Source: Nitrospirales bacterium (GTDB taxonomy: Bacteria > Nitrospirota > Nitrospiria > Nitrospirales > UBA8639). From it: a DNA stretch of 64,000 bases. Positions within the stretch are counted from its first letter, which is position 1. Every line of letters starts with the position of its first letter. Shown one piece after another: positions 1-64,000 of the stretch. The DNA lies in contig JALDRJ010000002.1 of assembly GCA_031315865.1 (NCBI GenBank), forward strand, positions 310,001 to 374,000. Reading direction: 5' to 3'. A program made the position numbers and the translations under genes. Below the pieces are notes generated by a model, which did not search any database, was not told the DNA's origin, and worked only from the letters and a program-made list of their open reading frames with translations.

Positions 1-189
1 TTCACCACTTTGAAGATAATCTAAGAATTCATCATCTTCAGGAAACAAATAACTCCATGACAAGAGTAGATAGAGTTTGCTTCGGGAAAGAGCACGCTCA
101 ACTGCTGGAGCATCTTTAGGAGAAATTTGTGCTTGGCTCGCTACAGCCGAAGAACTTCCCCCGTTTGTATGTTCCTTGGTAAGTTCCAT
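1..189 (-). CDS. TorD-like molybdoenzyme chaperone, N-terminal part
   Basis: This is the first 63 codons of a gene that runs off the left edge of the window. The start is an ATG at 187-189 with an AGGTG-type ribosome site just upstream. The first 33 residues are polar and low in complexity, rich in Ser, Ala and Gln. A helix follows with the pattern RSKLYLLLSWSYLFPEDDEF, which resembles the first helix of TorD/NarJ-type chaperones: a short aromatic, Leu-rich stretch followed by a Pro. Proteins of that family bind twin-arginine signal peptides and help insert molybdenum cofactor into oxidoreductases. The adjacent four-cluster ferredoxin-type protein supports such a role. Only the N-terminus is visible, so the family call is tentative. 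Confidence 0.5.
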   Translation of the reverse strand, partial: MELTKEHTNGGSSSAVASQAQISPKDAPAVERALSRSKLYLLLSWSYLFPEDDEFLDYLQSGE

Positions 190-497
190 GTCGTTCACCT
201 ACAACCTTGTTGTCCTACATAACTAAAGATGGATGAAAAAAATTATTTTGCCCAAAAAAGACGAAACATCAACCATGCTTTACCCATGTAGAGGGGCATG
301 ATGATAGGATAACTGGCTATTGAAGTCAAGGGATATTTCGTCTTCGTTTTTCATTCGTCAAAACTTTGATAACATGTCATAAACATTGAAGAAAACCTAG
401 TTTATTTTCACAGAAGAACATCAATGATACCATTAAATGCCTAGGTAAATTAACTCATTCAACTGTTAGACGTACCTCCTTTCTCAACCCATAACCA
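190..497. other. AT-rich intergenic spacer with no gene seen
   Basis: About 300 bases separate the stop of the Fe-S protein from the start of the TorD-like gene, both on the minus strand. I see no ORF with a ribosome site. A weak minus-strand promoter-like pair (TTGACG, then AAATAT after 17 bases) could serve the TorD-like gene, but the -10 match is poor. Confidence 0.3.
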
Positions 498-1124
498 TTA
501 CGGTGGAAGTAACCTAGAGGGGAAAACTCTGATTGCTACCCGATCATTAACCGCTTTACAAATTTGCTGACAAATGCCACATCCAACACAACGATCATCT
601 CGAACGGACAGTTGCATAGATCCGAAATCCATAGCTATCGCCTGTTCAGGACATTTTGAGACGCAAGCATTACAACCATGGGCCGCTGTACAGTCCTGGT
701 ACGACAGCCTCGCTATCCCCATTCGTACATCAGAGGCTCCGGACAGGGACAACAACGCCTCAGACTCACACGCTTCAATGCACGGAAAATCTTCACATAA
801 CCGACAAGGATTCTCTTCAGCTATAATGACAGGAGTCTCATCAATCTTGTGATGACGAATGGCATCGAAAGGACAGGTGTCTATACAGTCGTCACACTTG
901 GTACATCGATCGAGGAATTCCGATTCGTTTACAGCGCCAGGGGGGCGCAACCAGTCCTGTCGTTCCGTAATCACAGGAACCTCGGATACCTTAGCTGGAG
1001 CGTTGCTGTGTTTCATGTATTCCTGTACCGTCACCCCTAGCGATACCATGGATTGGCGAATAAAGTTTCGCCTTCCTAGCGAACGCTCATCACCTGACCT
1101 GGGATCTGATTTGGAAGTTTTCAT
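498..1124 (-). CDS. NapF/NapG-type ferredoxin with four 4Fe-4S sites
   Basis: A 208-aa iron-sulfur protein carrying four cysteine clusters: CTKCDDCIDTCP, CRLCEDFPCIEAC, a third with CNACVSKCP, and CVGCGICQQIC. This is the layout of periplasmic or membrane-associated ferredoxin-type proteins of the NapF/NapG/DmsB superfamily, which pass electrons to or help mature molybdoenzymes. Near the N-terminus there is RRNFIRQ, resembling a twin-arginine motif, but the following segment is only weakly hydrophobic. Tat export is therefore uncertain, and a cytoplasmic NapF-like maturation role is possible. I chose the ATG at 1124 rather than an in-frame TTG four codons upstream; neither has a clear ribosome site. 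The TorD-like chaperone gene lies downstream on the same strand. Confidence 0.8.
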   Translation of the reverse strand: MKTSKSDPRSGDERSLGRRNFIRQSMVSLGVTVQEYMKHSNAPAKVSEVPVITERQDWLRPPGAVNESEFLDRCTKCDDCIDTCPFDAIRHHKIDETPVIIAEENPCRLCEDFPCIEACESEALLSLSGASDVRMGIARLSYQDCTAAHGCNACVSKCPEQAIAMDFGSMQLSVRDDRCVGCGICQQICKAVNDRVAIRVFPSRLLPP

Positions 1125-1177
1125 ATCAGGACACAATAGATTTTCAATTAATCAAGTATGTATAAGATCTTCCCGCT

Positions 1178-2176
1178 TTAGACAACGCCAGCCGCACGCA
1201 GCTTATAAACCTCAAAACACCGATCACATGCCCCGTACTCAACTTCCCAGCCAGGATGGTTTTCGCGAATATAGTCAAGGACGAAACCTTCTAATTTTTC
1301 TTCGAGATTTTCTACCCATGAATAGGTGGGGAAGCGACAAAGAGGACACGGAAATCCAGGCATGAGGAGTGGCTTTGTCGGCAAATCTGGAACCTCTCCA
1401 TCCTCAACTTCAATGGCTCGATCCATAACACGAATCGTATCGGCCGCCATCTCCAAAAGCTCTGCGTGGGTCAAATACTCGGCTTGCCACAAACCTTCGA
1501 AGACTCCCTCGACTTGTCCTGGTAAAATTTTCCGATACCACGTTCGAAATTCCCGAAAGCGGTATTCTTTGGAAAACATCGGTTCCTTACCGGATCGGGC
1601 AATACGGCTATCGACATGTAAACTCCAGAGCACTCGATACCGGTTGAGGATCAAATGCTCTTCTCCCGGGTTGAACCCCACTTTTGTGTCAGCATCATAC
1701 CCAAATGCATCATCCAACATATCTGAAATGTGCGTCAATTCGTGACGAAGGTAACGATTAATGGCGGGATCATAAAAGCGTCGAGGAATCAATTTAATGC
1801 CAACACCTTTGAGACCTTTTTCTTCGAATTGCTTGGCAAGTTTTTCTTCAACTGTTCCCCACTTACGAAGAATATCAACGCCCTCCTGATCTTCTTTCAA
1901 TACTCCCCGAACCAACACAATGCCGATCTTTGCCTTAAGCACTGGAAACTCATCGAACGATTGATTGAGAATATCTGCAAATCCCCACTTCCCAAAGAGT
2001 TGTTGATAGAGTTTCTTGAATTCTGGCTCCCGATCATCTAATGAATACTTTTCATAAATGGGATCAGCCATCTCATGAAATTCATTATAGTAGGTAGGGT
2101 CACCCTCTCGTTCGGTCTTTTCAGAAAACGAGTCAATAACTTCTTGCAAGAGTGCTGGCTGAAAACGAATCTCCAT
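1178..2176 (-). CDS. HExxH motif protein with C-terminal zinc ribbon
   Basis: A 332-aa soluble protein with no signal peptide or membrane segment. Residues 145-149 read HELTH, the zinc-metallopeptidase signature, in a helix beginning RHELTHISDMLDD. A possible third ligand could come from acidic residues downstream, for example around EEH. Near the C-terminus four cysteines (277, 280, 317, 320; CPLC and CDRC) form a likely zinc ribbon. I do not recognise a named family. The combination suggests a metal-dependent hydrolase or a structural protein derived from one. It sits 53 bases upstream of the four-cluster Fe-S gene in the same orientation and is probably cotranscribed with it, so an accessory role for a redox enzyme is possible but unproven. 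Confidence 0.7.
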   Translation of the reverse strand: MEIRFQPALLQEVIDSFSEKTEREGDPTYYNEFHEMADPIYEKYSLDDREPEFKKLYQQLFGKWGFADILNQSFDEFPVLKAKIGIVLVRGVLKEDQEGVDILRKWGTVEEKLAKQFEEKGLKGVGIKLIPRRFYDPAINRYLRHELTHISDMLDDAFGYDADTKVGFNPGEEHLILNRYRVLWSLHVDSRIARSGKEPMFSKEYRFREFRTWYRKILPGQVEGVFEGLWQAEYLTHAELLEMAADTIRVMDRAIEVEDGEVPDLPTKPLLMPGFPCPLCRFPTYSWVENLEEKLEGFVLDYIRENHPGWEVEYGACDRCFEVYKLRAAGVV

Positions 2177-2273
2177 AAATCCTCCGTGCGAGGCTTAAGC
2201 CTTCAAAATGATCAACACATTGATTGGTCGGGAGCAGGCCATGAGATACCCGACATGCAGATGACACACCTTT

Positions 2274-2294
2274 ACCTTGACTCATGATCAAGGT
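2274..2294. promoter_or_regulatory. Perfect inverted repeat in divergent promoter region
   Basis: Arms ACCTTGA and TCAAGGT flank a 7-base centre in the 270-base gap between two divergent genes (HExxH protein and WD40 protein). The position and symmetry fit an operator for a dimeric regulator. No regulator can be named from the sequence. Confidence 0.35.
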
Positions 2295-2446
2295 GGTGTT
2301 TAGTATCAAAAGCTAAAGAATTCGTCATACTCTCTATTTGATTATAGGAAGCGTCTCTTTCCATTAGCAAGGGACTTCTCCTTTCTCATGGCCCGACAAT
2401 TTCCAAAGAATTTCTCTATGAACATGTTTTTTAAAGGAGTTACGGC

Positions 2447-3541
2447 ATGAATAATCCTACGGCTTCAACCACCCCAACAGACACTCCCGATGGGGCACCG
2501 TATCTTGATGACCTTCATGAAGAGAACTTAAATTCACTCGAGCACTGGGAAGCTGGCGCTCAACAGGTTAAGACATTTCGGGGACATACACAGGATGTGT
2601 GGAGTGTCTCGTTCGCACCGGATGGCTTAACACTCGCGAGTGGGGGAAACGATCGCTATGTCAGAATATGGGATATCGAAACCGGACGAATTCTACGATC
2701 ACTACGGGGACATACCCACAATATTCGCCAGGTCGCTTATAGCCCTGATGGCCAAACACTGGCGACAGCCAGCGAAGATCGGACCATTCGGCTATGGAAT
2801 CCGAACACTGGGGAGACCACACGTCTTCTCTTTACGCGGTACGATCATGCCGTCACGAATATCTCTTTTTCTCCGGACGGATTGATGTTAGCCAGAGCTG
2901 GTCAAAATAAAGATATTAAGATCTGGGAAATCACGACTGGCACCGAATTAATGACCCTACTCGGGAAAGATCAGTACGATCATCATTGGTCTGTCTGTAC
3001 AGCCTTCAGCCCTGATGGCATCCACCTGGTGTCAGGCAGCGACATCGGGAAACTCCGGCTCTATGAAGTTCTTCCAAGTGGAGAAGAAAAGTGCGTGCAT
3101 AACGCGCATTGGAGAGATGACGCCAACGACGAAGAGTCGGAAGCCAGGGGGTATTTTGTCGATGATCAAGGTGGATTTCAAAAGCCCATGGAATATTGGA
3201 TTGGCGCACTCACCTATACCCCAGATGGAAAAACCTTATTCTCCGGAAGTAGAGACTGTACGATCAAATTATTTGAGATGCCGGAATTACGTGAATATAG
3301 GACGCTTAGAGGCCATAGCGGATGGGTGCGAAACCTTTTGGTGACCGCTGACGGAAAAGTCCTGATCAGCGCCAGCGACGATGCTTCAGTGAAAATGTGG
3401 AACCTTGAAACCGGAAAATGTTTCCGCACGTTAAAACCCCATAAGGGCCCCATACGAGGCATCGCCTTATCGGCAGATGGTCGATTTCTTGCCACGGCCT
3501 CGACCGACCGGACCATCATGTTGTGGGAAGGCGGTGCCTGA
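2447..3541 (+). CDS. WD40 repeat beta-propeller protein
   Basis: A 364-aa protein built almost wholly of WD40 repeats, about seven blades. Typical signatures recur: a GH pair, then FSPDG, a Ser/Ala-rich strand, and an endpoint such as IRIWD, IRLWN, IKIWE, VKMWN or IMLWE. The first ~45 residues are a polar tail. There is no signal peptide, so a cytoplasmic scaffold for protein-protein contacts is most likely. A strong AAAGGAG ribosome site precedes the ATG. One blade (around residues 195-250) is enlarged by an acidic insert. It is one of the few plus-strand genes in the window and is transcribed away from the Fe-S gene group. The partner is unknown. Confidence 0.9.
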   Translation: MNNPTASTTPTDTPDGAPYLDDLHEENLNSLEHWEAGAQQVKTFRGHTQDVWSVSFAPDGLTLASGGNDRYVRIWDIETGRILRSLRGHTHNIRQVAYSPDGQTLATASEDRTIRLWNPNTGETTRLLFTRYDHAVTNISFSPDGLMLARAGQNKDIKIWEITTGTELMTLLGKDQYDHHWSVCTAFSPDGIHLVSGSDIGKLRLYEVLPSGEEKCVHNAHWRDDANDEESEARGYFVDDQGGFQKPMEYWIGALTYTPDGKTLFSGSRDCTIKLFEMPELREYRTLRGHSGWVRNLLVTADGKVLISASDDASVKMWNLETGKCFRTLKPHKGPIRGIALSADGRFLATASTDRTIMLWEGGA

Positions 3542-3697
3542 CTGTGAAATGAGAACACGGCTTGAAAGGAAGATGTCCCCCAAAACATCATTGACAGGCT
3601 TGTACGGTCAAAGTCTTTGACTTGATAATCTGCGCCTGTCCTCAAGAACGCTACGATAGAGCCCTTTCCTGGCGACTAGTCTACTTTCAGCAATTCT

Positions 3698-5140
3698 TTA
3701 TAGATTTGTTTCTCTCTTGGCCTCATCCACACTCGAGATATCATATCGCTTACATTTCTCCCACAAGGCTTTTCGCGACAAGCCCAAGACTTTTGAGGCC
3801 ATCGTCCGGCTCCAGCCGGTCCGATTCAGAACATCCAAAATATGCGAACGTTCGAATCGTTCTCTGGCAGCCGCAAGCGTCTCCCCTCCCCCCTGAGCCT
3901 TTTTCCCAGGGTGCAGTTCCTGGCAAAACCCACATCCCGCCTGATGTTCGCCACTCGCGAAGGAACAATGGCTTTGCCCACAGAGATCCCATGCCTGGAT
4001 TTCATCAGAATTTTGAGCCAGTGCAATCGCACGTTCGAGCGTATTCTCGAGTTCTCGAACATTTCCCGGGAATGAATAGCGCATGAGAATTTCCTGGGCT
4101 TGCCGTGAAATCACTTTCGGCGACTGCTGCGCCCGATTCGCGAATGCCTGTAAAAGATGTTCGGCGATCACAAACACGTCTTCTTTTCGTTCACGAAGAG
4201 GTGGAAGATGCACTGGGACAACGTTTAAACGATAGTACAGATCTTCTCGGAATTGGCCTCTTTCGACTTCAAATTTCAAATCTTTCTGCGTGGCACAGAC
4301 AAGCCGAACATCGACTTCAATGGTTTCATTGCCTCCAACTCGTTCAAATTGTCTCTCCTGTAAAACCCGCAACAGCTTCACCTGCACGAGCGGAGAGATC
4401 TCACCGATTTCGTCGAGAAACAACGTCCCCTGATGAGCGAGCTCAAACCGGCCACGCCGCTGTTTGAGGGCTCCCGTGAACGCACCTTTTTCATGCCCAA
4501 ACAATTCTGCCTCCAAGAGCGTTTCAGGCAGTGCGGCACAACTAACCTTAATCAAGGCATGTTGAGCCCGTGGACTATTACGGTGGATCGCATTGGCGAT
4601 CAATTCCTTCCCTGTCCCACTTTCTCCATACACCAACACCGTTGCATCGGTGCCTGACACGAGCTTGACCTTTTCGAGCACTTCTTGCATTCGCCGATTC
4701 TTTCCGATAATTCCCCCAAAACTAAATTTACTCTCTAACTCCTCACGAAGCTCGCGGTTCTCCCGTTGAAGCCCAACAACTTTCGTGACCCGCTCAACGA
4801 TCAACAGGAGTTCGTCCATTGAAAACGGTTTCGTGATATAGTCATAGGCGCCATGCTTCATCGCCTGCACGGCTGTATCCACTGACCCGTGAGCCGTGAT
4901 CAGAATCACTTCCGTGCTGGGATGATGCTCCTTCGCGGCCCGGACGATTTCCAGCCCATCAACCCCGGGCAACCGAAGGTCGGTAATTACGACATCAAAC
5001 CGAGACGACCGTAATTTCTCTAATCCTTCATCGCCGGTGGACGCCTCTTGGACCGCATAGCCAATGGCCTCCAGGGCATCTACCATAGACAACCGCATTA
5101 ACGGTTCATCGTCAATAACGAGAATGGAGGAAGAATTCAT
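3698..5140 (-). CDS. NtrC-family sigma54-dependent response regulator
   Basis: A 480-aa regulator with three standard parts. The receiver domain (1-120) has the acidic pair at 10-11, phospho-acceptor Asp54 in VITDLRLPG and Lys104. The AAA+ sigma54-activation domain (about 143-380) has Walker A GESGTGKE at 172-179 and the sigma54-contacting GAFTGA loop at 219-224. The C-terminal Fis-type helix-turn-helix (about 432-470) has RTMASKVLGLSRKALW. It should activate RpoN promoters when phosphorylated by the sensor kinase encoded immediately upstream, whose stop codon overlaps this start (ATGA). Unusually, the linker before the HTH (387-410) holds four Cys and three His; see findings. No target promoter with correct GG-N10-GC spacing was found in this window. 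Confidence 0.95.
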   Translation of the reverse strand: MNSSSILVIDDEPLMRLSMVDALEAIGYAVQEASTGDEGLEKLRSSRFDVVITDLRLPGVDGLEIVRAAKEHHPSTEVILITAHGSVDTAVQAMKHGAYDYITKPFSMDELLLIVERVTKVVGLQRENRELREELESKFSFGGIIGKNRRMQEVLEKVKLVSGTDATVLVYGESGTGKELIANAIHRNSPRAQHALIKVSCAALPETLLEAELFGHEKGAFTGALKQRRGRFELAHQGTLFLDEIGEISPLVQVKLLRVLQERQFERVGGNETIEVDVRLVCATQKDLKFEVERGQFREDLYYRLNVVPVHLPPLRERKEDVFVIAEHLLQAFANRAQQSPKVISRQAQEILMRYSFPGNVRELENTLERAIALAQNSDEIQAWDLCGQSHCSFASGEHQAGCGFCQELHPGKKAQGGGETLAAARERFERSHILDVLNRTGWSRTMASKVLGLSRKALWEKCKRYDISSVDEAKRETNL

Positions 5141-8100
5141 GAGATCACCTGCTCTGGAGTCCGGACAGAAACAATGGGAAGCCGAACGGTAAACTTAGTC
5201 CCCTTTCCGACTTCGCTTTCGAGAATCATCTCTCCACCATGACGCTCAACAATCCCTAAACTCACCGACAACCCGAGCCCTGTCCCCTCTCCCGTTTTTT
5301 TGGTTGTAAAAAACGGGTCGAAAATCTTTGAACGAACCTCCGAGGCAATACCACAGCCCGTATCTTCCACGTCGATTTCACATACACGATCAGTCTGTCG
5401 AGTTCGAACGATCACATTCCCTCCTGATTGAGTAGCTTGGGCCGCGTTTAAGATCAGGTTCGTCAATACCTGCTCGATCATGTGCGGATCAACCATGAGC
5501 AAGGGCAACGCCGCGTGGCAGTCCTTTCGCAGTTCAATCGCCTTCGCAGCGAGCATATGGCTTGTCAGCGCGATGACTCGGTCGACGAGCGGATTGATGT
5601 CTGTCGCCACAAGCTCAGGTGGATATTGTTGCGAGAAATCTAATAATTGACGAACGATTTTTTGCACACGTTGAAGTCCATCCTCCATAAAATGCATGTA
5701 CTCTTGAGACCGTGCTTCACTCAACGTTCCCTTACGTATGTTGTACAAGCAATTTAAGATTCCCCCTAAAGGATTGTTGATTTCATGAGCCACACCTGCC
5801 GCCAATTTTCCGACTGACGCCAAACGTTCGGCATTTTGCACTTGCCGTTCGAGAGTTTTACGCTCGGTAATATCCCGGGCGATACCCAACATTCCCATGG
5901 GCTCTCCATGTTGATCGAACAAAGGGGAAACACTGACCAGGACTGAACGGTGATCTCCGATTCGGCTTACCATCTCAACTTCGTAGACCTGTTTCGCCCC
6001 AATATCCAACGTATCCTTTAAATGCCGACCACGATAGCGTTTCGACAACAGAGTCAAGAAAGGACGACCGATGAGATCTTCTTTCGTATACCCCCAGAGC
6101 TCCACCTGACTGTTCACATAGGTAAAACATTGCTCTCGATCCAAGGTATAAATCACGTCATTCGCGTTTTCGAGGAGGCTTTCGATATATTGTTTGGCCT
6201 GTTCAATTTCCTTGGTCCGCTCTTGGACCTTTTCTTCCAGCGCTTCACTGTAACGATGCAACTGATCTTGCAAACGTTTACGCTCCGCGATGTCTCTCAA
6301 CTGCACCATCACCGCGGAATGACCGGCCATGTCGACATGGACCACATCAATTTCGACTTCACGACGTTGTCGATCAACATCGTACACCACAATTTCTTGA
6401 GTGGAAATCTTGTGCGACTCCTCTCTGACTCGACGCAACAAGTCCTCCGTTTTTTCCCGTTGATCGGGTGCCACCCAATCCAATAAAGAGGTTCCAACGA
6501 CTTGAGACGGCGCATGGCCCAACATGTCCTGCTCACGTTCATTCACCGCCTCAATCTGCCATTGATCATTCACGACAAAGATTGAATCCGCGGAAAGATT
6601 AAACAACGCCTTATACCGACCCTCCGATGCAGAAAGCTGCCGAGTTCGATCAGTGACCTCTTGCTCTAACCCCGTCGTGTACCGGGACACTTCACGTTCT
6701 AAAATTTTACGGTCGGTGATATCTTGCACAAACCCGCGAGAGTGGACTAAGAGCCCGGTCTCGGGATTTATCAGAGCCGTCGAATGAATCTCGACGTCAA
6801 TCAATTTTCCCTCACGCGTGACGAAGACCGTCTCGATCGTCTTATTCTCCAAACTTCCAAGTTGCTGCACATACTGCCTAATCCGTTCCTGTTGATCGGA
6901 GGGGACAATAGCCCACAACGGCATGCCCAACATATCTTCAAGGGTATAACCTAACTTCTGCAATTCCGTCTGGTTGACATGTACGAACGCTCCAGACGCA
7001 TCAAGTTGATGAATCATTTCTGGAGAATGTTCGATGAGATCGCGATACTTTTCTTTAAGCTGCCCTATCTCTTCCACTTTGTGATTTAGCTCGGTAAATG
7101 AGTGGTCAAGATTGCTTGCCATCCCATTAAACGCGTCAGCTAATTGTTCGATTTCATCACCGGTTTGAATTCGAATCTGATGCTCAAGATCGCCTCGGCC
7201 TATACGCTGAACCCCTTCGTACAACGACTGGATAGGCTTGACGATCCGTCCTGCGACCAACACCCCGCAAATCCACAGAATGACGAATACGGCCAACCCA
7301 TAGAAGGCCACCTTATTTAAAAGTTGAGCGAGCGGGGCATACGTTTCGGCTGGATCTTGACGAACGAGCATGTGCCACTGATGACCGCCAAAACTTTCCG
7401 GAGCAAGGTCAACGCCAAGGTGGAGAGGAGCAAATCCCACGATCGAATTTTCTGCTCCATGCGAGTCAGGATTGGCCATGACCCAACCAGGTTCCTTTGC
7501 GGTAATGGCTTCAATCAGTTCAGGCGACGCACGGTGCTCTTCCAGGGACAACACCGGACACAACAATGGGATCCCATCAGAAGCCATTAACATAGCATGG
7601 CCAGTCGACCCTGCCGTCACCTCGGAAATCGAACGAAACAATGAGTCGCGGCGCAGCAGAATACTGACAACACCGACGATGTCCTCACGCTGATCATCCA
7701 AAATCGGAACAGCGACATTCAGAACATGCGTGCCAAAAGAAGGCGCAAAGAACAGGTCACTCACATAGGCTTGCGGATGCTGCTCTTGATGGAACACCGC
7801 TTTCCACCACGCACTGTTCCCATGAAAAAATTTCACCTGAGGGAAAGAGCTGAGCACGAGCGCTCCCTGATTGTCCGTCACCCAAATGGCCAAATAATCT
7901 GCCCGACGCACCTCATGCCATTGAATTAAATAATTGGTCGCATATTGGTTGATGAACAACGGAAATTGATCTTGATGCGCTCGTTGCCGCCAACGCTCCT
8001 GCCACTGCTCGATCAGCTCAGCGATTTCCTCGGGATTTTTATCTTCATAACTGCGATTAGAATCCGTGACTGCACTACGAATAAAAGGGATCGTCGCAAG

Positions 8101-8319
8101 TTGTTGCGCTTCATTAATCCCCCGGATGATTTGTGTTTCGACTTTTCTGGCCACCTCGACAGCCATACCTTTAAAATTGATGCCAGCTGTCTCCCGCAAC
8201 GCGCGCTGCTCCTCGAAGTAGGTCAGAAGAAGCGAAAGAACGAGTGGCAGAAGACCAACCAGTACCATTCCCAGGATGGTCTTACTTTTCAGGTTTAGAG
8301 GCGGGAACAACCGTTTCAC
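5137..8319 (-). CDS. Multi-PAS membrane sensor histidine kinase
   Basis: A 1060-aa hybrid-free sensor kinase. A transmembrane helix near residues 15-35 and a second near 333-355 bracket a periplasmic region of about 300 residues resembling a double-Cache ligand-binding domain. A HAMP linker, three PAS domains with PAC segments (roughly 425-545, 565-690 and 705-825) separated by coiled coils, a HisKA domain and a HATPase domain follow. The phospho-accepting His is 845 in [11 protein letters not shown]; the N box (NLILNAAQA), G1 (DTGCGI) and G2 (GTGLGL) boxes are intact. The start is GTG, preceded by AAGGTG. It is translationally coupled to the response regulator by a 4-base overlap. The signal cannot be deduced; redox or small-molecule sensing by the PAS domains is possible. 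Confidence 0.93.
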
Positions 8320-8406
8320 ATTCGTAACACCTTCAAAAGATAGAACAATCCTGCAAACCGCTTGTTATATAAGATATTTTGTTTCCTGGTCTGTTGCGAT
8401 GTCAAG

Positions 8407-8421
8407 GAATCGTAACGATTC
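8407..8421. promoter_or_regulatory. Inverted repeat next to TTGACA upstream of sensor kinase
   Basis: GAATCG-TAA-CGATTC is a perfect 6+3+6 palindrome about 90 bases upstream of the kinase start. On the minus strand it is followed two bases later by a consensus -35 box, TTGACA; no well-spaced -10 box is visible (an AAATAT lies 20 bases on). It may be an operator for the two-component operon. Confidence 0.35.
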
Positions 8422-8553
8422 ACTACGGGTGATGGTCCGGTTGGCATCCTGTTGCAGTCGACGGCAAATACGGTAATGGACCAAACTGGACTAAAGGTAG
8501 AGAAGGTAGCTCTAGGCAAGCAGGCAAAGGCAAACTGTAATTGGCTGGAATCG

Positions 8554-9702
8554 CTATAGTGATTGAGCTTGCTGTTGAATGTGAATAACGATAAATTCAG
8601 CCGGTTTTAAGGGAGCAAACCCTACAACCAGATTGACCCGCCCAGCAGTTTGATCCGGCAGCGTGATGGTATCTCTTCCACAACGGACAAAATACGCGTC
8701 TCGAGCCTTTCTCCCTTGAAAGGCACCTTGACGAAACATCGTTTCTAAAAATGTCCCGACGAACAGACGAATTTGAGCCCATAAAGGTTCATCGTTCGGT
8801 TCAAAGACGGCCCATTTCAATCCTAGCTGAATACTCTGCCTGAGGTAGATCGCCGTTCTCTGGACAGGCACATATTTCCACTCTGAATCCGAAGAAAGCG
8901 TTCGCGCTCCCCAGGCCATATAGCCAGCTGACGCCTTACGAGTGAGTGGATTGATGTTTGCCACGGTTAAACTTTGTTGATCGTTGCGGCCCAAGACCGG
9001 TTCAAGACCAACGACTTCCCGTAAGTTCGCCTCGGCTCCAGCTGGGGCCTTCCACACTCCCTGTGCCTGATCGACGCGAGCATAAATCCCAGCCAGGGTT
9101 CCACTGGAAGGCATCGTGATCGTCGGTGAGTTCTTGCGAACCGCATGGACTTGAATGAAGGGAAAGTAGACGACCACGTTCGGTTGATACAGTTCCTGTC
9201 GAGACTGAACCCAACTTGTGAGGTCGTGTATCGTTCGGAAAGACGAACTGCGTCGAGGCAGGTCTAAAATATAGACGAGACTTTGCTTGACCGCCACGAA
9301 AACCGATTGTCGATACACCTGATCAACATCCCGATCACTCAGTTCAAAAGTTTCAGGGATCAAAAGCAGATTAGCAAACGGTATCCGTGGGACTAACGAT
9401 AGACCTTTCAGAAGAGGTGAGGCTTTTCGTAAAAACGTAGCCCCTGTCGAAATCACCCAAATGTCCGATCCTCCGTTGGCGAAAAATTGACTGACAACCA
9501 AAGAAGACAGGTTACCTGCACGAAGTCCGCCAAATCTTCGCTCAAAGTCTCGAAGGGTCTTGACCTGTTGAGGAGAATATGACGGCCCAGCCGGAAAAGA
9601 GCCAATGACTACAGCTCTGGAAGTGGAAACTCCAAGGATCGGCTTGTTGGGCTGCTTGGGAGTTTGAACGGAACCACCAGGCGCGCGAAAGACTTTTGGC
9701 AT
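8554..9702 (-). CDS. Contractile-tail sheath-like protein, orphan
   Basis: A 382-aa protein of the phage tail sheath/extracellular contractile injection system family. The N-terminus has the sheath pattern of a short arm followed by AVVIGSFPAGP, an FGG turn and NGGSDIWVI. The C-terminal third holds the conserved WAVFEPNDEPLW, then FLETMFRQGAFQG, a DAYFVRCG strand and GFAPLKPAEFIVIHI at the very end. The C-terminal signature is the most diagnostic. At 382 residues it is short, as the variable outer domain is small. No tube, baseplate, spike, ATPase or lysis gene is near; neighbours are a sensor kinase and secF. It could be a domesticated sheath, part of a system encoded elsewhere, or a remnant. 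The reading frame is intact. Confidence 0.85.
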   Translation of the reverse strand: MPKVFRAPGGSVQTPKQPNKPILGVSTSRAVVIGSFPAGPSYSPQQVKTLRDFERRFGGLRAGNLSSLVVSQFFANGGSDIWVISTGATFLRKASPLLKGLSLVPRIPFANLLLIPETFELSDRDVDQVYRQSVFVAVKQSLVYILDLPRRSSSFRTIHDLTSWVQSRQELYQPNVVVYFPFIQVHAVRKNSPTITMPSSGTLAGIYARVDQAQGVWKAPAGAEANLREVVGLEPVLGRNDQQSLTVANINPLTRKASAGYMAWGARTLSSDSEWKYVPVQRTAIYLRQSIQLGLKWAVFEPNDEPLWAQIRLFVGTFLETMFRQGAFQGRKARDAYFVRCGRDTITLPDQTAGRVNLVVGFAPLKPAEFIVIHIQQQAQSL

Positions 9703-9771
9703 AGGAAGAGTCCGGACAGGAAGGAACCCAGGCGTCTCGCAAGTCGGGTGACGGAATGGGACGACTGACGC

Positions 9772-10692
9772 CTATTTCCCTCGACTCAGAAGTTTGCCTT
9801 CGGCACCAGGCCAGATGAGCAGCAGGGGGCTTGCGACAAACACAGATGAGTAGGTTCCGATCAATACACCCAAGAGAAGTGCCAGAGAAAAGTCGTGAAG
9901 AACTTCACCTCCAAATAACGTCAAAGGCACTAACACGAGCACCACGGTCAAGGTCGTCACCAACGTCCGGCTCAGGACTTGATTGATCCCACTATTGATG
10001 ATGGTCTCAATCGACTGGCGTCGACGTTGCCGAAGATTTTCACGAATTCGGTCAAACACGATCACCGTATCCGTCAAGGAGTAACCGGCGAGCGTCAACA
10101 AGGCCGTGACGACGAGCAGCGTAATTTCGACATTCATCAACGAAAAAATCCCAAGGACCGCTAACACATCATGAAATGTCGCGACAGCCGCCGCCACGCC
10201 AAATCGAAACTCAAACCTGGCCGCGATATACAAAATAATGCCGATCAACGACAAGACAACCGCCACCAACGCATCCTGTTGAAGCTTTTTTCCGATCGTT
10301 GGTCCGATCGATGTACTTGAATCAATCTCAAAGGCATGGTCTTTAAATTCATCGCGAAAGGCCTGAATGATTTTATCGCTGATGGCGTCCTCTATCGTGT
10401 TCTCTGTCTTCACACGTATCAGCAGTTTATTATCCTGGGGAAATTCCTGAAGCTCGGCATCTCCCAGCCCATGTTTGGCCAACACTGCGCGTGCGGATTC
10501 AATCGACAGGGGTCGATCGAACTTGAGTTGAACCGCTGTTCCTCCTGCGAAATCAATCCCTAAATTGGCAGAGCCCATCGAAATTTGGATGATGGCAATC
10601 AGCCCCAACAGCCCCAGGACTCCAGAAACGCCCAAGGCAATCTTGCGTCGTCCCATGAAATCAATATTGGTTTTCCCGACGATTTCAAACAT
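9772..10692 (-). CDS. secF: Protein-export membrane protein SecF
   Basis: A 306-aa inner-membrane subunit of the SecDF complex, which uses proton motive force to pull proteins through SecYEG. Six membrane segments are visible. The first is near residues 18-35, followed by the periplasmic loop with GIDFAGGTAVQLKF. The remaining five lie in the C-terminal half around SLTDTVIVFDRIREN, the conserved SecF/RND signature. It lies 44 bases downstream of secD, in the order yajC-secD-secF seen in many bacteria. Length is usual for the family. Confidence 0.97.
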   Translation of the reverse strand: MFEIVGKTNIDFMGRRKIALGVSGVLGLLGLIAIIQISMGSANLGIDFAGGTAVQLKFDRPLSIESARAVLAKHGLGDAELQEFPQDNKLLIRVKTENTIEDAISDKIIQAFRDEFKDHAFEIDSSTSIGPTIGKKLQQDALVAVVLSLIGIILYIAARFEFRFGVAAAVATFHDVLAVLGIFSLMNVEITLLVVTALLTLAGYSLTDTVIVFDRIRENLRQRRRQSIETIINSGINQVLSRTLVTTLTVVLVLVPLTLFGGEVLHDFSLALLLGVLIGTYSSVFVASPLLLIWPGAEGKLLSRGK

Positions 10693-10736
10693 AGCGTGCG
10701 ACCTTATCCCTGAATGAGTGGCTCAACCCGTTTCGA

Positions 10737-12374
10737 TCAAATGCTGAGTTGTTGGAGTTTTTTCCTGTTAAACACATCAAAGACAACTTTTGTTCCTACG
10801 AGTGCCGTGAATAAATTGATGGCAATGCCTAAACATAGGGTGACGGCGAACCCCTTGATAGGCCCGGTGCCAAACAGAAATAAGGCCAACCCCGTGATCA
10901 AGGTCGTAACATGGGAATCCACAATCGTGAGAAAAGCCTTATCGTACCCACTATCGACCGCTAAGCGAACTGGACGCCCGAGCCTGAGTTCTTCACGAAT
11001 ACGTTCAAAGATTAAGATATTGGAGTCAACGCCCATCCCAATCGTCAGGATAATCCCGGCAATTCCGGGTAACGTCAGTGTCGCATTAAGACCAGACAAT
11101 GCCCCCAATAAGCCGATGAGGTTTAACACCAGCGCAAAATTCGCGACGACTCCAGAAAGTCGGTAGTACACTATCATAAAGATAAGGACTAAACATCCTG
11201 CGATCACCAAGGTTCGTAGGCCTTTTTCGATCGAATCTTTTCCCAGTGAGGGGCCGACGGTGAGGTCTTGGAGTGTCTTTATGGGAGCCGGCAGCGCACC
11301 AGCACGCAATACGACGGCTAGGTCGTTCGCTTCATCAGTGGTGAAGGTACCGTTAATGACCGCGCGCCCGCCACCGATTTTTTCGTTAATCGTTGGAGCA
11401 GAGTAAACATTCCCATCCAAGACAATGGCCATTCGTTTTCCTACATTGGCGCCGGTGAGACGCTCAAATTCCTGAGCCCCACGACTATCAAACGTCAGCG
11501 ACACGATCGGCTCATTAAACTCGCCAATGGTCACCCTGGCATCCTGCAACACATCTCCAGTTAAGGCCGTGTCTTTTTTGATTAAATACGGACGAAGATA
11601 ACTCTCTTTTCCGTCTTCCGAGATGATGTTTTCAAACAGGATTTCTGAGTCTTTTGGCAATCGCCCTTCAAATTCTTTCCGGACTGCCTCTGCCTGACCT
11701 ACCTCCACTCGGGGCGGAAGCTCCAAGGCCACGGTTGATTCATCCAACAGTTTAAATTCCAGTAACGCGGTTTTCTTGATCAAATCTTTGGCCCGCTCTG
11801 GATCTTTCACGCCAGGAAGTTGCACCGCGATTTGATTCCGACCTAAACGCTGAATCAACGGTTCAGCAACGCCGAATTCGTCAATTCGATTACGAATCGT
11901 CTCAAGGGCCTGATTGATCGCAGAATCTTTAATTCGGTCAATCTCTACGGTATCAAGCTCGTAAGTCAACGTCGTATCGGAGGAGTCTTTCAACTCGAAC
12001 CCGGGAAAACCGTCTTCCATCGCCTGCATGACCTTCGCTTTCGCCTCTTCGCCGCCCTCAAGCGTGATGACCAGACTCTGGGTCCCTTCCCGGACAACTG
12101 ACGCAAAGGGAAGTTCGGAGTCCGCCTTCAAATCCTCGAGGGCTTTTTTTGAGCGATCGACGGCAATTTCAACCGCTCGATCTTCTTCCACTTCAAGGAC
12201 AAGATGCACACCGCCTTGCAAATCTAGCCCGAGCGCCAAACCACGATCACTCAATACGGCCTTCATCCAAGCAGGGAGGGGTGCATAGAGTGAAGGAAAG
12301 GAGGGTAAAGAAATCATCACTGAGATGACGGTTAACGCTACCAGCGCAATCAGCCGTCCACGAATTTTTTTCAT
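10737..12374 (-). CDS. secD: Protein-export membrane protein SecD
   Basis: A 545-aa partner of SecF. It has an N-terminal membrane helix (about 7-25), the motif GLDLQGGVHLVLEVE, a large periplasmic region including the P1 subdomain with DEFGVAEPLIQRLGRNQI, and five C-terminal helices with GMGVDSNILIFERIREEL, the TM4 proton-relay signature of SecD. The ATG is 19 bases from the yajC stop, which supports cotranscription of yajC, secD and secF. Confidence 0.97.
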   Translation of the reverse strand: MKKIRGRLIALVALTVISVMISLPSFPSLYAPLPAWMKAVLSDRGLALGLDLQGGVHLVLEVEEDRAVEIAVDRSKKALEDLKADSELPFASVVREGTQSLVITLEGGEEAKAKVMQAMEDGFPGFELKDSSDTTLTYELDTVEIDRIKDSAINQALETIRNRIDEFGVAEPLIQRLGRNQIAVQLPGVKDPERAKDLIKKTALLEFKLLDESTVALELPPRVEVGQAEAVRKEFEGRLPKDSEILFENIISEDGKESYLRPYLIKKDTALTGDVLQDARVTIGEFNEPIVSLTFDSRGAQEFERLTGANVGKRMAIVLDGNVYSAPTINEKIGGGRAVINGTFTTDEANDLAVVLRAGALPAPIKTLQDLTVGPSLGKDSIEKGLRTLVIAGCLVLIFMIVYYRLSGVVANFALVLNLIGLLGALSGLNATLTLPGIAGIILTIGMGVDSNILIFERIREELRLGRPVRLAVDSGYDKAFLTIVDSHVTTLITGLALFLFGTGPIKGFAVTLCLGIAINLFTALVGTKVVFDVFNRKKLQQLSI

Positions 12375-12393
12375 TGCATGTACCTGTTCTGAC

Positions 12394-12711
12394 TCATGAA
12401 TTTTCCTCTGTCTCCCGGAGCCGTCCTACGTAGTCCCGCTGCAGGCGTATTTTTGTGTTGTCGGCGATTTGCAGGGTTACCGTGTCTTTATCAAGATTGG
12501 TAATCGTCCCCCAGATTCCCGCACTGGTGATCACTTTATCGCCTTTTTTCAATGCCGCCAATAATTCCCGCTGTTTTTTCTGCCGACGTTGCTGGGGCAA
12601 AATCAGAAGAAAATAAAATACCACAAAGATCAAGATAAATGGCACGAACGAGAGAAGACCGGCTTGGGGACTTCCTCCTCCCGCAGTTTGCGCCCAGGCA
12701 ATAGCGTTCAT
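12394..12711 (-). CDS. yajC: Preprotein translocase accessory subunit YajC
   Basis: A 105-aa single-pass membrane protein that associates with SecDF and YidC. One hydrophobic helix (about 20-42, rich in Phe, with FVVFYFLLILPQQRRQKK) is followed by the cytoplasmic domain with LKKGDKVITSAGIWGTI, the family signature. An in-frame TTG lies two codons upstream, but the ATG at 12709-12711 is better placed behind AAAGG and is chosen. First gene of the yajC-secD-secF group, 85 bases downstream of tgt. Confidence 0.95.
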   Translation of the reverse strand: MNAIAWAQTAGGGSPQAGLLSFVPFILIFVVFYFLLILPQQRRQKKQRELLAALKKGDKVITSAGIWGTITNLDKDTVTLQIADNTKIRLQRDYVGRLRETEENS

Positions 12712-12796
12712 GTGCAACCTTTCATGAAATACCTCTTAAGAGTCATGACGACGATAGAACCTTCCCCATGCCACACTCATGAGTCGGGACAAGAGT

Positions 12797-13933
12797 TCAC
12801 ACACATACAGATGATGATTGAAGGTTTTGACCATCGCTCTCTCGCATCCGATAAAACTGAGCGCGAAATTCTTGGAGGCAACCCTCCCGAATGGCTTCCC
12901 GAATTTGCTTCATCAAAGACCCATAATACCAAAGGTTATGAAGAGTATTGAGTCTCACACCCAACATTTCATTGGCCACGAACAAATGCCGAAGATAAGC
13001 CCTTGAATACCGGGTACAGACAGGGCACGTGCAAGCTGGATCTATAGGCGACTCATCACGGGCATAACGGGCATTTTTGATCAACACCCGGCCGGAGGAC
13101 GTAAACAACCAGCCCGTTCGGCCATGCCGGGTGGGAATCACGCAGTCGAACATATCGACGCCGCGACACACACCTTCGAGAATATCTTCCGGGAGCCCAA
13201 CGCCCATCAGATAGCGAGGACGATCCACCGGCAACCGCGCGGTCACATCTTCGATAACCTGAAACATCGTGGGTTTTTCTTCACCTAATGAGAGACCACC
13301 CAAAGCATACCCGGCAAACCCCAGATCCATCAGTTGCGCTGCTGCCTCCAGTCGCAATCGCGAAAAAATCCCGCCCTGAACGATGCCAAAGAGATGTTGA
13401 TGGGATTGCCGAGAAACAGAAAGACAGCGTCTCGCCCAACGAGTCGTGCGTTCAACCGCTTCACGGGCCTGTGTCTCCGTAGAAGGATACGGCGGACAAT
13501 GATCCAACATCATCATAACATCTGATCCAAGTGCCACTTGGATTTCCATACACAACTCTGGAGTCAATTGATGCCACGAGCCATCCAGATGCGACTTAAA
13601 CCCCACTCCATCTTCGGTAATACGACAGAGATCAGCGAGACTAACCATCTGAAACCCGCCGCTATCCGTTAGGATCGCACCCGGCCATTGCATGAAATTG
13701 TGCAACCCGCCCTGTTCGGCAATGAGATGATGCCCAGGTCTTAAGTAGAGATGATAGGCATTGCCCAGAATGAGACCAAAGCCACACGATTGAATTTCGT
13801 CAGGATCAATCCCTTTCACGGTTCCCAGCGACCCCACTGGCATGAAGACAGGTGTGTCAATCGTGCCGTGAATCGTCTTCAAGACGCCCGTTCTGGCCCT
13901 GGTGGAGGGATCATGCTGTTGCACAGAAAACAT
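12797..13933 (-). CDS. tgt: tRNA-guanine transglycosylase (queuosine synthesis)
   Basis: A 378-aa enzyme that exchanges guanine at position 34 of GUN-anticodon tRNAs for the queuosine precursor preQ1. The TIM-barrel catalytic Asp lies in LTDSGGFQM, the second catalytic Asp in MFDCVIPTRHGRTG, and the zinc site is formed by CTCPVCTRYSRAYLRHL. Length and motifs match bacterial Tgt. The gene lies between argS and yajC, and tgt-yajC-secDF is a recurrent bacterial gene order. Confidence 0.97.
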   Translation of the reverse strand: MFSVQQHDPSTRARTGVLKTIHGTIDTPVFMPVGSLGTVKGIDPDEIQSCGFGLILGNAYHLYLRPGHHLIAEQGGLHNFMQWPGAILTDSGGFQMVSLADLCRITEDGVGFKSHLDGSWHQLTPELCMEIQVALGSDVMMMLDHCPPYPSTETQAREAVERTTRWARRCLSVSRQSHQHLFGIVQGGIFSRLRLEAAAQLMDLGFAGYALGGLSLGEEKPTMFQVIEDVTARLPVDRPRYLMGVGLPEDILEGVCRGVDMFDCVIPTRHGRTGWLFTSSGRVLIKNARYARDESPIDPACTCPVCTRYSRAYLRHLFVANEMLGVRLNTLHNLWYYGSLMKQIREAIREGCLQEFRAQFYRMRESDGQNLQSSSVCV

Positions 13934-14009
13934 TCGTCGAAACGCCCCTATACCTTCATACGCCTATCAGTAAACGAAGAGCACTGGGTCAAAATTCACC
14001 TTTTCTCCA

Positions 14010-15791
14010 TTACATCTGCTCTGGTGCAGAAATACCAAGAACCGCCAATCCATTGCGAAGAACCGTTTGGACCTGACGCATCATGGCCAAGCGTGCGGCA
14101 GTCAACTCTGGCGTGATGACTTCTCCCGATCCGGACTGAGGCATTTCAGGCTCTGACTCACTTGACTCACTATCTCTCGACGCGTCCTCGCTCAACTCGG
14201 AGTCCAGGGCCAATGGCGGTAAAATCCGGTGTTTATTGTAGTACGTATGGAGCAATGCCGCTAATTCTTGCAGGTAAAACGTCATGCGATGCGGCTCTAA
14301 ATTCATCGCACTGCCCTCTACGACTCCGGGGTAACGCGACAGACATTTGATCAGGCGTAACTCATCATGGGTCATCACCAGCGACATATCAACGTGTTCC
14401 ACGGATTGCACCTGAAAACCTCGAGACTCCGCTACGCGAAAGAGACTCGCCAAACGGGCATGAGCATACTGTACATAATAGACGGGATTATCCGAGGACT
14501 GTTGCTTCGCCAGCTCAAGATCAAAATCTAAATGACTATCCGCCCGCCGCATGAGAAAAAAGAATTTCGCAGCATCCGCACCGACTTCATCAATCACCTC
14601 ACGCAGCGTGACAAACTCTCCGGCTCGTTTAGACATCTCAACCTTGGTTCCGCCTCGAAGGAGATTAACCATTTGAACTAGCACCACACGAAACTGCTCC
14701 TTGTGATAGCCAAAGGCCTGAACGGCTGCTTGCATGCGCGGGATATACCCGTGGTGGTCAGCTCCCCAGATATTGATGATAGTCTCAAAACCACGCGAGA
14801 ATTTATTCCGGTGATACGCGATATCCGAGGCAAGATACGTGTACGACCCGTCTTGCTTGGCCACGACACGATCCTTCTCATCCTGAAAAGCTGAAGACTT
14901 GAACCACCAAGCCCCTTCATCCTGAAAGATGAGATTTCGCTGTTTGAGGTCCTCTAAGGCCTGTTCAAGATGTCCTCCTGCAATCAAGCCGGCCTCACTG
15001 TACCATTCATGAAATTCAACCCCAAATACTCCTAGATCATCTTTGATTCGTCCGAGTAATTTCGAACAAGCGAACTCCGCTGCACGACGCTCCGCTTCTC
15101 TTGGGTCAAGATCGAGGAGGCTCTCCCCATATTCCTTCGCCATCGATTCGGCTACCGAACGGATGTACGTCCCATGATATCCATCCTCGGGAAACGTCAC
15201 AGTCCGTCCATAAAATTCTTGGTACCGGGAATAGACCGAAAGTCCAAGAAGATGTAATTGACGACCAGCATCATTGATGTAATATTCCCGTTGGACGCGA
15301 TATCCCACAGTCTCCAAGAGGTTCGCCGCAGCCTGACCAAGCGCAGCTCCACGTCCATGCCCCACATGAAGGGGTCCCGTCGGATTCGCACTGACAAATT
15401 CCAGGATAACGCGTTGGCCTTTCCCGATCTGACTCGAACCATATGCTGGCCCGAGTTCTTCGATTATGGGTAGAACCTCTGTCCAGCGATGAGGGTTGAT
15501 CGTAAAATTCAAAAATCCTGGCGGCGCCACATCGACCCGGTCGAAGAGATCCTCACGGGCTGTCTTGATTGAGGAGGCAAGCAGTCCTGCGATCTCCATC
15601 GGTGGCCGTTTCGCTTTAGGCGCGGCCAACATCGCAATATTTGAAGACAGGTCGCCCCACTCCTCTCGCTTGGGCAATTCGATCGTAGGAACAGGCTGAT
15701 CGGTCAAACTCAATTCTCCGTTATCTACCGCTTGACTCAGAGCGACAGACAAAGCTTCAACAACTTGCTCTTGAATGGGACGTCGTTTCAA
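14010..15791 (-). CDS. argS: Arginyl-tRNA synthetase
   Basis: A 593-aa class I aminoacyl-tRNA synthetase. It has the N-terminal Arg-S domain (about 1-95), the HIGH-type motif HVGHGRGAALG after NPTGPL, a KMSKS-like EMSKRAG and a C-terminal DALR anticodon-binding domain with QYAHARLASLFR. The start is TTG, preceded by AGAGG at good spacing. Unusually, the DALR domain carries a Ser/Glu/Asp-rich stretch of about 28 residues (530-557) that is not part of the usual fold; see findings. The gene ends 76 bases before tgt. Confidence 0.96.
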   Translation of the reverse strand: MKRRPIQEQVVEALSVALSQAVDNGELSLTDQPVPTIELPKREEWGDLSSNIAMLAAPKAKRPPMEIAGLLASSIKTAREDLFDRVDVAPPGFLNFTINPHRWTEVLPIIEELGPAYGSSQIGKGQRVILEFVSANPTGPLHVGHGRGAALGQAAANLLETVGYRVQREYYINDAGRQLHLLGLSVYSRYQEFYGRTVTFPEDGYHGTYIRSVAESMAKEYGESLLDLDPREAERRAAEFACSKLLGRIKDDLGVFGVEFHEWYSEAGLIAGGHLEQALEDLKQRNLIFQDEGAWWFKSSAFQDEKDRVVAKQDGSYTYLASDIAYHRNKFSRGFETIINIWGADHHGYIPRMQAAVQAFGYHKEQFRVVLVQMVNLLRGGTKVEMSKRAGEFVTLREVIDEVGADAAKFFFLMRRADSHLDFDLELAKQQSSDNPVYYVQYAHARLASLFRVAESRGFQVQSVEHVDMSLVMTHDELRLIKCLSRYPGVVEGSAMNLEPHRMTFYLQELAALLHTYYNKHRILPPLALDSELSEDASRDSESSESEPEMPQSGSGEVITPELTAARLAMMRQVQTVLRNGLAVLGISAPEQM

Positions 15792-15886
15792 AATACCTCT
15801 ATCCTCTTAAAATATAAGGGATTTTAAGACGAATGGCGCCGAATGTACCACAGCCATTCCAGGGAGGCAAGCAAATGATAGCCAGT

Positions 15887-16924
15887 TCATTGAGGAATAT
15901 GATGGAAACCCCGCACAGCTGCAGACTGAGTCTCTAACCAACATTCTGCCTGGTTGATAATTTTTTCAGTAGACATGTTCAAACAGGGCTTATATGTACA
16001 GGCTTGAACGCTCGTCCAATCATGACAACGACAGGCATTTCCTTGAATGATCGCCACATGTTTTCCTCTCGGAGCCCAGACCATAGGATCCGTAGGACCA
16101 AAGAGAGCGATTGATGGCACTCCACACACAGCCGCCAAATGCGTCAAACCGGAGTCATGACCTATAAAAAGATCAACAGAAGGCAACATCATGGAGACTA
16201 CGCTGAGTGATTGCTGATGGATGACAGTATGGGGTACAGCCTCCAGAGCGACACACAGACCCTTGACATTCTTCTCATCCGCTGGACCCTCTATAATCAT
16301 GAACTCTCTTCGTCGCGTTCCATTTTGATGTAACTGTGTAGCAATGGATACGAGTTGCGCTACGGACGTACATTTATGCGGACTACCACTGCCAGGATGA
16401 ATCATAATCTTTTGAGCATTCGAAAATGTATGAGTATCACTGGAAGGAGCCTCCATTTCTTTCAAGACATCCTGAGGAAACTCTAACCCGCACGATGGAG
16501 CATCGTCTTGCGCTAAATTCCATTGGCATAATGTCTCCAGAAACCGGTCTTCATAATGCTGTGTTGAAAGTTCTTCATCATGAGGAGACCGGACTATCAC
16601 ATCGGACAATCCATTAGTATGCAGACTCTGCGAAAGCAACGCCTGTGGATCAGAAAACCACCCGATAAAATGAGAAGTGTCTTTGAGTATGTCGTTCGTC
16701 GCGCCTCGTCGCTGTTCGAATGGAAGAAAAAGGTCAGTAAAAAACCCGGAATCAAGGGAAATCGCATGTTCAATCTCGCCTAATGAATAGAGCAAGTCGC
16801 CGATTTCTGACTTCCCGACCCAAACACAGCGCTTTGTGGGAAAAGATCGACGGATGGCTCTCATCGCATTCAGACTTAACAGGACATCCCCTAATGTCCC
16901 TGGATGGACGATCACCATATTCAT
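15887..16924 (-). CDS. Glycosyltransferase family 9 (heptosyltransferase-like)
   Basis: A 345-aa GT-B enzyme. The N-terminus has HPGTLGDVLLSLNAMRAIR, typical of ADP-heptose:LPS heptosyltransferases, where the Gly-Asp pair contributes to acceptor and base chemistry. The C-terminal half has IMIHPGSGSPHKC and the nucleotide-sugar site LFIGHDSGLTHLAAVCGVP followed by ALFGPTDP. The likely role is adding a heptose or related sugar to lipopolysaccharide core at the cytoplasmic face of the inner membrane. It lies between argS and mobA without a sugar-biosynthesis cluster, so the exact acceptor cannot be named. Confidence 0.88.
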   Translation of the reverse strand: MNMVIVHPGTLGDVLLSLNAMRAIRRSFPTKRCVWVGKSEIGDLLYSLGEIEHAISLDSGFFTDLFLPFEQRRGATNDILKDTSHFIGWFSDPQALLSQSLHTNGLSDVIVRSPHDEELSTQHYEDRFLETLCQWNLAQDDAPSCGLEFPQDVLKEMEAPSSDTHTFSNAQKIMIHPGSGSPHKCTSVAQLVSIATQLHQNGTRRREFMIIEGPADEKNVKGLCVALEAVPHTVIHQQSLSVVSMMLPSVDLFIGHDSGLTHLAAVCGVPSIALFGPTDPMVWAPRGKHVAIIQGNACRCHDWTSVQACTYKPCLNMSTEKIINQAECWLETQSAAVRGFHHIPQ

Positions 16925-17011
16925 ATCAGAACGCCACTTTTATCCTGCTTGACGGTCACGTACGGGTATCAGAGTATCCATAAGATTGTTCTCAATCAGG
17001 ATGAAAAAACA

Positions 17012-17629
17012 TTACCGAGAAGACCGAAGGAGCTTATTCGCCATTTCAAGATCTGAGGGCGTATTCACATTCATAAACGAAAGAAAGTTTTGATCAAGGT
17101 CCTGGATCTGACATTCCTCAACGACATGAGTCTTTAAGTCGGGATGAGAAAGAATTTGACGCATTTCAAGCTGATCGTCTTCGATCATTTCCTTTAAGAT
17201 AGGGGTACACCTTCGCGAGTACACTCCCTGCATCGGCTGCATTCCTGTCGATAACTGGACCATGGTCACATCAAAACCATGGGATAACTCACAAATCCGG
17301 CGAATCAAGGAAGCTGAGAGAAACGGCATATCACAGGCCGCTAAAAATACCGACAAGGAGGCTGACCGTGAAAGAGCGGTAAATAATCCTCCAACCGGGC
17401 CCTTGTTTGGAAAAATATCTGTCAGCACTTGATGGGAAAGAGTATCGGTGACGGGAGAATGCTCAGCAACAACGATCTTGATTTGGGAGAACACCGATTC
17501 ATATACCTTCAAGGCACGTTCAAGGAGCGTCTCACTGCCTACCAATAGCTCGCGCTTATCTTTTCCCATCCGCCGACTCTTTCCACCGGCGAGAAGAACA
17601 CCCTCGATATCTCGTACTGATTGATCCAT
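17012..17629 (-). CDS. mobA: Molybdenum cofactor guanylyltransferase
   Basis: A 205-aa protein that joins GMP to molybdopterin to make the guanine-dinucleotide cofactor used by DMSO-reductase-family enzymes, including nitrate reductases and nitrite oxidoreductases. It has the nucleotidyltransferase signature LLAGGKSRRMGKDK, a downstream GPVGGLFTAL and the metal-binding ACDMPFLS. The ATG is preceded by GGACTCC. It is transcribed downstream of a strong terminator that follows the cytochrome cluster, so it probably has its own promoter or relies on read-through. Confidence 0.92.
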   Translation of the reverse strand: MDQSVRDIEGVLLAGGKSRRMGKDKRELLVGSETLLERALKVYESVFSQIKIVVAEHSPVTDTLSHQVLTDIFPNKGPVGGLFTALSRSASLSVFLAACDMPFLSASLIRRICELSHGFDVTMVQLSTGMQPMQGVYSRRCTPILKEMIEDDQLEMRQILSHPDLKTHVVEECQIQDLDQNFLSFMNVNTPSDLEMANKLLRSSR

Positions 17630-17652
17630 GGAGTCCTGTTAGACAGCACAAT

Positions 17653-17696
17653 AAAAAAACCCGGGACTGGGCTATTATCAAGCCCACCCCCGGGTT
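17653..17696 (-). terminator. Rho-independent terminator after cytochrome cluster 1
   Basis: On the minus strand a GC-rich hairpin (AACCCGGGGGTGGGCT paired with AGCCCAGTCCCGGGTT, one mismatch region) is followed directly by a run of seven T. It lies about 30 bases past the stop of the ethylbenzene-dehydrogenase-like cytochrome and ends the bd-like oxidase transcript. Confidence 0.9.
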
Positions 17697-17725
17697 AGTT
17701 CTTGTCTGGTGCGGTAGGTCAGTAC

Positions 17726-19606
17726 CTAGGTATCAAGCTTACCTTCCCGACGATTTCGTCGTCTCGTCAATACCCAACCCTCGATCCCTACCAGCCCAAT
17801 ACCCATGAGTACGGGATAAATATAGGCTTCTTGCGGAATCGGTGGCTCCATCACGAGGTAATAAAAGGCCGACACTGCCATTTTCCGGCCTGCATCCCCG
17901 TTATGACCATCCCATGCGAAAAACACAAGTGGAATGTATTTTCCAGCCTCTAACCAAGCGTCAGCTTCATAATCCCGTTTAATGGGTCGTTGAATCAAAA
18001 CCGTCCAACGTCCATCCTTCCATTCTGCTTTAACCAGCTTTAAATCGTCTGTCATATCTCTGTCACTAAAGTCTTGATCCCAGCCTGTTCCCTCGAACGC
18101 TCTGAGATTTCCATCCGCCGTCCATTTAGTGATATCCATCGCAAACTTTTCATCCCCCCAGAGGTATCGAGGCTTTCTCGGAAACGGCAACTCTTGCCAC
18201 TTGATCGGAAATTCAAAGGCGATCCCATCGTTGTAAACGGTGTATTTATTCTGCCTCCAGGCAATCGACTCAGGATGCTCTGGGTCATCTTCAAACTTTG
18301 TTCCACCTGGTGGCTGTTCGACCACTCCGTAGTCTTCCAAGTTTACTTCTGTTGGATCCCATTCCAATTCCTCTTCGGCGATACTCTTCGTCCGATCATC
18401 CCATTGGAATAAAAACTGAATGTGCGTCTCATTGTAAGCTGATTGCACCCAAGCATCATCTATACGGTTGACGAAGTTTCTAGGTTTATGGGTAATCTGA
18501 CCTCCCAATGCAATCCATCTTCTTGGTACCGTCTTCCATCGTTCATCCAACTCATCCGTTGGCAATTCCCCTTCCAGGTATTTCGAAGGAACCACGAAAT
18601 TCGCCTTTGGTTTATCAGTCAGAATGTCGACTGACAATGCTTTACCAGTCGATAATTCTTGAGCAATTTCATCAGTCACCTTGCCCCCGTCAATATTAAT
18701 TTCATTCTCACGCTCACACAATGAATTCACGTAATTAGCCAAGTCCCACCTATCCGCCACTGAGGTGCTATCGGCAAACGACGGCATCGGGGTCCCATTC
18801 ACGCCTGTGGAAAATGTACGGAAGATATTCTTAACATTATACGGGTCTTGACGACTCCCACGGAAATTCCAGCACTTATGCCAGTCAGCAGGTTGAATTG
18901 AAAATCCCCAGTCGTCTTTCAAATTAAACGCGTTTCCATCGCCTCGGCCTTCCAGTCCGTGACACTCGATACATTTCTTCTCCACAACTAACTCGGAACC
19001 ATGCTTGATGGATTCAGGAGTTGGTGGCGTGGCAGAGGCGGCGAGTTTATCCAACTCTAAGACTGTCAACGTTTCAAACTCGGAATCTTGCCAAGATCGG
19101 TCTTTCACTAACTCGGCCGTTACAAACGCCAGTACATCTTTTCGTTGTTTGTCTGTAAGAATACCCTCCCATGAAGGCATAGCTGAGCCAGGCAGACCAT
19201 GCGTAACTGTCTGAAATAAGTCAACATCGATAAGCGGAAGCTCACCACTCGCAGTGTGTCGAATCTTAAAAGTTCCAGCATTAAAATTTCTCGGTCTTGG
19301 CCACAACCGGTCTGCACCCGGTCCATCACCAGCTCCATCTACGCCATGACACCACACACATTTTGTAAAGTATACTCGTTTACCAGCTTCGATTTGATCA
19401 GCAGCTGGCGCCGGTGGAAGACTTTCAACTTTAAACCCCTCAGGTACCGCATCTTGGGCCCACACGGTACCTACCATCCCCCAGAGGATGGCACCTCCTA
19501 AGAAGGCGAGAAGTCGTGGGCTCGTAGACTGTTGTCGCTGCTCGTGTCCGTCCTGCATCATCATCCTCGTTTGGTTATGTCTTATAGAAATGGTTGTTTG
19601 CTTCAT
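17726..19606 (-). CDS. Dihaem cytochrome c fused to ethylbenzene-dehydrogenase-type haem domain
   Basis: A 626-aa exported protein. A signal/anchor helix near residues 33-50 ends in VWAQ. Two cytochrome c domains follow, with CVWCH at 83-87 and CIECH at 212-216. The rest (about 330-585) has aromatic, Asp-rich sequence of the ethylbenzene dehydrogenase gamma-subunit haem b domain family (for example WVQSAYNETHIQFLFQWDDR), also seen in the gamma subunit of nitrite oxidoreductase. A C-terminal membrane helix (about 596-613) followed by RRRNRR anchors it. The ATG at 19606 is chosen for its GAGGGGG ribosome site. Last gene of the bd-like oxidase cluster, where it could relay electrons between a periplasmic donor and the oxidase (inference). 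Confidence 0.85.
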   Translation of the reverse strand: MKQTTISIRHNQTRMMMQDGHEQRQQSTSPRLLAFLGGAILWGMVGTVWAQDAVPEGFKVESLPPAPAADQIEAGKRVYFTKCVWCHGVDGAGDGPGADRLWPRPRNFNAGTFKIRHTASGELPLIDVDLFQTVTHGLPGSAMPSWEGILTDKQRKDVLAFVTAELVKDRSWQDSEFETLTVLELDKLAASATPPTPESIKHGSELVVEKKCIECHGLEGRGDGNAFNLKDDWGFSIQPADWHKCWNFRGSRQDPYNVKNIFRTFSTGVNGTPMPSFADSTSVADRWDLANYVNSLCERENEINIDGGKVTDEIAQELSTGKALSVDILTDKPKANFVVPSKYLEGELPTDELDERWKTVPRRWIALGGQITHKPRNFVNRIDDAWVQSAYNETHIQFLFQWDDRTKSIAEEELEWDPTEVNLEDYGVVEQPPGGTKFEDDPEHPESIAWRQNKYTVYNDGIAFEFPIKWQELPFPRKPRYLWGDEKFAMDITKWTADGNLRAFEGTGWDQDFSDRDMTDDLKLVKAEWKDGRWTVLIQRPIKRDYEADAWLEAGKYIPLVFFAWDGHNGDAGRKMAVSAFYYLVMEPPIPQEAYIYPVLMGIGLVGIEGWVLTRRRNRREGKLDT

Positions 19607-19622
19607 GTGTCTATTCCCCCTC

Positions 19623-20588
19623 TTAGTCCCAAGTTCGGGGATAATAGCCCGTGTGCCAATATTCAAACATTACCACTTTCCAAATTTCATCGGTCGTCAA
19701 GTGCTCCTTCCATGGAGGCATCACTGATGCCCACGGAAATCCTTCTGGCGGTAATCCAATACCACCCTGAGAAACCCTCCAGAACACGAAGGTTTCTTGA
19801 AGCTGAGCGATCGTTCCGGCGTCAGTGAAGTTTGCCGGAATTGGGTTAAACGCATACGCCCACAGGCCCCGACCGTTTAAATTGTCTCCGTGGCAGAAGT
19901 GGCAATTCTGAAAAAATATTTCACCACCCTCACGCACATGCTTAATATAACCCTCCGCATTGGGATCCCAGGGGTTGTCATCCTTGCTGTTAATGTCTTT
20001 CATCAACCGCCCCATGTCCTGAACGACAATGTGAGCGTTGGAGTATTCTTGGTCGTATTTCCCCTCGGGATTGATACGGAAAGGGTTTTGAGCCGTCTGA
20101 AGCACGAACGTCTTACCATGCACTTTTGTTGTCGCCGGCGGAGCTGGATGAACCGTACGAAGTTCAATGGGCTCTTCGAAACTTGGAAGAAACGATTGAT
20201 ACGCATATCCAGCTAGTAAAAACGGCAGGACGATCAACACAGCCGCACGAACAAGTTTGTGAAATCCTGTTTTCCCATCAAGCACGTTCATAATCGGACG
20301 CTTAAAGTCCTCCCACTCCCCTTGAGAACCGGAAACCCACATAAAAATACCGCAGGCCGAGACGGTGCCATAAATGGCCCGAACACTAAACGGAATGGGT
20401 GGATAAATACGGTATTTGAGGTACAGTAGAATAAAGATCCAGACGCCAATCCCCGCCCAGAACTTCGGAATTCCAATTCCCGCCTTCTTGAGCGTGAAAT
20501 TGATCCCTGCCATGATCAGGATACAGATGGCCAGCTCGCTGATCATCTGCATCGGCATGTAGCCTTCCACTAGTTTGAGCCACGTCAT
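19623..20588 (-). CDS. Membrane-anchored monohaem cytochrome c
   Basis: A 321-aa protein with about four hydrophobic helices in the N-terminal 130 residues and a periplasmic C-terminal cytochrome c domain. The haem-binding motif is CHFCH at 229-233; a likely axial Met is in the segment VMPPWKEHLT near the C-terminus. It lies 60 bases after the 438-aa cytochrome and 16 bases before the ethylbenzene-dehydrogenase-like cytochrome, all in one direction. The membrane half has no recognised cofactor motif. The probable role is electron delivery to the neighbouring CydA-like subunit. Confidence 0.85.
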   Translation of the reverse strand: MTWLKLVEGYMPMQMISELAICILIMAGINFTLKKAGIGIPKFWAGIGVWIFILLYLKYRIYPPIPFSVRAIYGTVSACGIFMWVSGSQGEWEDFKRPIMNVLDGKTGFHKLVRAAVLIVLPFLLAGYAYQSFLPSFEEPIELRTVHPAPPATTKVHGKTFVLQTAQNPFRINPEGKYDQEYSNAHIVVQDMGRLMKDINSKDDNPWDPNAEGYIKHVREGGEIFFQNCHFCHGDNLNGRGLWAYAFNPIPANFTDAGTIAQLQETFVFWRVSQGGIGLPPEGFPWASVMPPWKEHLTTDEIWKVVMFEYWHTGYYPRTWD

Positions 20589-20647
20589 CCCTTAGTACTC
20601 CTTAGATTTGATTAGTGAGGACATACCACCGACAATAAGATTGAATC

Positions 20648-21964
20648 CTACTCAACAGGTGGCGGATCTTGCCCTTCCTTCACTTGTGATAAATAATCTA
20701 CAACCTTATTGACAGCTCCAGCACTGAGTTTTTTCCCAAAATCCTTCGGCATTTGATTATCGGGATAGTCTTTAACGACGTACGCGCTGGGGTCTAAAAT
20801 CGACTCAGTAATGTATTCTTTAACGGACTTAGCCTTCCCCTTATAACCAGGATCTTTGAGGCGGTTTGGAGCGTTGGTTCCCTCAATTAATGCTGGACCA
20901 ACTTTTCCAGTGGCTCCCTCAATCCCAGGTATTGTATGGCAGGCTACACATCCACCCTTCATAAATATTTCATTAACCGGTTCATCTCCAGTCGCTAAAA
21001 CTCCACCGGCAGCCGCTCCACCAGCATCATCACCGGCCGATTCAGTCACTCGATCTCCCTCTGGGATGAACTTCTCATACGCTGATTGAATCTCTTCATA
21101 TGAAGGAGACTCTAACCCTTCACGCACATACATCCACGTATCAACAGCCGCTAACTCACCCATGGAGAGAGAGATTGGTGGCTTATGAATTTTTGGCATT
21201 GGGCTTTCGGTATCATTTGAACCCTTAACCCCAAACCCTGGAACCACGTAACAATTTGGACAGGCATGGGACTCAGCAATGTACTCTAATGCGTTTGTAG
21301 CAGTACCAGACCCTTCAAATGCTTCTTTTTGAACTGAAGGACGTGCGGCTGGGTCGTTCATGTGATAATTCGGCTCTTCCAACCTTGTTTTAGCTCTTGC
21401 CGGTATATCAAAAAGATTAGGAGCTCTTTCACTCAAAAAACCTTTTTGAAATCCATGACAAAGCGGACATTGTCCCTTACCGATTGCTCCTTGGACTTTG
21501 CTCTGACCGAGTCCTCCGAATATGATTTTCTCACCTTCGTCACCAAGCTGTTGGGCCGACATACTTTGAAAGTCAAGCTTGACAACTGGAGGAGGAAAAC
21601 CACCCTCTACTTGAGGAAGCCAGTTTCCGTAACCGGATAATGCTGCCGCAACGAAAAACATAAATCCACCAATTTTCATTAACGCACTGATGTTGGCAAA
21701 ATACAGACTCATCACAAATGTAATGGCCGTAATTAAGACCAATGAAATCGGCAAGACACCTGGATTCAGGTTAAAATTCTTTGTGTAATTGGCGATAGCC
21801 ATAAATGCCAGCTGAGCACAAACAATACCGATCAGCCCTTTAAATGTTGCATTCTTTTTTCGAACGGGATCAGGAATAGACGCCTGAAAGTACAGGATTA
21901 GGCCAACCAAAAAAACCAACATTGGCCACCCGAGTGAAAAACCGGCTCCAATAAGTTCTAACAC
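20648..21964 (-). CDS. Membrane cytochrome c with two haem motifs and one degenerate motif
   Basis: A 438-aa protein with about four membrane helices in residues 1-115 and a long periplasmic part. Canonical haem c motifs are CPLCH at 166-170 and CVACH at 339-343. A third cysteine pair at 235-239 reads CPNCY, with Tyr in the place of the axial His. A Gly/Ala-rich linker (about 312-330) separates the last cytochrome domain. It lies 90 bases downstream of the CydA-like gene and heads the cytochrome part of the cluster. The probable role is an electron-donor subunit for the bd-like oxidase. Confidence 0.85.
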   Translation of the reverse strand: MLELIGAGFSLGWPMLVFLVGLILYFQASIPDPVRKKNATFKGLIGIVCAQLAFMAIANYTKNFNLNPGVLPISLVLITAITFVMSLYFANISALMKIGGFMFFVAAALSGYGNWLPQVEGGFPPPVVKLDFQSMSAQQLGDEGEKIIFGGLGQSKVQGAIGKGQCPLCHGFQKGFLSERAPNLFDIPARAKTRLEEPNYHMNDPAARPSVQKEAFEGSGTATNALEYIAESHACPNCYVVPGFGVKGSNDTESPMPKIHKPPISLSMGELAAVDTWMYVREGLESPSYEEIQSAYEKFIPEGDRVTESAGDDAGGAAAGGVLATGDEPVNEIFMKGGCVACHTIPGIEGATGKVGPALIEGTNAPNRLKDPGYKGKAKSVKEYITESILDPSAYVVKDYPDNQMPKDFGKKLSAGAVNKVVDYLSQVKEGQDPPPVE

Positions 21965-22054
21965 CTTTGTTACCCTCCATCAGGATGCCGCCCAAGGCGA
22001 TAAGACCTCAGGCGGCGAATGGATTCAATTTAAATGAAATAACTATGTTTATCT

Positions 22055-24049
22055 TTAGCTTCCCGCCGCAGGTTGTGGCGCTGGCGTTCCAGGAACGGAT
22101 TCCTTAGCCGGAACAGGCGATGGTTTCATCCCCAACGCTCCAAGCCAGAAGACAAACATGATGGTAATCCAGAAGAACAATACATTAAACGAGATAACGT
22201 TCGCGGCAAAACCAATCGTGTGCGTATATGCCCAAGGCGAGTTATCACGCATAACTTCATTGACGTGCCAGAACAGTCTCACCGATGAACGTATATACCC
22301 CATTAACCCCATCATCCACGTAAATGCCGTGGCCAACATGATTAACGCGTATTGCGACCTAGGTTGAATCTGTCCCCACCTAATTGGACCAAGCTCTTTC
22401 GCCCCCTTCAACATCGCCAGGTTCAATGGAGTCATCAGGAACAGACACGAAAGAGTACCAGCGACCTGGGGGACCGACAGACCGATTCTCACGTTCGCAG
22501 GAATAAAGTATCCATAGCAGGCCAACCAAATATTGTTCAGCTGACCAATCAGGAAGAAACAACCCATAAATATATTTCCAAATTTAGACCAGCTTACCGT
22601 AGGAATTTTGTTCCCGCGCTGATACCAAATAAAGCTCAAAATCGTCGTCATAATAATGGCATTAATGCCGCCATTCTTGGCCGACATTACACCGTAATTC
22701 CCAAGTACCGGGTGCTGCTGTCCACCCATGGCTTTCAACTCAGCAGGCGTCATCACAATGGTATGCGGTGTAATAAACACCAAGAGACCACATACCAGAA
22801 TAAACACGAGATACTTGATATAACGCTGGAAGCGCTCGCCTCCAGTCATTCTCCCTAATGCCTGCCAGAGATAATAATTGGTTGTAAGGAAGAGAATTCC
22901 GATCATGGTAGCCTGGATAATAAACAACCACGCCAACAGTCCACCCATAAGCGTGATACCCATCTGCTGCCGATAAGCATACACTTCCCGCATAAGCCAG
23001 TAACCAGCAAACGGAAGCGGGATCAAGAACGCCACACCGAGACTCATGGCGATATATCCCATCCAATCATAATGCGCACGATCCTCATCAGTTTTAGCTG
23101 ACAAGAATCTATACGCTGCATAGGCTGCCACCACACCACCACCGAACGCCATATTCCCGAGGATTCGATGCACGTTCAATGGATTCCAAAGTGCAGTATG
23201 AAGCACATGCCAAATATTTCCAAGATAGCGACCCTGCTCATCAACGCCAGCGGGAGACATCATGAAGGCGATCCATGAATTCGCAAGGAACATGAGTACC
23301 GTCCCAATCACATTCAGGATCACACTCATGCTCACATGTACCCACTTAAGGACCCCCTCCTTCATCTGGTTCCAACCGTAATAATAGATATAAAGAGTGG
23401 CACTCTCCGCAACAAAGAGCAACGCATAAATATGCATCACCGGACGGAAAATACTCGACAAATAACCAAAGAAAGCAGGATAAAGAGTCAGGAAGGTAAA
23501 GATGAGAATCCCACCAAGAATAGCCGTAAGAGAATAGGCTGTCAAACTAATCTTGATAAAATCATAGGCCAACTTATCATACTTCGCAGCCATGGCCTTA
23601 TCCTTACTCACCAATCCGGCAAACTCGATACACATACAAAAGATCGGAACGGCAAGCACAAAGCTCCCATAGTAAAGATGCTGCTGGTTGGCCACCCACA
23701 GGAGCACTCGGCTCTCAAAATTATACCGAGGATAGAATTCTTCAGTGTCCTCGGTCTTAGGTGCCGGCATACCAATCGCTGGACCTTCAGTCTTATAATA
23801 GACATCTCGACCCATCTCGACTTTTTCTTCTTCGGCTCCTTCCCCGCCTTCACCGGCAGCCTCAGCAGCCGCTCGCGCCTCAAGAACTTCAGCTGGAGGT
23901 TTTCCGGCACCACCACCGCCACCGCCACCAGCCAATGCGGGAAGTGCCATAAAGATTGGGAGTACCAAAAGCCCAAGCATGGCAAATAAAGCCGTACCGG
24001 CCATCACCTTTTTACTGTTACGGGTCATTCGACCTAACAGGTGACCCAT
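22055..24049 (-). CDS. CydA-like bd-type oxidase subunit with exported N-terminal extension
   Basis: A 664-aa polytopic protein of the cytochrome bd ubiquinol oxidase subunit I superfamily. The N-terminus has a signal-like helix (about 16-40) ending in ALA, followed by poly-Gly and an Ala/Glu-rich linker of about 70 residues. The CydA-like core starts near residue 110. His124 in NQQHLYYG aligns with the first CydA haem ligand, and WVHVSMSVILNVIG with ANSWIAFMMSPAGVD resembles the second His helix and the ANGWMQNPVG block. Further conserved-looking His occur in NPLNVHR and TPHTIVMTP. No CydB is present. Such proteins are known in Nitrospira, where a bd-like oxidase was proposed as terminal oxidase. 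The ATG at 24049 follows AAAAGGAGG; translation from an upstream TTG is unlikely. A homologue lies at 27730-29643. Confidence 0.88.
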   Translation of the reverse strand: MGHLLGRMTRNSKKVMAGTALFAMLGLLVLPIFMALPALAGGGGGGGAGKPPAEVLEARAAAEAAGEGGEGAEEEKVEMGRDVYYKTEGPAIGMPAPKTEDTEEFYPRYNFESRVLLWVANQQHLYYGSFVLAVPIFCMCIEFAGLVSKDKAMAAKYDKLAYDFIKISLTAYSLTAILGGILIFTFLTLYPAFFGYLSSIFRPVMHIYALLFVAESATLYIYYYGWNQMKEGVLKWVHVSMSVILNVIGTVLMFLANSWIAFMMSPAGVDEQGRYLGNIWHVLHTALWNPLNVHRILGNMAFGGGVVAAYAAYRFLSAKTDEDRAHYDWMGYIAMSLGVAFLIPLPFAGYWLMREVYAYRQQMGITLMGGLLAWLFIIQATMIGILFLTTNYYLWQALGRMTGGERFQRYIKYLVFILVCGLLVFITPHTIVMTPAELKAMGGQQHPVLGNYGVMSAKNGGINAIIMTTILSFIWYQRGNKIPTVSWSKFGNIFMGCFFLIGQLNNIWLACYGYFIPANVRIGLSVPQVAGTLSCLFLMTPLNLAMLKGAKELGPIRWGQIQPRSQYALIMLATAFTWMMGLMGYIRSSVRLFWHVNEVMRDNSPWAYTHTIGFAANVISFNVLFFWITIMFVFWLGALGMKPSPVPAKESVPGTPAPQPAAGS

Positions 24050-24130
24050 GACCAACCTCCTTTTAAATTTGAGCAATTCTTTAATGTATCCAATGCGTTC
24101 TAAAAATTACTGATTGATCAACATCAAAAG

Positions 24131-24244
24131 CTATCTAAACATGTAGAAGTAATCGAGTCCCTGTGCGTCCATCAAGAACCAATCCAAAAACTGAAAGTAC
24201 AAAAAACAGATCACGAGTGAAACTGCTACATAGACGATTTGCAT
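24131..24244 (-). CDS. 37-aa single-pass membrane peptide, CydX-like in size
   Basis: ATG at 24242-24244 follows GGAGGG at ideal spacing; the stop is TAG at 24131-24133. The peptide begins MQIVYVAVSLVICFLYF and ends DYFYMFR, giving one membrane helix and a short polar, Tyr-rich tail. It lies 81 bases upstream of the CydA-like gene on the same strand. Small 30-40-aa subunits (CydX, CydS, CcoQ) stabilise terminal oxidases in other bacteria; similarity here is in size, topology and location, not clear sequence identity. Confidence 0.65.
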   Translation of the reverse strand: MQIVYVAVSLVICFLYFQFLDWFLMDAQGLDYFYMFR

Positions 24245-24303
24245 GCCACCCTCCAATTAAATAACTGGTATACTGTAAGTATCTTCAAGAAAATTTTCAC
24301 TCA

Positions 24304-24417
24304 TCAGCAAGGACATTGAATACCCGCAAACCAATAAAAGAACCAGAAACTCACCGCACATGTCAGGTAAAAAATCGCCTTACCAATCTTTGTTTCCACT
24401 GAATCTGTTTTTGCCAT
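24304..24417 (-). CDS. 37-aa membrane peptide ending in Cys-Pro-Cys
   Basis: ATG at 24415-24417 follows AGGTGG; the stop is TGA at 24304-24306. The N-terminal 13 residues are polar (MAKTDSVETKIGK), followed by one aromatic-rich helix with FWFFYWF and the terminal sequence GIQCPC. It is the first gene of cluster 1 and has exactly the same length as the next peptide. A third Cys lies in the helix. It is a candidate small oxidase subunit or metal-handling peptide (inference). Confidence 0.6.
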   Translation of the reverse strand: MAKTDSVETKIGKAIFYLTCAVSFWFFYWFAGIQCPC

Positions 24418-24429
24418 TGTCCACCTATT

Positions 24430-24523
24430 AGCTAAATGGTTCCACCTAGTTTATTATACTTGACAGCAAATTAAAGAGCATGCTATTCAAATTCTATTAT
24501 TTTTTCTTTCAAGGGAAGATCTC
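24430..24523. promoter_or_regulatory. Divergent promoter region between small membrane peptides
   Basis: On the minus strand a perfect TATAAT lies at 24453-24458, about 35 bases upstream of the first peptide of cluster 1; its -35 is weak. On the plus strand a perfect TTGACA at 24460-24465 is followed after 18 bases by TATTCA, upstream of the plus-strand peptide at 24524. The two elements are only one base apart, so the two directions may compete for polymerase. Confidence 0.45.
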
Positions 24524-24628
24524 ATGCGTACTAATGCAAAAGTGTTCGACATTATAGTTTTGGCCGGAATGGTTGTCAATATTATCCTCGCCGTCTTTCT
24601 GATCCTTTACTATTTCGATTTCCTCTAA
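24524..24628 (+). CDS. 34-aa hydrophobic membrane peptide
   Basis: ATG at 24524 follows GGGAAG at suitable spacing; the stop TAA is at 24626-24628. The peptide starts MRTNAKVFDIIVLAG and continues as one long Ile/Val/Leu helix, ending YYFDFL. It is divergent from the bd-like oxidase cluster and converges on the FGE-like gene, overlapping its last codon by four bases. Size, topology and position match the two peptides on the other side of the shared promoter region. No family recognised. Confidence 0.55.
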   Translation: MRTNAKVFDIIVLAGMVVNIILAVFLILYYFDFL

Positions 24629-25554
24629 GAATCATAAGAAATCGCCTTCATTAATTTCGAAGCCTTTGCGTCCTTGGATTCATTTTCTCCCTCAGAACGA
24701 GCGCATCGGAACCCTATCGTTTCATCACGAAAATCAGGGACCATGAACATTCGGCTTGTAATGCGAAGATCGACCCCATGACTGGTATACCCCCCGCCAC
24801 GCAACACCTTGTACGTTTTCGCATCACGGAGGCTATCCAGCTCGGTTGCCTGCAAGTATAATCGCTCGACATACCAATTGTTGACCCACTCCATTAAATT
24901 CCCTGCACCATCATATACTCCAAATATGCTCCGGTCTTCCGGGAAAGACCCGACAGGCGAAGTAAACTCATACCCGTCTTGTTTTCCGTTTAAGTTCGCG
25001 AAAGTTTTCTCGAATTTCTCCCCCCATGGCCATGTCCGCCCATCAGTTCCCCTCATGGCTTTTTCCCATTCTGATTCCGTCGGCAACCGCTTCCCCCTCC
25101 ATTCACAATAGGCTTGTGCATCGGACCACGACACGTACGTCACCGGTTGATTGGCGCCTCGAAGATTGACCATGTTTCGGGCATAGCGCGATGGAGGCCC
25201 CGGCTTACGATGCCCGGTCTCTTCGACAAACTTCATGTACTGATGATTCGTTACCTCAAACTTATCGATCCAATAACTGTCCAAATGGAATGTGTTCTCA
25301 GGCCGTTCGTTATAGCCGCCACTGTTGGTTCCGCGGATAAACTCACCAGCTGGTATTTTCACCATCTGTTCTTCAATGAGGATGTCCGGGAGTGTTTGCT
25401 CCGAAGGAGGGTCATCGTGAGGAGGACGAGAAGCGAGGAGCCCTTCATCAGGGTCAGGAGGAGGCTTGTTCGTTCCTTTTAAAATTCCGATTAAAGGAAA
25501 ACTCGTAAAAACCAGGACCGCAATCAAAAAGACAAACTTGAATCGACCATCCAT
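24625..25554 (-). CDS. Membrane-anchored FGE-fold protein without catalytic cysteines
   Basis: A 309-aa protein with one N-terminal helix (about 5-24) and a formylglycine-generating-enzyme (SUMF1/EgtB/NirV) type domain. Signatures include MVKIPAGEFIRGTNSGG, then FHLDSYWIDKFEVTNHQYMKFV, CEWRGKRLPTESEWEKAMRG, NLMEWVNNWY, VLRGGGYTS and a C-terminal IGFRCAR. The two active-site Cys that bind copper in true FGE are missing from the segment after RGGG, so sulfatase activation is unlikely. Other members act in nitrite reductase maturation (NirV) or as sugar-binding or oxidoreductase scaffolds. It is the last gene of the second CydA-like cluster, 86 bases downstream of its paralogue. Confidence 0.88.
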   Translation of the reverse strand: MDGRFKFVFLIAVLVFTSFPLIGILKGTNKPPPDPDEGLLASRPPHDDPPSEQTLPDILIEEQMVKIPAGEFIRGTNSGGYNERPENTFHLDSYWIDKFEVTNHQYMKFVEETGHRKPGPPSRYARNMVNLRGANQPVTYVSWSDAQAYCEWRGKRLPTESEWEKAMRGTDGRTWPWGEKFEKTFANLNGKQDGYEFTSPVGSFPEDRSIFGVYDGAGNLMEWVNNWYVERLYLQATELDSLRDAKTYKVLRGGGYTSHGVDLRITSRMFMVPDFRDETIGFRCARSEGENESKDAKASKLMKAISYDS

Positions 25555-25640
25555 GGATTCTAACCCACTCTCATCCTAGACTGACCAACTGACAAGAACA
25601 AGATTATTCTCGTTCCGCGTCACGACATTCCATTCATCTT

Positions 25641-26561
25641 TTAAAGGGGCTTTTGAGCCTTGTCCTCCGGCGTTTGGGCGCAACGGAATCCAACAGTCGC
25701 ATCGGTCCGCCACATTTTGGCAGAAAAGCGTTTTGTTAAGCGTGCCCCTAATCGTGACTCCCGCCATGATCCACCACGAATGACCTTATACACATCCTCT
25801 TCTTCAGGCCCTAAGGGATCGCGGTAGGTTGTTTTCTGATAATAGTCCGGCGCATAGTTATCCATGACCCATTCAGCGACATTCCCAGTCATATCATAGA
25901 GGCCAAAAGGGCTTCGACCCACTTCATATGAACCCACCGGCGCCAAATATTTAAACCCATCATCTTCACCATCAACATTCGCATAATTCCTGTCAAACTT
26001 ATCTCCCCAAGGATAACGACGCTTGCCTTCGCCCCTTGCCGCTTTTTCCCATTCGGCTTCAGTCGGCAATCGCTTTCCGGCCCATCGACAATAGGCAATG
26101 GCGTCGTTCCAGGTGACGGCCATCACAGGGAAATCCGGACTCTGAAGCTTTGAGACTTCATCTTCAAACACCGGCACGACTGGCTGTTGATGTTTCGTCA
26201 TCTTCAGGAATCGATCGTATTCTTGCTGGGTGACTTCTTTCAGGTCGATATAATAGGTTTTCAAGTAAACTGGATGCGCTGGTCCTTCATCCGGATCACC
26301 GTCACGATTGCCCATCGTGAAGGGCCCTTCAGGAATCTCGACCATTTCCCGCCCTTCATCACCCGTCAAAGTTTTATACATCGAGTAATCCTGAACAGGG
26401 GCCGCTTGAAGCACTTTCGCCTTGGTCGACATCTGCGAGGACATCGCCTCTAATTCTGACTTGCTCTTATAGGTCTCATACACCAACATCACGATCATCA
26501 TGATGAAAGATCCAAAAACAAATATGATGGAGCCGATCAGGACTTTGTTATTCTCAGGCAT
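25641..26561 (-). CDS. Membrane-anchored FGE-fold protein, paralogue
   Basis: A 306-aa protein with an N-terminal membrane helix (about 6-25) and an FGE-type domain: MVEIPEGPFTMGNRDGDPDEGP, the YYIDLKEVTQQEYDRFL strand-helix, RWAGKRLPTEAEWEKAARG, GNVAEWVMDNY, VIRGGSWRESR and VGFRCAQ. As in the neighbouring paralogue, the catalytic Cys pair is absent from the segment after RGGSW. The ATG at 26561 follows GAGGA and is preferred to a TTG four codons upstream. The domain should face the periplasm. Its location in an oxidase cluster suggests an assembly or structural role rather than sulfatase activation (inference). Confidence 0.88.
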   Translation of the reverse strand: MPENNKVLIGSIIFVFGSFIMMIVMLVYETYKSKSELEAMSSQMSTKAKVLQAAPVQDYSMYKTLTGDEGREMVEIPEGPFTMGNRDGDPDEGPAHPVYLKTYYIDLKEVTQQEYDRFLKMTKHQQPVVPVFEDEVSKLQSPDFPVMAVTWNDAIAYCRWAGKRLPTEAEWEKAARGEGKRRYPWGDKFDRNYANVDGEDDGFKYLAPVGSYEVGRSPFGLYDMTGNVAEWVMDNYAPDYYQKTTYRDPLGPEEEDVYKVIRGGSWRESRLGARLTKRFSAKMWRTDATVGFRCAQTPEDKAQKPL

Positions 26562-26622
26562 TGACTTCCTCAAACCATCTGACGCAAGTCGCTCTCATCA
26601 GTTTCCACTCAGCTATGAAACA

Positions 26623-27003
26623 TCACGCTTCGTTCTTGGTCGCTTTGTCTTCCGCAATGGATGCGGCCATGGCCGCTTGACGCTTTCGCTCGGCCATGGA
26701 GTCAAGAATCATCGAAGCCTGGACGCCTAAAAACCCGCCCATGGCCGCACCAGACGCCGCACCAACCGTGACAGCATCAACACCACCAAGGATCCAAGCC
26801 AACAGTCCACCAAGAATTGATCCGATAAAAATACTCAAGAAGAAACGGCGCCCACCAAACATCCCGACACCGCCGCCTAAAAGGATTCCAATGATGACAG
26901 CAACCGGCAAGTACCCGCCACCCATCAAGACACCGATAAGAGACCCCACGGTCCCCATCACCACAATCCCGATCACCACATCGATAATTTTCGCTTGCGA
27001 CAT
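26623..27003 (-). CDS. Glycine-rich multi-helix membrane protein
   Basis: A 126-aa protein with four hydrophobic stretches packed with small-residue motifs (MGTVGSLIGVLMGGG, GILLGGGVGMFGG, GSILGGLLAWILGG, GAASGAAMGGFLG), as in glycine-zipper proteins, and a charged Ala/Lys-rich C-terminal tail (from about 103). It lies within the second CydA-like cluster, 46 bases after the DUF3047 gene and 61 bases before the FGE-fold gene. Probably a small integral membrane protein; specific function unknown. Confidence 0.75.
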   Translation of the reverse strand: MSQAKIIDVVIGIVVMGTVGSLIGVLMGGGYLPVAVIIGILLGGGVGMFGGRRFFLSIFIGSILGGLLAWILGGVDAVTVGAASGAAMGGFLGVQASMILDSMAERKRQAAMAASIAEDKATKNEA

Positions 27004-27049
27004 AATAATCAGGTGCCTTCGCTCGCAGGTGAATCCATTCGTGTTTCAA

Positions 27050-27733
27050 TTACTCGGCATGAACGCGTAAGCTTCCGAAGTCAACTTCGACGCCAGGTCC
27101 ACCAAGCAGAGAAATTCCCCAGGCTTTGGGCGCCGGTTCATGGTCATGGATTTTTTTAAAATCCTCATAGACATTAATTCTTTCTTCAACCCATTCGCCT
27201 TTCGGTTCGCCTCCAGTTCGAATGACGATTTCCGTCGATCCGAACATGCCTCCCTCCTTGATGGAACCGACGGGTTTATCCAGGCTCCAGACATACTTCG
27301 TATTCACCGGAATAAACATAAGGTCGGTATCGAGTGAAGGATAGACGGCAGCGATAAATTCCGCATCCTCTGGCACTGAATGAATCCTCCAGCGCCACGT
27401 TAAGATCGGATGCGTCCTGGGATCCCAGGAGATGCTTTTGGTATAGACGCGCTGACTGGCATTTTTGGCAGAGAGGAATGTCTCGCCATCGTTCTGACCG
27501 ATCGCGTACGTTTCTTGAGCGGTTGCCTTGCTTCGCTGCGCATCCCAATTTTTGGGAAAATTATTCTCATCAGCATCTGCAAAATCTTCCAACACGATGG
27601 ACTCGGCATCGGACTGCGCGGATACGTGTTGGGCCATTCCTGCATGGATGAAAATCCCGAAACCCACGACGCAACACCACCCAAGAGGTATCCATCGAAA
27701 GTTCAACAGTCGATGATAAACGCCTAATCTCAT
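27050..27733 (-). CDS. Exported DUF3047-like protein
   Basis: A 227-aa protein with an N-terminal signal segment (about 15-40, ending AQHVSAQ). The mature part resembles DUF3047: LEDFADADENNFPKNW, then LSAKNASQRVYTKSISW, the block PILTWRWRIHSVP, and a strand with KYVWSLDKP. It is probably a beta-sandwich periplasmic protein. The start overlaps the stop of the upstream CydA-like gene by four bases (ATGA), implying translational coupling with the oxidase subunit. Function unknown. Confidence 0.75.
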   Translation of the reverse strand: MRLGVYHRLLNFRWIPLGWCCVVGFGIFIHAGMAQHVSAQSDAESIVLEDFADADENNFPKNWDAQRSKATAQETYAIGQNDGETFLSAKNASQRVYTKSISWDPRTHPILTWRWRIHSVPEDAEFIAAVYPSLDTDLMFIPVNTKYVWSLDKPVGSIKEGGMFGSTEIVIRTGGEPKGEWVEERINVYEDFKKIHDHEPAPKAWGISLLGGPGVEVDFGSLRVHAE

Positions 27734-29643
27734 ACCGATGTTTCCTCTCGTGAAAGCGATTGAACAAGCGGAGTTGAAGCCGTCATTCGACTCTCGATCC
27801 GTTCATCCGCCGTTTGATAATCCCGCCGGCTTAACCAGAACATGCAAAACACCGAGGCCCAAAACAGCAGCATGTTGACCGTCACCATTTTCGCCGCAAA
27901 CCCTATAGCCGGCGTAAATGACCAGGGAGATACATCTTGCATGAGCTCATTCACATGCCAACCCAGCCGACCGGCTGATCGAATGTATCCCATTAGTCCC
28001 ATCACCCAGGTAAAGGCAGCGGCAACCCCGAATAACGCCACCATTCCGCGAATCGATATGTTTCCCCAGGCAATCGGGCCTCTCACCTTCGAACCTCGAA
28101 GCATGACATAATTTAGAAAAAGCCCACCGATCACCACCGTCGCCGTCGTGACCCCCTGCGGCATCGACAATCCCACACGCACGTTCGCTGGAATATAAAA
28201 CCCATAAATGGCCAGCCACACGATGTTAATCATGCCCAGGCCAAACATGGCCCCCAGGGCAATATTTCCAACCCGTTCCCATGAAACGGTCACGATGTGA
28301 TTGGCCCGCCGGTACAAGAGATAACTCAGTGCGGTCAAACATATCATGATGTTGATGGCCCCATTTTTGGCTGACATCACCCCGAACTGTCCAATCACAG
28401 GATGTTGCGCAGCCCCCATGGCTTTCATTTCACTCGGAGTCATCGCGATGGTATGGGGGGTAAACCAGACGATGAAACACCCCATCAACGCAAAGATGAT
28501 GGCTTTAAAATATGGATGAAAGCGTTCGCTTCCGGAGACTCGACCCAGCGATTGCCAAATGTAATAGTTGACCCCTAAAAAAAGCACGCCGACGGTAATG
28601 GCTTGAATCACGAACATCCACGAGAGGAGTCCACCCATCATCGTAATGCCCATTTGTGCGCGAAACTCAAATACCGCTTTCATCAACCAGTATCCCGCGA
28701 TAGGCATTGGCAACAGGGCACAGACGACGACAAGAATGAAAACATAGCCGACCCAATCATAATAGGCTCGTTCTTTTTCCGATCGAGTCGTGAGGAAGCG
28801 ATAGGCGGCATAGGCGACGACAACCGCCCCACCGGACATGATATCCGCCAAAAACCGGTGGGTATTAAGCGGATTCCAGAGAGGCGAATGCAATAAATGC
28901 CACACGTTCCCCAAGAACCGGCCATCGCCATCGACTCCGGATGGGGCCATCATGAAGGAGGCCCAGGCATTAGCCGACAGCAAGAGTACCGCTCCCATGG
29001 CATTCACCAGCACACCGATAGACATGTGAACCCATTTTTTACCCGATGACCTCAGATAATCCCAGCTGTAGTAGTACACCACCAGCAGAGACGACACGCC
29101 CACGAACACTCCGGCATACAGTGGCATGAGACTCTTAAACGTCGAACCCATGTACTTCATAAATCCAGGGTACAGTACGACGAAGACAGCTACGAGCGTC
29201 ACGCCTAACAGCGCTGTAAATGAGAGGGACACGACCGAAACCCGTATGATGTCACGTGCGAGACCATCGTATCGACGCGCCGATTCGGGATCACGACGAC
29301 AGAGGCCGAGAAACTCCAAGAGAACAGCAAAGAACGGGAGCGCCAGGACAAACCCGCCAAAATACGTATGTTGCTGCGTCACCAACCACACAAGCACCCG
29401 GTTATTGATGAATTGAAACACGGGATACGTTGTTTGCATTTCTTGGGCTGAGGGTCCACTCGGCGTCCCTTCCGTTTTATAGAAAATGTCTGAGGAGGCA
29501 GGAGAATCGGAGTAATAATTCGATGAGGACTCGGCATATGCTGGCGCTTTCTTGAAAAGTTCCCCTGCCAAGACGACGCCCAACGACATCAACAAGCACA
29601 CAAACCCCGCACGTTTCATCCATACCAACATGAAGTTTCTCAT
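27730..29643 (-). CDS. Second CydA-like bd-type oxidase subunit
   Basis: A 637-aa homologue of the product of 22055-24049, sharing layout and many blocks, for example QQHTYFGGFVLALPFF, KWVHMSIGVLVNAMG, ANAWASFMMAPSGVD, NPLNTHRFLADI, TPHTIAMTPSEMKAMG and SAKNGAINIMI. The N-terminus is a signal peptide (about 8-37, ending AYA) followed by a Ser/Tyr-rich linker containing YKTEG, a short motif also found in the linker of the other copy. No cytochrome c gene is in this cluster. It is coupled at both ends by ATGA overlaps: upstream to a polytopic membrane protein and downstream to DUF3047. Confidence 0.87.
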   Translation of the reverse strand: MRNFMLVWMKRAGFVCLLMSLGVVLAGELFKKAPAYAESSSNYYSDSPASSDIFYKTEGTPSGPSAQEMQTTYPVFQFINNRVLVWLVTQQHTYFGGFVLALPFFAVLLEFLGLCRRDPESARRYDGLARDIIRVSVVSLSFTALLGVTLVAVFVVLYPGFMKYMGSTFKSLMPLYAGVFVGVSSLLVVYYYSWDYLRSSGKKWVHMSIGVLVNAMGAVLLLSANAWASFMMAPSGVDGDGRFLGNVWHLLHSPLWNPLNTHRFLADIMSGGAVVVAYAAYRFLTTRSEKERAYYDWVGYVFILVVVCALLPMPIAGYWLMKAVFEFRAQMGITMMGGLLSWMFVIQAITVGVLFLGVNYYIWQSLGRVSGSERFHPYFKAIIFALMGCFIVWFTPHTIAMTPSEMKAMGAAQHPVIGQFGVMSAKNGAINIMICLTALSYLLYRRANHIVTVSWERVGNIALGAMFGLGMINIVWLAIYGFYIPANVRVGLSMPQGVTTATVVIGGLFLNYVMLRGSKVRGPIAWGNISIRGMVALFGVAAAFTWVMGLMGYIRSAGRLGWHVNELMQDVSPWSFTPAIGFAAKMVTVNMLLFWASVFCMFWLSRRDYQTADERIESRMTASTPLVQSLSREETSV

Positions 29644-30719
29644 CTTGATTCTGGCTGCGTTGAAGGTGTCGCAACGGAAACCTGAGAAGGCTCTTGAGCG
29701 GTCAACCCGGCCTTCTTCAAAATTCCCATCACGAATGGACAGCTTTGAATGTTGTCTGGAATCCCCTGCTGTGTTTCAGCCTCGAGCAAGACGGCTCGTC
29801 CCAGGTAAAAACAGTACCCGGACATCAACGCCGCGGTGGTTCCGGCCATAAACACTTGAGCCGCATGATGACTCTGCTCAACTTGAAGCAAAAAGGTAAA
29901 CAATCCTGCTTGAACCAGGTAGTAGGTCAGAGCGAATGTCAGACAGGGCCATAGCCAGAATCGAGCGATAGAAAGCCACGGTCTTTCACGGAAACCATGA
30001 CGCCAATCGCCTGAACGCGATCGACCGGCATAGAACGCGAGCAACCCCACACAGCCTGCCAGGACCGACATCATGAGCGACTGCGTAATTTCGTGACCAC
30101 CGATGTGCCCCATGCCTAGTAAGAGCACCGCTCCGCCCATAGCCAGCACAGCCGATCCGCTTGCCCATTTACCGACCGTCCCCGATTCTAACTGAAACCA
30201 TCGACGAAAGGGACCGCTATCAGGGAAGGTCACAATCTTTTGCCCTTGCTGCTCTTTCCAGCGGACATGCCCTAGTTCAAACGCATCCCGCGTCACAGAA
30301 GAACTTGCGATAATAATGGCCATCATCGCAGGACCCTCAGGATGAAGGAGAAAGTCGTACGCTACGAAAATCTTCAAAAGCGCTAAGACGAGCAGAGAAA
30401 GTTGCACCCCATAGGCAAAGCCAACCCACCCAACGACCCAAGCGATACGACGCAGACCATCTTCATGAAGAGCCGTCGACACTGAAACCTGACGACCCAT
30501 GCGATAGGACCACAATGCTGAGAGTGAGGCCAAAAATCCGCTGAACGCGAGAAGTATGAATGGATCGTCCAACGGAAGAGATGACTTGAGAAGACGGTAC
30601 ACGATAAACGCAATCATGCCAGGCGCCAACATGACGAGGCGTTTACGCTTTCTCACGGCAGGCTCGGTCACAAGCCCATTTAACTGTGGAACCACCCGAA
30701 GCGCTAAGCGATGAAGCAT
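29640..30719 (-). CDS. Polytopic membrane protein of oxidase cluster 2
   Basis: A 359-aa protein with about eight hydrophobic segments and a short cytoplasmic-looking N-terminus rich in Arg/Lys. No cofactor motif is recognisable; several His occur near membrane boundaries (GHVRW, GHIGGHE, QSHHAAQ). The C-terminal tail carries Cys in QSCPFVM. It is the first gene of the second CydA-like cluster and ends in an ATGA overlap with the oxidase subunit, so a partner or assembly role is likely. It shows no CydB signature that I can identify, but it holds the position where a second subunit would be expected. Confidence 0.7.
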   Translation of the reverse strand: MLHRLALRVVPQLNGLVTEPAVRKRKRLVMLAPGMIAFIVYRLLKSSLPLDDPFILLAFSGFLASLSALWSYRMGRQVSVSTALHEDGLRRIAWVVGWVGFAYGVQLSLLVLALLKIFVAYDFLLHPEGPAMMAIIIASSSVTRDAFELGHVRWKEQQGQKIVTFPDSGPFRRWFQLESGTVGKWASGSAVLAMGGAVLLLGMGHIGGHEITQSLMMSVLAGCVGLLAFYAGRSRSGDWRHGFRERPWLSIARFWLWPCLTFALTYYLVQAGLFTFLLQVEQSHHAAQVFMAGTTAALMSGYCFYLGRAVLLEAETQQGIPDNIQSCPFVMGILKKAGLTAQEPSQVSVATPSTQPESR

Positions 30720-30887
30720 GATGTCACCCTACAGTTGCTCACTCCAGTGCTCACCCCATCCGGGACGAAACAGACGGCGTGGTGAAATCTCAATAGACGA
30801 GGACAACTTCCCGAATATAATATACGGTTGCGGTCCATCGAAGCGTGCCTTTCGCTGATCGGCCGTTAACATTCCTTAGACCTGGCC

Positions 30888-31376
30888 TTAGGCATTCTGG
30901 GTCTTGGGATTACCCATACCAAAATATCTGGCTTTTATCTCTTCCATCAGCTCGACTGTAACCTCTGTCATTCCACGCTCCAGAGCCGTTCGTTCTAACT
31001 CCACTTTGGCCATCGCTCGAATGGCCGGCGGCACCCGTTCCAAGCGACGTATCGTATCCTGACTCCATGACACGGTTCCTTGATTCTTCGCCTCTCCAAG
31101 AAAATCAAACGTGACCAAATTATTCCCGCTTACCCTGGCGTACCGTTCAACATCGTCCCGATAGAACGGCGCGCTATAAGGAGGCAGACGGTCTAACATA
31201 TGAAGAGCTTCATCCGTCCAACATACTTGCGTGAATAACGGAGCCACTTCTTTGGGCTCACCCTCTATCCCGAGAGACCGCCCACAACCCTCGCACCTGA
31301 ACCGAGCAAGGCAGGTCGTCGCATCAAGTTCATCAACCCCATTCGGCTCCAACCTTCGTCCGCAATCACAGTTCAT
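30888..31376 (-). CDS. PCP_red domain protein, two repeats plus N-terminal Cys cluster
   Basis: A 162-aa soluble protein. Residues 1-36 have six Cys (CDCGRR, then later CLARFRCEGCG), probably a zinc ribbon. Two copies of the small helical PCP_red domain follow: CWTDEALHMLDRLPPYSAPF (about 52-95) and SWSQDTIRRLERVPPAIRAM with TEVTVELMEEIKARY (about 103-153). The domain was named from the light-independent protochlorophyllide reductase B subunit but also occurs in non-photosynthetic bacteria, where its role is not settled. The gene lies between the oxidase cluster and a DUF420 gene. No chlorophyll genes are present. Confidence 0.8.
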   Translation of the reverse strand: MNCDCGRRLEPNGVDELDATTCLARFRCEGCGRSLGIEGEPKEVAPLFTQVCWTDEALHMLDRLPPYSAPFYRDDVERYARVSGNNLVTFDFLGEAKNQGTVSWSQDTIRRLERVPPAIRAMAKVELERTALERGMTEVTVELMEEIKARYFGMGNPKTQNA

Positions 31377-31461
31377 ACATGCTCGACCTGAAACCTCAAT
31401 CTACCAGCATTATCCGCCAGGTTTCCCCTCACCTTCAGTTCGCATTGTCGGGTTTTCTGCA

Positions 31462-32178
31462 TCACCCGATTTTACCAGGATACAGGATGTACAACATCGT
31501 ATAGGTCACACTTCCCGTGACGAACAAGACGCAATAGATGACCATCGTAAACTGACCAAGCACACGATGCCGTCTGGCTCCATTGGGCCACATTCGCTGA
31601 ATCGACATTTCAAGCATCATGACCACGGCGATAATGACGAGAAGACTCACCCATACGACCAGCTTCCCCATTCCAAAACGGTCTATAGCTACGAGCGCCA
31701 ACAAATAGGCCGCTACGAGCCCAGCTAGCACCCCGAGTATCCCAAGCATTTTGGTCCACGTCGTCACAAGAACGTGTTCTCGCAAGAGCCGTCTGGTCCC
31801 GGAAATAAATTGCGTCCGGAACCCGAGAACGATCATATACACCGCCATGATCAACCCGATGACAACCAAGATGATGTGAAGAGTGAGAATCGGGACGAAT
31901 ACCGTATCGTACATCCATTGCGAACCCCCAAACCCTTCCTTTCCTTCGAAGGCCAAGACGCCAAGGTTTCGGAATAAATAGTAACTGGTGAAGAAAGACA
32001 GCATCGCGATCATTCCGCCCAACATCAGCCAATGGTGTTTTGTTCCTTCCCCCTTTCTTGCCTGGAACCACCCGACGACAAAGAGAACCGTAAAGACTGT
32101 CGCCATAAGCTGACTGACGTCCGCCCCCATCGTCGCATGCGTTCCGACGAACCCAGGTTGTCTCAGCCATTCGGCCAT
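31462..32178 (-). CDS. DUF420 membrane protein (CtaM-like)
   Basis: A 238-aa protein with about six helices. It fits the DUF420 pattern: an early helix, KHHWLMLGGMIAMLSFFTSYYLFR, FVPILTLHIILVVIGLIMAVYMIVLG, and ARRHRVLGQFTMVIYCVLFVTGSVTYTMLY at the C-terminus. Conserved His residues in helices 2, 3 and 5 are typical of the family. The Gram-positive member CtaM is needed for maturation of haem-copper oxidase. An assembly role for the oxidases in this region is therefore plausible, but is inference. The start lies three bases after the methyltransferase stop, so the two genes form an operon. Confidence 0.75.
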   Translation of the reverse strand: MAEWLRQPGFVGTHATMGADVSQLMATVFTVLFVVGWFQARKGEGTKHHWLMLGGMIAMLSFFTSYYLFRNLGVLAFEGKEGFGGSQWMYDTVFVPILTLHIILVVIGLIMAVYMIVLGFRTQFISGTRRLLREHVLVTTWTKMLGILGVLAGLVAAYLLALVAIDRFGMGKLVVWVSLLVIIAVVMMLEMSIQRMWPNGARRHRVLGQFTMVIYCVLFVTGSVTYTMLYILYPGKIG

Positions 32179-32181
32179 GAG

Positions 32182-33177
32182 CTAAATCCCTCCTTCCATC
32201 GGCTTTCTCCCTTGAACAACCGCGCATGGCTCAAGCTCATGAACATCTCGAAACCCCGCATCGCGCAGCCATCGCATAGCTTCTTGAGTCGTAAAACATT
32301 GCCCTTGCTCGGTGTTGACCATGATATGAACGGCAAATGCCGTCGTCCATGCGGGGCTGGTTCCTGAGGGGTCAAGGAATCGATCTTTAATGACAAGTTG
32401 CCCACCAGGGGACAACGACTGAAAAATTTTGGCAACCAGCGTCGCATTCACTTCACCATCCTGATAATGAAGAATATCAGACATCAACGCAGCATCATAC
32501 GGGCCCTTGAAATCATCGACATGAAAATTTCCCGCCAACGTGCGAATACGAGATTCAAGCCCGACTTTTCGAATCACGGCTTCAGTCATTTTTAGCGTCG
32601 ATGGGAGATCGAATACCGTAGCGGTGAGCTCTGGATATTCCTGACAACAGGCGATCGCATTCGTACCAGCCCCCCCTCCGACATCCAGGAGACTGTTGGC
32701 CCCATCAAGTTGCATACGCTTCGCAAGACTCGGTCCACTCTCACGTCCGATTCGATGTAAAACGGAAAGCACATTCACGCCCATATCTGGATCGGTTTCA
32801 AATACATGCCGAGAAACAGGAGACCGGCCTGTCCGAATCGTCTCTTCAAGCTTTCCCCAGTTCTCCCATTCGGCATCGTGCAGCAACAGAAGATGGCCGA
32901 CGTATTCTTCTTGAGACTTTACCAAATATCGTTGAGCGACCTCGGTGTTCATGTAGACATCAGCCTCTTTTTTCAAGACTCTCATCGCTACCAAAGCATT
33001 GAGTAACAATGCGAGGGGTCGATCAGTTAACGCGTGATCCTGAGCGAGTTGAGAAGAAGAACGAGGGCTTCCATTCAGTGAAGAAAAGAGATCAAGCTTC
33101 ACTGCCGTAAGGAGAATTTTTGTCTCCCAATAGTAGCCAAGTTGAAATATTTCAGCGAGGGAAAGTTCGCGCGGCAC
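32182..33177 (-). CDS. SAM-dependent O-methyltransferase family protein
   Basis: A 331-aa enzyme with an N-terminal winged-helix dimerisation domain (about 1-90, ILLTAVKLDLFSSL) and a Rossmann methyltransferase domain with motif I LLDVGGGAGTNA near 165-176, an acidic residue in TVFDLP and the block LSPGGQLVIKDRFLD. The order matches the acetylserotonin/hydroxyneurosporene O-methyltransferase family, whose members methylate hydroxyl groups of aromatic or isoprenoid compounds. The substrate is unknown. It is the upstream gene of a two-gene operon with the DUF420 protein; a role in a quinone or haem-related pathway is only a guess. Confidence 0.85.
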   Translation of the reverse strand: MPRELSLAEIFQLGYYWETKILLTAVKLDLFSSLNGSPRSSSQLAQDHALTDRPLALLLNALVAMRVLKKEADVYMNTEVAQRYLVKSQEEYVGHLLLLHDAEWENWGKLEETIRTGRSPVSRHVFETDPDMGVNVLSVLHRIGRESGPSLAKRMQLDGANSLLDVGGGAGTNAIACCQEYPELTATVFDLPSTLKMTEAVIRKVGLESRIRTLAGNFHVDDFKGPYDAALMSDILHYQDGEVNATLVAKIFQSLSPGGQLVIKDRFLDPSGTSPAWTTAFAVHIMVNTEQGQCFTTQEAMRWLRDAGFRDVHELEPCAVVQGRKPMEGGI

Positions 33178-33280
33178 TCAGCGCCTCGACTAAGACTAAA
33201 AGATGGTGTTCCATGGTGAATCGATCTTAACGACCACTGAAGGACAAACGCAAGCGAAAGGCCATGGAAGGATTTGACGC

Positions 33281-33328
33281 AAAAACAACGAGGGCAACCC
33301 GACGACGATCCGGGCTGCCCTCATTGTT
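33281..33328 (-). terminator. Rho-independent terminator after cupredoxin-fusion gene
   Basis: On the minus strand a long imperfect hairpin (AACAATGAGGGCAGCCCG paired with CGGGTTGCCCTCGTTGTT) precedes a T-rich tail. It lies about 20 bases past the stop at 33350. Confidence 0.85.
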
Positions 33329-33349
33329 GATTCACGAATTTTTGATGAA

Positions 33350-34165
33350 TTACTTTACGTCAAAGTTCGCTTCAACGGTCGCACCATCTTTCACGTCGAC
33401 TTCGATTTCAATGGCTTTTTTCCCAACAGCGTTTTTTGCGGCGACAGGATGCCAAACTAACAATTTATGTTTTCCTGCCGGGACGTCCTTGATTTCGAAC
33501 GTTCCATCAGCGCCGGTGGTCGCATGAAACTTGTTCGTGACTGGAAGATACCAGGATTGCATGAACTCATGTTGATCACATTGCAACCGAACCACGCCTC
33601 CCTTACTCGCCATGCGAAGCATCAACGTCTTTTCCAACGAATCGCCTTTTTTGGCCAACCCGATGTTGAAGAGCGTAGCGGACTTCGCACCCAGGACATC
33701 AAAACTGTGAGGATTGTGAAGCACACCCTCTTTGGATTTCGGATCATCCGGATCGGCGTCGTTATTCGTCACTTTGAACTGCCCCTTACTCACAGCGACA
33801 CCCGTAAACGGCTTAAACTCGCACAAATCAGCCGTGACTTCTTGAGCCGGAGCCTTCTTAAACGTTCCTGTCCAGGCTTTGTCGTTAATGTCCCGAACGG
33901 CCACAATGGCGTCCTGAAGCCCTTTGCCATCACCAACTTGAACTTCTTTCAACAAACGGGTATTGCCATCTTTACTCTTATTCACATTTTTTTTACAGAA
34001 CTCCACGTTGGGGAACTTCGAGAAGGCAAATTCCTTGGGTGCCGGGACTTTGCCGCTGAAGGTCACTTTTCCTTTAATGGTTCCACCGGCATGCGCAATC
34101 ATCGGAGCGGCCATGAGTGCGGCTCCTGCAAGAAGACACATAGTAAGAGACTGACGATTTCTCAT
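33350..34165 (-). CDS. Exported cupredoxin-like protein with carboxypeptidase-regulatory domain
   Basis: A 271-aa protein with a signal peptide (1-26, ending AHAG). The central part resembles a blue-copper fold: His in VLHNPHSFDVLG, then the ligand loop CDQHEFM (Cys-x2-His-x2-Met), the geometry of type 1 copper sites. The C-terminal 70 residues form a CarboxypepD_reg-like beta-sandwich (ATTGADGTFEIKDVPAGKHKLLVWHP). Three further Cys (CKKN, LCEF) could be structural. It has its own strong promoter and terminator, so it is probably monocistronic and well expressed. It is homologous to the tandem pair at 38.6-40.4 kb. A periplasmic electron-carrier or copper-binding role is inferred. Confidence 0.82.
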   Translation of the reverse strand: MRNRQSLTMCLLAGAALMAAPMIAHAGGTIKGKVTFSGKVPAPKEFAFSKFPNVEFCKKNVNKSKDGNTRLLKEVQVGDGKGLQDAIVAVRDINDKAWTGTFKKAPAQEVTADLCEFKPFTGVAVSKGQFKVTNNDADPDDPKSKEGVLHNPHSFDVLGAKSATLFNIGLAKKGDSLEKTLMLRMASKGGVVRLQCDQHEFMQSWYLPVTNKFHATTGADGTFEIKDVPAGKHKLLVWHPVAAKNAVGKKAIEIEVDVKDGATVEANFDVK

Positions 34166-34313
34166 AAGACTTCCTCCTAGTTGAGAATAATTAGTGTGCT
34201 AACGAGGGGGGGATTAATACTTGCGGCTGTTAAAGACTCTCCTACGCACCATCGGCTTTGTTGAGAATGTGAGCAGGAAAACTGCTGAAACCTCGTTAAT
34301 GTATTCACCTTCT

Positions 34314-34343
34314 TATATACCAAGAAGGAAAAAAACGTGTCAA
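34314..34343 (-). promoter_or_regulatory. Sigma70-type promoter of the cupredoxin-fusion gene
   Basis: The minus strand reads TTGACA (34338-34343), an 18-base spacer, then TATATA (34314-34319), about 150 bases upstream of the ATG at 34165. This is the best sigma70 match seen in the window. It lies in the ~300-base gap 34166-34469, which otherwise holds no gene. Confidence 0.65.
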
Positions 34344-34469
34344 GCAAACTCAGCAATCACGAATAAAAAAACACGCCAGTAAGCCATTGATAAATAAAGA
34401 TAAATTGACACTCACTCTTAAAGAGTTTCTTCGAATCACCACCGAAGCATAGAAAGTTTATACGTTATA

Positions 34470-36371
34470 CTATCTAGACACTTCGATGAGTTCTTTATAC
34501 TGAATACTGATTTGACTGGGCTCTGAAATGGGTTCGGAACACAGCGTATCCGTGCATACGTACGCACGCGGCACAGGCGTTGCTGGAAACGAAATGGCAC
34601 CAAGGACTAATGAGTCTTCCCTCGGATCCAAGAGATGAACAATCCTGCCAGGCGCATAAAGAGTTAGGGCCTCTTGGAAAAGTCTAAAAGCTTTTTCATC
34701 GTCTCTTATTCCCACCACCACAACACGGACCGGATATTCAAGAAAACGAACAAGGGCCATACCTGTTAACCCAAGGGGAAGCTGATTCGATGAGCCCAAC
34801 ACATACCGAAGGGTTTGCTCCGCAACCTTAAGGTAAACCTGATTGTTTGTCACATAATACAGGTCAGATAAGTAGATCACTGCACGCAAATTCTCCGACA
34901 CTGATTTGTGGGGAAACTTTAAGAGCCCTTCCGCCGCAGCACGAATCGGACGATCATACAACCCCCCTCCTTGCTTATCTTGCAATTGGTTGATGAAATC
35001 CTGTGTCAGCCGCTCAGCCCGCATCAAATAGGTTTTATTGCCTGTCGTCAGCCATGCCTCTAATAATGCCCGGGCAAAGGCAACTTGATCTCCTAGCAGG
35101 CCAAATGCCTCCGGAGTCCCATCCTGTTCAAGATGCGCCATACCTCTCCCCCGCACATAACGATCGCGGTACAAACCATTGAGCATTTGTAATGCCCGTT
35201 CTAGAACTTTCTGATCCCCGAAAACTTGGTAGGCTTTGAGGCAGCTCTGAATCATTAGCCCATTCCACCCTGTATAGATTGTCCGGTCGACATTCGGAAC
35301 TCCTATCTTCATCCGCTCGGCGACATTCAGCCCAAAATACTCTTCTCCCGCCATGATAATGCGAGATGAGCTCGACACTTCTTTCACATCCGCATCTTGA
35401 CTCGCAAAAAATCCTCGCGCATGTTCATCAGATAAAAAAGTCCTGACATAGTGTAGGATATTATCCACCACCAACCGATACACTGGTTCACCCGTGACCT
35501 GATACGCCTCAAGATAGGTCTCAAGATTCATGGCTTGAAGATGCAGCATCTTTTCAAAATGAGGGTTCGTCCAATCGGCATTCACCGCATACCGGTAAAA
35601 ACCGCCCCAAACTGGGTCGATGAGATTTCGCTGTTGATCCAAGGTAAACAAGATCATGCGACGAAGAGCCTGATCCCGAGACTCATGATAGCGGCGAAAA
35701 AGAAAGGCGATCGTTTCTGACTCGAAAAACTTTGGCGCATCGCCAAACCCTCCATGAGTGCCATCAAAGTTCCGCTGGATCGTCGACGCGGTCTGTTCAA
35801 TGATTTCAGGATCGATCATTCCCGCAGGACGAACCCGGTTCTTCCTCGCTTCTTGCACGTTCGCCCAGATATCAGTGGCGTGGTTCAGCAATTCGCTCTT
35901 GTTATCACGATACAATTTTTCGGTCTCTCGTAGGGCTTCATACAAATCTTCCGGAACAAGAAAGTTCGCCTGGAACAGTATTTCTCCGGTCGGCATCAGA
36001 ATACTGGTCGTCGGCCACCCTCCATGCCGATAGCGTGCATCTATATCGGGACGTTGATCCGTATCGACTCGAATGGCGACAAACCTGGCATTGACGAAAT
36101 CCACGATCCTCGAATCCGCATAAGTCGTCTCATCCATGACATGACAGGCGTGACACCAGACCGCCGTCACATCAAGGAGAATGAGTTTGTCTTGTTCCTG
36201 CGCTATTCGAAACACCTCTTTGTTCCAAGACATCCAACGAATGGCTTGCGTCCGATCAGCAGAAGGAGTGACGACGGCAGGATGACTTGAAGGAGACGGA
36301 GAATAACAAGAACTGCAACTCAGGACGATCAACACGGCCAGCACACATCCTGAATCGAACTGAAACTTCAT
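34470..36371 (-). CDS. DUF255 thioredoxin-domain lipoprotein (YyaL/SSP411-like)
   Basis: A 633-aa protein. The N-terminus is a lipoprotein signal (LIVLSCSSC), so the mature protein is probably anchored in the periplasm. The thioredoxin-like domain (about 45-165) has the family motif VWCHACHVMDETTY with a redox Cys-x2-Cys and GGWPTTSILMPTG. An alpha/alpha-barrel of the glycoside-hydrolase-like type follows with DGTHGGFGDAPKFFE, WTNPHFEKMLHLQAMNLE and FFASQDAD, typical of DUF255 proteins. Most relatives are cytoplasmic and longer, so the lipidated version is slightly unusual. The substrate is unknown. Upstream of it, 67 bases away, lies the HEAT-repeat gene. Confidence 0.88.
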   Translation of the reverse strand: MKFQFDSGCVLAVLIVLSCSSCYSPSPSSHPAVVTPSADRTQAIRWMSWNKEVFRIAQEQDKLILLDVTAVWCHACHVMDETTYADSRIVDFVNARFVAIRVDTDQRPDIDARYRHGGWPTTSILMPTGEILFQANFLVPEDLYEALRETEKLYRDNKSELLNHATDIWANVQEARKNRVRPAGMIDPEIIEQTASTIQRNFDGTHGGFGDAPKFFESETIAFLFRRYHESRDQALRRMILFTLDQQRNLIDPVWGGFYRYAVNADWTNPHFEKMLHLQAMNLETYLEAYQVTGEPVYRLVVDNILHYVRTFLSDEHARGFFASQDADVKEVSSSSRIIMAGEEYFGLNVAERMKIGVPNVDRTIYTGWNGLMIQSCLKAYQVFGDQKVLERALQMLNGLYRDRYVRGRGMAHLEQDGTPEAFGLLGDQVAFARALLEAWLTTGNKTYLMRAERLTQDFINQLQDKQGGGLYDRPIRAAAEGLLKFPHKSVSENLRAVIYLSDLYYVTNNQVYLKVAEQTLRYVLGSSNQLPLGLTGMALVRFLEYPVRVVVVGIRDDEKAFRLFQEALTLYAPGRIVHLLDPREDSLVLGAISFPATPVPRAYVCTDTLCSEPISEPSQISIQYKELIEVSR

Positions 36372-36438
36372 AGCTCAACCTGACACAACTGAACTAGAAG
36401 GATAATTAGCGCAGAGACGATAATCTTGGAGATCTGGC

Positions 36439-37809
36439 TTACAGAGTGTTTGGACTCTCAAGCACTCGGACGATAGCCGCCGCTGCCGTCGCACGCACCG
36501 CTTCATCTTGATCTCGCAGTGCGAGTTTCAGGCGAGAAAGGGCTTGACGGTCACCAATGCGGCCTAACGATCGGGCCGCAGAAATTCTCGGTTTCGGCAC
36601 AGGGTCATTCAAGAATAACAACAACGTATTGACCACGTCCCGACCATGCCCATTCCCGAGAGCTCTCGCAACTCCAGAACGAATACCAGGGTTGGTATCA
36701 GACATGAGCATTCTTACTGTCTCCACGACAAGTCCAAAAGGGCTGCTCAGTTGCAACAAAGCCGCCACGGAGGCCGCCTGTACACCGGGGGAAGTCACAT
36801 GCAATCCTTCAGTCAAAGCTGGAATGGCTTGCTCAGCCTTCAATTGCCCAAGGCTTACGGAGGCAATGCTACGAACAACGGGGCTGTTGTCATTCAAAGC
36901 AGAGATGAGTAACCCTACAGCCTTCTTATCGTGAAGCTTTCCTAACGAAGAAGCTGCCGCCCCCCGAATGGAAGGTTGACTATCCTGCAATCCCTGCTCA
37001 AGAATTTTGAGGGCTTCATCATAACCCAATTCACCCATGATTCGAAAAGCCGTACTTCGTTCGTATCCCGTGCCCTGTTGAGCCTCTAGTTGAATGCGTC
37101 TCCAAAATTCCGGATGCCCAAGTTGAATCATCGTGCCAGCGGCGGTGATTTGCACGAGCTTCACTTCATCCTTCAACAGGGGGCGGATAAGTGGCTGAGT
37201 CGATGGATCGGCCAGACGTCCGAGTCCCCGCAACGCCGCTGCACGCACAAGACCAGCCTTATCCTTCAGCGCCTGACGGAATCGAGTCGATTTTCTCCCA
37301 CTGCTCAATCCAGCCAGGCCTTCGGCGGCCAGTGCGCGAATCATTCCGGATTTATCCTCTAGTCCCTCCTCTAGGTATGGAACGATGTCCTCGGTATGGA
37401 TTTCCTTCAAAGCCGTATAGGCCGCACCACGAATTTGCTCTCGCATATCCGTCCGAAACGGAAGGATGGCGGCTATAGCCAACTCTCTGAGTAAGGCATC
37501 ATTTTCTTGATCAGACTCCTTGAGAGTCTGATCATATGCCTCGATACTTTCCTTGGTCTTTCCAAGTCGCGCCAAGCTCAATATCTTTAGTCGCTGGGCA
37601 GAACCCTCGCCTTTTTCCTTCTCGCTAAGCTGATCCAATGAATCCAGGACATCCTGAAATTGTCCGTTGGCGTAGGCATGCTGGATTTGGCCAAAGTCCA
37701 GTTTCTCTTGAGAGTCGGCGGCCCAAGCACATGTCCCGTGGACAAATATGAGCGATAAAAACATGAACAGCTTCAAAGCTTGTGAATAGGTTTTCAATCT
37801 AGGCATCAC
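36439..37809 (-). CDS. Exported HEAT-repeat protein
   Basis: A 456-aa protein with a signal peptide (about 8-30, ending AWAAD), a short TPR-like helical segment (35-105) and then at least nine HEAT/PBS-lyase-type repeats of about 31 residues, with the recurring pattern IRxxAAxxLGxLxDxxAVxxL. Such superhelices bind proteins; relatives in the phycobilin lyase branch bind chromophores. With a signal peptide, the protein should sit in the periplasm or outer membrane. It lies between the DUF255 lipoprotein and the cupredoxin-fusion operon, all minus strand. Confidence 0.88.
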   Translation of the reverse strand: MMPRLKTYSQALKLFMFLSLIFVHGTCAWAADSQEKLDFGQIQHAYANGQFQDVLDSLDQLSEKEKGEGSAQRLKILSLARLGKTKESIEAYDQTLKESDQENDALLRELAIAAILPFRTDMREQIRGAAYTALKEIHTEDIVPYLEEGLEDKSGMIRALAAEGLAGLSSGRKSTRFRQALKDKAGLVRAAALRGLGRLADPSTQPLIRPLLKDEVKLVQITAAGTMIQLGHPEFWRRIQLEAQQGTGYERSTAFRIMGELGYDEALKILEQGLQDSQPSIRGAAASSLGKLHDKKAVGLLISALNDNSPVVRSIASVSLGQLKAEQAIPALTEGLHVTSPGVQAASVAALLQLSSPFGLVVETVRMLMSDTNPGIRSGVARALGNGHGRDVVNTLLLFLNDPVPKPRISAARSLGRIGDRQALSRLKLALRDQDEAVRATAAAAIVRVLESPNTL

Positions 37810-37901
37810 ATCGAACCCTCGGTTATTTCATATACGCGTACAATGACTGGCATAATCCATGAAGACAAACACGCTCAGTGCTTCTCCTGCTCCATGACGG
37901 T

Positions 37902-38579
37902 TCATTCTTCTTGATCGGGGTAGGATTCACGAGCTTCCACCTTTCGATAACCCAAGGGAATCTCAAAGTAAAAGTCAGGCTGTTGAGAGATAACCACATG
38001 TTCGTACTCTACCCACCAATCACGATCTCGACTGAGCAGTTTGAGAAGAACCTCTCGCTCAGCATCCACCCACTCATAGTAGGCCTCATGTTTGCCGGAT
38101 TCGGTGACGACTTCAACGTCAAATAATGTGGCTGGACGCTTACCGACGTACGCATCACCAATCAACGTTCGCTTTATTTCACCTTCTAGTGTCACCGAAA
38201 ACGGCAACACGTCCTGTTTGGTCACAGGCACACTTAAGACAAGCCGACGATCAGAGTAAATGTACCAGACCTTTCGTTGATCTAATCGAACAATCGTGAC
38301 CCCCGCAAAACCCAATTCAGTTTTTAATCCGCCAAAATACTCGATACGATATCGATTATCCTTGACGAATAATTGCGCTTTAGAGACCTTCCCCCCTCTT
38401 CGCCATATCAAACGAGCGGAAAATCCTGTCGTGGTTGGCACCGGAGAGGCGACAATACTGCTACCGATAGGATGTGAAGCCGAAAATGCCTGGGGGGCAT
38501 CACAGATAACCACGGTCACCAGAAGAATCGTGACGATTGCCTCTCTCCTGGCACAGAACCGGATCATCTCCCATTTCAT
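37902..38579 (-). CDS. Exported LolA-fold-like protein
   Basis: A 225-aa protein with a signal peptide (about 12-34). The mature part consists of regularly alternating beta strands, with pairs such as AQLFVKDNRYRIEYFGG, TIVRLDQRKVWYIYSDRRLVLSVPV and HEAYYEWVDAEREVLLKL. This is the pattern of outer-membrane-lipoprotein-sorting (LolA/DUF4412-like) half-barrels. Its start overlaps the stop of the upstream cupredoxin-fusion gene by four bases (ATGA), making it the third gene of that operon. Function unknown; a carrier of a hydrophobic group or a structural partner is possible. Confidence 0.65.
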   Translation of the reverse strand: MKWEMIRFCARREAIVTILLVTVVICDAPQAFSASHPIGSSIVASPVPTTTGFSARLIWRRGGKVSKAQLFVKDNRYRIEYFGGLKTELGFAGVTIVRLDQRKVWYIYSDRRLVLSVPVTKQDVLPFSVTLEGEIKRTLIGDAYVGKRPATLFDVEVVTESGKHEAYYEWVDAEREVLLKLLSRDRDWWVEYEHVVISQQPDFYFEIPLGYRKVEARESYPDQEE

Positions 38580-39529
38580 GGAAGCTGTTGTTCAAGCAAC
38601 GGCTGAATATCGATCGGACGGCCGAGAGCGGCAGGCGTGAATCGAGGCGGAGTTCGAATTTTATGTGCCGTCTGTCGCTCTCGTGGAGCAGGGAGCACAA
38701 AAGTGACCGAGAGCTTCTCATTTGGCTTTATCTCGACCATTTGTGTGACGACTTCCCTCACGCTTGGGTGCCAGGCTTGCACTCGATACCTACCAGGGGG
38801 AATGCGATCGATGGAAAATGTTCCATCGGACGACGTGAAAGCATAGTATGGATTTTCGACGGCAATCGCCCAACTCTCCATGTAAGCATGGAACCCACAT
38901 TGCATGACAAAAGTCTTTCGGCCCTTGCTCAAATGAAATTGTCGTACGAGCGACTCGCTGGGTTTGTGGTGATGGGCGGCATGCCTGTTGTCACGTTCAT
39001 GAAGACGATTGAATGGGAGCGGAGAATTAAATAAGACTCGCGTTCCCTGTTGTTTCGATGTTTCATAGGCCTGAATATCATGCATCACAGGATCCATATT
39101 AATCACCTCTACCCCATGCCCACTCCGTACGATCGTCGTAAATGGATGGAATTGACAATCCTTGGCTTCCACTCGAGGGATCGACAGAGTAAATGGTTTT
39201 CCGGCCTGAACCTCTTCAAAAAAGATGACAACATCTTTTACCTGTCCCTGATCGTTCACATGGAAGTCCTGTAACAAACGCCAACCATTCCCGGTCGATA
39301 TACGACCGCAATATTCGGGATCAGGAAAGGTCACGAGATTATACGCTTTTGGTTCGGGAGGTGAACCAGAGAGCGTCACGACGCCGGTGAGTGTGCCACC
39401 GTCTTCGACTTCTTTGATTTCATACCCAAAACTGCTTGCAATAAAGCTCATCGAGTACACGACCCACCCCAGGCACGCAAACAGATAGAAAGGCTTAAAA
39501 CCTCTGGTGAATACACGAATCGATTTCAT
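38576..39529 (-). CDS. Cupredoxin-like/carboxypeptidase-regulatory fusion protein, tandem copy 2
   Basis: A 317-aa exported protein with an N-terminal hydrophobic signal (about 12-34). It shares the ordered blocks of its upstream neighbour: YNLVTFPDPEYCGRISTG, a KDC pair, NMDPVMHDIQAYE with a likely copper-binding His, and MQCGFHAYMESW with a Cys-x2-His-x2-Met loop of the type 1 copper kind. A C-terminal CarboxypepD_reg-like domain (SSDGTFSIDRIPPGRYRVQAWHP) follows. A His-rich segment (DNRHAAHHHKP) sits between the copper half-sites. The gene is coupled on both sides by ATGA overlaps. Likely a periplasmic copper or electron-transfer protein (inference). Confidence 0.8.
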   Translation of the reverse strand: MKSIRVFTRGFKPFYLFACLGWVVYSMSFIASSFGYEIKEVEDGGTLTGVVTLSGSPPEPKAYNLVTFPDPEYCGRISTGNGWRLLQDFHVNDQGQVKDVVIFFEEVQAGKPFTLSIPRVEAKDCQFHPFTTIVRSGHGVEVINMDPVMHDIQAYETSKQQGTRVLFNSPLPFNRLHERDNRHAAHHHKPSESLVRQFHLSKGRKTFVMQCGFHAYMESWAIAVENPYYAFTSSDGTFSIDRIPPGRYRVQAWHPSVREVVTQMVEIKPNEKLSVTFVLPAPRERQTAHKIRTPPRFTPAALGRPIDIQPLLEQQLP

Positions 39530-40440
39530 GGTTTTTGTAGGCGAAGAGACGGAACGATCTCGACACCCTCCCCTAATAATTCAACACCAAAATGTGGATT
39601 ATCATGCATTTCATGAACGCTCCGCCGTCCTTTGACGGGTTCGTATTCAAAATCGTGGACGGTGGTCCCTTGAGGTTCGACTGAAATATCCTGCTGAAGG
39701 TACTTCTTCATACCTGGATGCCAGACCGTTAAAGTATAGTCCCCTGGAGGCACATCTGTGAGTTCAAACGCTCCATCCTCTTTGGTGATGGCATAATACG
39801 GGTTCTCGACGATCAACCCCCACGAGAACATATAAGGATGAAATCCACATTGCATGACAAAAATATTTCTTCCTTTACGCAGGTGAACATGTTCAATCAT
39901 CGGTTTTCCCGGCATATGCTTGTGGCTATTGAGCAGCCCGAGAACTTTATGAAAGGGATTCATCGGGAGCGGACGGTTAAATAACACTCGAGCCCCACGC
40001 TCTCTCGCCGTCTCATATCCTTGAATATCGTGTTCAATCGGGTCCATGTTGACGACCGTTAGCTCATCCTTTTTGCGAAGCACATTGACGAAGGGAAGGA
40101 AGTCGCAGTCGATCGCTTCAACACGTACCTTTTTCGTTTCAAATTTCTTCCCTTTTTTAATGTCTTTGAGCATCACAACGGCGTCTTTAAGCGCCCCGTC
40201 TGGAGCGACAATAAAGTCTTCAACGATTCGCCAGCCCGTTCCCGTGGAAATTCGTCCGCAATACACGGCATCGGGGATCGTCACGAGATTAAATGCCATA
40301 GCACGAGGTCTCTCACCCAATAACGTCACTTTTCCACGAATGGTCCCTCCATTTTTGACAGAAATTTCTTCATATGACCAAGCTTGGGCGGACATCCCCC
40401 CCAGAACTACCATACAGACCAGCAACTTCGACCACCACAT
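39526..40440 (-). CDS. Cupredoxin-like/carboxypeptidase-regulatory fusion protein, tandem copy 1
   Basis: A 304-aa exported protein: signal peptide about 1-20 ending in AWSYE, then FNLVTIPDAVYCGRISTG, NMDPIEHDIQGYE, MQCGFHPYMFSW (Cys-x2-His-x2-Met) and the C-terminal regulatory-like domain EDGAFELTDVPPGDYTLTVWHPG. Similarity to copy 2 across the whole length indicates tandem duplication. The ATG at 40440 sits behind AAAAGGGAGGTGATA, a near-ideal ribosome site; an in-frame TTG further upstream is rejected. It is the first gene of a three-gene coupled operon located just past the terminator of the giant multicopper oxidase. Confidence 0.82.
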   Translation of the reverse strand: MWWSKLLVCMVVLGGMSAQAWSYEEISVKNGGTIRGKVTLLGERPRAMAFNLVTIPDAVYCGRISTGTGWRIVEDFIVAPDGALKDAVVMLKDIKKGKKFETKKVRVEAIDCDFLPFVNVLRKKDELTVVNMDPIEHDIQGYETARERGARVLFNRPLPMNPFHKVLGLLNSHKHMPGKPMIEHVHLRKGRNIFVMQCGFHPYMFSWGLIVENPYYAITKEDGAFELTDVPPGDYTLTVWHPGMKKYLQQDISVEPQGTTVHDFEYEPVKGRRSVHEMHDNPHFGVELLGEGVEIVPSLRLQKP

Positions 40441-40522
40441 TATCACCTCCCTTTTCCCTCGCAAACATTATGCATCAGTATTAGGCCTCCTACACCCATA
40501 TTTATCAATATACACTACACAT

Positions 40523-40556
40523 AAAAAACGGGGAAGCCGAAGCCCGGCTTCCCCGT
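40523..40556 (-). terminator. Rho-independent terminator after giant multicopper oxidase
   Basis: On the minus strand ACGGGGAAGCCG and CGGCTTCCCCGT form a perfect 12-bp stem with a 5-base loop, followed by TTTTTT. It ends transcription about 30 bases past the oxidase stop codon and separates it from the cupredoxin-fusion operon. Confidence 0.93.
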
Positions 40557-40583
40557 CATTAAGATCGCAATTAATAGGCTGCT

Positions 40584-43500
40584 TTACTTAAAGGCAACGG
40601 GCTTAATTGCACCATCTTCAGATGGGACTACCTTCGCTTCTTGCGCACCAGTATTCACCGCTCCGCTTAGCGGAAGAATACTCTTATCACTTTGAGGCAA
40701 CACCCGTAGCAGTCCCCATTGTCCTGACTGAGAATACGGGAGCCTGGCGTTTCCATAAATATAATCGCCAGGCAGAGCATACACACCACCAGCAGAAGCC
40801 ACAAAGGCATCGATAGATTCTGAACCGGCAAATTCGACAGTACTAATCATATCGGCGCCTGGCAGGAACGGCTCAATCGGCCATTCATGTTTCTCTAATG
40901 TAAACATGCTGTTTTGCTCGCTACTGGCTCCGAACACATGAATTCTGACAGGATCTCCAGCATGTGACATGATCGTAGGAGTAGCCGGATCCTTAGGATC
41001 ATCAACTTCGCAGGGCTGGAACATGCGGCCTAATGAACATCCTTGTGATTCACGGTACAAGTAGGGTTCATTGCGATAGTTAATACCCACCAAACCGGCG
41101 ACATTTTGCACGTATGGCATGAAGCTCGTTCCGATGATGTTATCTTCATCTTGGAAGAACAGCGCCACATCACGATAGTTTCCTCGTTTTTCGTTTCCTG
41201 CCACAGATTGATCGATCAACACATCTGCTTGCCAGGCATTTTTCAACGAGACATCAGCCCCAGTTTTCGGATCCCGGTACTGAGACCCTTTGGGGCCGAT
41301 AATGATGGCTCCAAACAGGCCGTTTCGAGGATTCATCGCTACGTTGCCAAAGTCCCATACCAACGTTTGCGTCTCTCCAATAAATGGATCAGCATAGTAT
41401 GTGTATGTCCGACTTTCTCCCGGAGCAATGGTTTGATCACCAGGATTCTGTCCCAGATTAACCCCTTGTGAATCCTTGGGGTCAAACGCCAGGCCAAAGG
41501 CTGAGAATGAAGCACGACTTTCTTTCATTTTGTTGGTCAAATTAACTTGAATACAATCTCCAACGTTGGCGCGTAAGGTTAAAGGCATGGGTTGATATTC
41601 ACCCGAAACCTTGCTGACCTCCTCCTCCAAGACGTAAATTTTTGCGTCGGGGTTTTGTATCTCAATTTTCCGTTCAAAGTCGACCTCAATAGCATCTTCC
41701 ACGTTCGGATTAAAACTCATGGACGGGAAGTCGATCGCAGCCACGTTAAATGCTCTCATTGGCGCATCTTTAGGACACACTGGAAGCGGTTCAGGCATAC
41801 CTTCTTTTCCATATGCCTTATTCGGAAGAGGCTGGAGGTCATCCACCGGCTTGTCGAGCACTCGAATCAATCCCCACGAACCTTCCGAGAACTTGGAACT
41901 TCTGCCATTGAAATACATATAGTCACCTGGAAGATGCCGTGGTCCCCCAGCTTCCGGAACAACAAGATCATATCGTTCAGCAATTCCAATATGTATGGAA
42001 TTTTTTCTGTTCGCTTCTTGTGCATACCGTTCAGTCCAGAATGTATGTCCTGAGACGGTAAACACATTACTTTCATTCATCGTTACATCGATCAGGCGGA
42101 ACACGACCGCATCCCCCAAGTAAGCCCTGATCGTTGGCGTGCTGGGTTCGCCGTGGATAGCGCTGCTAAAAAGCTGAGATGTATCGGAATTGTTCGCCAA
42201 ACGTTGAGCAAAAGGTTCGGCTCGGAAATTGAAGGCACCGCCCGTTGTATGGGTACCGCCATTCAAGAATGGCATCGGTGTCATCTTGATCTTTTCGTTC
42301 GGTGGCATGATGAACGAGACCGTTCGTCCAGCCTCCAAAGCGACTTCGATCGGCTGACCAGGAGGATTCCCTGCCGTAACGACATTGACGGTATGGGGAA
42401 CGGTATCCATGACATGTACCATCAACTCACGGAAACTTCCTGCCACATCATGACCAACCCGCTCAACCGTATGAATATCCGCGACTAGTCCTGTCCGGAT
42501 AGGCTTTCCAGTCTTTGGATCATGCCATGTTGACCCAAAAGGTTCGATAAGGAACGTACACACCGCTCCATGCGGCCACGTCGTTCCACCAAATGCATGA
42601 TCATGACAGAAGACTGATCCAACATCTGCGTCAGCCCAGAATCTTTGACGGACAAACTCAACGGTCACGATATCATCAACAGGATGATCGTGGGCTAGCG
42701 GTGTATCAAAAGTCAGCGTTTCTCCGCCCCCCCCTGCTGCGGGAGCCGATGACGATCCCTCTCCACCAGGAACCTTCAACGTTTTCCCGACTCTGATAAG
42801 GTTTGGATTGTCTATTCCGTTAAGGTCTCTCAGTTCGTTGACCGACACGCCAAGAGACGACGCGATCGCACCAAGTGAATCACCAGGATTTACTGTGTAG
42901 GAACCAGTTCCCGATGAGGCGGCCGACAAGGAGCTACCAGACCCTCCAATAGCGACAATCCGCTTAATTTCATCTTTCCCCACATTATCGACTCCGACAA
43001 GAATCAGAGTTCCAACATGGTACTGTTTCGCATTCGTGATATGTATGGTTTTATCGCCTTTCTTCGCGGCTTTCGTGAGCTTAGCGTTCATCGGAACAGG
43101 AAGGCCTTTTTTCTTTTCCTTCTCAAACATCGTAAATGGCCTCATGGACTGCTCATATGAGAATCCAGAAATGACCCCGTCCGATGCTTGGTTATCAAAC
43201 TGCACAAAATGAAAATGCGTGTTGATCTTGGATGACTGGAAATTCGTGATATCATCGTCTTCCCACTCGCTTGTCAGAGTCCAGTCCATACAATCATACA
43301 TGTTGGCACGAAACACGAGAGGATATTTCAAATCATTATTGGCTCGAATAGCTTCTTCTTCATCATGCACAACATAGAGCAACCCATTGGGATCAACGAT
43401 AGCTTCCTGATCTCCTTGAGCCGCAGATAATTCAACTGGGAGTTTAATGAAATGAATATTATACTTCTGCGATCCAGCCCTTTCCGGACAAAGGCTCCAT

Positions 43501-45731
43501 CGCCCGTTTTCTCCAGGCTTCGCTGGATTCACCGTTCTCTTGCCTTGGTCATCAACATGAATCATTTCCAACCATGGCGCCGGATTGTGATCCGGTGCGA
43601 ATGGAACGCGCTTTCCGAAGTGCGGCGTTAACCAGGGCCACGCCACTTTTCCGGTCGTTGGTTCAAACCAGATCGCCCGTCGCTCTCCGGCTGTATATCC
43701 TTGCCATTCCGGATGATACTTTGGGTTAGGACCAATATCGGCTTCCTTTTCACTCATAGCCTTATTGCCGTCCCAAACCCAGTCAATCACCGTCGCATCA
43801 TATGCTTTCAATTGTCCTTCCTGATCATCCTTATGACCCGGTTTCCCCTGAGTCACCAACTGCATCTCGACCCAATCCTTGATGTTCACGACTCTCGGGT
43901 CAGATTTCCAATCGCTCTTTCCGCTCGCTACGATATTAAATTTTGTCCCAAACCAATTGACAGTCGTCCCAACCAATTTGTCAGAACTCACAGGCTTATG
44001 GATTCGATCCAGACGGTCCGGGAGTTCACGCAACGGAGGCATGACATCGTTATGGAACCCTGGCACTTGCAGGGTGTTGTACACACGCCAATAGCCCCAC
44101 ATTCCTGACACGTAGTGATGAGCCACATGACAATGGAATAAAAAGTCTCCAGCCAACCATTGGCAAAGCCCTGAGCCACATTCCGTCTCAAGATCCAACG
44201 CTTCTGATGGCCCAATCACTTCGACGTCCACGCGGTCGGACTTCGTTCGGATGACAGGATATTTCACTGGACCATTTTGACCAGTATTCCAAACCGGCAT
44301 TTGAGTCGCACGGGGACTTCTTTGCCAGCGAATCGATCCACCATGGGGGTGGTGAGAATGGAACACTTCCGAACCACCGTGAACAATCCTGAATTTGGCA
44401 GGATCCCCCAGGTAGCTTCGAGGAATCGTAGGGGATGCATCGCCGAATGTATAACTGCTATACCCCATCGATTCATCTTCAAATCCAAAATATTCATGCT
44501 GCACATGCATGTTGTTAATGCCAAACGGTTCACTCCTGAAATTCAGGGCTCGTGCTCCAGGACGATAGGTATCCGTCAATGGGTCACGTTGTGGCAAAAA
44601 ATCTCCATGTTTGTTAACTGGCCGAAACGCTTCGTCACCAATTTCATGATAAATTAACACAAACTCCCGAAAATCAGGACCTTTGGGCGTGTCAATCATG
44701 ACTTGCCAACCACTTCTTGCTTCCGTCGCAGAACCAGTACCAAGTGGTTCCCAATACTTCGAGCCGGCAGGTTCGACAACAAATACGCCCATCATACCAA
44801 GAACCGTCAACTCCCGATCGTTGCTATAGGAATGAAATTGTTTCGCACCTTCCTGAGAGTCGGGATGGATATACCATTCCATTTCAATCTCAGATGATCC
44901 TTTTGGCGCATCGCCTTCTTCATCTTCCTCTTCACTTGCACCGGCAGCAATCGCATCGGGGTTGGTCGTAGTGGCAGGCTGCCCGGTCTTGCTCATGACC
45001 ATGTCAGAACCGTTGATGTGCAAGCTGACATCTTCCCCAAATTCTAGTTGATTCCGTAATGTAAATTTGACGCAATCACCTTGGTTGCCTCGAATGACCA
45101 AAGGTTGAATCCACTGGTCTTGGATGCCGTTTTTCACGGCTCCGGGGTCCATATGGCCTTCGGATTCTCGAGCTTCCGCATTTTTAGCTTCTTCTTCGCG
45201 GACTTTCTCGATGTTTTCCGTCAGGACGTACATATACCCAGGGTAATAATCCAGCCATTGATTCAACGTGACTTCTACGTTGATAGCAGAAATATCATAA
45301 TGTTTGACGGGAGCAGTCTTAGGACACAGCCCGCCTTTGCCGGAAACCGGCTCCTGCCCTGAACTGGACATCAAGAGTCCATTTTCTTTCCCGGCACCAT
45401 ACTGATGCATCATCGACATCGTATTAAAGGCTCCGGTATTAGGAGAATGAGCCATCTCCTTCTCCATTTGCTTCATCATTCGTTGATGCTGAAGCTCGAC
45501 CAAAGCAGCCCGTTCAGCCCGGCCTTCCACCGAATTTTCAACGATGGTCTGGCCTTTGAGTTTTTCTGCCCAAGCCGGGGCATCTTGATGTGTCATCCCC
45601 GTTTTGTGGACCATGTGATTGTTTGATTCCACATCTTCAGCTGATGCTGAAGCAAACGGCAAGAAAACGACGGCAGCTAAAATACTCAGCCACCTGAGTG
45701 ATGGATACGTTGATACCTTCTGATAAAACAT
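40584..45731 (-). CDS. Giant multicopper oxidase with internal LysM domain
   Basis: A 1715-aa exported protein with a signal peptide (1-31). Copper-site motifs occur in several places: HSHHPHGG near 457-464, the trinuclear/type 1 motif FHCHVAHHYVSGMWGYW starting at 532, THFHFVQFDNQASDG near 837-850 and FCHDHAFGG near 1040. Its C-terminal third has further cupredoxin-like blocks (GYWRVYN- and GQWGLLRVL-type strands) with fewer His, probably structural. A LysM domain (about 944-987, YTVNPGDSLGAIASSLGVSV) is inserted between Gly/Ser-rich linkers. Size and the HFHFVQFD block recall the MofA/McoA/MnxG type of very large bacterial multicopper oxidases linked with Mn(II) oxidation; that match is from memory. 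A strong AAGGAGG site precedes the ATG. Confidence 0.88.
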   Translation of the reverse strand: MFYQKVSTYPSLRWLSILAAVVFLPFASASAEDVESNNHMVHKTGMTHQDAPAWAEKLKGQTIVENSVEGRAERAALVELQHQRMMKQMEKEMAHSPNTGAFNTMSMMHQYGAGKENGLLMSSSGQEPVSGKGGLCPKTAPVKHYDISAINVEVTLNQWLDYYPGYMYVLTENIEKVREEEAKNAEARESEGHMDPGAVKNGIQDQWIQPLVIRGNQGDCVKFTLRNQLEFGEDVSLHINGSDMVMSKTGQPATTTNPDAIAAGASEEEDEEGDAPKGSSEIEMEWYIHPDSQEGAKQFHSYSNDRELTVLGMMGVFVVEPAGSKYWEPLGTGSATEARSGWQVMIDTPKGPDFREFVLIYHEIGDEAFRPVNKHGDFLPQRDPLTDTYRPGARALNFRSEPFGINNMHVQHEYFGFEDESMGYSSYTFGDASPTIPRSYLGDPAKFRIVHGGSEVFHSHHPHGGSIRWQRSPRATQMPVWNTGQNGPVKYPVIRTKSDRVDVEVIGPSEALDLETECGSGLCQWLAGDFLFHCHVAHHYVSGMWGYWRVYNTLQVPGFHNDVMPPLRELPDRLDRIHKPVSSDKLVGTTVNWFGTKFNIVASGKSDWKSDPRVVNIKDWVEMQLVTQGKPGHKDDQEGQLKAYDATVIDWVWDGNKAMSEKEADIGPNPKYHPEWQGYTAGERRAIWFEPTTGKVAWPWLTPHFGKRVPFAPDHNPAPWLEMIHVDDQGKRTVNPAKPGENGRWSLCPERAGSQKYNIHFIKLPVELSAAQGDQEAIVDPNGLLYVVHDEEEAIRANNDLKYPLVFRANMYDCMDWTLTSEWEDDDITNFQSSKINTHFHFVQFDNQASDGVISGFSYEQSMRPFTMFEKEKKKGLPVPMNAKLTKAAKKGDKTIHITNAKQYHVGTLILVGVDNVGKDEIKRIVAIGGSGSSLSAASSGTGSYTVNPGDSLGAIASSLGVSVNELRDLNGIDNPNLIRVGKTLKVPGGEGSSSAPAAGGGGETLTFDTPLAHDHPVDDIVTVEFVRQRFWADADVGSVFCHDHAFGGTTWPHGAVCTFLIEPFGSTWHDPKTGKPIRTGLVADIHTVERVGHDVAGSFRELMVHVMDTVPHTVNVVTAGNPPGQPIEVALEAGRTVSFIMPPNEKIKMTPMPFLNGGTHTTGGAFNFRAEPFAQRLANNSDTSQLFSSAIHGEPSTPTIRAYLGDAVVFRLIDVTMNESNVFTVSGHTFWTERYAQEANRKNSIHIGIAERYDLVVPEAGGPRHLPGDYMYFNGRSSKFSEGSWGLIRVLDKPVDDLQPLPNKAYGKEGMPEPLPVCPKDAPMRAFNVAAIDFPSMSFNPNVEDAIEVDFERKIEIQNPDAKIYVLEEEVSKVSGEYQPMPLTLRANVGDCIQVNLTNKMKESRASFSAFGLAFDPKDSQGVNLGQNPGDQTIAPGESRTYTYYADPFIGETQTLVWDFGNVAMNPRNGLFGAIIIGPKGSQYRDPKTGADVSLKNAWQADVLIDQSVAGNEKRGNYRDVALFFQDEDNIIGTSFMPYVQNVAGLVGINYRNEPYLYRESQGCSLGRMFQPCEVDDPKDPATPTIMSHAGDPVRIHVFGASSEQNSMFTLEKHEWPIEPFLPGADMISTVEFAGSESIDAFVASAGGVYALPGDYIYGNARLPYSQSGQWGLLRVLPQSDKSILPLSGAVNTGAQEAKVVPSEDGAIKPVAFK

Positions 45732-45967
45732 GGACCGGCCTCCTTGACAGGAAATAAAGTTCGCGTTGTACCTCTATGTAAAAATCATACTTGAGTCACT
45801 GCACTACAGTTGGGCACTTCTCTCGGACACGCCAAGCGGCGGGAAAGAAAACGGTACTTAAAAACACCCGCGAGAGTCAAGTCCTTATGAATGGGACGGC
45901 AGACTGCCGACAACAAAGAGTCGGAAGAGTCGAGGATCGCCCCTCGGAGGAGAGCAAGTATTGAAGT

Positions 45968-46831
45968 TTAGTTAATCGAGATTGCCGAGGATTTCTCAAC
46001 AGCTTCAGCGAACTGAGACATCAAGGCTTGCGTGATGGGACCTGGGAGACCATTGCCAACGGAAATTGTGTCTATTTGAGTGACGGAAAGAACGTGGATC
46101 GTGGTTCCAACAAGGAATATTTCATCAGCCTCCCCCAACTCTTCAGAAAATATTCTTCGCTCCTGAACATCATAGCCATTTTCTCTTGCGAGACACATCA
46201 CGTACTTCAACGTCACGCCTGGCAACACATGTTCATTGAGCTCAGGCGTCCAAATTTTACGATCCTTTACGATCATGACGTTACTCGATGCCCCCTCGGT
46301 CACGACACGATCGCGAACAAAGATTGCTTCAAAAGCCCCCGCCTCAGCGGCTTTCTGTTTAGCCAGCACATTCGGTAACAGGTTGAGGCTTTTGATGTCG
46401 CATCTGCCCCAGCGAATATCTGGGAGCATGATGGCCCGAACACCTTGAGTGTAAAAACGTGGGTCTAACTCCGACATTTCCCGAATTGTCATCACGACAG
46501 TGGGCGCCAGAGAGGCCGCGAACAAATGTTCACGCGGTGCTGCGCCCCTGGTCACCTGAATGTACACCTTGCAATTTTTATAACCACTTCGTTGAATACC
46601 GTCCTGAATGGCCATCCCCCATTCTTGCCGCGTCAACGGAAGAGAAATTTTTATCTCATGAGCGCTTCGGGCCAGACGTTCCAGGTGCTCTTCCATTCGA
46701 AAGGGGACACCCTGGTAGGTACGAATCACCTCATAGACACCATCACCAAATTGATAGCCGCGGTCCTCTACGGAAACCTGCATCTGCGCAAGGGGCATGA
46801 ACTGACCGTTTAAATAGCCGATGTTGGGCAT
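45968..46831 (-). CDS. dat: D-amino-acid aminotransferase, PLP fold type IV
   Basis: A 287-aa class IV aminotransferase. The motifs fit D-alanine transaminase (Dat) better than the branched-chain enzyme: VSVEDRGYQFGDGVYEVIRTY at the N-terminus, RGAAPREH in the substrate loop, the PLP lysine in WGRCDIKSLNLLPNVLAKQ and TEGASSNV. Dat interconverts D-alanine and D-glutamate with 2-oxo acids for peptidoglycan synthesis. Some annotations of such proteins read aminodeoxychorismate lyase, which cannot be excluded by eye. It is the last gene of a minus-strand group with DUF192, Rieske and I42-like genes, 18 bases after the I42-like stop. Confidence 0.8.
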   Translation of the reverse strand: MPNIGYLNGQFMPLAQMQVSVEDRGYQFGDGVYEVIRTYQGVPFRMEEHLERLARSAHEIKISLPLTRQEWGMAIQDGIQRSGYKNCKVYIQVTRGAAPREHLFAASLAPTVVMTIREMSELDPRFYTQGVRAIMLPDIRWGRCDIKSLNLLPNVLAKQKAAEAGAFEAIFVRDRVVTEGASSNVMIVKDRKIWTPELNEHVLPGVTLKYVMCLARENGYDVQERRIFSEELGEADEIFLVGTTIHVLSVTQIDTISVGNGLPGPITQALMSQFAEAVEKSSAISIN

Positions 46832-46849
46832 ATCGCTTCAGGAAAGGCA

Positions 46850-47191
46850 TTACATATCGACATGGATGATAAATATCCGGCGATCTTCTTCTGTAAATTT
46901 CCACGCCATCCGTTTACTAAATTCAATCATGTGAGTCCCCGGTTCCATTACCTGAAACTCAAAACGCCGGCGACCGGAATCCACGGCATTATTGCTGATG
47001 GTACGAAGAAATTCGTCTTCCACGAGGATACACACCTTCGTATCAAACGTCGGAACCCACTGTTCGCCACGAGTGCGATCCTCCCAGAGATTCACAGAAA
47101 ACAACTCCCCCTTTTTGACATGGAGAGTTCTTGCATGTTGACTGTCTCGTTCCATCGACTTTTCACGTTCACTCATGAATTGACTATCCAT
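46850..47191 (-). CDS. Chagasin-like (I42-type) small protein
   Basis: A 113-aa protein with no clear signal peptide. Layout follows the chagasin/I42 cysteine-protease-inhibitor fold: VKKGELFSVNLWEDRTRGEQW, FEFQVMEPGTHMIEFSKRMAW and a final strand IFIIHVDM. The NPTTGY inhibitory loop of true chagasins is not conserved (EDRTRGEQW in its place), so inhibition of proteases is doubtful. The ATG at 47191 lies behind GAGGGTGG; two ATGs shortly upstream are possible alternatives. It lies between the Rieske gene and dat on the same strand. Confidence 0.55.
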   Translation of the reverse strand: MDSQFMSEREKSMERDSQHARTLHVKKGELFSVNLWEDRTRGEQWVPTFDTKVCILVEDEFLRTISNNAVDSGRRRFEFQVMEPGTHMIEFSKRMAWKFTEEDRRIFIIHVDM

Positions 47192-47260
47192 TGCCGCCAC
47201 CCTCATCATGTCTTCAAGGATCTTAACCCCAGCGACCTGCTCCCTATTTGCATTGTCCCA

Positions 47261-47656
47261 TCATAATGACCAGACGTCTTTCGTTTGAAGATTCACATAG
47301 ACGTCATTCCCCGCAACCTTCACCTCATAACTCGCCACACAATTGCCTCCCCCATCCCCTCCAAAACCGCTTCGAATATCGAATTGGAGATCATGCCAAG
47401 GGCACGTCACAAGATAGCCTTTCACTTTCCCCTTTCCGAGCGGACCTCCCTGGTGTGGACAAATGTTGTTGATCGCATAAAACCGCCCCCCCACATGAAA
47501 GAGAGCGACGGACTTATCATGCACCTTCACCACTCGCCCCTTGCCCTCTTGTACATCGTCAACCCGTCCGACCAAAACAAAGCCGGCGAACTCATCATTG
47601 GAACCAGGTTGATCAAGTTGACCAGATTGATCAGGATTTTTTGAGGCCACGGCCAC
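47261..47656 (-). CDS. Rieske 2Fe-2S ferredoxin
   Basis: A 131-aa soluble protein with both Rieske cluster-binding loops: CPHQGGPLG and CPWHDLQFD, each giving one Cys and one His. The fold matches NirD/biphenyl-dioxygenase-type ferredoxins (GKVKGYLVTCPWH). A Gly-rich insert (GFGGDGGGNC) follows the second loop. The start is GTG. There is no export signal, so it probably transfers electrons in the cytoplasm. No cognate oxygenase or reductase gene is adjacent. Confidence 0.9.
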   Translation of the reverse strand: MAVASKNPDQSGQLDQPGSNDEFAGFVLVGRVDDVQEGKGRVVKVHDKSVALFHVGGRFYAINNICPHQGGPLGKGKVKGYLVTCPWHDLQFDIRSGFGGDGGGNCVASYEVKVAGNDVYVNLQTKDVWSL

Positions 47657-47690
47657 GCCTTTCCCGCGCCGATACGTTCGGAACGTTCGT

Positions 47691-48179
47691 TCACATACGC
47701 AAAATAAACTTTAACTGCATCCCTTGTTCAACTCGAGCCTCTTTGACAAACCCGGCATTCGTTTCAAGCACATACCGCGCATGTTCTGGTGGGGGACCAT
47801 ACCAGGTACAGGGATCGCCAGAACATGGGGGAGCTTCTTCGACAATATACACGATTTTCTTGCTCTCATCGATCCAAATAATATCAACGGGCACTCGAAA
47901 TTCCTTCGTCCAGACCTGATGTAGTGAGGATTCTTCAAAAATAAAGAGCATGCCGCCATCATCAGGTATCTGATTACGAAATGCCAGTCCAAACAATAGT
48001 TTCTCGGGAGTATCCGCAACTTCAGCTCTCACCACTCGGCCAGAGGGAAAAGACACATGAATCTCTTTTGTTTGCTCGGGTCGATTAAAAAGAAGGGCCC
48101 CGCTAATCAGCAACAGGGACATGAGCACCAAAAACAAAATTCGCTTTTTGTTGGGCAGCCCTTGTAAAAATGAAGACAT
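47691..48179 (-). CDS. Exported DUF192 protein
   Basis: A 162-aa protein with one N-terminal membrane helix (about 13-30) and a DUF192 domain: VRAEVADTPEKLLFGLAFRNQIPDDGGMLFIFE, then VPVDIIWIDESKKIVYIVEEAPPC and a final RYVLETNAGFVKE. The family is a small beta-barrel of unsettled function. A Cys pair in PPCSGDPCTW is typical of the DUF192 subgroup outside the cytoplasm. It lies 34 bases upstream of the Rieske gene in the same orientation. Confidence 0.9.
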   Translation of the reverse strand: MSSFLQGLPNKKRILFLVLMSLLLISGALLFNRPEQTKEIHVSFPSGRVVRAEVADTPEKLLFGLAFRNQIPDDGGMLFIFEESSLHQVWTKEFRVPVDIIWIDESKKIVYIVEEAPPCSGDPCTWYGPPPEHARYVLETNAGFVKEARVEQGMQLKFILRM

Positions 48180-48328
48180 TCTTGAAAGATCTGGCTTGAA
48201 GGGTCGGAATGGTTGAATGCAACACTAAGAGGAAGAGGCTCTACCTCTCGAAACCTCTGTGGTTGTGCTCCGCACAGTATGGGGTCATTTCAATAAACCC
48301 GGCCACATCTCCATTAATTGGGAGCTTA

Positions 48329-48357
48329 TTGCTCAATAACGGCATAGGCGATATGAT
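48329..48357 (+). promoter_or_regulatory. Possible promoter of the 112-aa exported protein
   Basis: TTGCTC, a 17-base spacer and TATGAT lie about 85 bases upstream of the ATG at 48443. The -10 box is good and the -35 box matches three of six bases. Confidence 0.35.
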
Positions 48358-48442
48358 AAAATTGAGTTTTCTCAAGAAAATTCCGATATCTTAACAGAAG
48401 GACCCTTCACTCAACCGTTCCACGGTAAAAAGGAGGTCACCG

Positions 48443-48781
48443 ATGACACGCACATCTGTTCTCACCATGATACCACTTTTGATAGTATTGGGACTTCCCT
48501 CGTTGAGTGGGGCTGATTATTCCAGCGCTTCTCAATCGATCAATGCTTTTGTGGAGTCCCTCTACCCCAAAGGCAGTCATTTCTTTTGGGTCATCAACGA
48601 CACAACCACTGAATCTCAGCATGAAATGGTGGTAGATATCAACACAGCACTCCAGGACGAGATTCATGAGCAAGCCAAACAGCAACGATTTCTGCTCCTT
48701 ATCATTCACGGAGAGCTCTTCGCAGCCCAAAAGATTCCATTAGAGGCCAACGTGAACTGCAAGCAAGAAGAACAAGTCTAG
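48443..48781 (+). CDS. Small exported hypothetical protein
   Basis: A 112-aa protein with a signal peptide (about 1-23, ending LSGAD) behind a very strong ribosome site (AAAAAGGAGG). The mature part is mixed alpha/beta: SINAFVESLYPKGSHFFWVIN and LLLIIHGELFAAQKIPLEANV. It is polar overall with a single Cys near the C-terminus. I do not recognise a family. It stands alone on the plus strand, between a promoter-like element and a bidirectional terminator, which supports a real, independently expressed gene. Confidence 0.7.
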   Translation: MTRTSVLTMIPLLIVLGLPSLSGADYSSASQSINAFVESLYPKGSHFFWVINDTTTESQHEMVVDINTALQDEIHEQAKQQRFLLLIIHGELFAAQKIPLEANVNCKQEEQV

Positions 48782-48814
48782 CCGCTTCCTTTAGCACCAT
48801 TTGGAAATCGTCAT

Positions 48815-48853
48815 AAAAAAGCCCCGTTCCTTGTGTTGGGAACGGGGCTTTTC
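48815..48853. terminator. Bidirectional rho-independent terminator
   Basis: AAGCCCCGTTCC and GGAACGGGGCTT pair around a short loop, with an A-run on the left and a T-run on the right. It can end both the plus-strand 112-aa gene and the minus-strand cupredoxin gene, which converge here. Confidence 0.92.
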
Positions 48854-48877
48854 TTAATTTGACTAACGGAACTTGAA

Positions 48878-49372
48878 CTATCGCAAAATCAACAATTGCC
48901 CACCCAAGTGAGCATCATGGAGTTGGCATTTGTATTGTAACGTGTTGCTTGAAGTCACATACGTCAGATCACTGATTGGAATACCAATGTACTTCGTTTC
49001 TCCAGGCTTCAGAACCACTTGAGCATGCATGGACCACGGGCCAGAATGAGCACTGCTCGCGGATAAATCAAACCCATGCTCCCCATCTAAATTATTAGTG
49101 ACTTTAATCAAAATTGGACGGCCTCCACGCGCACCGGTACCAGATCTCGTGAGGTTTAACACAGCGGTCGGTGGGTACCAAACTTTTTTTCCACCCACTT
49201 CCATCGCTATAAACTCAAGATCAACGTCCAACGCTCTAAAGGATTGTCCCACCACGGATCCCGATTCGAGATCACCAATTTCCACACCACCCGACTGCAG
49301 GGCCAATGCGGCAGTTGAACCAGCCGCAACTAGCACAAGACTTAAAAGGACGGATAGAAGCACTCTGTGCAT
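48878..49372 (-). CDS. Exported cupredoxin-like protein
   Basis: A 164-aa protein with a signal peptide (1-24, ending ALALQ). The mature part has alternating beta strands of a cupredoxin, with a likely His ligand in DGEHGFDLSA and the C-terminal loop YKCQLHDAHLGGQLLILR. The loop gives Cys-x2-His and then His where blue-copper proteins usually have Met as axial ligand. It has a strong GGGGAGG ribosome site. Probably a small periplasmic electron carrier or copper-binding protein, in line with the other copper proteins of the region. Confidence 0.75.
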   Translation of the reverse strand: MHRVLLSVLLSLVLVAAGSTAALALQSGGVEIGDLESGSVVGQSFRALDVDLEFIAMEVGGKKVWYPPTAVLNLTRSGTGARGGRPILIKVTNNLDGEHGFDLSASSAHSGPWSMHAQVVLKPGETKYIGIPISDLTYVTSSNTLQYKCQLHDAHLGGQLLILR

Positions 49373-49657
49373 CGCCTACCTCCCCATGAAAAGCTTGTTA
49401 ATAATAAAAAGGTTGCCAATTCTAGAAACGAAGGGCCTTCCAATTCCCCTAGGCTTAGTCTTGAAAAGAGGGTTCGTTATAGCATATGGAACAACAGGAC
49501 GCAAGAAGGTTTTTTGAGGGGTCCAGAGCTAAAAGCACGTATAATTTCAATGTCTTAGAGTTTGATTTTGCGATTTTTGACCATTGGCAACTATTTTGAG
49601 AAAGGAGCAAATCTGCAACAAAATCGCTATTGAGGTTCGTGAATGATTAAACTTTTC

Positions 49658-50167
49658 CTACAGTTGTATCTTCTCCTGCTCTTTCCCTGGAATAGGCTTT
49701 CCTGCGGACTCCAATAATTCACGAGAAACCACGATAGGCGTATGAAAATGTATGGCTAACGCGATGGCATCTGATGAGCGACTATCAAAAATCTTCGTGT
49801 GCCCATTCAAGGACAGCGTCATCGTTCCATAATAAATCCCATCTTTCAAAGAAATAAACACCCGGTCAACCTTGACGCTATAAGCTTCAAGAATCGTATG
49901 CATCAGATCATGTGAAAGAGGTCGAGGAAACATGAAGCCGCTTAAGGCACCTTGAATTGAACCGGCCACGGTCGGGTCCACATAAATTGGAATCGCTTGC
50001 TGTCCGACTTCTAGAAGCACGACCGGCCCATGCGAAGACACATGAACTTCCACCTTTTCGATCACCACTTCTTCAGATTCGAGGGACGATTCTTGCGCGT
50101 AACTACTTACGATCAAGCCACTCCAAAACCACAAAAAGACACAACTCGCGACGACATACCCTCTCAT
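49658..50167 (-). CDS. Exported bifunctional-nuclease (BFN/DUF151) family protein
   Basis: A 169-aa protein with an N-terminal signal (about 4-24) and a BFN domain: VVLLEVGQQAIPIYVDPTVAGSI, SHDLMHTILEAYSVKVDRVFI, YYGTMTLSLNG and the core SRSSDAIALAIHFHTPIVVS. Family members have been reported as nucleases in plants, but most bacterial ones are uncharacterised. An exported BFN protein is uncommon in my recollection. The ATG follows AGGAGG at ideal spacing. It lies 41 bases downstream of the MBL-fold gene and is probably cotranscribed with it. Confidence 0.85.
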   Translation of the reverse strand: MRGYVVASCVFLWFWSGLIVSSYAQESSLESEEVVIEKVEVHVSSHGPVVLLEVGQQAIPIYVDPTVAGSIQGALSGFMFPRPLSHDLMHTILEAYSVKVDRVFISLKDGIYYGTMTLSLNGHTKIFDSRSSDAIALAIHFHTPIVVSRELLESAGKPIPGKEQEKIQL

Positions 50168-50208
50168 GAGAGCCTCCTCGGGCTTTCAACCCCGGTCATT
50201 CTGGCTGT

Positions 50209-50847
50209 TCACCCTGAGATGAACGCATTCGTCTGTTTCTCCGTTCCGATCATGGTCTCCGGACCATGCCCCGGCACGACCACAGTCTGCTCATCGAGTG
50301 CGTACAGACGGTCACGAATTGACCGTTCGATCGCACGCGAATCGCCTCCCCATAAATCTGTTCGCCCGATACCGCCTCGAAATAACGTATCCCCAGACAA
50401 GACGAGATTCTGTCGCGGAAAGTGAAAACAGAGTGATCCCGGGGTGTGGCCTGGGGTGTGCATGACATGCGTCATTTCGTTTCCGATCGCCAACGACTCT
50501 TCATCCTTGAGCCACACATCAGGGGGAGGCACCGGATGGTAGGGCACCCCGAACATTTGGCACTGAACTTCTAACATGTCCCAGAGCTCTCGATCTTCTT
50601 GATGGAGACATATGGTCGCTTCCGTGACATCACGAACAGCTCCGGATGCCAGAAAATGATCGAAATGAGCATGAGTATGAAGGATGAACTTCACCGTCAG
50701 CCCCAGTGCTTGAACCTCTCCGAGAATGCGCTCCGCGTTGCCTCCGGGATCCACGACCACAGCTTGTTTGGTCTCTAGGTCTCCAATGATTGAGCAGTTG
50801 CAAGATAATGGAGGCACCGCGAATGTTTTTCGTATGAAGGTGGTCAT
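50209..50847 (-). CDS. MBL-fold metallo-hydrolase (glyoxalase II-like)
   Basis: A 212-aa soluble enzyme of the metallo-beta-lactamase fold, glyoxalase II/YcbL type. The metal-binding motif is HTHAHFDH; further ligands lie in HTPGHTPGS, SGDTLFRGGIGRTD and VVPGHGPETMI. The N-terminal start MTTFIRKTFAVPPLSCN at 50847 with GAGAGG upstream is preferred to a longer form beginning at 50928, which lacks a ribosome site and family-like sequence. It may hydrolyse glutathione or other thioesters; the substrate is not certain. Confidence 0.9.
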   Translation of the reverse strand: MTTFIRKTFAVPPLSCNCSIIGDLETKQAVVVDPGGNAERILGEVQALGLTVKFILHTHAHFDHFLASGAVRDVTEATICLHQEDRELWDMLEVQCQMFGVPYHPVPPPDVWLKDEESLAIGNEMTHVMHTPGHTPGSLCFHFPRQNLVLSGDTLFRGGIGRTDLWGGDSRAIERSIRDRLYALDEQTVVVPGHGPETMIGTEKQTNAFISG

Positions 50848-51089
50848 ACAACTAGCCTCTCGACAGCCATCTAAAATCGTACGCCCTTTTCCTGCCCCAG
50901 ATAGACCCAAGCATAGCCCGTCAGACAAAAGGGGTCAATCATACTCGTGCCTGAGAGAAATCACCCGATTTGAAATAGTCTCGCAATCATCATACAATGA
51001 AAATCTGCAATCCATTGGGAGACACTTCCATCCACAACTGTCAGTCCATATCCACGGTTCTGGCAAAAGTCAGAACACATTGGTCATCC

Positions 51090-51887
51090 ATGATACATGA
51101 CCGATTGCCTCCAACCTTCCTTCTTCACTTTGCTCGCTTAGGCCTCTCGATGATCTGCTGGACTCTGCTTGTGGGTTGCCCCTCGGACACTGAGCCGCTC
51201 AAACAAGAAAACTTTCAACTCAAGAAGCAGGTAGCCAAATTAGAGTCTGTCGTCACGTCCCTTCAGGAAGGGAATAAGGCCATTCAACAGCAGATAGACT
51301 TATTGAACCGTGAAACTCGAAAAATCGAGGAGGAGTGTGGCCTCAAGCTTCAAGAAAAGGAACAGGAAATCCAACATCTCTCCAATGGCCACAAGCATGA
51401 TGCTTCTCATTTGAATCAACTCGAAGAGGAGATCAAAAAACTTCGTAAGGATGCAACATGGCTTAGAACGTTGCGAGACAAATGGAGAAAAGGCCTCAAA
51501 GTTGCGCAAAAAGATGGTCAGGCTACAAAACTTGACCATACGTTATCAACCGTTATTCGCGCGATCCAATCAACGTTAACTCAAAATCGATACACCATCC
51601 TCGCCAGTATGCCCACCGATCAACAAGCGGCCTTTATCACAATGCGAAAGACTTCTCCGCCCGTTTCGCTTGAAGTGACTGGGTTTAGAAATCAATATAT
51701 TCTCATGGTGCAGCAAGACACCCCACACACTTCGACTCTTTGGGTCAAGGCGGACTTCGAAAAGCTATCTCAAAAGGGACAACTGCTGGATGCCAGCCAA
51801 CTCGAGGTCAAAGAAATCGAAAACCGCTTGATTAGGGAAATTCAACATACCCTCGACAACCCCGCGCCGAGCCAGGCCAAGAAATGA
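51090..51887 (+). CDS. Coiled-coil lipoprotein of unknown function
   Basis: A 265-aa protein. The N-terminus is a lipoprotein signal: a basic start, a hydrophobic stretch (FARLGLSMICWTLLVGC) and a lipobox Cys at residue 30, consistent with a start at the ATG 51090. Residues about 38-135 form a long coiled coil (ENFQLKKQVAKLESV; later KEQEIQHL). The C-terminal region (150-265) is a small alpha/beta domain with TMRKTSPPVSLEVTGF and ADFEKLSQKGQL. No family recognised. It is a plus-strand gene isolated between minus-strand genes, with no strong ribosome site. Confidence 0.65.
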   Translation: MIHDRLPPTFLLHFARLGLSMICWTLLVGCPSDTEPLKQENFQLKKQVAKLESVVTSLQEGNKAIQQQIDLLNRETRKIEEECGLKLQEKEQEIQHLSNGHKHDASHLNQLEEEIKKLRKDATWLRTLRDKWRKGLKVAQKDGQATKLDHTLSTVIRAIQSTLTQNRYTILASMPTDQQAAFITMRKTSPPVSLEVTGFRNQYILMVQQDTPHTSTLWVKADFEKLSQKGQLLDASQLEVKEIENRLIREIQHTLDNPAPSQAKK

Positions 51888-51899
51888 TGAAAATTCTCG

Positions 51900-52137
51900 T
51901 ATAACAGAAAAAATTCATGGCCTCTGTCATGCCTTCATTCTATCTCCATCTATCTCCATGACGCATGGGGCAGATAAAAAAGCCGCCGCCTACTCCGCCG
52001 AAGTGGCTACGAAGGCCGGGAGCGGTGTTCCCGGCCTCTCGCCGCTTGAACCCCATGTGGTGAGCGAGAATGATTTCAGCGCAAGGATCGACACAAGAGG
52101 CAACCCAGCGTGTAGCCGATTCGCGAGAGTGGCGGGT
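51900..52137. other. GC-rich spacer with hairpin and short tandem repeat
   Basis: This 240-base spacer is GC-rich compared with other spacers here. At 52013-52037 a perfect 9-bp stem (AGGCCGGGA/TCCCGGCCT) with a 7-base loop occurs, without a T-run next to it. At about 51941-51960 the decamer CTATCTCCAT is repeated twice. A GGCGGCGGCTTTTTTAT stretch on the minus strand could aid termination of the MNIO gene. The short ORFs in it have no ribosome sites. Confidence 0.4.
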
Positions 52138-53616
52138 TCACGGACGATTCTGAGAAGACCTGGCTTGACAGGCCAGCACATACCCATCTCGTAAGTCAGC
52201 CGCCTCTTGAACGGCTAACGTTAAACACTCAGGATATTCCACACGAATGAACTCGACGAAGTAATGAACTTTGACGAGGAAAAAGTCATACGGTTCAGAG
52301 AAACTATGCGGATGACTGTACCAGAAACAGAACAGCCCCTCGCAGCCACCCCCCAATGACGCCAGGGCTTGCATCGTGGCGGGAAACATCTCCTGAAACT
52401 TCCCCCCCCATTCAAAAATCTCATAGGGCAAATAGTCTTGGCGATAGACATTCAACCCCGTCGGATCGACGGTTGAGAGAAGATTAGTTTGCGGGAACGT
52501 CGAGTCGCTTGTGCATTGGGTCAACATCTCGACATAATGACGATATTGAATTTCGAGCTGCGGATCTTGGGGAAAGTGACGAGGTGCCTCGGCGATGGAG
52601 ACTTCGCGTGAAACCGGATCATGATCGATGGCATCGGCAAGTTTTCTTCGTTGTTCTTGCTCCCATGCCGTACATTGCTCACCAAGCCTCCTAAATTCCT
52701 GAATAATGCAAGAGATGGCCTTTGTATCAACCTCAAGGGCCACTCCCCTGACATTGATCAACCTAGGATGAGCCAACACTTGATTCAGCATCCTGAATAG
52801 CACGTCAGGAATCGGAGAATCGTGTGAATCAAGCCAATTAGGCGGACAGCGATGACGCTGATCCTGACGAAGAACGGCTGGATGAAACCCTAATCCCGCG
52901 ATATGGACCTGTACGACGCGTTCAAGAGGAAATGCCCGTAACAACCCTTCCAGAAAATCTTCGATAGAACTACCTTGCCACGCTCCGGTGTAACGATACA
53001 CGGTCCAAATGTGCCCAATGTCCAGGACAAACCCGCAGGAACATGCTTCTGCAAGGAATCTGAAAAAATCCGCATATGACACCTCCCCAATCGCAAAAAA
53101 GGTCAAAGGAGGAGTTTCTAGTAGAAACAGTGGGCTTGGCAGAGCATGGTCCTCGAATCGTTTATCGAACAACCGTTGAGCCGACCGGACATTGACGGCT
53201 GTCACGTGCGCCGAGGCTTCGGAAAATACTGGAGGCAGATAGGTCCCAAAAGAGTGACCAGCGATCTGTTTTGTCGCGCATTCATGATTCAGCCACGAAC
53301 ACCCTAATTGACGAAGGTGATTCATCGCGATTGTCAATTCATCATGATACCGATAGGAAATTTCCCAATCCGGTTGCGTTACCCATAGTCCATCCGCATG
53401 ATATTCCAGGTACGTGGAAGGATTTCGGTGCCGCACCTCTTGCAAGGCGAGCTGGTCCGCTTTAAACATCTCTAAATATCCATACGATAATGCCTGTTCT
53501 TCGAGTTGCTCGGTGAGATCGAATACATCGGGGGAATACACATCCACGGACAGTCCAAGACCGTGGAACGGAATCTTCGACACGCGTTGGCGAAACTCAA
53601 TGTCAAAACTATTCAT
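52138..53616 (-). CDS. MNIO (DUF692) peptide-modifying-enzyme homologue fused to a DUF2063-like domain
   Basis: A 492-aa soluble protein. Residues 12-300 show the DUF692 TIM-barrel layout of multinuclear non-haem iron oxidases (MbnB, TglH, BufB): GLGLSVDVYSPD, YLEMFKAD, YHADGLWV with His73, NHECATKQ (His111, Glu112), LLETPP (Glu167), VLDIGHI (Asp199, His202), VVQVHIAGL (His238), LDSHDSPIPD (Asp263, His265) and ALEVD (Glu295, Asp297). After a linker, residues about 350-475 resemble the partner domain DUF2063: GLNVYRQDYLPYEIFEWGGKF, EMFPATMQAL, WYSHPHSFSEP and later FVEFIRVEYP. Known enzymes oxidise Cys or Asn residues of small peptides, often for copper handling. No precursor peptide was found nearby. 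The ATG at 53616 follows CAGGTG. Confidence 0.78.
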   Translation of the reverse strand: MNSFDIEFRQRVSKIPFHGLGLSVDVYSPDVFDLTEQLEEQALSYGYLEMFKADQLALQEVRHRNPSTYLEYHADGLWVTQPDWEISYRYHDELTIAMNHLRQLGCSWLNHECATKQIAGHSFGTYLPPVFSEASAHVTAVNVRSAQRLFDKRFEDHALPSPLFLLETPPLTFFAIGEVSYADFFRFLAEACSCGFVLDIGHIWTVYRYTGAWQGSSIEDFLEGLLRAFPLERVVQVHIAGLGFHPAVLRQDQRHRCPPNWLDSHDSPIPDVLFRMLNQVLAHPRLINVRGVALEVDTKAISCIIQEFRRLGEQCTAWEQEQRRKLADAIDHDPVSREVSIAEAPRHFPQDPQLEIQYRHYVEMLTQCTSDSTFPQTNLLSTVDPTGLNVYRQDYLPYEIFEWGGKFQEMFPATMQALASLGGGCEGLFCFWYSHPHSFSEPYDFFLVKVHYFVEFIRVEYPECLTLAVQEAADLRDGYVLACQARSSQNRP

Positions 53617-53684
53617 CCTACACCTGACGCGCTGCACCATCGCGGTGAAAGCAGCTCGCGGACCGATCCAAGACCAGCAGTCAA

Positions 53685-53690
53685 ATTATA
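53685..53690 (-). promoter_or_regulatory. Possible -10 box upstream of MNIO gene
   Basis: A perfect TATAAT on the minus strand lies about 70 bases upstream of the MNIO start. No good -35 box is visible. It would allow transcription independent of gltBD. Confidence 0.3.
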
Positions 53691-53735
53691 CAAGAAAAGG
53701 AAAACGTCGGATGGAGAAATGAAGCCGTGATCGGC

Positions 53736-55166
53736 TCAAGAAGCCGTCGAATGTTGATTGGACATGAGATACTGGTGAATACCGGATGCCGCCTTTCGCC
53801 CTTCGGCAATCGCCCATACAATCAACGAGGCGCCTCGCTTCGTATCACCGGCAGCAAACACTCCATCAACACTTGTCATGAAGTTCTCATCGACTGTCAC
53901 ACAACCTCGAGCGTCACACTGAACGCCAAAGGCATCTAACAATCCTTGCTTCACAGGGCCGGTAAATCCCATCGCTAACAGGACGAGATCGGCATCCAAT
54001 TCAAATTCAGAACCGGCAATAGGGGTAAACTTCCCATTCTCAAACTGAACTTTTTGCGCATGCAGTTTGGTCACCTGTCCCTCTCGACCAGAGAACCTGG
54101 TCGTTGAGACACTCCATTGACGGTCGCACCCTTCTTCATGCGCATGCGAGGTTCGCAATTGCATAGGCCACAGTGGCCAGGGCGTGGATTCCGCTCGGGA
54201 GGGAGGCGGCTCGGCTAGGAGTTCAAATTGATGCACTTCAGCACACCCATGGCGGTGCGCGGTTCCCAAACAATCCGATCCCGTATCGCCTCCGCCAATG
54301 ATCACAACGCGTTTATCTTTGGCGGAAATGGCTTCTTCCACGATCGTATCACCCGCCACTCGCTTGTTCTGCTGCGTTAAATACTCCATCGCGAAGTGGA
54401 CACCCTTTAACTCACGGCCTGGAACAGGCAAATCCCGAGCATGCTCGGCCCCGATCGTCAGCAGAACGGCATCAAAGTCGCTTTGAAGAGCCTGGACAGT
54501 CAGATCAACGCCGACATGAACATTCGTCTCAAAATCCACGCCTTCAACCCGCATTTGATCCAGCCGACGATCCAGCACCCACTTTTCCATCTTAAAATCC
54601 GGGATACCGTATCGAAGGAGGCCCCCGATTCGATCGGCTTTTTCATACACCGTGACACTATGGCCGGCTCTTGCAAGCTGTTGGGCCGCTGCCAGACCAG
54701 CGGGACCTGAGCCCACTACGACGACCTTCTTCCCCGTGGATACGATGGGTAGGATAGGCTCGATCCATCCTTCATCAAAACCCTTGTCAATGATATTCCA
54801 CTCTATCACCCGTATCGACACTGGGTCCTGGTTTATGCCAAGCACACACGACGACTCACAGGGAGCCGGACACAGGCGTCCAGTAAATTCTGGGAAATTA
54901 TTCGTGGTATGGAGGGCTTTCAACGCATCTTTCCATCGCCCCTTATAAACTAAATCATTCCACTCCGGGATAAGATTCACCACCGGACAGCCCGTCGAAC
55001 TCTGACAAAAAGGAACGCCGCAATCCATACAACGCGCGCCTTGCTGCTCCAGACGATCTTCTGAAAAAGGCTCGTACAGCTCTTTCCAATCATGCACTCG
55101 TAACTCGACGGGACGCAGCTTGGGGCCCTCGCGAGCATATTTCATGAAACCTCTTGCATCAGCCAC
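53736..55166 (-). CDS. gltD: Glutamate synthase small subunit
   Basis: A 476-aa NAD(P)H-dependent flavoprotein that feeds electrons to GltB in the GOGAT reaction. It has N-terminal Cys motifs for Fe-S clusters (CMDCGVPFC, then CPAPCESSC), an FAD-binding [17 protein letters not shown], an NAD(P)-binding [11 protein letters not shown], and a C-terminal [17 protein letters not shown] place the start at a GTG (55164-55166) overlapping the gltB stop, which gives the typical N-terminus [15 protein letters not shown]; the longer reading upstream lies inside gltB. Overlap with gltB shows translational coupling. Confidence 0.96.
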
Positions 55167-58100
55167 GACTAGCCATCTCCATTCCACGTTTCGCCTGCGC
55201 TTTTGCGAATGCGATTTTGCGTTCTTGTAACACACGCTTATAATCTCTGGGCATCACTTTCGTAAATTTGGGAAGCATCATGTCCCATGTCTCAAGAATC
55301 ATCCGGCCTTTTCGACTTCCCGTGTACCTGACATGTGACTCGATCATCGTGCGAAGGGTTTGCATGTCATCAGGATGACTCACGTTTTCGAGCTCGACCA
55401 TACCTTGATTACATTGATCTTGAAAAGAGCCATCTTCGTTGAGCACATACGCTTCGCCACCTGACATACCTGCAGCGAAATTCCTGCCGGTCTTTCCTAA
55501 CACCACGACAACTCCACCGGTCATGTATTCACAACCATGATCACCGACCCCTTCGATAACGGCGCGAGCGCCACTGTTTCGGACCGCAAAACGTTCACCC
55601 GCCGTGCCATAAAAATACCCCTCCCCTCCTGTCGCACCGTAGAGAGATGTATTTCCGATCAAAATCGTTTCTTCCGGCACATAGGTCACGCCCTGAGGCG
55701 GCATTACGATGACTTTGCCTCCAGATAAACCTTTGCCAAGATAGTCGTTGGACTCTCCCTCTAAGCACAGGGTAATACCGGGGGATAAAAATGCTCCGAA
55801 GGACTGACCAGCCGATCCCGTAAATCGTATTGTAATAGTGTCTTCAGGCAAACCTGCGACACCATATTTCCTCGCTACATGACTCGAGAGCACCGTCCCC
55901 ACCGTTCGATTGACATTACGGATAGGAAGGTCATGCGAAACTTTCTCCCCCGTTTCAAGGGCTGGACGGCAGAGTTCAATCAGTTGATTATCCAAGATGT
56001 TTGACAAGCCATGATCTTGTGCTTGCACGCAATAGGTCGGCACGGTGCCCTCAACATCGGGTTTCGTCAGGAGGGGCGACAGATCAAGACCATGGGCTTT
56101 CCAATGGTCAACTGCTCGTTGAACGCGCAACTTGTCGACGCGTCCGATCATCTCATTGACCGTTCGAAAGCCAAGTTTGGACATAAGTCCACGAATTTCC
56201 TCTGCCACAAAGAAGAAGTAATTCACGACATGATCGGGATGCCCGGCAAACTGCTTGCGTAATTCTGGGTCCTGAGTCGCCACACCAACGGGACAGGTAT
56301 TGAGATGGCACTTCCGCATCATGATGCACCCCTCAACGATCAAGGGGGCTGTGGAAAACCCAAACTCTTCGGCACCAAGAAGCGCTGCAATCACCACATC
56401 ACGACCTGTGCGCAGCTGTCCATCCGTTTCGACCTTGATTCGCCCTCGCAGGTTGTTCAAGACCAGGGTTTGATGTGTTTCAGCTAAGCCTAACTCCCAA
56501 GGAATTCCGGCATATTTGATCGAAGAAAGCGGAGAAGCTCCGGTGCCCCCGGAATCTCCACTGATGAGAACTTTATCGGCATGCGCTTTTGACACACCGG
56601 CAGCCACGGTTCCCACTCCGACTTCGGAAACAAGTTTCACAGAAATCGCCGCTTCAGGATTTGAATTTTTCAAATCGAAGATCAACTGTGCAAGATCTTC
56701 GATCGAGTAGATGTCATGGTGGGGAGGCGGAGAAATCAATTGAACCCCAGGAGTTGAGTAGCGCAAGGTGGCGATGACTTCATCAACCTTATGCCCTGGC
56801 AATTGTCCCCCTTCCCCGGGTTTTGCGCCCTGAGCCATCTTTATCTGCAATTCTTTGGCATTCACGAGATAATGGGCCGTCACACCAAAACGTCCTGATG
56901 CGACTTGTTTGATATAAGAGTTTTTGGAATCGCCATTTTCGAGGACCGTAAACCGTTCCGGATCTTCTCCACCTTCTCCGGTGTTGCTCTTGGCTCCCAG
57001 TCGATTCATCGCGATTGCGAGCGTTTCATGAGCTTCTTTGCTGATGGCCCCAAACGACATGGCCCCAGTCGTAAAGCGTTTGACGATCTCTTTCGCAGGC
57101 TCAACCTCATCTAAGGGCAACGGCTCTTGTGTGAATTTAAAATCAAAGAGTCCTCGCAACGTCGATCGCCGCTTTTGCTCTTCATTCACGAGCGTCGAGA
57201 ACTCTTCGAACGTTTTGGCGTCGTTCGTCCTCGTGGAATGCTGAAGCTTATAAATCACCTCCGGATTCCAATTATGATGTTCGCCCTGAATGCGATAGTG
57301 AATTTCCCCTCCGAAATCAAGCTGACGAACCGGCACAGGTTGATACGCGAGCGAATGCCTTCGCAACGTCTCCTCCCCGATTTCCCTGATGCCGATGCCG
57401 CCTATGCGCGAGGCTGTTCCTGTAAAATAATGATCGACCAATTTCTGATGTAACCCTAAGGCCTCGAAGATTTGCGCACCACAGTACGATTGCAGCGTTG
57501 AAATGCCCATCTTCGAGAAAATTTTCAATAGTCCTTTATTGACGGCTTTCACAAACTTGCCTTCGGCCGTCTGCGAGTCCACCCCTTCTGGGAAATAGCC
57601 TTCCCGCTCCAAATCGACCAGGGATTCGAACACCAGATAAGGATTCACCGCTCCCGCGCCGTAACCGATCAAACAGGCGAAGTGATGAACATCCCGGGGC
57701 TCTCCCGTTTCCAGAATCAACCCGACCTCGGTACGGGTCTCTTGCCTGATGAGATGGTGATGAACCGCCGAGACACCCAGCAGACTGGGAATCGGCGCCC
57801 ATTCTTCGTCCACGCCTCTGTCGCTCAAGATCAGAAATTTTTCACCTTCCTGAATGGCCTTTGAGGCTTCCTCGCAGAGTTGATCCAAAGCGAGAGCCAA
57901 CCCTTCGGGCCCTTCGGCCACTCGAAATTTCAGCGACAGCGTTTTACTCTTAAAGTTCGGATCGCGGAAATCTCGAATCTTTTGCAGTTCGGCGTTGGTC
58001 AAAATCGGCTGCTGCAATTTAATGCGACGACAGGCTTCTGGTACTTCGGCAATGACATTCGGCTTCGGACCAATGTTGGTCACCAACGACATCACCAAAT

Positions 58101-59712
58101 GCTCTCGAATCGGGTCGATCGGAGGATTCGTGACTTGCGCGAACAACTGCTTGAAATATTTGAAAAGGAGTTGAGGCCTTTGCGACAGGACAGCCAGGGG
58201 CGTGTCGGTACCCATAGAGGAAATGGGCTCTTCGCCGTTGACGGCCATCGGCATCAACACCATTTTCAATTCTTCGACGGTATACCCAAAGGCCTGCTGT
58301 CGCAGACGTAAGGTCGGATGATCAGGCTGAGGCACGTTAAACGGCTCCGGCAACTCATCCAGAGACACGCGATGCTGCGTCAACCACTGCCGATAGGGCT
58401 TTCGCTTGACGATATCTGCTTTGATTTCTTCGTCATCGATAATGCGTCCCTGTTCAGTATCAACGATAAACATCCGGCCCGGTTGCAGACGCCCTTTCAA
58501 CCGAATGTTTTTCGGGTTTTCCGGAAGCACACCAGCCTCCGAGGCCAGTACGACCACATCATCTTTAGTCACATGATAACGGCAGGGCCGCAGACCATTG
58601 CGATCTAACGTCGCCCCGACAAGCTTTCCATCCGTAAAACAGACTGCCGCGGGACCATCCCACGGTTCCATCATCGCCGCGTGATATTCATAAAACCCTC
58701 GACGATCTAGGTCCATTTTCGGATTGCCGACCCAGGGTTCCGGGATCAACATCATCATGACGTGAGGAAGGGGACGGCCAGCCATGACCAAAAACTCAAT
58801 CGCATTATCCAAACATGCCGAATCACTTTGGGTTTCGTCATCCGTTATCGGGAATAATTTCTTGAGATCATCCCCGAATAATTCAGAGGCCAGGCGACCC
58901 TGTCGAGCCCTCATCCAGTTGACGTTCCCTTTCAACGTATTGATCTCACCATTGTGAACCATGAAACGATAGGGATGGGCTAAAGACCAAGTTGGGAAGG
59001 TATTGGTGCTGAAGCGAGAATGCACGAGCGCCAAGGCCGAGATCAGCGTTGGATCAGCCAAGTCAGGGTAGAATTCAGCCACTTGCTGCGGTAACAACAT
59101 ACCTTTATAAACAATCGTGTTCCCAGAAAGACTACAAACATACACATGGTCGCGATCTGCGATGGCCGACTCTCGTATTGCCCGTGTAATACGTTTTCTG
59201 ATGACATAGAGTTTCCGCTCGAACTGCGCTTCATTGAGGAGATCACGCGCGATGAAAAATTGTCGGATGACTGGAAGTGTGGTTCTGGCCTGATCCCCGA
59301 TTTTTTCTTCTTTGGCCGGAACATCCCGCCATCCTAAGAATTCCTGCCCCTCTTCTTGAACGATTGTTTCCATCAACATTTCACATTGTCGCCGTGATTT
59401 TTCATCTTGTGGAAGATAAACCATCCCGACCCCATAACCTCCGGCCTGAGGCAGCTGAATTCCGAGATCCGTACAGGCGCGTTGAAAAAATTGATGGGGA
59501 ATTTGAAGAAGTATTCCAGCACCATCTCCCGTGCAGGGGTCACAGCCCTGCGCTCCGCGGTGGAAGAGGTTTTCGAGAATTCGAAGACCGTCTTGCACGA
59601 TACTATGGGACTTGACGCCTTTGATATGCGCGACAAGTCCGACGCCACAACCATCTTTTTCATACGCTGGGTTATACAGACCCTGTGAAGGAGGAAAACC
59701 TGGATATGCCAT
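55159..59712 (-). CDS. gltB: Glutamate synthase large subunit
   Basis: A 1517-aa enzyme that makes glutamate from 2-oxoglutarate and glutamine. It begins with the class II glutaminase domain whose nucleophile Cys lies in [14 protein letters not shown] near residue 22, followed by the central domain, the FMN-binding synthase barrel ([32 protein letters not shown]), a 3Fe-4S site ([15 protein letters not shown]) and the GXGXG beta-helix ([34 protein letters not shown]). The ATG at 59712 is preferred to an in-frame TTG twelve codons upstream, since Cys22 is then close to the N-terminus, as in GltB precursors. It is the main ammonium-assimilation partner of glutamine synthetase. Confidence 0.97.
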
Positions 59713-59806
59713 ATCTCTTATAATGTCCTCATCATGCTTGGCACACAAAAAACATTGAAAACGTTGGCTGTCTTAGCTGATAGAGTAAAGAAATCCCTTC
59801 CTCCAT

Positions 59807-59833
59807 GAGTGAGGATTTCACGATATCTCACTC
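59807..59833. promoter_or_regulatory. Inverted repeat upstream of gltB
   Basis: GAGTGAG and CTCACTC, 13 bases apart, lie about 100 bases upstream of the gltB ATG. Spacing of roughly two helical turns between arm centres fits a dimeric regulator of nitrogen assimilation (inference). Confidence 0.3.
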
Positions 59834-59919
59834 TACCATTGACAAGGGTGACAAGGGAAAGATCGAGAAAAAGCTCTTGAAAATTAAGGGATTAGATTAA
59901 TTGAAGCATTCTCGGCCTG

Positions 59920-60015
59920 TCAAGTTACCCGATCGGCCCTCTTCCGAGAATCAAACTCAAGGCAATGGACAACAACAAGGGCATCAATTACGATCGAAAT
60001 TTGCTTGACAATCAT
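59920..60015 (-). CDS. 31-codon ORF with near-ideal ribosome site
   Basis: ATG at 60013-60015 is preceded by AGGAGGTATCCGT, the best Shine-Dalgarno sequence in the window; stop TGA at 59920-59922. The peptide starts MIVKQISIVIDALVVVHCLE and ends with a basic segment SRKRADRV. It has a short hydrophobic stretch, perhaps one membrane helix. It lies 207 bases upstream of gltB on the same strand and its ribosome site is 20-30 bases from the divergent polyprenyl synthase start. It may be a leader peptide, a small membrane protein or a false call. Confidence 0.4.
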   Translation of the reverse strand: MIVKQISIVIDALVVVHCLEFDSRKRADRVT

Positions 60016-60041
60016 ACGGATACCTCCTAGTATCGCCGGCC

Positions 60042-61049
60042 ATGAATACTAATAGTCATGCCCTTCACAATCTCGCGCATATGACGGATGTTTGGGATGC
60101 CTACCGTGAAGAACTCGATGAAGTTGAGTCGCAAATCCTTAAGAATCTCAACTCTGAAGCCTCGTTAATCAACACCATCGCCAACCAGATCATGGCGAGT
60201 GGCGGGAAACGCATACGCCCTCTTCTTCTCATTTTAAGTGGCCATCTTTGCGGGTATGTCCAGAAGAAATACCTTCAGCTTGGCAGTTTGATCGAGTACA
60301 TCCACACGGCGACCCTGCTGCATGATGATGTGTTGGATGAAGCAGACCTTCGTCGAGGAGAGAAAACCGCTCGATGTATTTGGGGCAATCACGCCAGTAT
60401 TCTCGTCGGTGATTATCTCTATTCACAAGCCATGACCCAGATTGCGGCATTTCACAATCACGGGTTCAACGAGGCCTTGGCCGATGCCTGTCGAAAGATG
60501 ACGGAGGGTGAGGTCCTGCAATTATGCGCCAATAGCCGGCCTGAAATCACCGAACCCGAATACCTGCAAATCGTGGAGTACAAGACAGCTACGCTTGTGG
60601 CGGCTTCATGTAAAATCGGGGCTGCGATAGGAGGCGGGACGGCGGCCGAGCAGGCAGCGCTCTACCGTTTTGGGCTAAATCTCGGCATGGCGTTTCAACT
60701 CACCGATGACTGTCTGGATTATTCCGCTGATGGTGTACGACTCGGAAAGACCCTTGGAAAAGATATACGGCAAGGCATGGTCACGCTTCCCCTCCTGCAT
60801 TTGTTCCAGAATTGCGAGGATGACCTGCGCCATTGGATTAAAGGAAAAGTACAAAGTCGGGCCATTGATGAAAACGAATTGACCAGCATTCTCCGGTTGA
60901 TGCAGGAGAACGGCTCGTTAACCTACGCTTCGCAACGAGCGGAAGAATACGTCAAAGCCGCCAGCCTGGACCTCGAACCATTTGGAGACGGCATGGCGAA
61001 ACGGTCCTTGGCCATCGTTTCACAATACATGGTCAACCGCGACCAATAG
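60042..61049 (+). CDS. Trans-polyprenyl diphosphate synthase
   Basis: A 335-aa all-helical prenyltransferase (IspB/octaprenyl- or heptaprenyl-type) that elongates allylic diphosphates with isopentenyl diphosphate to make quinone side chains. Both Asp-rich motifs are present: LLHDDVLDEADLRRG (first, DDxxD) and LTDDCLDYSADG (second). GGKRIRPLL near residue 54 binds diphosphate. Chain length is set by residues before the first motif, here IEYIHTATLLHD, with small residues consistent with a long product such as C35-C40. The first ATG is used although it lacks a clear ribosome site; a second ATG lies 13 codons in. Confidence 0.94.
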   Translation: MNTNSHALHNLAHMTDVWDAYREELDEVESQILKNLNSEASLINTIANQIMASGGKRIRPLLLILSGHLCGYVQKKYLQLGSLIEYIHTATLLHDDVLDEADLRRGEKTARCIWGNHASILVGDYLYSQAMTQIAAFHNHGFNEALADACRKMTEGEVLQLCANSRPEITEPEYLQIVEYKTATLVAASCKIGAAIGGGTAAEQAALYRFGLNLGMAFQLTDDCLDYSADGVRLGKTLGKDIRQGMVTLPLLHLFQNCEDDLRHWIKGKVQSRAIDENELTSILRLMQENGSLTYASQRAEEYVKAASLDLEPFGDGMAKRSLAIVSQYMVNRDQ

Positions 61050-61339
61050 AGGGAAACGTACGGGGCCATTTCCCGACACTATCGTTCATCTCACCGCGAT
61101 GCCGTTCATGGCACGCATTCGCTTCGGTTGACAGCACCAAAACGCAACTCTTCCCATTAGTCAATTGACGATCATCCTTTCGTACGCATTGACGTGGGAA
61201 AGACTTTCTTGTCATGGTCCCAGCAGTCACACGAACTTCACCAAAACCACCGGCTGCCTATTTTGGGCTATGAGCCGTGGCCGTATCATCATGGTTGCGA
61301 TCAATTCACGCCGATTACGACATATCAGGATAAGTCAGT
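61050..61339. other. Spacer without convincing gene
   Basis: The gap between polyprenyl synthase and the SNF2 gene contains only short overlapping frames without ribosome sites. An AGGATAAG site at its right end belongs to the SNF2 gene. Confidence 0.5.
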
Positions 61340-64000
61340 ATGTCCGATGAACCACCATATCTTCTCCAAAAGCTCAAGGCATTACCGCCCAATCATCTGT
61401 ATGCCTTAGCTCCCAAGGACTATATCCTTCGAGGGTACGACTACTATTCACGCGAACGCCTCGAGTCATATCGTTGGAATGCAGACTACACCGTGTTAAC
61501 GGCGTACGTACGAGGCAGTCAACAATATGCAGTCCAATTATCCGAACAGGGTGCAGGACTCCAGTATACGTGTACCTGTCCGGCTTGGTCTTCCAGCAAT
61601 CACTGTAAGCACGTTATCTGTGCACTTCTCACCACTATTAATATCTTATCGCCTGAAACTTTTTCGCTGCCGGGCAACACCTCCGCGCATCGCGACAAGT
61701 TGCAAGAACGTTTACTACCTCACGCATCATTATCCTCCGCTCATCTCTCGCTAGACCACGGTGCTTCACACTTTGAAGTCGTGCTCTCCGATCATGAGAA
61801 GTCGGCAAGTCTTACGATTCAAAAACAAGGCGTGCCATGCCGTTCGTTTTACGGCATCCCGACTGAGCTAACCTTATTAATGCGTGGAACGCTGGATCCC
61901 GCCTGGATGGCTCATGAGAACTTCTTAGGCTACCTGGAACAACATGGCAATGCCCATCAACTTATCTTTGCCACACCGGAAGAACGCATACCCCTCACTT
62001 GGCGACCCTCACTCCACTACCGATCTGCGACAGAACTTGACCTAAAGGGAGACCAGATTGAAGTCTCAGCACGCTGCCTTTTGCACGGAGCCGTCCAGGA
62101 ACACGCTCGCCCCTTTCAACGTTTGATCGTCAACCTCGAAGCACAAACGATTTCCCCGCTAGAGGATTCGCATGGATGGGACACCTATACACTCATAGGA
62201 AACGTCCTTGAGGAAGAACGGTGGTTGAGGCCTCGCGACTCGCGTCCTCCTCGGACTCCACCACGCATACAACGAGATGCCTACAATCCTGCTTCAGATG
62301 TCCTGACTTTCGGGTCACGCTCCCAAGCAGAACGATTGTGCATATCATTGGAGATCTTCAATCGGCTTCATCTTAATTTTATCAGCCAAACAGAAGTCTA
62401 CCGGGATCTCATCTTAAAGGTCCGCGGAAAGACCGTCTCCTCGTCCGAGTTCACAAAAGCGGAGCACCGACACCCCCCTCTCACCTATCGCCTCAGTATT
62501 CTTTCCTACGACGACGAAAGAGCCCCCATCCAAGCCAACCTACGAGAACCACTGGCTCTCCTGCAGCCGGAAGTGCGTCTCGGCTCACAAAACCTTGAGC
62601 CCCATGCGTCGACCTTTCAGGCTATTCCATTCATTGAACAAGCACGGGAGCTTCCTCCAGCCTTTCGGTCGCAAAAACGCAAGACCATCATGTGGAAAAC
62701 GTTTTTTCAACTGCTCGGCACCACCGGATCGACCGAAGCCCATCGTCTCATTAACAATGCGATGTCAGCCGACGAATTTCAGGCCTATGCCATCAAATCT
62801 GAAGCCAAGCATATCCTCAAGGAATGGCACGCCGCATATCGAGAAGAAGACTTTCGATTGGCGTGTACCACTGAACAGTGGCATCTCATTTCCAATGAAA
62901 AAGCTCAACAAGCCCTCCTCTATGCCATTCCGTATGAAATTTTTGGCCACCGTCTATTTAAAAATATGATCCGACACGATCAGATGTCGCTGCCTCATGC
63001 CACGCTCCATGCACAGCTTCCAGATCTTCATGCCAAACTTCTGGCAGCAGGCATTGAACTGCGCTACCACGACAAACCAATCCTCACATCCAAATGGGAA
63101 TTTTCCGTTACCGCACAACGACCTCCGGATATCGATTGGTTTGAAATCCGACCGGAAATCACATGCGATGGGGTTGTCGTATCAGAATCGACATGGCGTG
63201 ACGCAATTCAAAAGGGAACGGTTTCCGAGACCGATGAAGGCATTCGAATCGTCGACGTGAACGCGATGGAAGTCCTCCGCTCCATTTTCTCCCTCTTGCC
63301 CGGATCGAAACCCGGCAAAGACAAGCACAAAAAGCCTTCTGTGGTCCGGGTGCCCACCTTGCAAATCCTCGACTGGATCGTGTTACGGAAACATGGAGTC
63401 AACATCGTCCTTCCCAAGGACGATGAGGCCATCTTCGAACGGTTGTTGAATTTCGAGAAGATCGAGACTATCCCCCTACCTCAACACCTCCAGATTCAGC
63501 TTCGTACCTACCAAACACGGGGCTATCAATGGCTTAGTTTTCTCTACCAACATCGTTTTGGCGCATGTCTGGCCGATGATATGGGTCTGGGAAAAACCTT
63601 ACAAGCGATTAGCTTATTGGCAGGTATTCATGAAGGCCTGATGCCTAACGAGTCATCCTCAGCCAAGCCACCCGGTCCTCATCTTATCGTTCTGCCCCCA
63701 ACGTTACTCTTCAATTGGGAACATGAAATCACGAGATTTTACCCCACATTCCGAATTCGATGGTACAGCGGAAAGGAACGATCGACGGATTTCACGGATT
63801 GTGACATCGTGCTCACCACCTACGGCATTGTTCGACGGGATATCGAGATACTTGCAAAGCATGTCTTTCATGTGATCATTTTTGACGAAGCGCAGGCCGT
63901 CAAAAACATCACGGCTCACTCGACCGGCGCCGCGAGACGATTGAACGGCAGGTTCAAACTGGCGATGACCGGCACGCCCCTTGAAAACCACCTTGGGGAA
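61340..64000 (+). CDS. SWIM zinc-finger SNF2 helicase, N-terminal part
   Basis: An open frame of 887 codons that continues past the right edge. ATG at 61340 follows AGGATAAG. Near residues 75-90 there is a SWIM zinc finger, CTCPAWSSSNHCKH (Cys-x-Cys-x(n)-Cys-x-His). A long region of mixed structure follows (100-720), then the SNF2 ATPase core: helicase Q-like QLRTYQTRGYQWLSFLY, Walker A DDMGLGKTLQA, LIVLPPTLLFNWEHE, LTTYGIVRRD, the DEAQ box DEAQAVKN and motif III MTGTPLENH. The C-terminal RecA domain is outside the window. Bacterial members of this SWIM-SNF2 (HepA/RapA-like) group are DNA translocases; precise roles are unknown. No defence genes are visible next to it. Confidence 0.93.
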   Translation, partial: MSDEPPYLLQKLKALPPNHLYALAPKDYILRGYDYYSRERLESYRWNADYTVLTAYVRGSQQYAVQLSEQGAGLQYTCTCPAWSSSNHCKHVICALLTTINILSPETFSLPGNTSAHRDKLQERLLPHASLSSAHLSLDHGASHFEVVLSDHEKSASLTIQKQGVPCRSFYGIPTELTLLMRGTLDPAWMAHENFLGYLEQHGNAHQLIFATPEERIPLTWRPSLHYRSATELDLKGDQIEVSARCLLHGAVQEHARPFQRLIVNLEAQTISPLEDSHGWDTYTLIGNVLEEERWLRPRDSRPPRTPPRIQRDAYNPASDVLTFGSRSQAERLCISLEIFNRLHLNFISQTEVYRDLILKVRGKTVSSSEFTKAEHRHPPLTYRLSILSYDDERAPIQANLREPLALLQPEVRLGSQNLEPHASTFQAIPFIEQARELPPAFRSQKRKTIMWKTFFQLLGTTGSTEAHRLINNAMSADEFQAYAIKSEAKHILKEWHAAYREEDFRLACTTEQWHLISNEKAQQALLYAIPYEIFGHRLFKNMIRHDQMSLPHATLHAQLPDLHAKLLAAGIELRYHDKPILTSKWEFSVTAQRPPDIDWFEIRPEITCDGVVVSESTWRDAIQKGTVSETDEGIRIVDVNAMEVLRSIFSLLPGSKPGKDKHKKPSVVRVPTLQILDWIVLRKHGVNIVLPKDDEAIFERLLNFEKIETIPLPQHLQIQLRTYQTRGYQWLSFLYQHRFGACLADDMGLGKTLQAISLLAGIHEGLMPNESSSAKPPGPHLIVLPPTLLFNWEHEITRFYPTFRIRWYSGKERSTDFTDCDIVLTTYGIVRRDIEILAKHVFHVIIFDEAQAVKNITAHSTGAARRLNGRFKLAMTGTPLENHLGE

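Follow-up and report, generated by a model that had tools for sequence, protein, structure and literature searches.

A LysM domain inserted into a giant MnxG-superfamily multicopper oxidase of a Nitrospirales bacterium

Introduction

Nitrospina gracilis and Ca. Nitrospira defluvii possess an MnxG-like multicopper oxidase (MCO) that, according to the published text, is highly conserved between both organisms and clusters in Nitrospina and Nitrospira with bd-like oxidases, cupredoxins and NXR; the same authors proposed that it protects against ROS by way of Mn(III) (Lucker et al., 2013, PMC3578206). Two novel MCOs are described in every Ca. Manganitrophaceae genome analysed (PMC9040806), and in the account of new marine Nitrospirales a bd-like oxidase is the presumed main terminal oxidase and sod genes are reported (PMC10579370).

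Here we describe the related locus of a Nitrospirales bacterium (assembly GCA_031315865.1), contained in a window of 64,000 nucleotides (positions 310,001 to 374,000 of contig JALDRJ010000002.1) to which all coordinates refer unless another record is named. The initial annotation of this DNA saw a MofA/McoA/MnxG-type oxidase in a nitrite-oxidiser-like genome, and the latter description fits, as three NxrA-sized molybdopterin ORFs (1149-1150 aa) are found elsewhere in the genome. As far as the published text allows the two to be likened, the MCO of N. gracilis and Ca. N. defluvii is of the same kind as the protein studied here (P0001), being MnxG-like and clustered with bd-like oxidases and cupredoxins, whereas NXR, part of the MCO cluster in those organisms (PMC3578206), corresponds here to NxrA-like ORFs away from the locus. 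The enzyme and its locus are already known; the part for which we found no description, in the open-licence literature on LysM with MCO and on Nitrospira MCOs, is the LysM-bearing form of this MnxG-type oxidase, and the word LysM is absent from the main text of Lucker et al. (2013, PMC3578206).

An intact giant multicopper oxidase with a complete ligand set

The 1715-aa ORF that had been singled out as a giant MCO is real and intact, starting with ATG, preceded by an AAGGAGG ribosome-binding site and containing no internal stops. Pfam matches its MCO domains weakly and its LysM domain, which had gone unmentioned in the initial annotation, clearly. An alignment with MnxG showed that the scattered copper motifs noted at that stage make up a single, complete MCO ligand set; the features concerned are as follows.

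40584..45731, minus strand: giant six-cupredoxin MCO, P0001, 1715 aa
45639..45731, minus strand: probable Sec signal peptide, residues 1-31, judged by eye from the sequence
44343..44360, minus strand: HSHHPH (HxxHxH), residues 458-463, type-1 ligand His458 and trinuclear ligands His461 and His463, by alignment
44100..44135, minus strand: HCHVAHHYVSGM, residues 533-544, trinuclear ligands His533 and His535 and type-1 ligands Cys534, His539 and Met544, by alignment
43209..43217, minus strand: HFH (HxH), residues 839-841, trinuclear ligands His839 and His841, by alignment
42597..42605, minus strand: HDH (HxH), residues 1043-1045, trinuclear ligands His1043 and His1045, by alignment

Compared with the MnxG order, 4/4 type-1 ligands (His, Cys, His, Met) and 8/8 trinuclear histidines are aligned, so that by alignment both the type-1 and the trinuclear set are intact (12/12 positions). 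The HFHFVQFDNQASDG block, in which the third of these motifs lies, comprises residues 839-852, and the column of His539 is Ala in PDB 9bxa, an entry titled Mnx H340A. Conservation was followed in an alignment of 83 rows, P0001 and 82 relatives, which counts ORFs of at least 1550 aa after removal of near-duplicates, shorter or broken copies being uncounted. All 12 ligand positions are identical in the 27 LysM forms (27/27), and they are kept in 55 to 56 of the 56 LysM-less forms, the range reflecting a single row that is masked at the HCH motif.

Relationship to MnxG and other multicopper oxidases

P0001 belongs to the MnxG superfamily of giant six-cupredoxin MCOs. Its sole strong PDB sequence match across the MCO part is Bacillus MnxG (PDB 9bxa, E 1.2e-77), and a profile of 57 relatives matches this entry at 4.7e-110, the alignment being colinear over cupredoxin domains 1 to 4. 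A structure model covering residues 125-1310 (pLDDT 69, pTM 0.70) has 9bxa as its top Foldseek match (E 1.7e-44, the second-best match being 9.2e-15) and aligns with it by VIA at Z 18.5 and rmsd 3.9 across 721 residues; since the HxxHxH stretch (model 330-400) has a pLDDT below 50, the model does not itself show copper geometry. MnxG of the Bacillus sp. PL-12 Mnx complex (9bxa) is likewise a six-cupredoxin protein with the type-1 site in domain 2 and cluster ligands divided between domains 2 and 3, and the order of motifs, HxxHxH, HCHxxxHxxxxM, HxH and HxH, is common to both. It differs from P0001 in length (1227 vs 1715 aa, with about 26% identity in the aligned part), in having no LysM, and in its clade and neighbour genes. 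P0001 is flanked by a transaminase upstream and cupredoxins downstream. In the Bacillus mnxEFG operon the small subunits MnxE and MnxF are encoded beside mnxG, and in a Priestia locus two small ORFs precede the MCO. A six-cupredoxin arrangement is also that of ceruloplasmin, in which the order of copper motifs differs from that of P0001. The matches of the P0001 model to ceruloplasmin (1kcw, Z 13.2, about 16% identity in the aligned part) and to blood factors reflect the common cupredoxin fold.

Within the superfamily, P0001 stands apart from the MnxG-like sequences. In a 19-row tree made by a quick method, in which Priestia L148 (1705 bits to 9bxa) is the one proxy for Bacillus-type MnxG, L013 and a Sphingobium protein are Pseudomonas-MnxG-like and MofA is not among the rows, P0001 falls into a Nitrospirota clade whose nearest outsider is a Streptomyces protein, and a split (100*) separates this clade and Streptomyces from Priestia L148, L013/Sphingobium and the haloarchaeal proteins. 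Pseudomonas MnxG has the superfamily in common with P0001, which matches its NCBIfam equivalog (NF041487) at E 1.6e-37 with 128.1 bits against a cut-off of 3100 bits. A position of P0001 inside the MnxG-like branch is rejected by this score together with the separate Nitrospirota clade of the quick tree. Of the initial assignment, the MnxG part stands for the superfamily, by sequence, fold and ligands, but not for the MnxG-like branch, and the phylogeny that had been suggested as a check does not group P0001 with MnxG-like sequences. TIGR01480, the family of the copper-resistance MCO CopA, is absent among the family matches of P0001 at E up to 0.01.

Distribution and the case for manganese

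In our listing the MCO is present in 5/5 genomes of the genus and 48/48 of the family, the match running unbroken through the insert in at least 30 of the 48 family genomes. Across a sample of the phylum, 187 of 395 genomes match P0001, 25 of the 187 lying outside the class with weak matches; within the class 162 of 163 sampled genomes match, the one without a match being an order- or class-level relative, provided that the listing follows kinship, as it seems to. All unbroken through-insert matches in this sample (20/20, among the matches listed) fall within the host's family. The relatives come mostly from Nitrospirales and Nitrospira MAGs. Four records titled Opitutales, Nitrosomonas and Nitrospinota (L126, L127, L064, L092) contain Nitrospirales-type MCOs at 77-79% identity, probably as a result of misbinning or mislabelling.

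The gene is all but universal in the class and was already described in the 2013 text (PMC3578206), so the MCO does not widen the metabolism of this organism as a special feature, contrary to what the initial annotation had suggested; and because nearly every sampled class member carries it, the label MnxG-like is no evidence of Mn(II) oxidation. It has to be weighed whether P0001 is in function a Mn(II) oxidase, generating Mn(III) or Mn oxide at or near the wall for ROS protection or Mn use. This seems rather unlikely to us, even though the Mn(II) oxidase complex Mnx is its closest relative of known structure, a Ca. Manganitrophus homologue (L114) is 55% identical to it, the genome gave no match to the Fe/Mn SOD family, and the Mn(III)/ROS-defence proposal has been published for the Nitrospina/Nitrospira homologue (PMC3578206). 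The clade of P0001 is separate from MnxG-type sequences (128 vs 3100 bits), its near universality reaches far beyond known Mn oxidisers, and a Cu/Zn SOD is present in the genome. Moreover, the genome encodes a third giant MCO (L013:5828-11590, minus strand; C2 about 3510828-3516590) of 1920 aa with full copper motifs, which is closer to MnxG (649 bits to NF041487) and, judged from this score, would make a stronger candidate for a Mn(II) oxidase than P0001.

A hairpin of domain 3 carries the LysM insert

The feature that sets P0001 apart from its LysM-less relatives is an insert in the third cupredoxin domain.

42768..42899, minus strand: LysM domain, residues 945-988, Pfam PF01476, E 1.2e-14, 54.4 bits against a cut-off of 20.9
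42729..42947, minus strand: insert with Gly/Ser-rich linkers, residues 929-1001, by alignment

Residues 929-1001 are missing from the LysM-less paralogue and from orthologues outside the host's taxonomic family. In LysM-less relatives a short turn, such as RIKSIKGDTISF in L072, joins two strands of the copper-cluster domain 3, and in the LysM forms the same hairpin turn holds a Gly/Ser linker, the LysM and a second linker. In two models, one of residues 125-1310 and one of domain 3, the LysM appears as a beta-alpha-alpha-beta unit of its own, with linkers of low confidence on either side. Placed on flexible linkers in this turn, the domain could reach the wall and stay clear of the copper sites, and peptidoglycan binding by P0001 would be in keeping with the nature of the domain, which is of a type that commonly attaches to the cell wall. 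LysM is also found in proteins that do not remain on the wall, and the whole genome has 12 LysM matches. The insert has a G+C content of 55.7% versus 48.7% for the gene, a composition that is not strikingly foreign, and dN/dS of the LysM is uninformative since synonymous sites are saturated.

We consider it improbable that the LysM sits in its surface turn as a neutral passenger that does no anchoring. Its mean pairwise identity of 63% versus 92% for domain 2 makes it less conserved than the core, and LysM-less paralogues are kept in the same genomes, as would be expected of a passenger. However, not one of the 27 forms has an indel inside the LysM, although the insert region as a whole ranges in length from 75 to 91 aa; the domain still matches its profile at the E-value listed above, and one form, L060, retains it although the rest of the gene is paralogue-like.

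A cysteine pair that covaries with LysM

The LysM forms carry a second change in domain 3, next to one of the copper ligands.

42606..42608, minus strand: Cys1042, replacing Trp beside His1043 and paired with Cys1058, by alignment
42558..42560, minus strand: Cys1058, replacing Gly and paired with Cys1042, by alignment

Positions 1042 and 1058 are C/C in 26 of 27 LysM forms, the exception being L060 with W/G. The 56 LysM-less forms have W/G in 54 cases, W/S in one (the second copy in L083) and C/C in one (L070), and in the 19-row superfamily alignment C/C is limited to P0001 and L070. In the domain 3 model both positions lie on neighbouring strand segments (304-309 and 323-329; the model as a whole has a mean pLDDT of 73), a modelled arrangement that makes a disulfide plausible.

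The history of the two changes was followed in trees of the whole protein (83 rows) and of three parts (80 rows), all made by a quick method, the part trees leaving out three long-branch rows (the second copy in L083, L114 and L116). L070, which is C/C and LysM-less, lies outside the LysM group, and LysM-less W/G paralogues are nested among the LysM forms. An AU test on 49 of the 83 rows rejected a single LysM clade, whether all 27 LysM rows were included (p 8.6e-5) or L060 was left out (p 0.0087), so that the history is not one simple gain. We read the order of events as C/C first and LysM next, followed in the paralogue by LysM loss with return to W/G, or by gene conversion. L060:9989-15094, in which a paralogue-like backbone with W/G carries a LysM at the canonical locus, looks like a recombinant, probably from a gene conversion that retained the LysM.

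A conserved locus with cupredoxins and bd-like oxidases

The copper carrier-like proteins and two bd-like oxidases that the initial annotation placed around the MCO are indeed present, as three cupredoxin-like and two bd-like genes.

39526..40464, minus strand: cupredoxin-like protein, CGFHPYM (CxxHxxM), directly downstream of P0001
38576..39529, minus strand: second cupredoxin-like protein, CGFHAYM (CxxHxxM), 4-base overlap with the gene at 39526..40464
37902..38579, minus strand: conserved 225-aa locus protein, no Pfam match
36439..37809, minus strand: HEAT-repeat locus protein
34470..36371, minus strand: thioredoxin-fold (DsbH-like) locus protein
33350..34165, minus strand: third cupredoxin-like protein, CDQHEFM (CxxHxxM)
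27730..29643, minus strand: cytochrome bd-like oxidase, PF01654 E 1.7e-17, conserved locus member by synteny where contigs extend
22055..24076, minus strand: second cytochrome bd-like oxidase, PF01654 E 4.6e-18

Followed as far as each contig reached, the order in LysM-form loci is transaminase, MCO, two cupredoxins, 225-aa protein, HEAT, DsbH-like, third cupredoxin, methyltransferase, DUF420 and PCP_red. When matches with E no higher than 1e-10 and a query coverage of 50% or more are counted, a cupredoxin is directly downstream in 25 of the 26 LysM loci besides the window, the remaining one stopping at a contig edge, and 41 of 56 LysM-less loci have a downstream cupredoxin; of the other 15, seven are near a contig edge and eight have room, so a cupredoxin partner is not obligatory. 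LysM-less orthologues occupy the same locus in several other Nitrospira-type genomes (e.g., L083, L088, L072), and LysM-less paralogues (e.g., L012) are found at other loci, often with one cupredoxin.

Several further genes of the window were recorded. Two adjoining FGE-sulfatase (formylglycine-generating type) proteins lie between the bd-like genes (24625-26573, minus strand), and homologues of these also occur downstream of LysM-less MCOs in several loci. Three c-type cytochromes, one fused to an ethylbenzene-dehydrogenase-type domain, stand beside a bd-like oxidase (17726-21964, minus strand), a protein of 500 aa, encoded about 6 kb from the MCO (52138-53640, minus strand), has a domain of the MbnB/TglH/ChrH type (RiPP modification; E 5.7e-11), and a phage tail sheath-like protein (8554-9702, minus strand) adjoins secF and secD.

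Other copper enzymes of the genome

The same genome encodes a LysM-less paralogue (C2:3056103-3060974) that is 80 to 81% identical to P0001 outside the insert and has the same ligands and likewise a cupredoxin gene directly downstream, but differs in the missing LysM, in Trp/Gly at 1042/1058 and in its locus. The LysM-less paralogue L012:8101-13014 (plus strand, 80 to 81% identical) has an apparent sigma-54 activator upstream; on its downstream side lie a cupredoxin-like gene and what was read by eye as a Crp/Fnr-like regulator. A NirK-like protein scores below its cut-off.

A canonical CopA is encoded elsewhere in the genome by an ORF distinct from P0001 (TIGR01480, 809.5 bits, above cut-off). 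This bears on the suggestion that P0001 works either as an oxidase of copper homeostasis, maintaining periplasmic copper in the Cu(II) state, or as a six-cupredoxin copper store; we consider this unlikely. The cupredoxin neighbours would suit such a role, and the Streptomyces protein, nearest non-Nitrospirota relative in the tree, adjoins a CopC gene; yet the locus of P0001 carries respiratory genes and not copper resistance genes, and in view of the CopA elsewhere the copper-protecting role put forward in the initial annotation is not specifically indicated. With CopA and the Cu/Zn SOD present, a purely copper-detoxifying or periplasmic superoxide role appears less needed.

A possible wall-held oxidase

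Our preferred reading, to which we give a probability of about 0.6, is that P0001 is a periplasmic giant MCO of the MnxG superfamily that reduces O2 and is held on peptidoglycan by its internal LysM. Once loaded with copper, the enzyme would accept electrons singly at one type-1 copper in cupredoxin domain 2 (His458, Cys534, His539, Met544), from where the His-Cys-His bridge would pass them to the trinuclear cluster (eight His) common to domains 2 and 3, at which O2 would be reduced to water. Beside His1043, a C1042/C1058 disulfide would probably take the place of Trp/Gly packing. As direct donors, the co-encoded type-1 cupredoxins are the likeliest, if tentative, candidates, being placed first because cupredoxins are often paired with MCOs; Mn(II) or Fe(II) is a second and rather doubtful choice, and Cu(I) a third and still less likely one.

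A wider picture may be drawn more speculatively, in which the insertion of LysM into a cupredoxin domain with half of the copper cluster tethered a respiratory-type enzyme to the wall, with the coupled change from W/G to C/C beside a ligand. One oxidase would then occupy two places in the periplasm, at the wall as the copy in the cupredoxin/bd-like locus and free as the paralogue. If true, O2 reduction (or Mn(III) formation) would be placed at the wall of these nitrite oxidisers. The comparison also guards against an annotation error, that of reading MnxG-like as Mn(II) oxidation. Few proteins of Nitrospira-type nitrite oxidisers are as conserved and as poorly understood as the giant MCO, and a single genome that has the enzyme with and without a possible anchor, and with a Cys pair tied to that anchor, offers a handle on its place and role.

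Follow-up and report, generated by a model that had tools for sequence, protein, structure and literature searches.

MNIO-type iron enzymes normally modify small peptides only with a separate bound partner protein. In a 64,000-nucleotide stretch of a Nitrospirales genome (the window), we found a minus-strand gene (52138..53616; 492 amino acids plus stop) that raises the question of whether such an enzyme and its partner can form one protein, and what that protein would modify.

Gene and barrel domain

The plus strand across 52138-53616 is riddled with stops, and the open reading frame of the fusion lies on the minus strand. An alternative upstream ATG at 53640 would give 500 amino acids, but homologues support the ATG at 53616. 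Its conservation at full length, with 38-55% identity across about a hundred genomes, indicates that the frame is not a chance one. It comprises an MNIO/DUF692 TIM-barrel domain (residues 1-322; 52651..53616, minus strand), a linker (residues 323-344; 52585..52650, minus strand; pLDDT about 61-62 in blocks 331-350, so that the second half is of low confidence) and a C-terminal helical domain (residues 345-492; 52141..52584, minus strand). A profile search identified it as the single MNIO gene of the genome, in which no DUF2063 (PF09836) protein was found. The AlphaFold2 model of the full fusion, built with 66 sequences, had a pLDDT of 90.9 and a pTM of 0.92, and the relative placement of the two domains is therefore confident.

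Residues 6-322 are an MNIO/DUF692 barrel, which confirms what the initial annotation had claimed for about 300 N-terminal residues. PF05114 matched residues 108-299 with 42.6 bits against a cut-off of 25, the family profile aligned to bufferin-type MNIOs with 98.5-99.3% probability in hhalign, and all 66 members matched both bufferin-type and ApyH-type MNIO models. The model resembled TglH best (Z 25.6), followed by MbnB (Z 23.5 and 22.9) and 3bww (Z 21.6); these three proteins made up the seven top structural matches, and other TIM barrels reached at most 18.2. A PDB sequence search with the barrel returned 3bww alone, plus a marginal TglH match, and a tblastn search of plasmids gave barrel fragments of other MNIOs and nothing else.

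C-terminal domain

The C-terminus had initially been likened to DUF2063, the BufC-type partner, on the basis of an Arg-Tyr, Phe-Pro and His-Pro pattern. The pattern is present, and its Phe-Pro is invariably MFP in the 21 Nitrospirales sequences that were aligned first, but the likeness to DUF2063 found no support in any sequence test. PF09836 matched none of the 66 C-terminal domains, and hhalign against seven BufC-type/DUF2063 proteins, with and without the distant clade described below, gave 0.3-0.4% and nothing significant. By these tests the domain is neither a DUF2063 domain nor a partner of PME-type 1 (PF09836 plus RRE). Furthermore, the domain had no Pfam match and no PDB sequence match, and Foldseek alone returned nothing below E 3.

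Folded alone (residues 342-492, AlphaFold2), the domain had a pLDDT of 82.5, and its top PDB match by VIA-align was TglI (8hi7_A, residues 1-156), with Z 5.0 over 129 of 151 residues, an rmsd of 5.3 and 12% identity; the next row had Z 3.5. As a Z of 5.0 is low in absolute terms, we take this match as a structural indication rather than proof. The N-terminal domain of TglI docks on TglH and, according to its authors, has no structural homologue by DALI (PMC10880893). An RRE is absent from the fusion: the models contain no C-terminal strands, and the chain ends with the helical domain, where the RRE of TglI would start. Since PME-type 2 proteins without a full RRE are reported in the main text of PMC12452194, this lack does not exclude PME-type 2. 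The idea of a built-in MNIO partner was thus retained in altered form, in that the domain resembles the N-terminal helical domain of the partner TglI (PME-type 2) and is not of the BufC/DUF2063 type. With moderate confidence, we regard it as a TglI-NTD-like domain with a putative partner role.

The domain might instead be a lineage-specific helical extension serving stability or dimerization, with the enzyme working partner-free or with another protein. The lack of Pfam and PDB sequence matches, the hhalign values against DUF2063 and the low absolute Z would all agree with this, and helical domains are prone to chance structural matches. However, one chain stood above the rest and that chain was TglI, matched over most of the domain. 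In addition, the low-scoring hhalign pieces sit in the DUF2063 register (LxxxQ, vYR...FP and the E of the last helix), and six residues, G404, G405, F411, D444, K449 and E471, are invariant in both clades. We consider a mere extension unlikely, and a partner-like domain the better reading.

Predicted iron site

The ligands of TglH are His71, His107, Glu151, Asp184, Asn187, His216, Asp229, His231 and Glu258 (PMC10880893), and those of VcMbnB correspond to them, with Asp240 as general base in addition (PMC8888699). In a gap-free hhalign register, with the E295-D297 block placed by motif (ALEVD versus LIEWD), the nine positions of the fusion are H73, E112, E167, D199, H202, H238, D263, H265 and E295. 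All are occupied by residues capable of metal binding, and from this alignment their side chains are predicted to bind iron. The nine positions and D297 are identical in 66/66 Nitrospirales sequences and in 7/7 sequences of the distant family.

The two-His Fe1 and Asn Fe3 of characterized MbnB/TglH/HvfB-type MNIOs are absent from the fusion. Glu112 (52138-53616 gene, codon 53281..53283, minus strand) stands at the second Fe1 His position (TglH His107) in all of these sequences, and it is a likelier ligand than the neighbouring H111 because the latter is Gln in some members. His202 (53011..53013, minus strand) stands at the Fe3 Asn position (TglH Asn187, HvfB Asn175), giving an invariant D199-x-x-H202 instead of DxxN in both clades. 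These two differences weigh against reading the fusion as an MNIO holoenzyme, the more so as one of them concerns the iron to which the thiolate of the substrate binds. The segment E295-V-D297 (52726..52734, minus strand), also invariant, combines an iron-ligand Glu with an Asp at the general-base position of MbnB (Asp240). The LLETPP and VLDIGHI blocks singled out as variants by the initial annotation are both present, but only the latter is a ligand change (Asn to His202 in its DIGH segment), since LLETPP keeps the bridging Glu E167. The other ligand change, His to Glu112, was not in that annotation.

Instead of an oxidase, the barrel could be a hydrolase or isomerase from the wider endonuclease IV/xylose-isomerase-like superfamily that has retained the metal site. 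Endonuclease IV is among the Foldseek matches of the barrel (3aam, E 3.5e-7), the D-x-x-H at Fe3 resembles endonuclease IV, and 7 of the 66 members weakly match the phosphodiesterase CbiR (best E 0.028). Against this, all seven best structural matches are TglH, MbnB and 3bww, PF05114 scores over its cut-off, every member matches the MNIO models, the Asp of the MbnB general base is present and the C-terminus resembles an MNIO partner. A hydrolase or isomerase is accordingly rather improbable, and we treat the barrel as that of a putative MNIO oxidase.

Distribution and phylogeny

The fusion was found in 104 of 147 relatives (98/124 of those of good quality), among them Candidatus Nitrospira defluvii and numerous further Nitrospira. 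More distant fusion homologues occur in a family of the same phylum (f22), which is probably leptospirillal. A midpoint-rooted tree that contained only fused proteins and bufferin-type MNIOs grouped the fused ones in a single clade (support 0.72) apart from the bufferin MNIOs. In the sense of a separate clade with its own ligand signature, the proposal of a distinct class of putative enzymes is justified.

Stand-alone BufB-type MNIOs are accessory genes, present in 31 of 396 Nitrospirota genomes. Some genomes of the window's family (G001, G005 and G016) lack the fusion and carry a stand-alone BufB-type MNIO. In others both are missing, so that there is no clean pattern of replacement.

Relation to known systems and proposed holoenzyme

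The closest known system is TglHI of Pseudomonas syringae (8hi7; PMC10880893), which has the nearest barrel fold and, in TglI, the best match of the C-terminal domain. TglHI consists of two chains, with an RRE in TglI, whereas the fusion is one chain without an RRE; where the fusion has Glu112 and His202, TglH has His107 and Asn187, and the Asp general base present in the fusion (D297) is missing from TglH. MbnB-MbnC shares the ligand positions and the Asp general base but differs in having two chains, an adjacent precursor gene, mbnA, and the canonical two-His Fe1. The HvfB-HvfC/BufB-BufC maturases of bufferins and oxazolins also pair an MNIO with a partner (PMC13419390 and the main text of PMC12452194). 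As described there, the natural forms, unlike the fusion, are separate proteins with a DUF2063 plus RRE partner and an adjacent precursor gene. In an engineered HvfB-HvfC fusion, the domains follow each other as they do in the natural one.

Other multidomain MNIOs carry other added domains, as in MNIO-nitroreductase fusions and in ChrH with its extra domain. MovX of Vibrio is an MNIO whose fused C-terminal domain possibly replaces the partner, as in the fusion, but that domain is of the winged-helix/RRE type, whereas ours is helical, TglI-like and without an RRE. A 2026 preprint names MovX and ChrH as exceptions (PMC13419390). In a 2025 survey that covered about 14,000 MNIOs (PMC12452194), the main text reports on MovX and on fusions of an MNIO with a nitroreductase, but apparently on no MNIO-partner fusion, and a text search for 'Nitrosp' gave no hit. 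Judged by that main text, a natural MNIO-partner fusion appears to be previously undescribed.

Our results favour the view that the fusion is probably a single-chain MNIO holoenzyme with its partner built in, with a presumed oxidative chemistry and substrate type. With two or three irons bound, the barrel (6-322) would use O2 to oxidize one residue, most probably a Cys, in a peptide or protein made by the ribosome. The TglI-like domain would take the part played by the separate partner of TglHI and HvfBC, docking on the barrel, closing its cavity and helping the iron cluster to reach its active mixed-valent state, with the fusion locking the ratio of barrel to partner at 1:1. HvfB depends on HvfC to reach the mixed-valent Fe(II)/Fe(III) state of its cluster, and the engineered fusion, in which HvfC is attached by its N-terminus to the C-terminus of HvfB, surpasses the two co-expressed proteins in activity (2026 preprint, PMC13419390). 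In the simplest view, an HvfB-HvfC-like fusion may have become fixed in these bacteria, with the docking domain retained and no RRE. Substrate recognition would then fall to the helical domain and the barrel rather than to a leader-binding RRE; what is recognized may be the fold of the substrate itself or a short motif, in keeping with a substrate encoded elsewhere.

The fusion bears on why MNIOs need a partner, a matter on which the role of HvfC was found in 2026 with an engineered protein (PMC13419390). Partners have been proposed to serve both cluster activation and leader binding; a natural fusion that has no RRE sets these two functions apart and offers a stable 1:1 protein for spectroscopy and structural work. 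As both ligand swaps are invariant in the two clades, they provide a direct test of the roles of Fe1 and Fe3. Furthermore, the near-universal presence of the fusion in nitrite-oxidizing Nitrospiraceae without a precursor cluster points to a new peptide or protein modification in major nitrifiers.

Substrate search and genomic context

No precursor gene and no Cys-rich secreted reading frame was found beside the fusion in the loci of the window's family, in agreement with the initial annotation, which had seen no short Cys-rich peptide gene nearby. The search that it proposed for DUF2282-like peptides elsewhere in the genome found none: the DUF2282 bufferin precursor is absent from the window's genome and present in only 1 of 60 relatives. 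TIGR04222 had no match in 31 genomes. PF04738, the marker of the PEARL route as in 3-thiaglutamate, likewise had no match in 31 genomes, and control genomes were equally silent.

These searches bear on the possibility that the fusion simply matures copper bufferins, with a known bufferin from elsewhere in the genome as its substrate. Some relatives do have bufferin operons, and BufB-type MNIOs occur in the phylum as noted above; one Nitrospirales genome that also carries the fusion has a complete operon of DUF2282, MNIO, DUF2063 and DoxX (L113:1933-4394). The near absence of DUF2282, the absence of TIGR04222 and the position of the fusion clade apart from bufferin MNIOs in the tree make this very unlikely.

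We found three genomic contexts in three families. In the window's family (f1), gltB and gltD precede the fusion on its strand, an order seen in 8/8 loci examined; the gltD-like neighbour lies directly upstream (53736..55235, minus strand). Neither an Rfam element nor a promoter- or terminator-like site above chance was found in the 119-base gap behind gltD. In the Nitrospiraceae (f3), a dihydrouridine synthase gene (Dus) comes next in 72 of 80 loci, its start overlapping or abutting the end of the fusion, and Maf follows in 71 of the 80. At one such locus (L063:7959-12222), the fusion, Dus and Maf are followed by a gene for a secreted protein of about 224 amino acids without a Pfam match. The third context, in f22, is the region of a His-rich peptide. 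A tRNA or nucleotide modification pathway, to which the Dus-Maf operon might point, is hardly credible, as the gltBD context of the window's family and the TPR/His-rich peptide region of f22 have no Dus or Maf beside the fusion and the packing of housekeeping genes into operons accounts for the order.

In G001, of the window's genus, the fusion is cleanly missing between gltD and a convergent lipoprotein-like gene, and the other neighbours are kept. The gltBD genes, the cupredoxin-like protein, the MBL hydrolase and the BFN-domain protein are largely retained in fusion-less genomes, and these candidates for obligate partners were rejected. Because neighbours remain where the fusion is absent, those in the window are not obligate substrates or partners. 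The contexts differing by family, together with G001, indicate that the Nitrospirales substrate is probably encoded in trans.

In f22, we found a gene for a secreted peptide of about 100 residues, Ala/Pro-rich and then His-rich, with two Cys and the invariant core CNHHxxYYxRHHRCYP (for example L114:7409-7723, L116:5874-6182 and L118:1566-1877). Of the 21 f22 genomes that have the enzyme, 20 carry this gene; weak signal-peptide matches apart, it occurs nowhere else in 396. In 18 of the 20 genomes it lies 0.3-7.5 kb upstream on the same strand, and in two on another contig. L115 (G155), otherwise complete, is the only f22 genome with the fusion but without the peptide. Full-length and core-only profiles gave no credible homologue in Nitrospirales; a match in G050 (L152) was rejected, being an Ala/Pro-rich secreted peptide without the Cys core. 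Most MNIO precursors have Sec signals and Cys motifs, according to the main text of PMC12452194, and the peptide fits this description. Part of its linkage to the fusion may be plain synteny, and we regard it as a candidate substrate that may serve as a lead, not as proof.

The proposed enzyme would thus find its substrate in trans in Nitrospirales and possibly, in f22, in this nearby His-rich two-Cys peptide. More broadly, and more tentatively, the fusions may constitute a class of self-contained MNIO holoenzymes of Nitrospirales and of a probably leptospirillal family, with a Glu-Fe1/His-Fe3 site and an RRE-less partner, whose substrate is supplied in trans, outside a RiPP cluster, and is possibly a protein or a secreted peptide that binds metal; we put this at slightly short of an even chance.

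The initial annotation had also spoken of a copper-rich genome; this context is no evidence of function, given that the neighbours, including the cupredoxin-like gene, stay in fusion-less genomes. That gene (48878-49372, minus strand) encodes a secreted protein of 164 amino acids with a CxLHxAHLGGQLL end and no Pfam match, highly conserved in the window's family and kept where the fusion is lost. Nearby, 49658-50167 (minus strand) encodes a bifunctional-nuclease (BFN) domain protein with an apparent N-terminal secretion signal, and 40584-45731 (minus strand) a multicopper-oxidase-like protein of 1715 amino acids with a LysM domain, which is conserved near the locus in the window's family.
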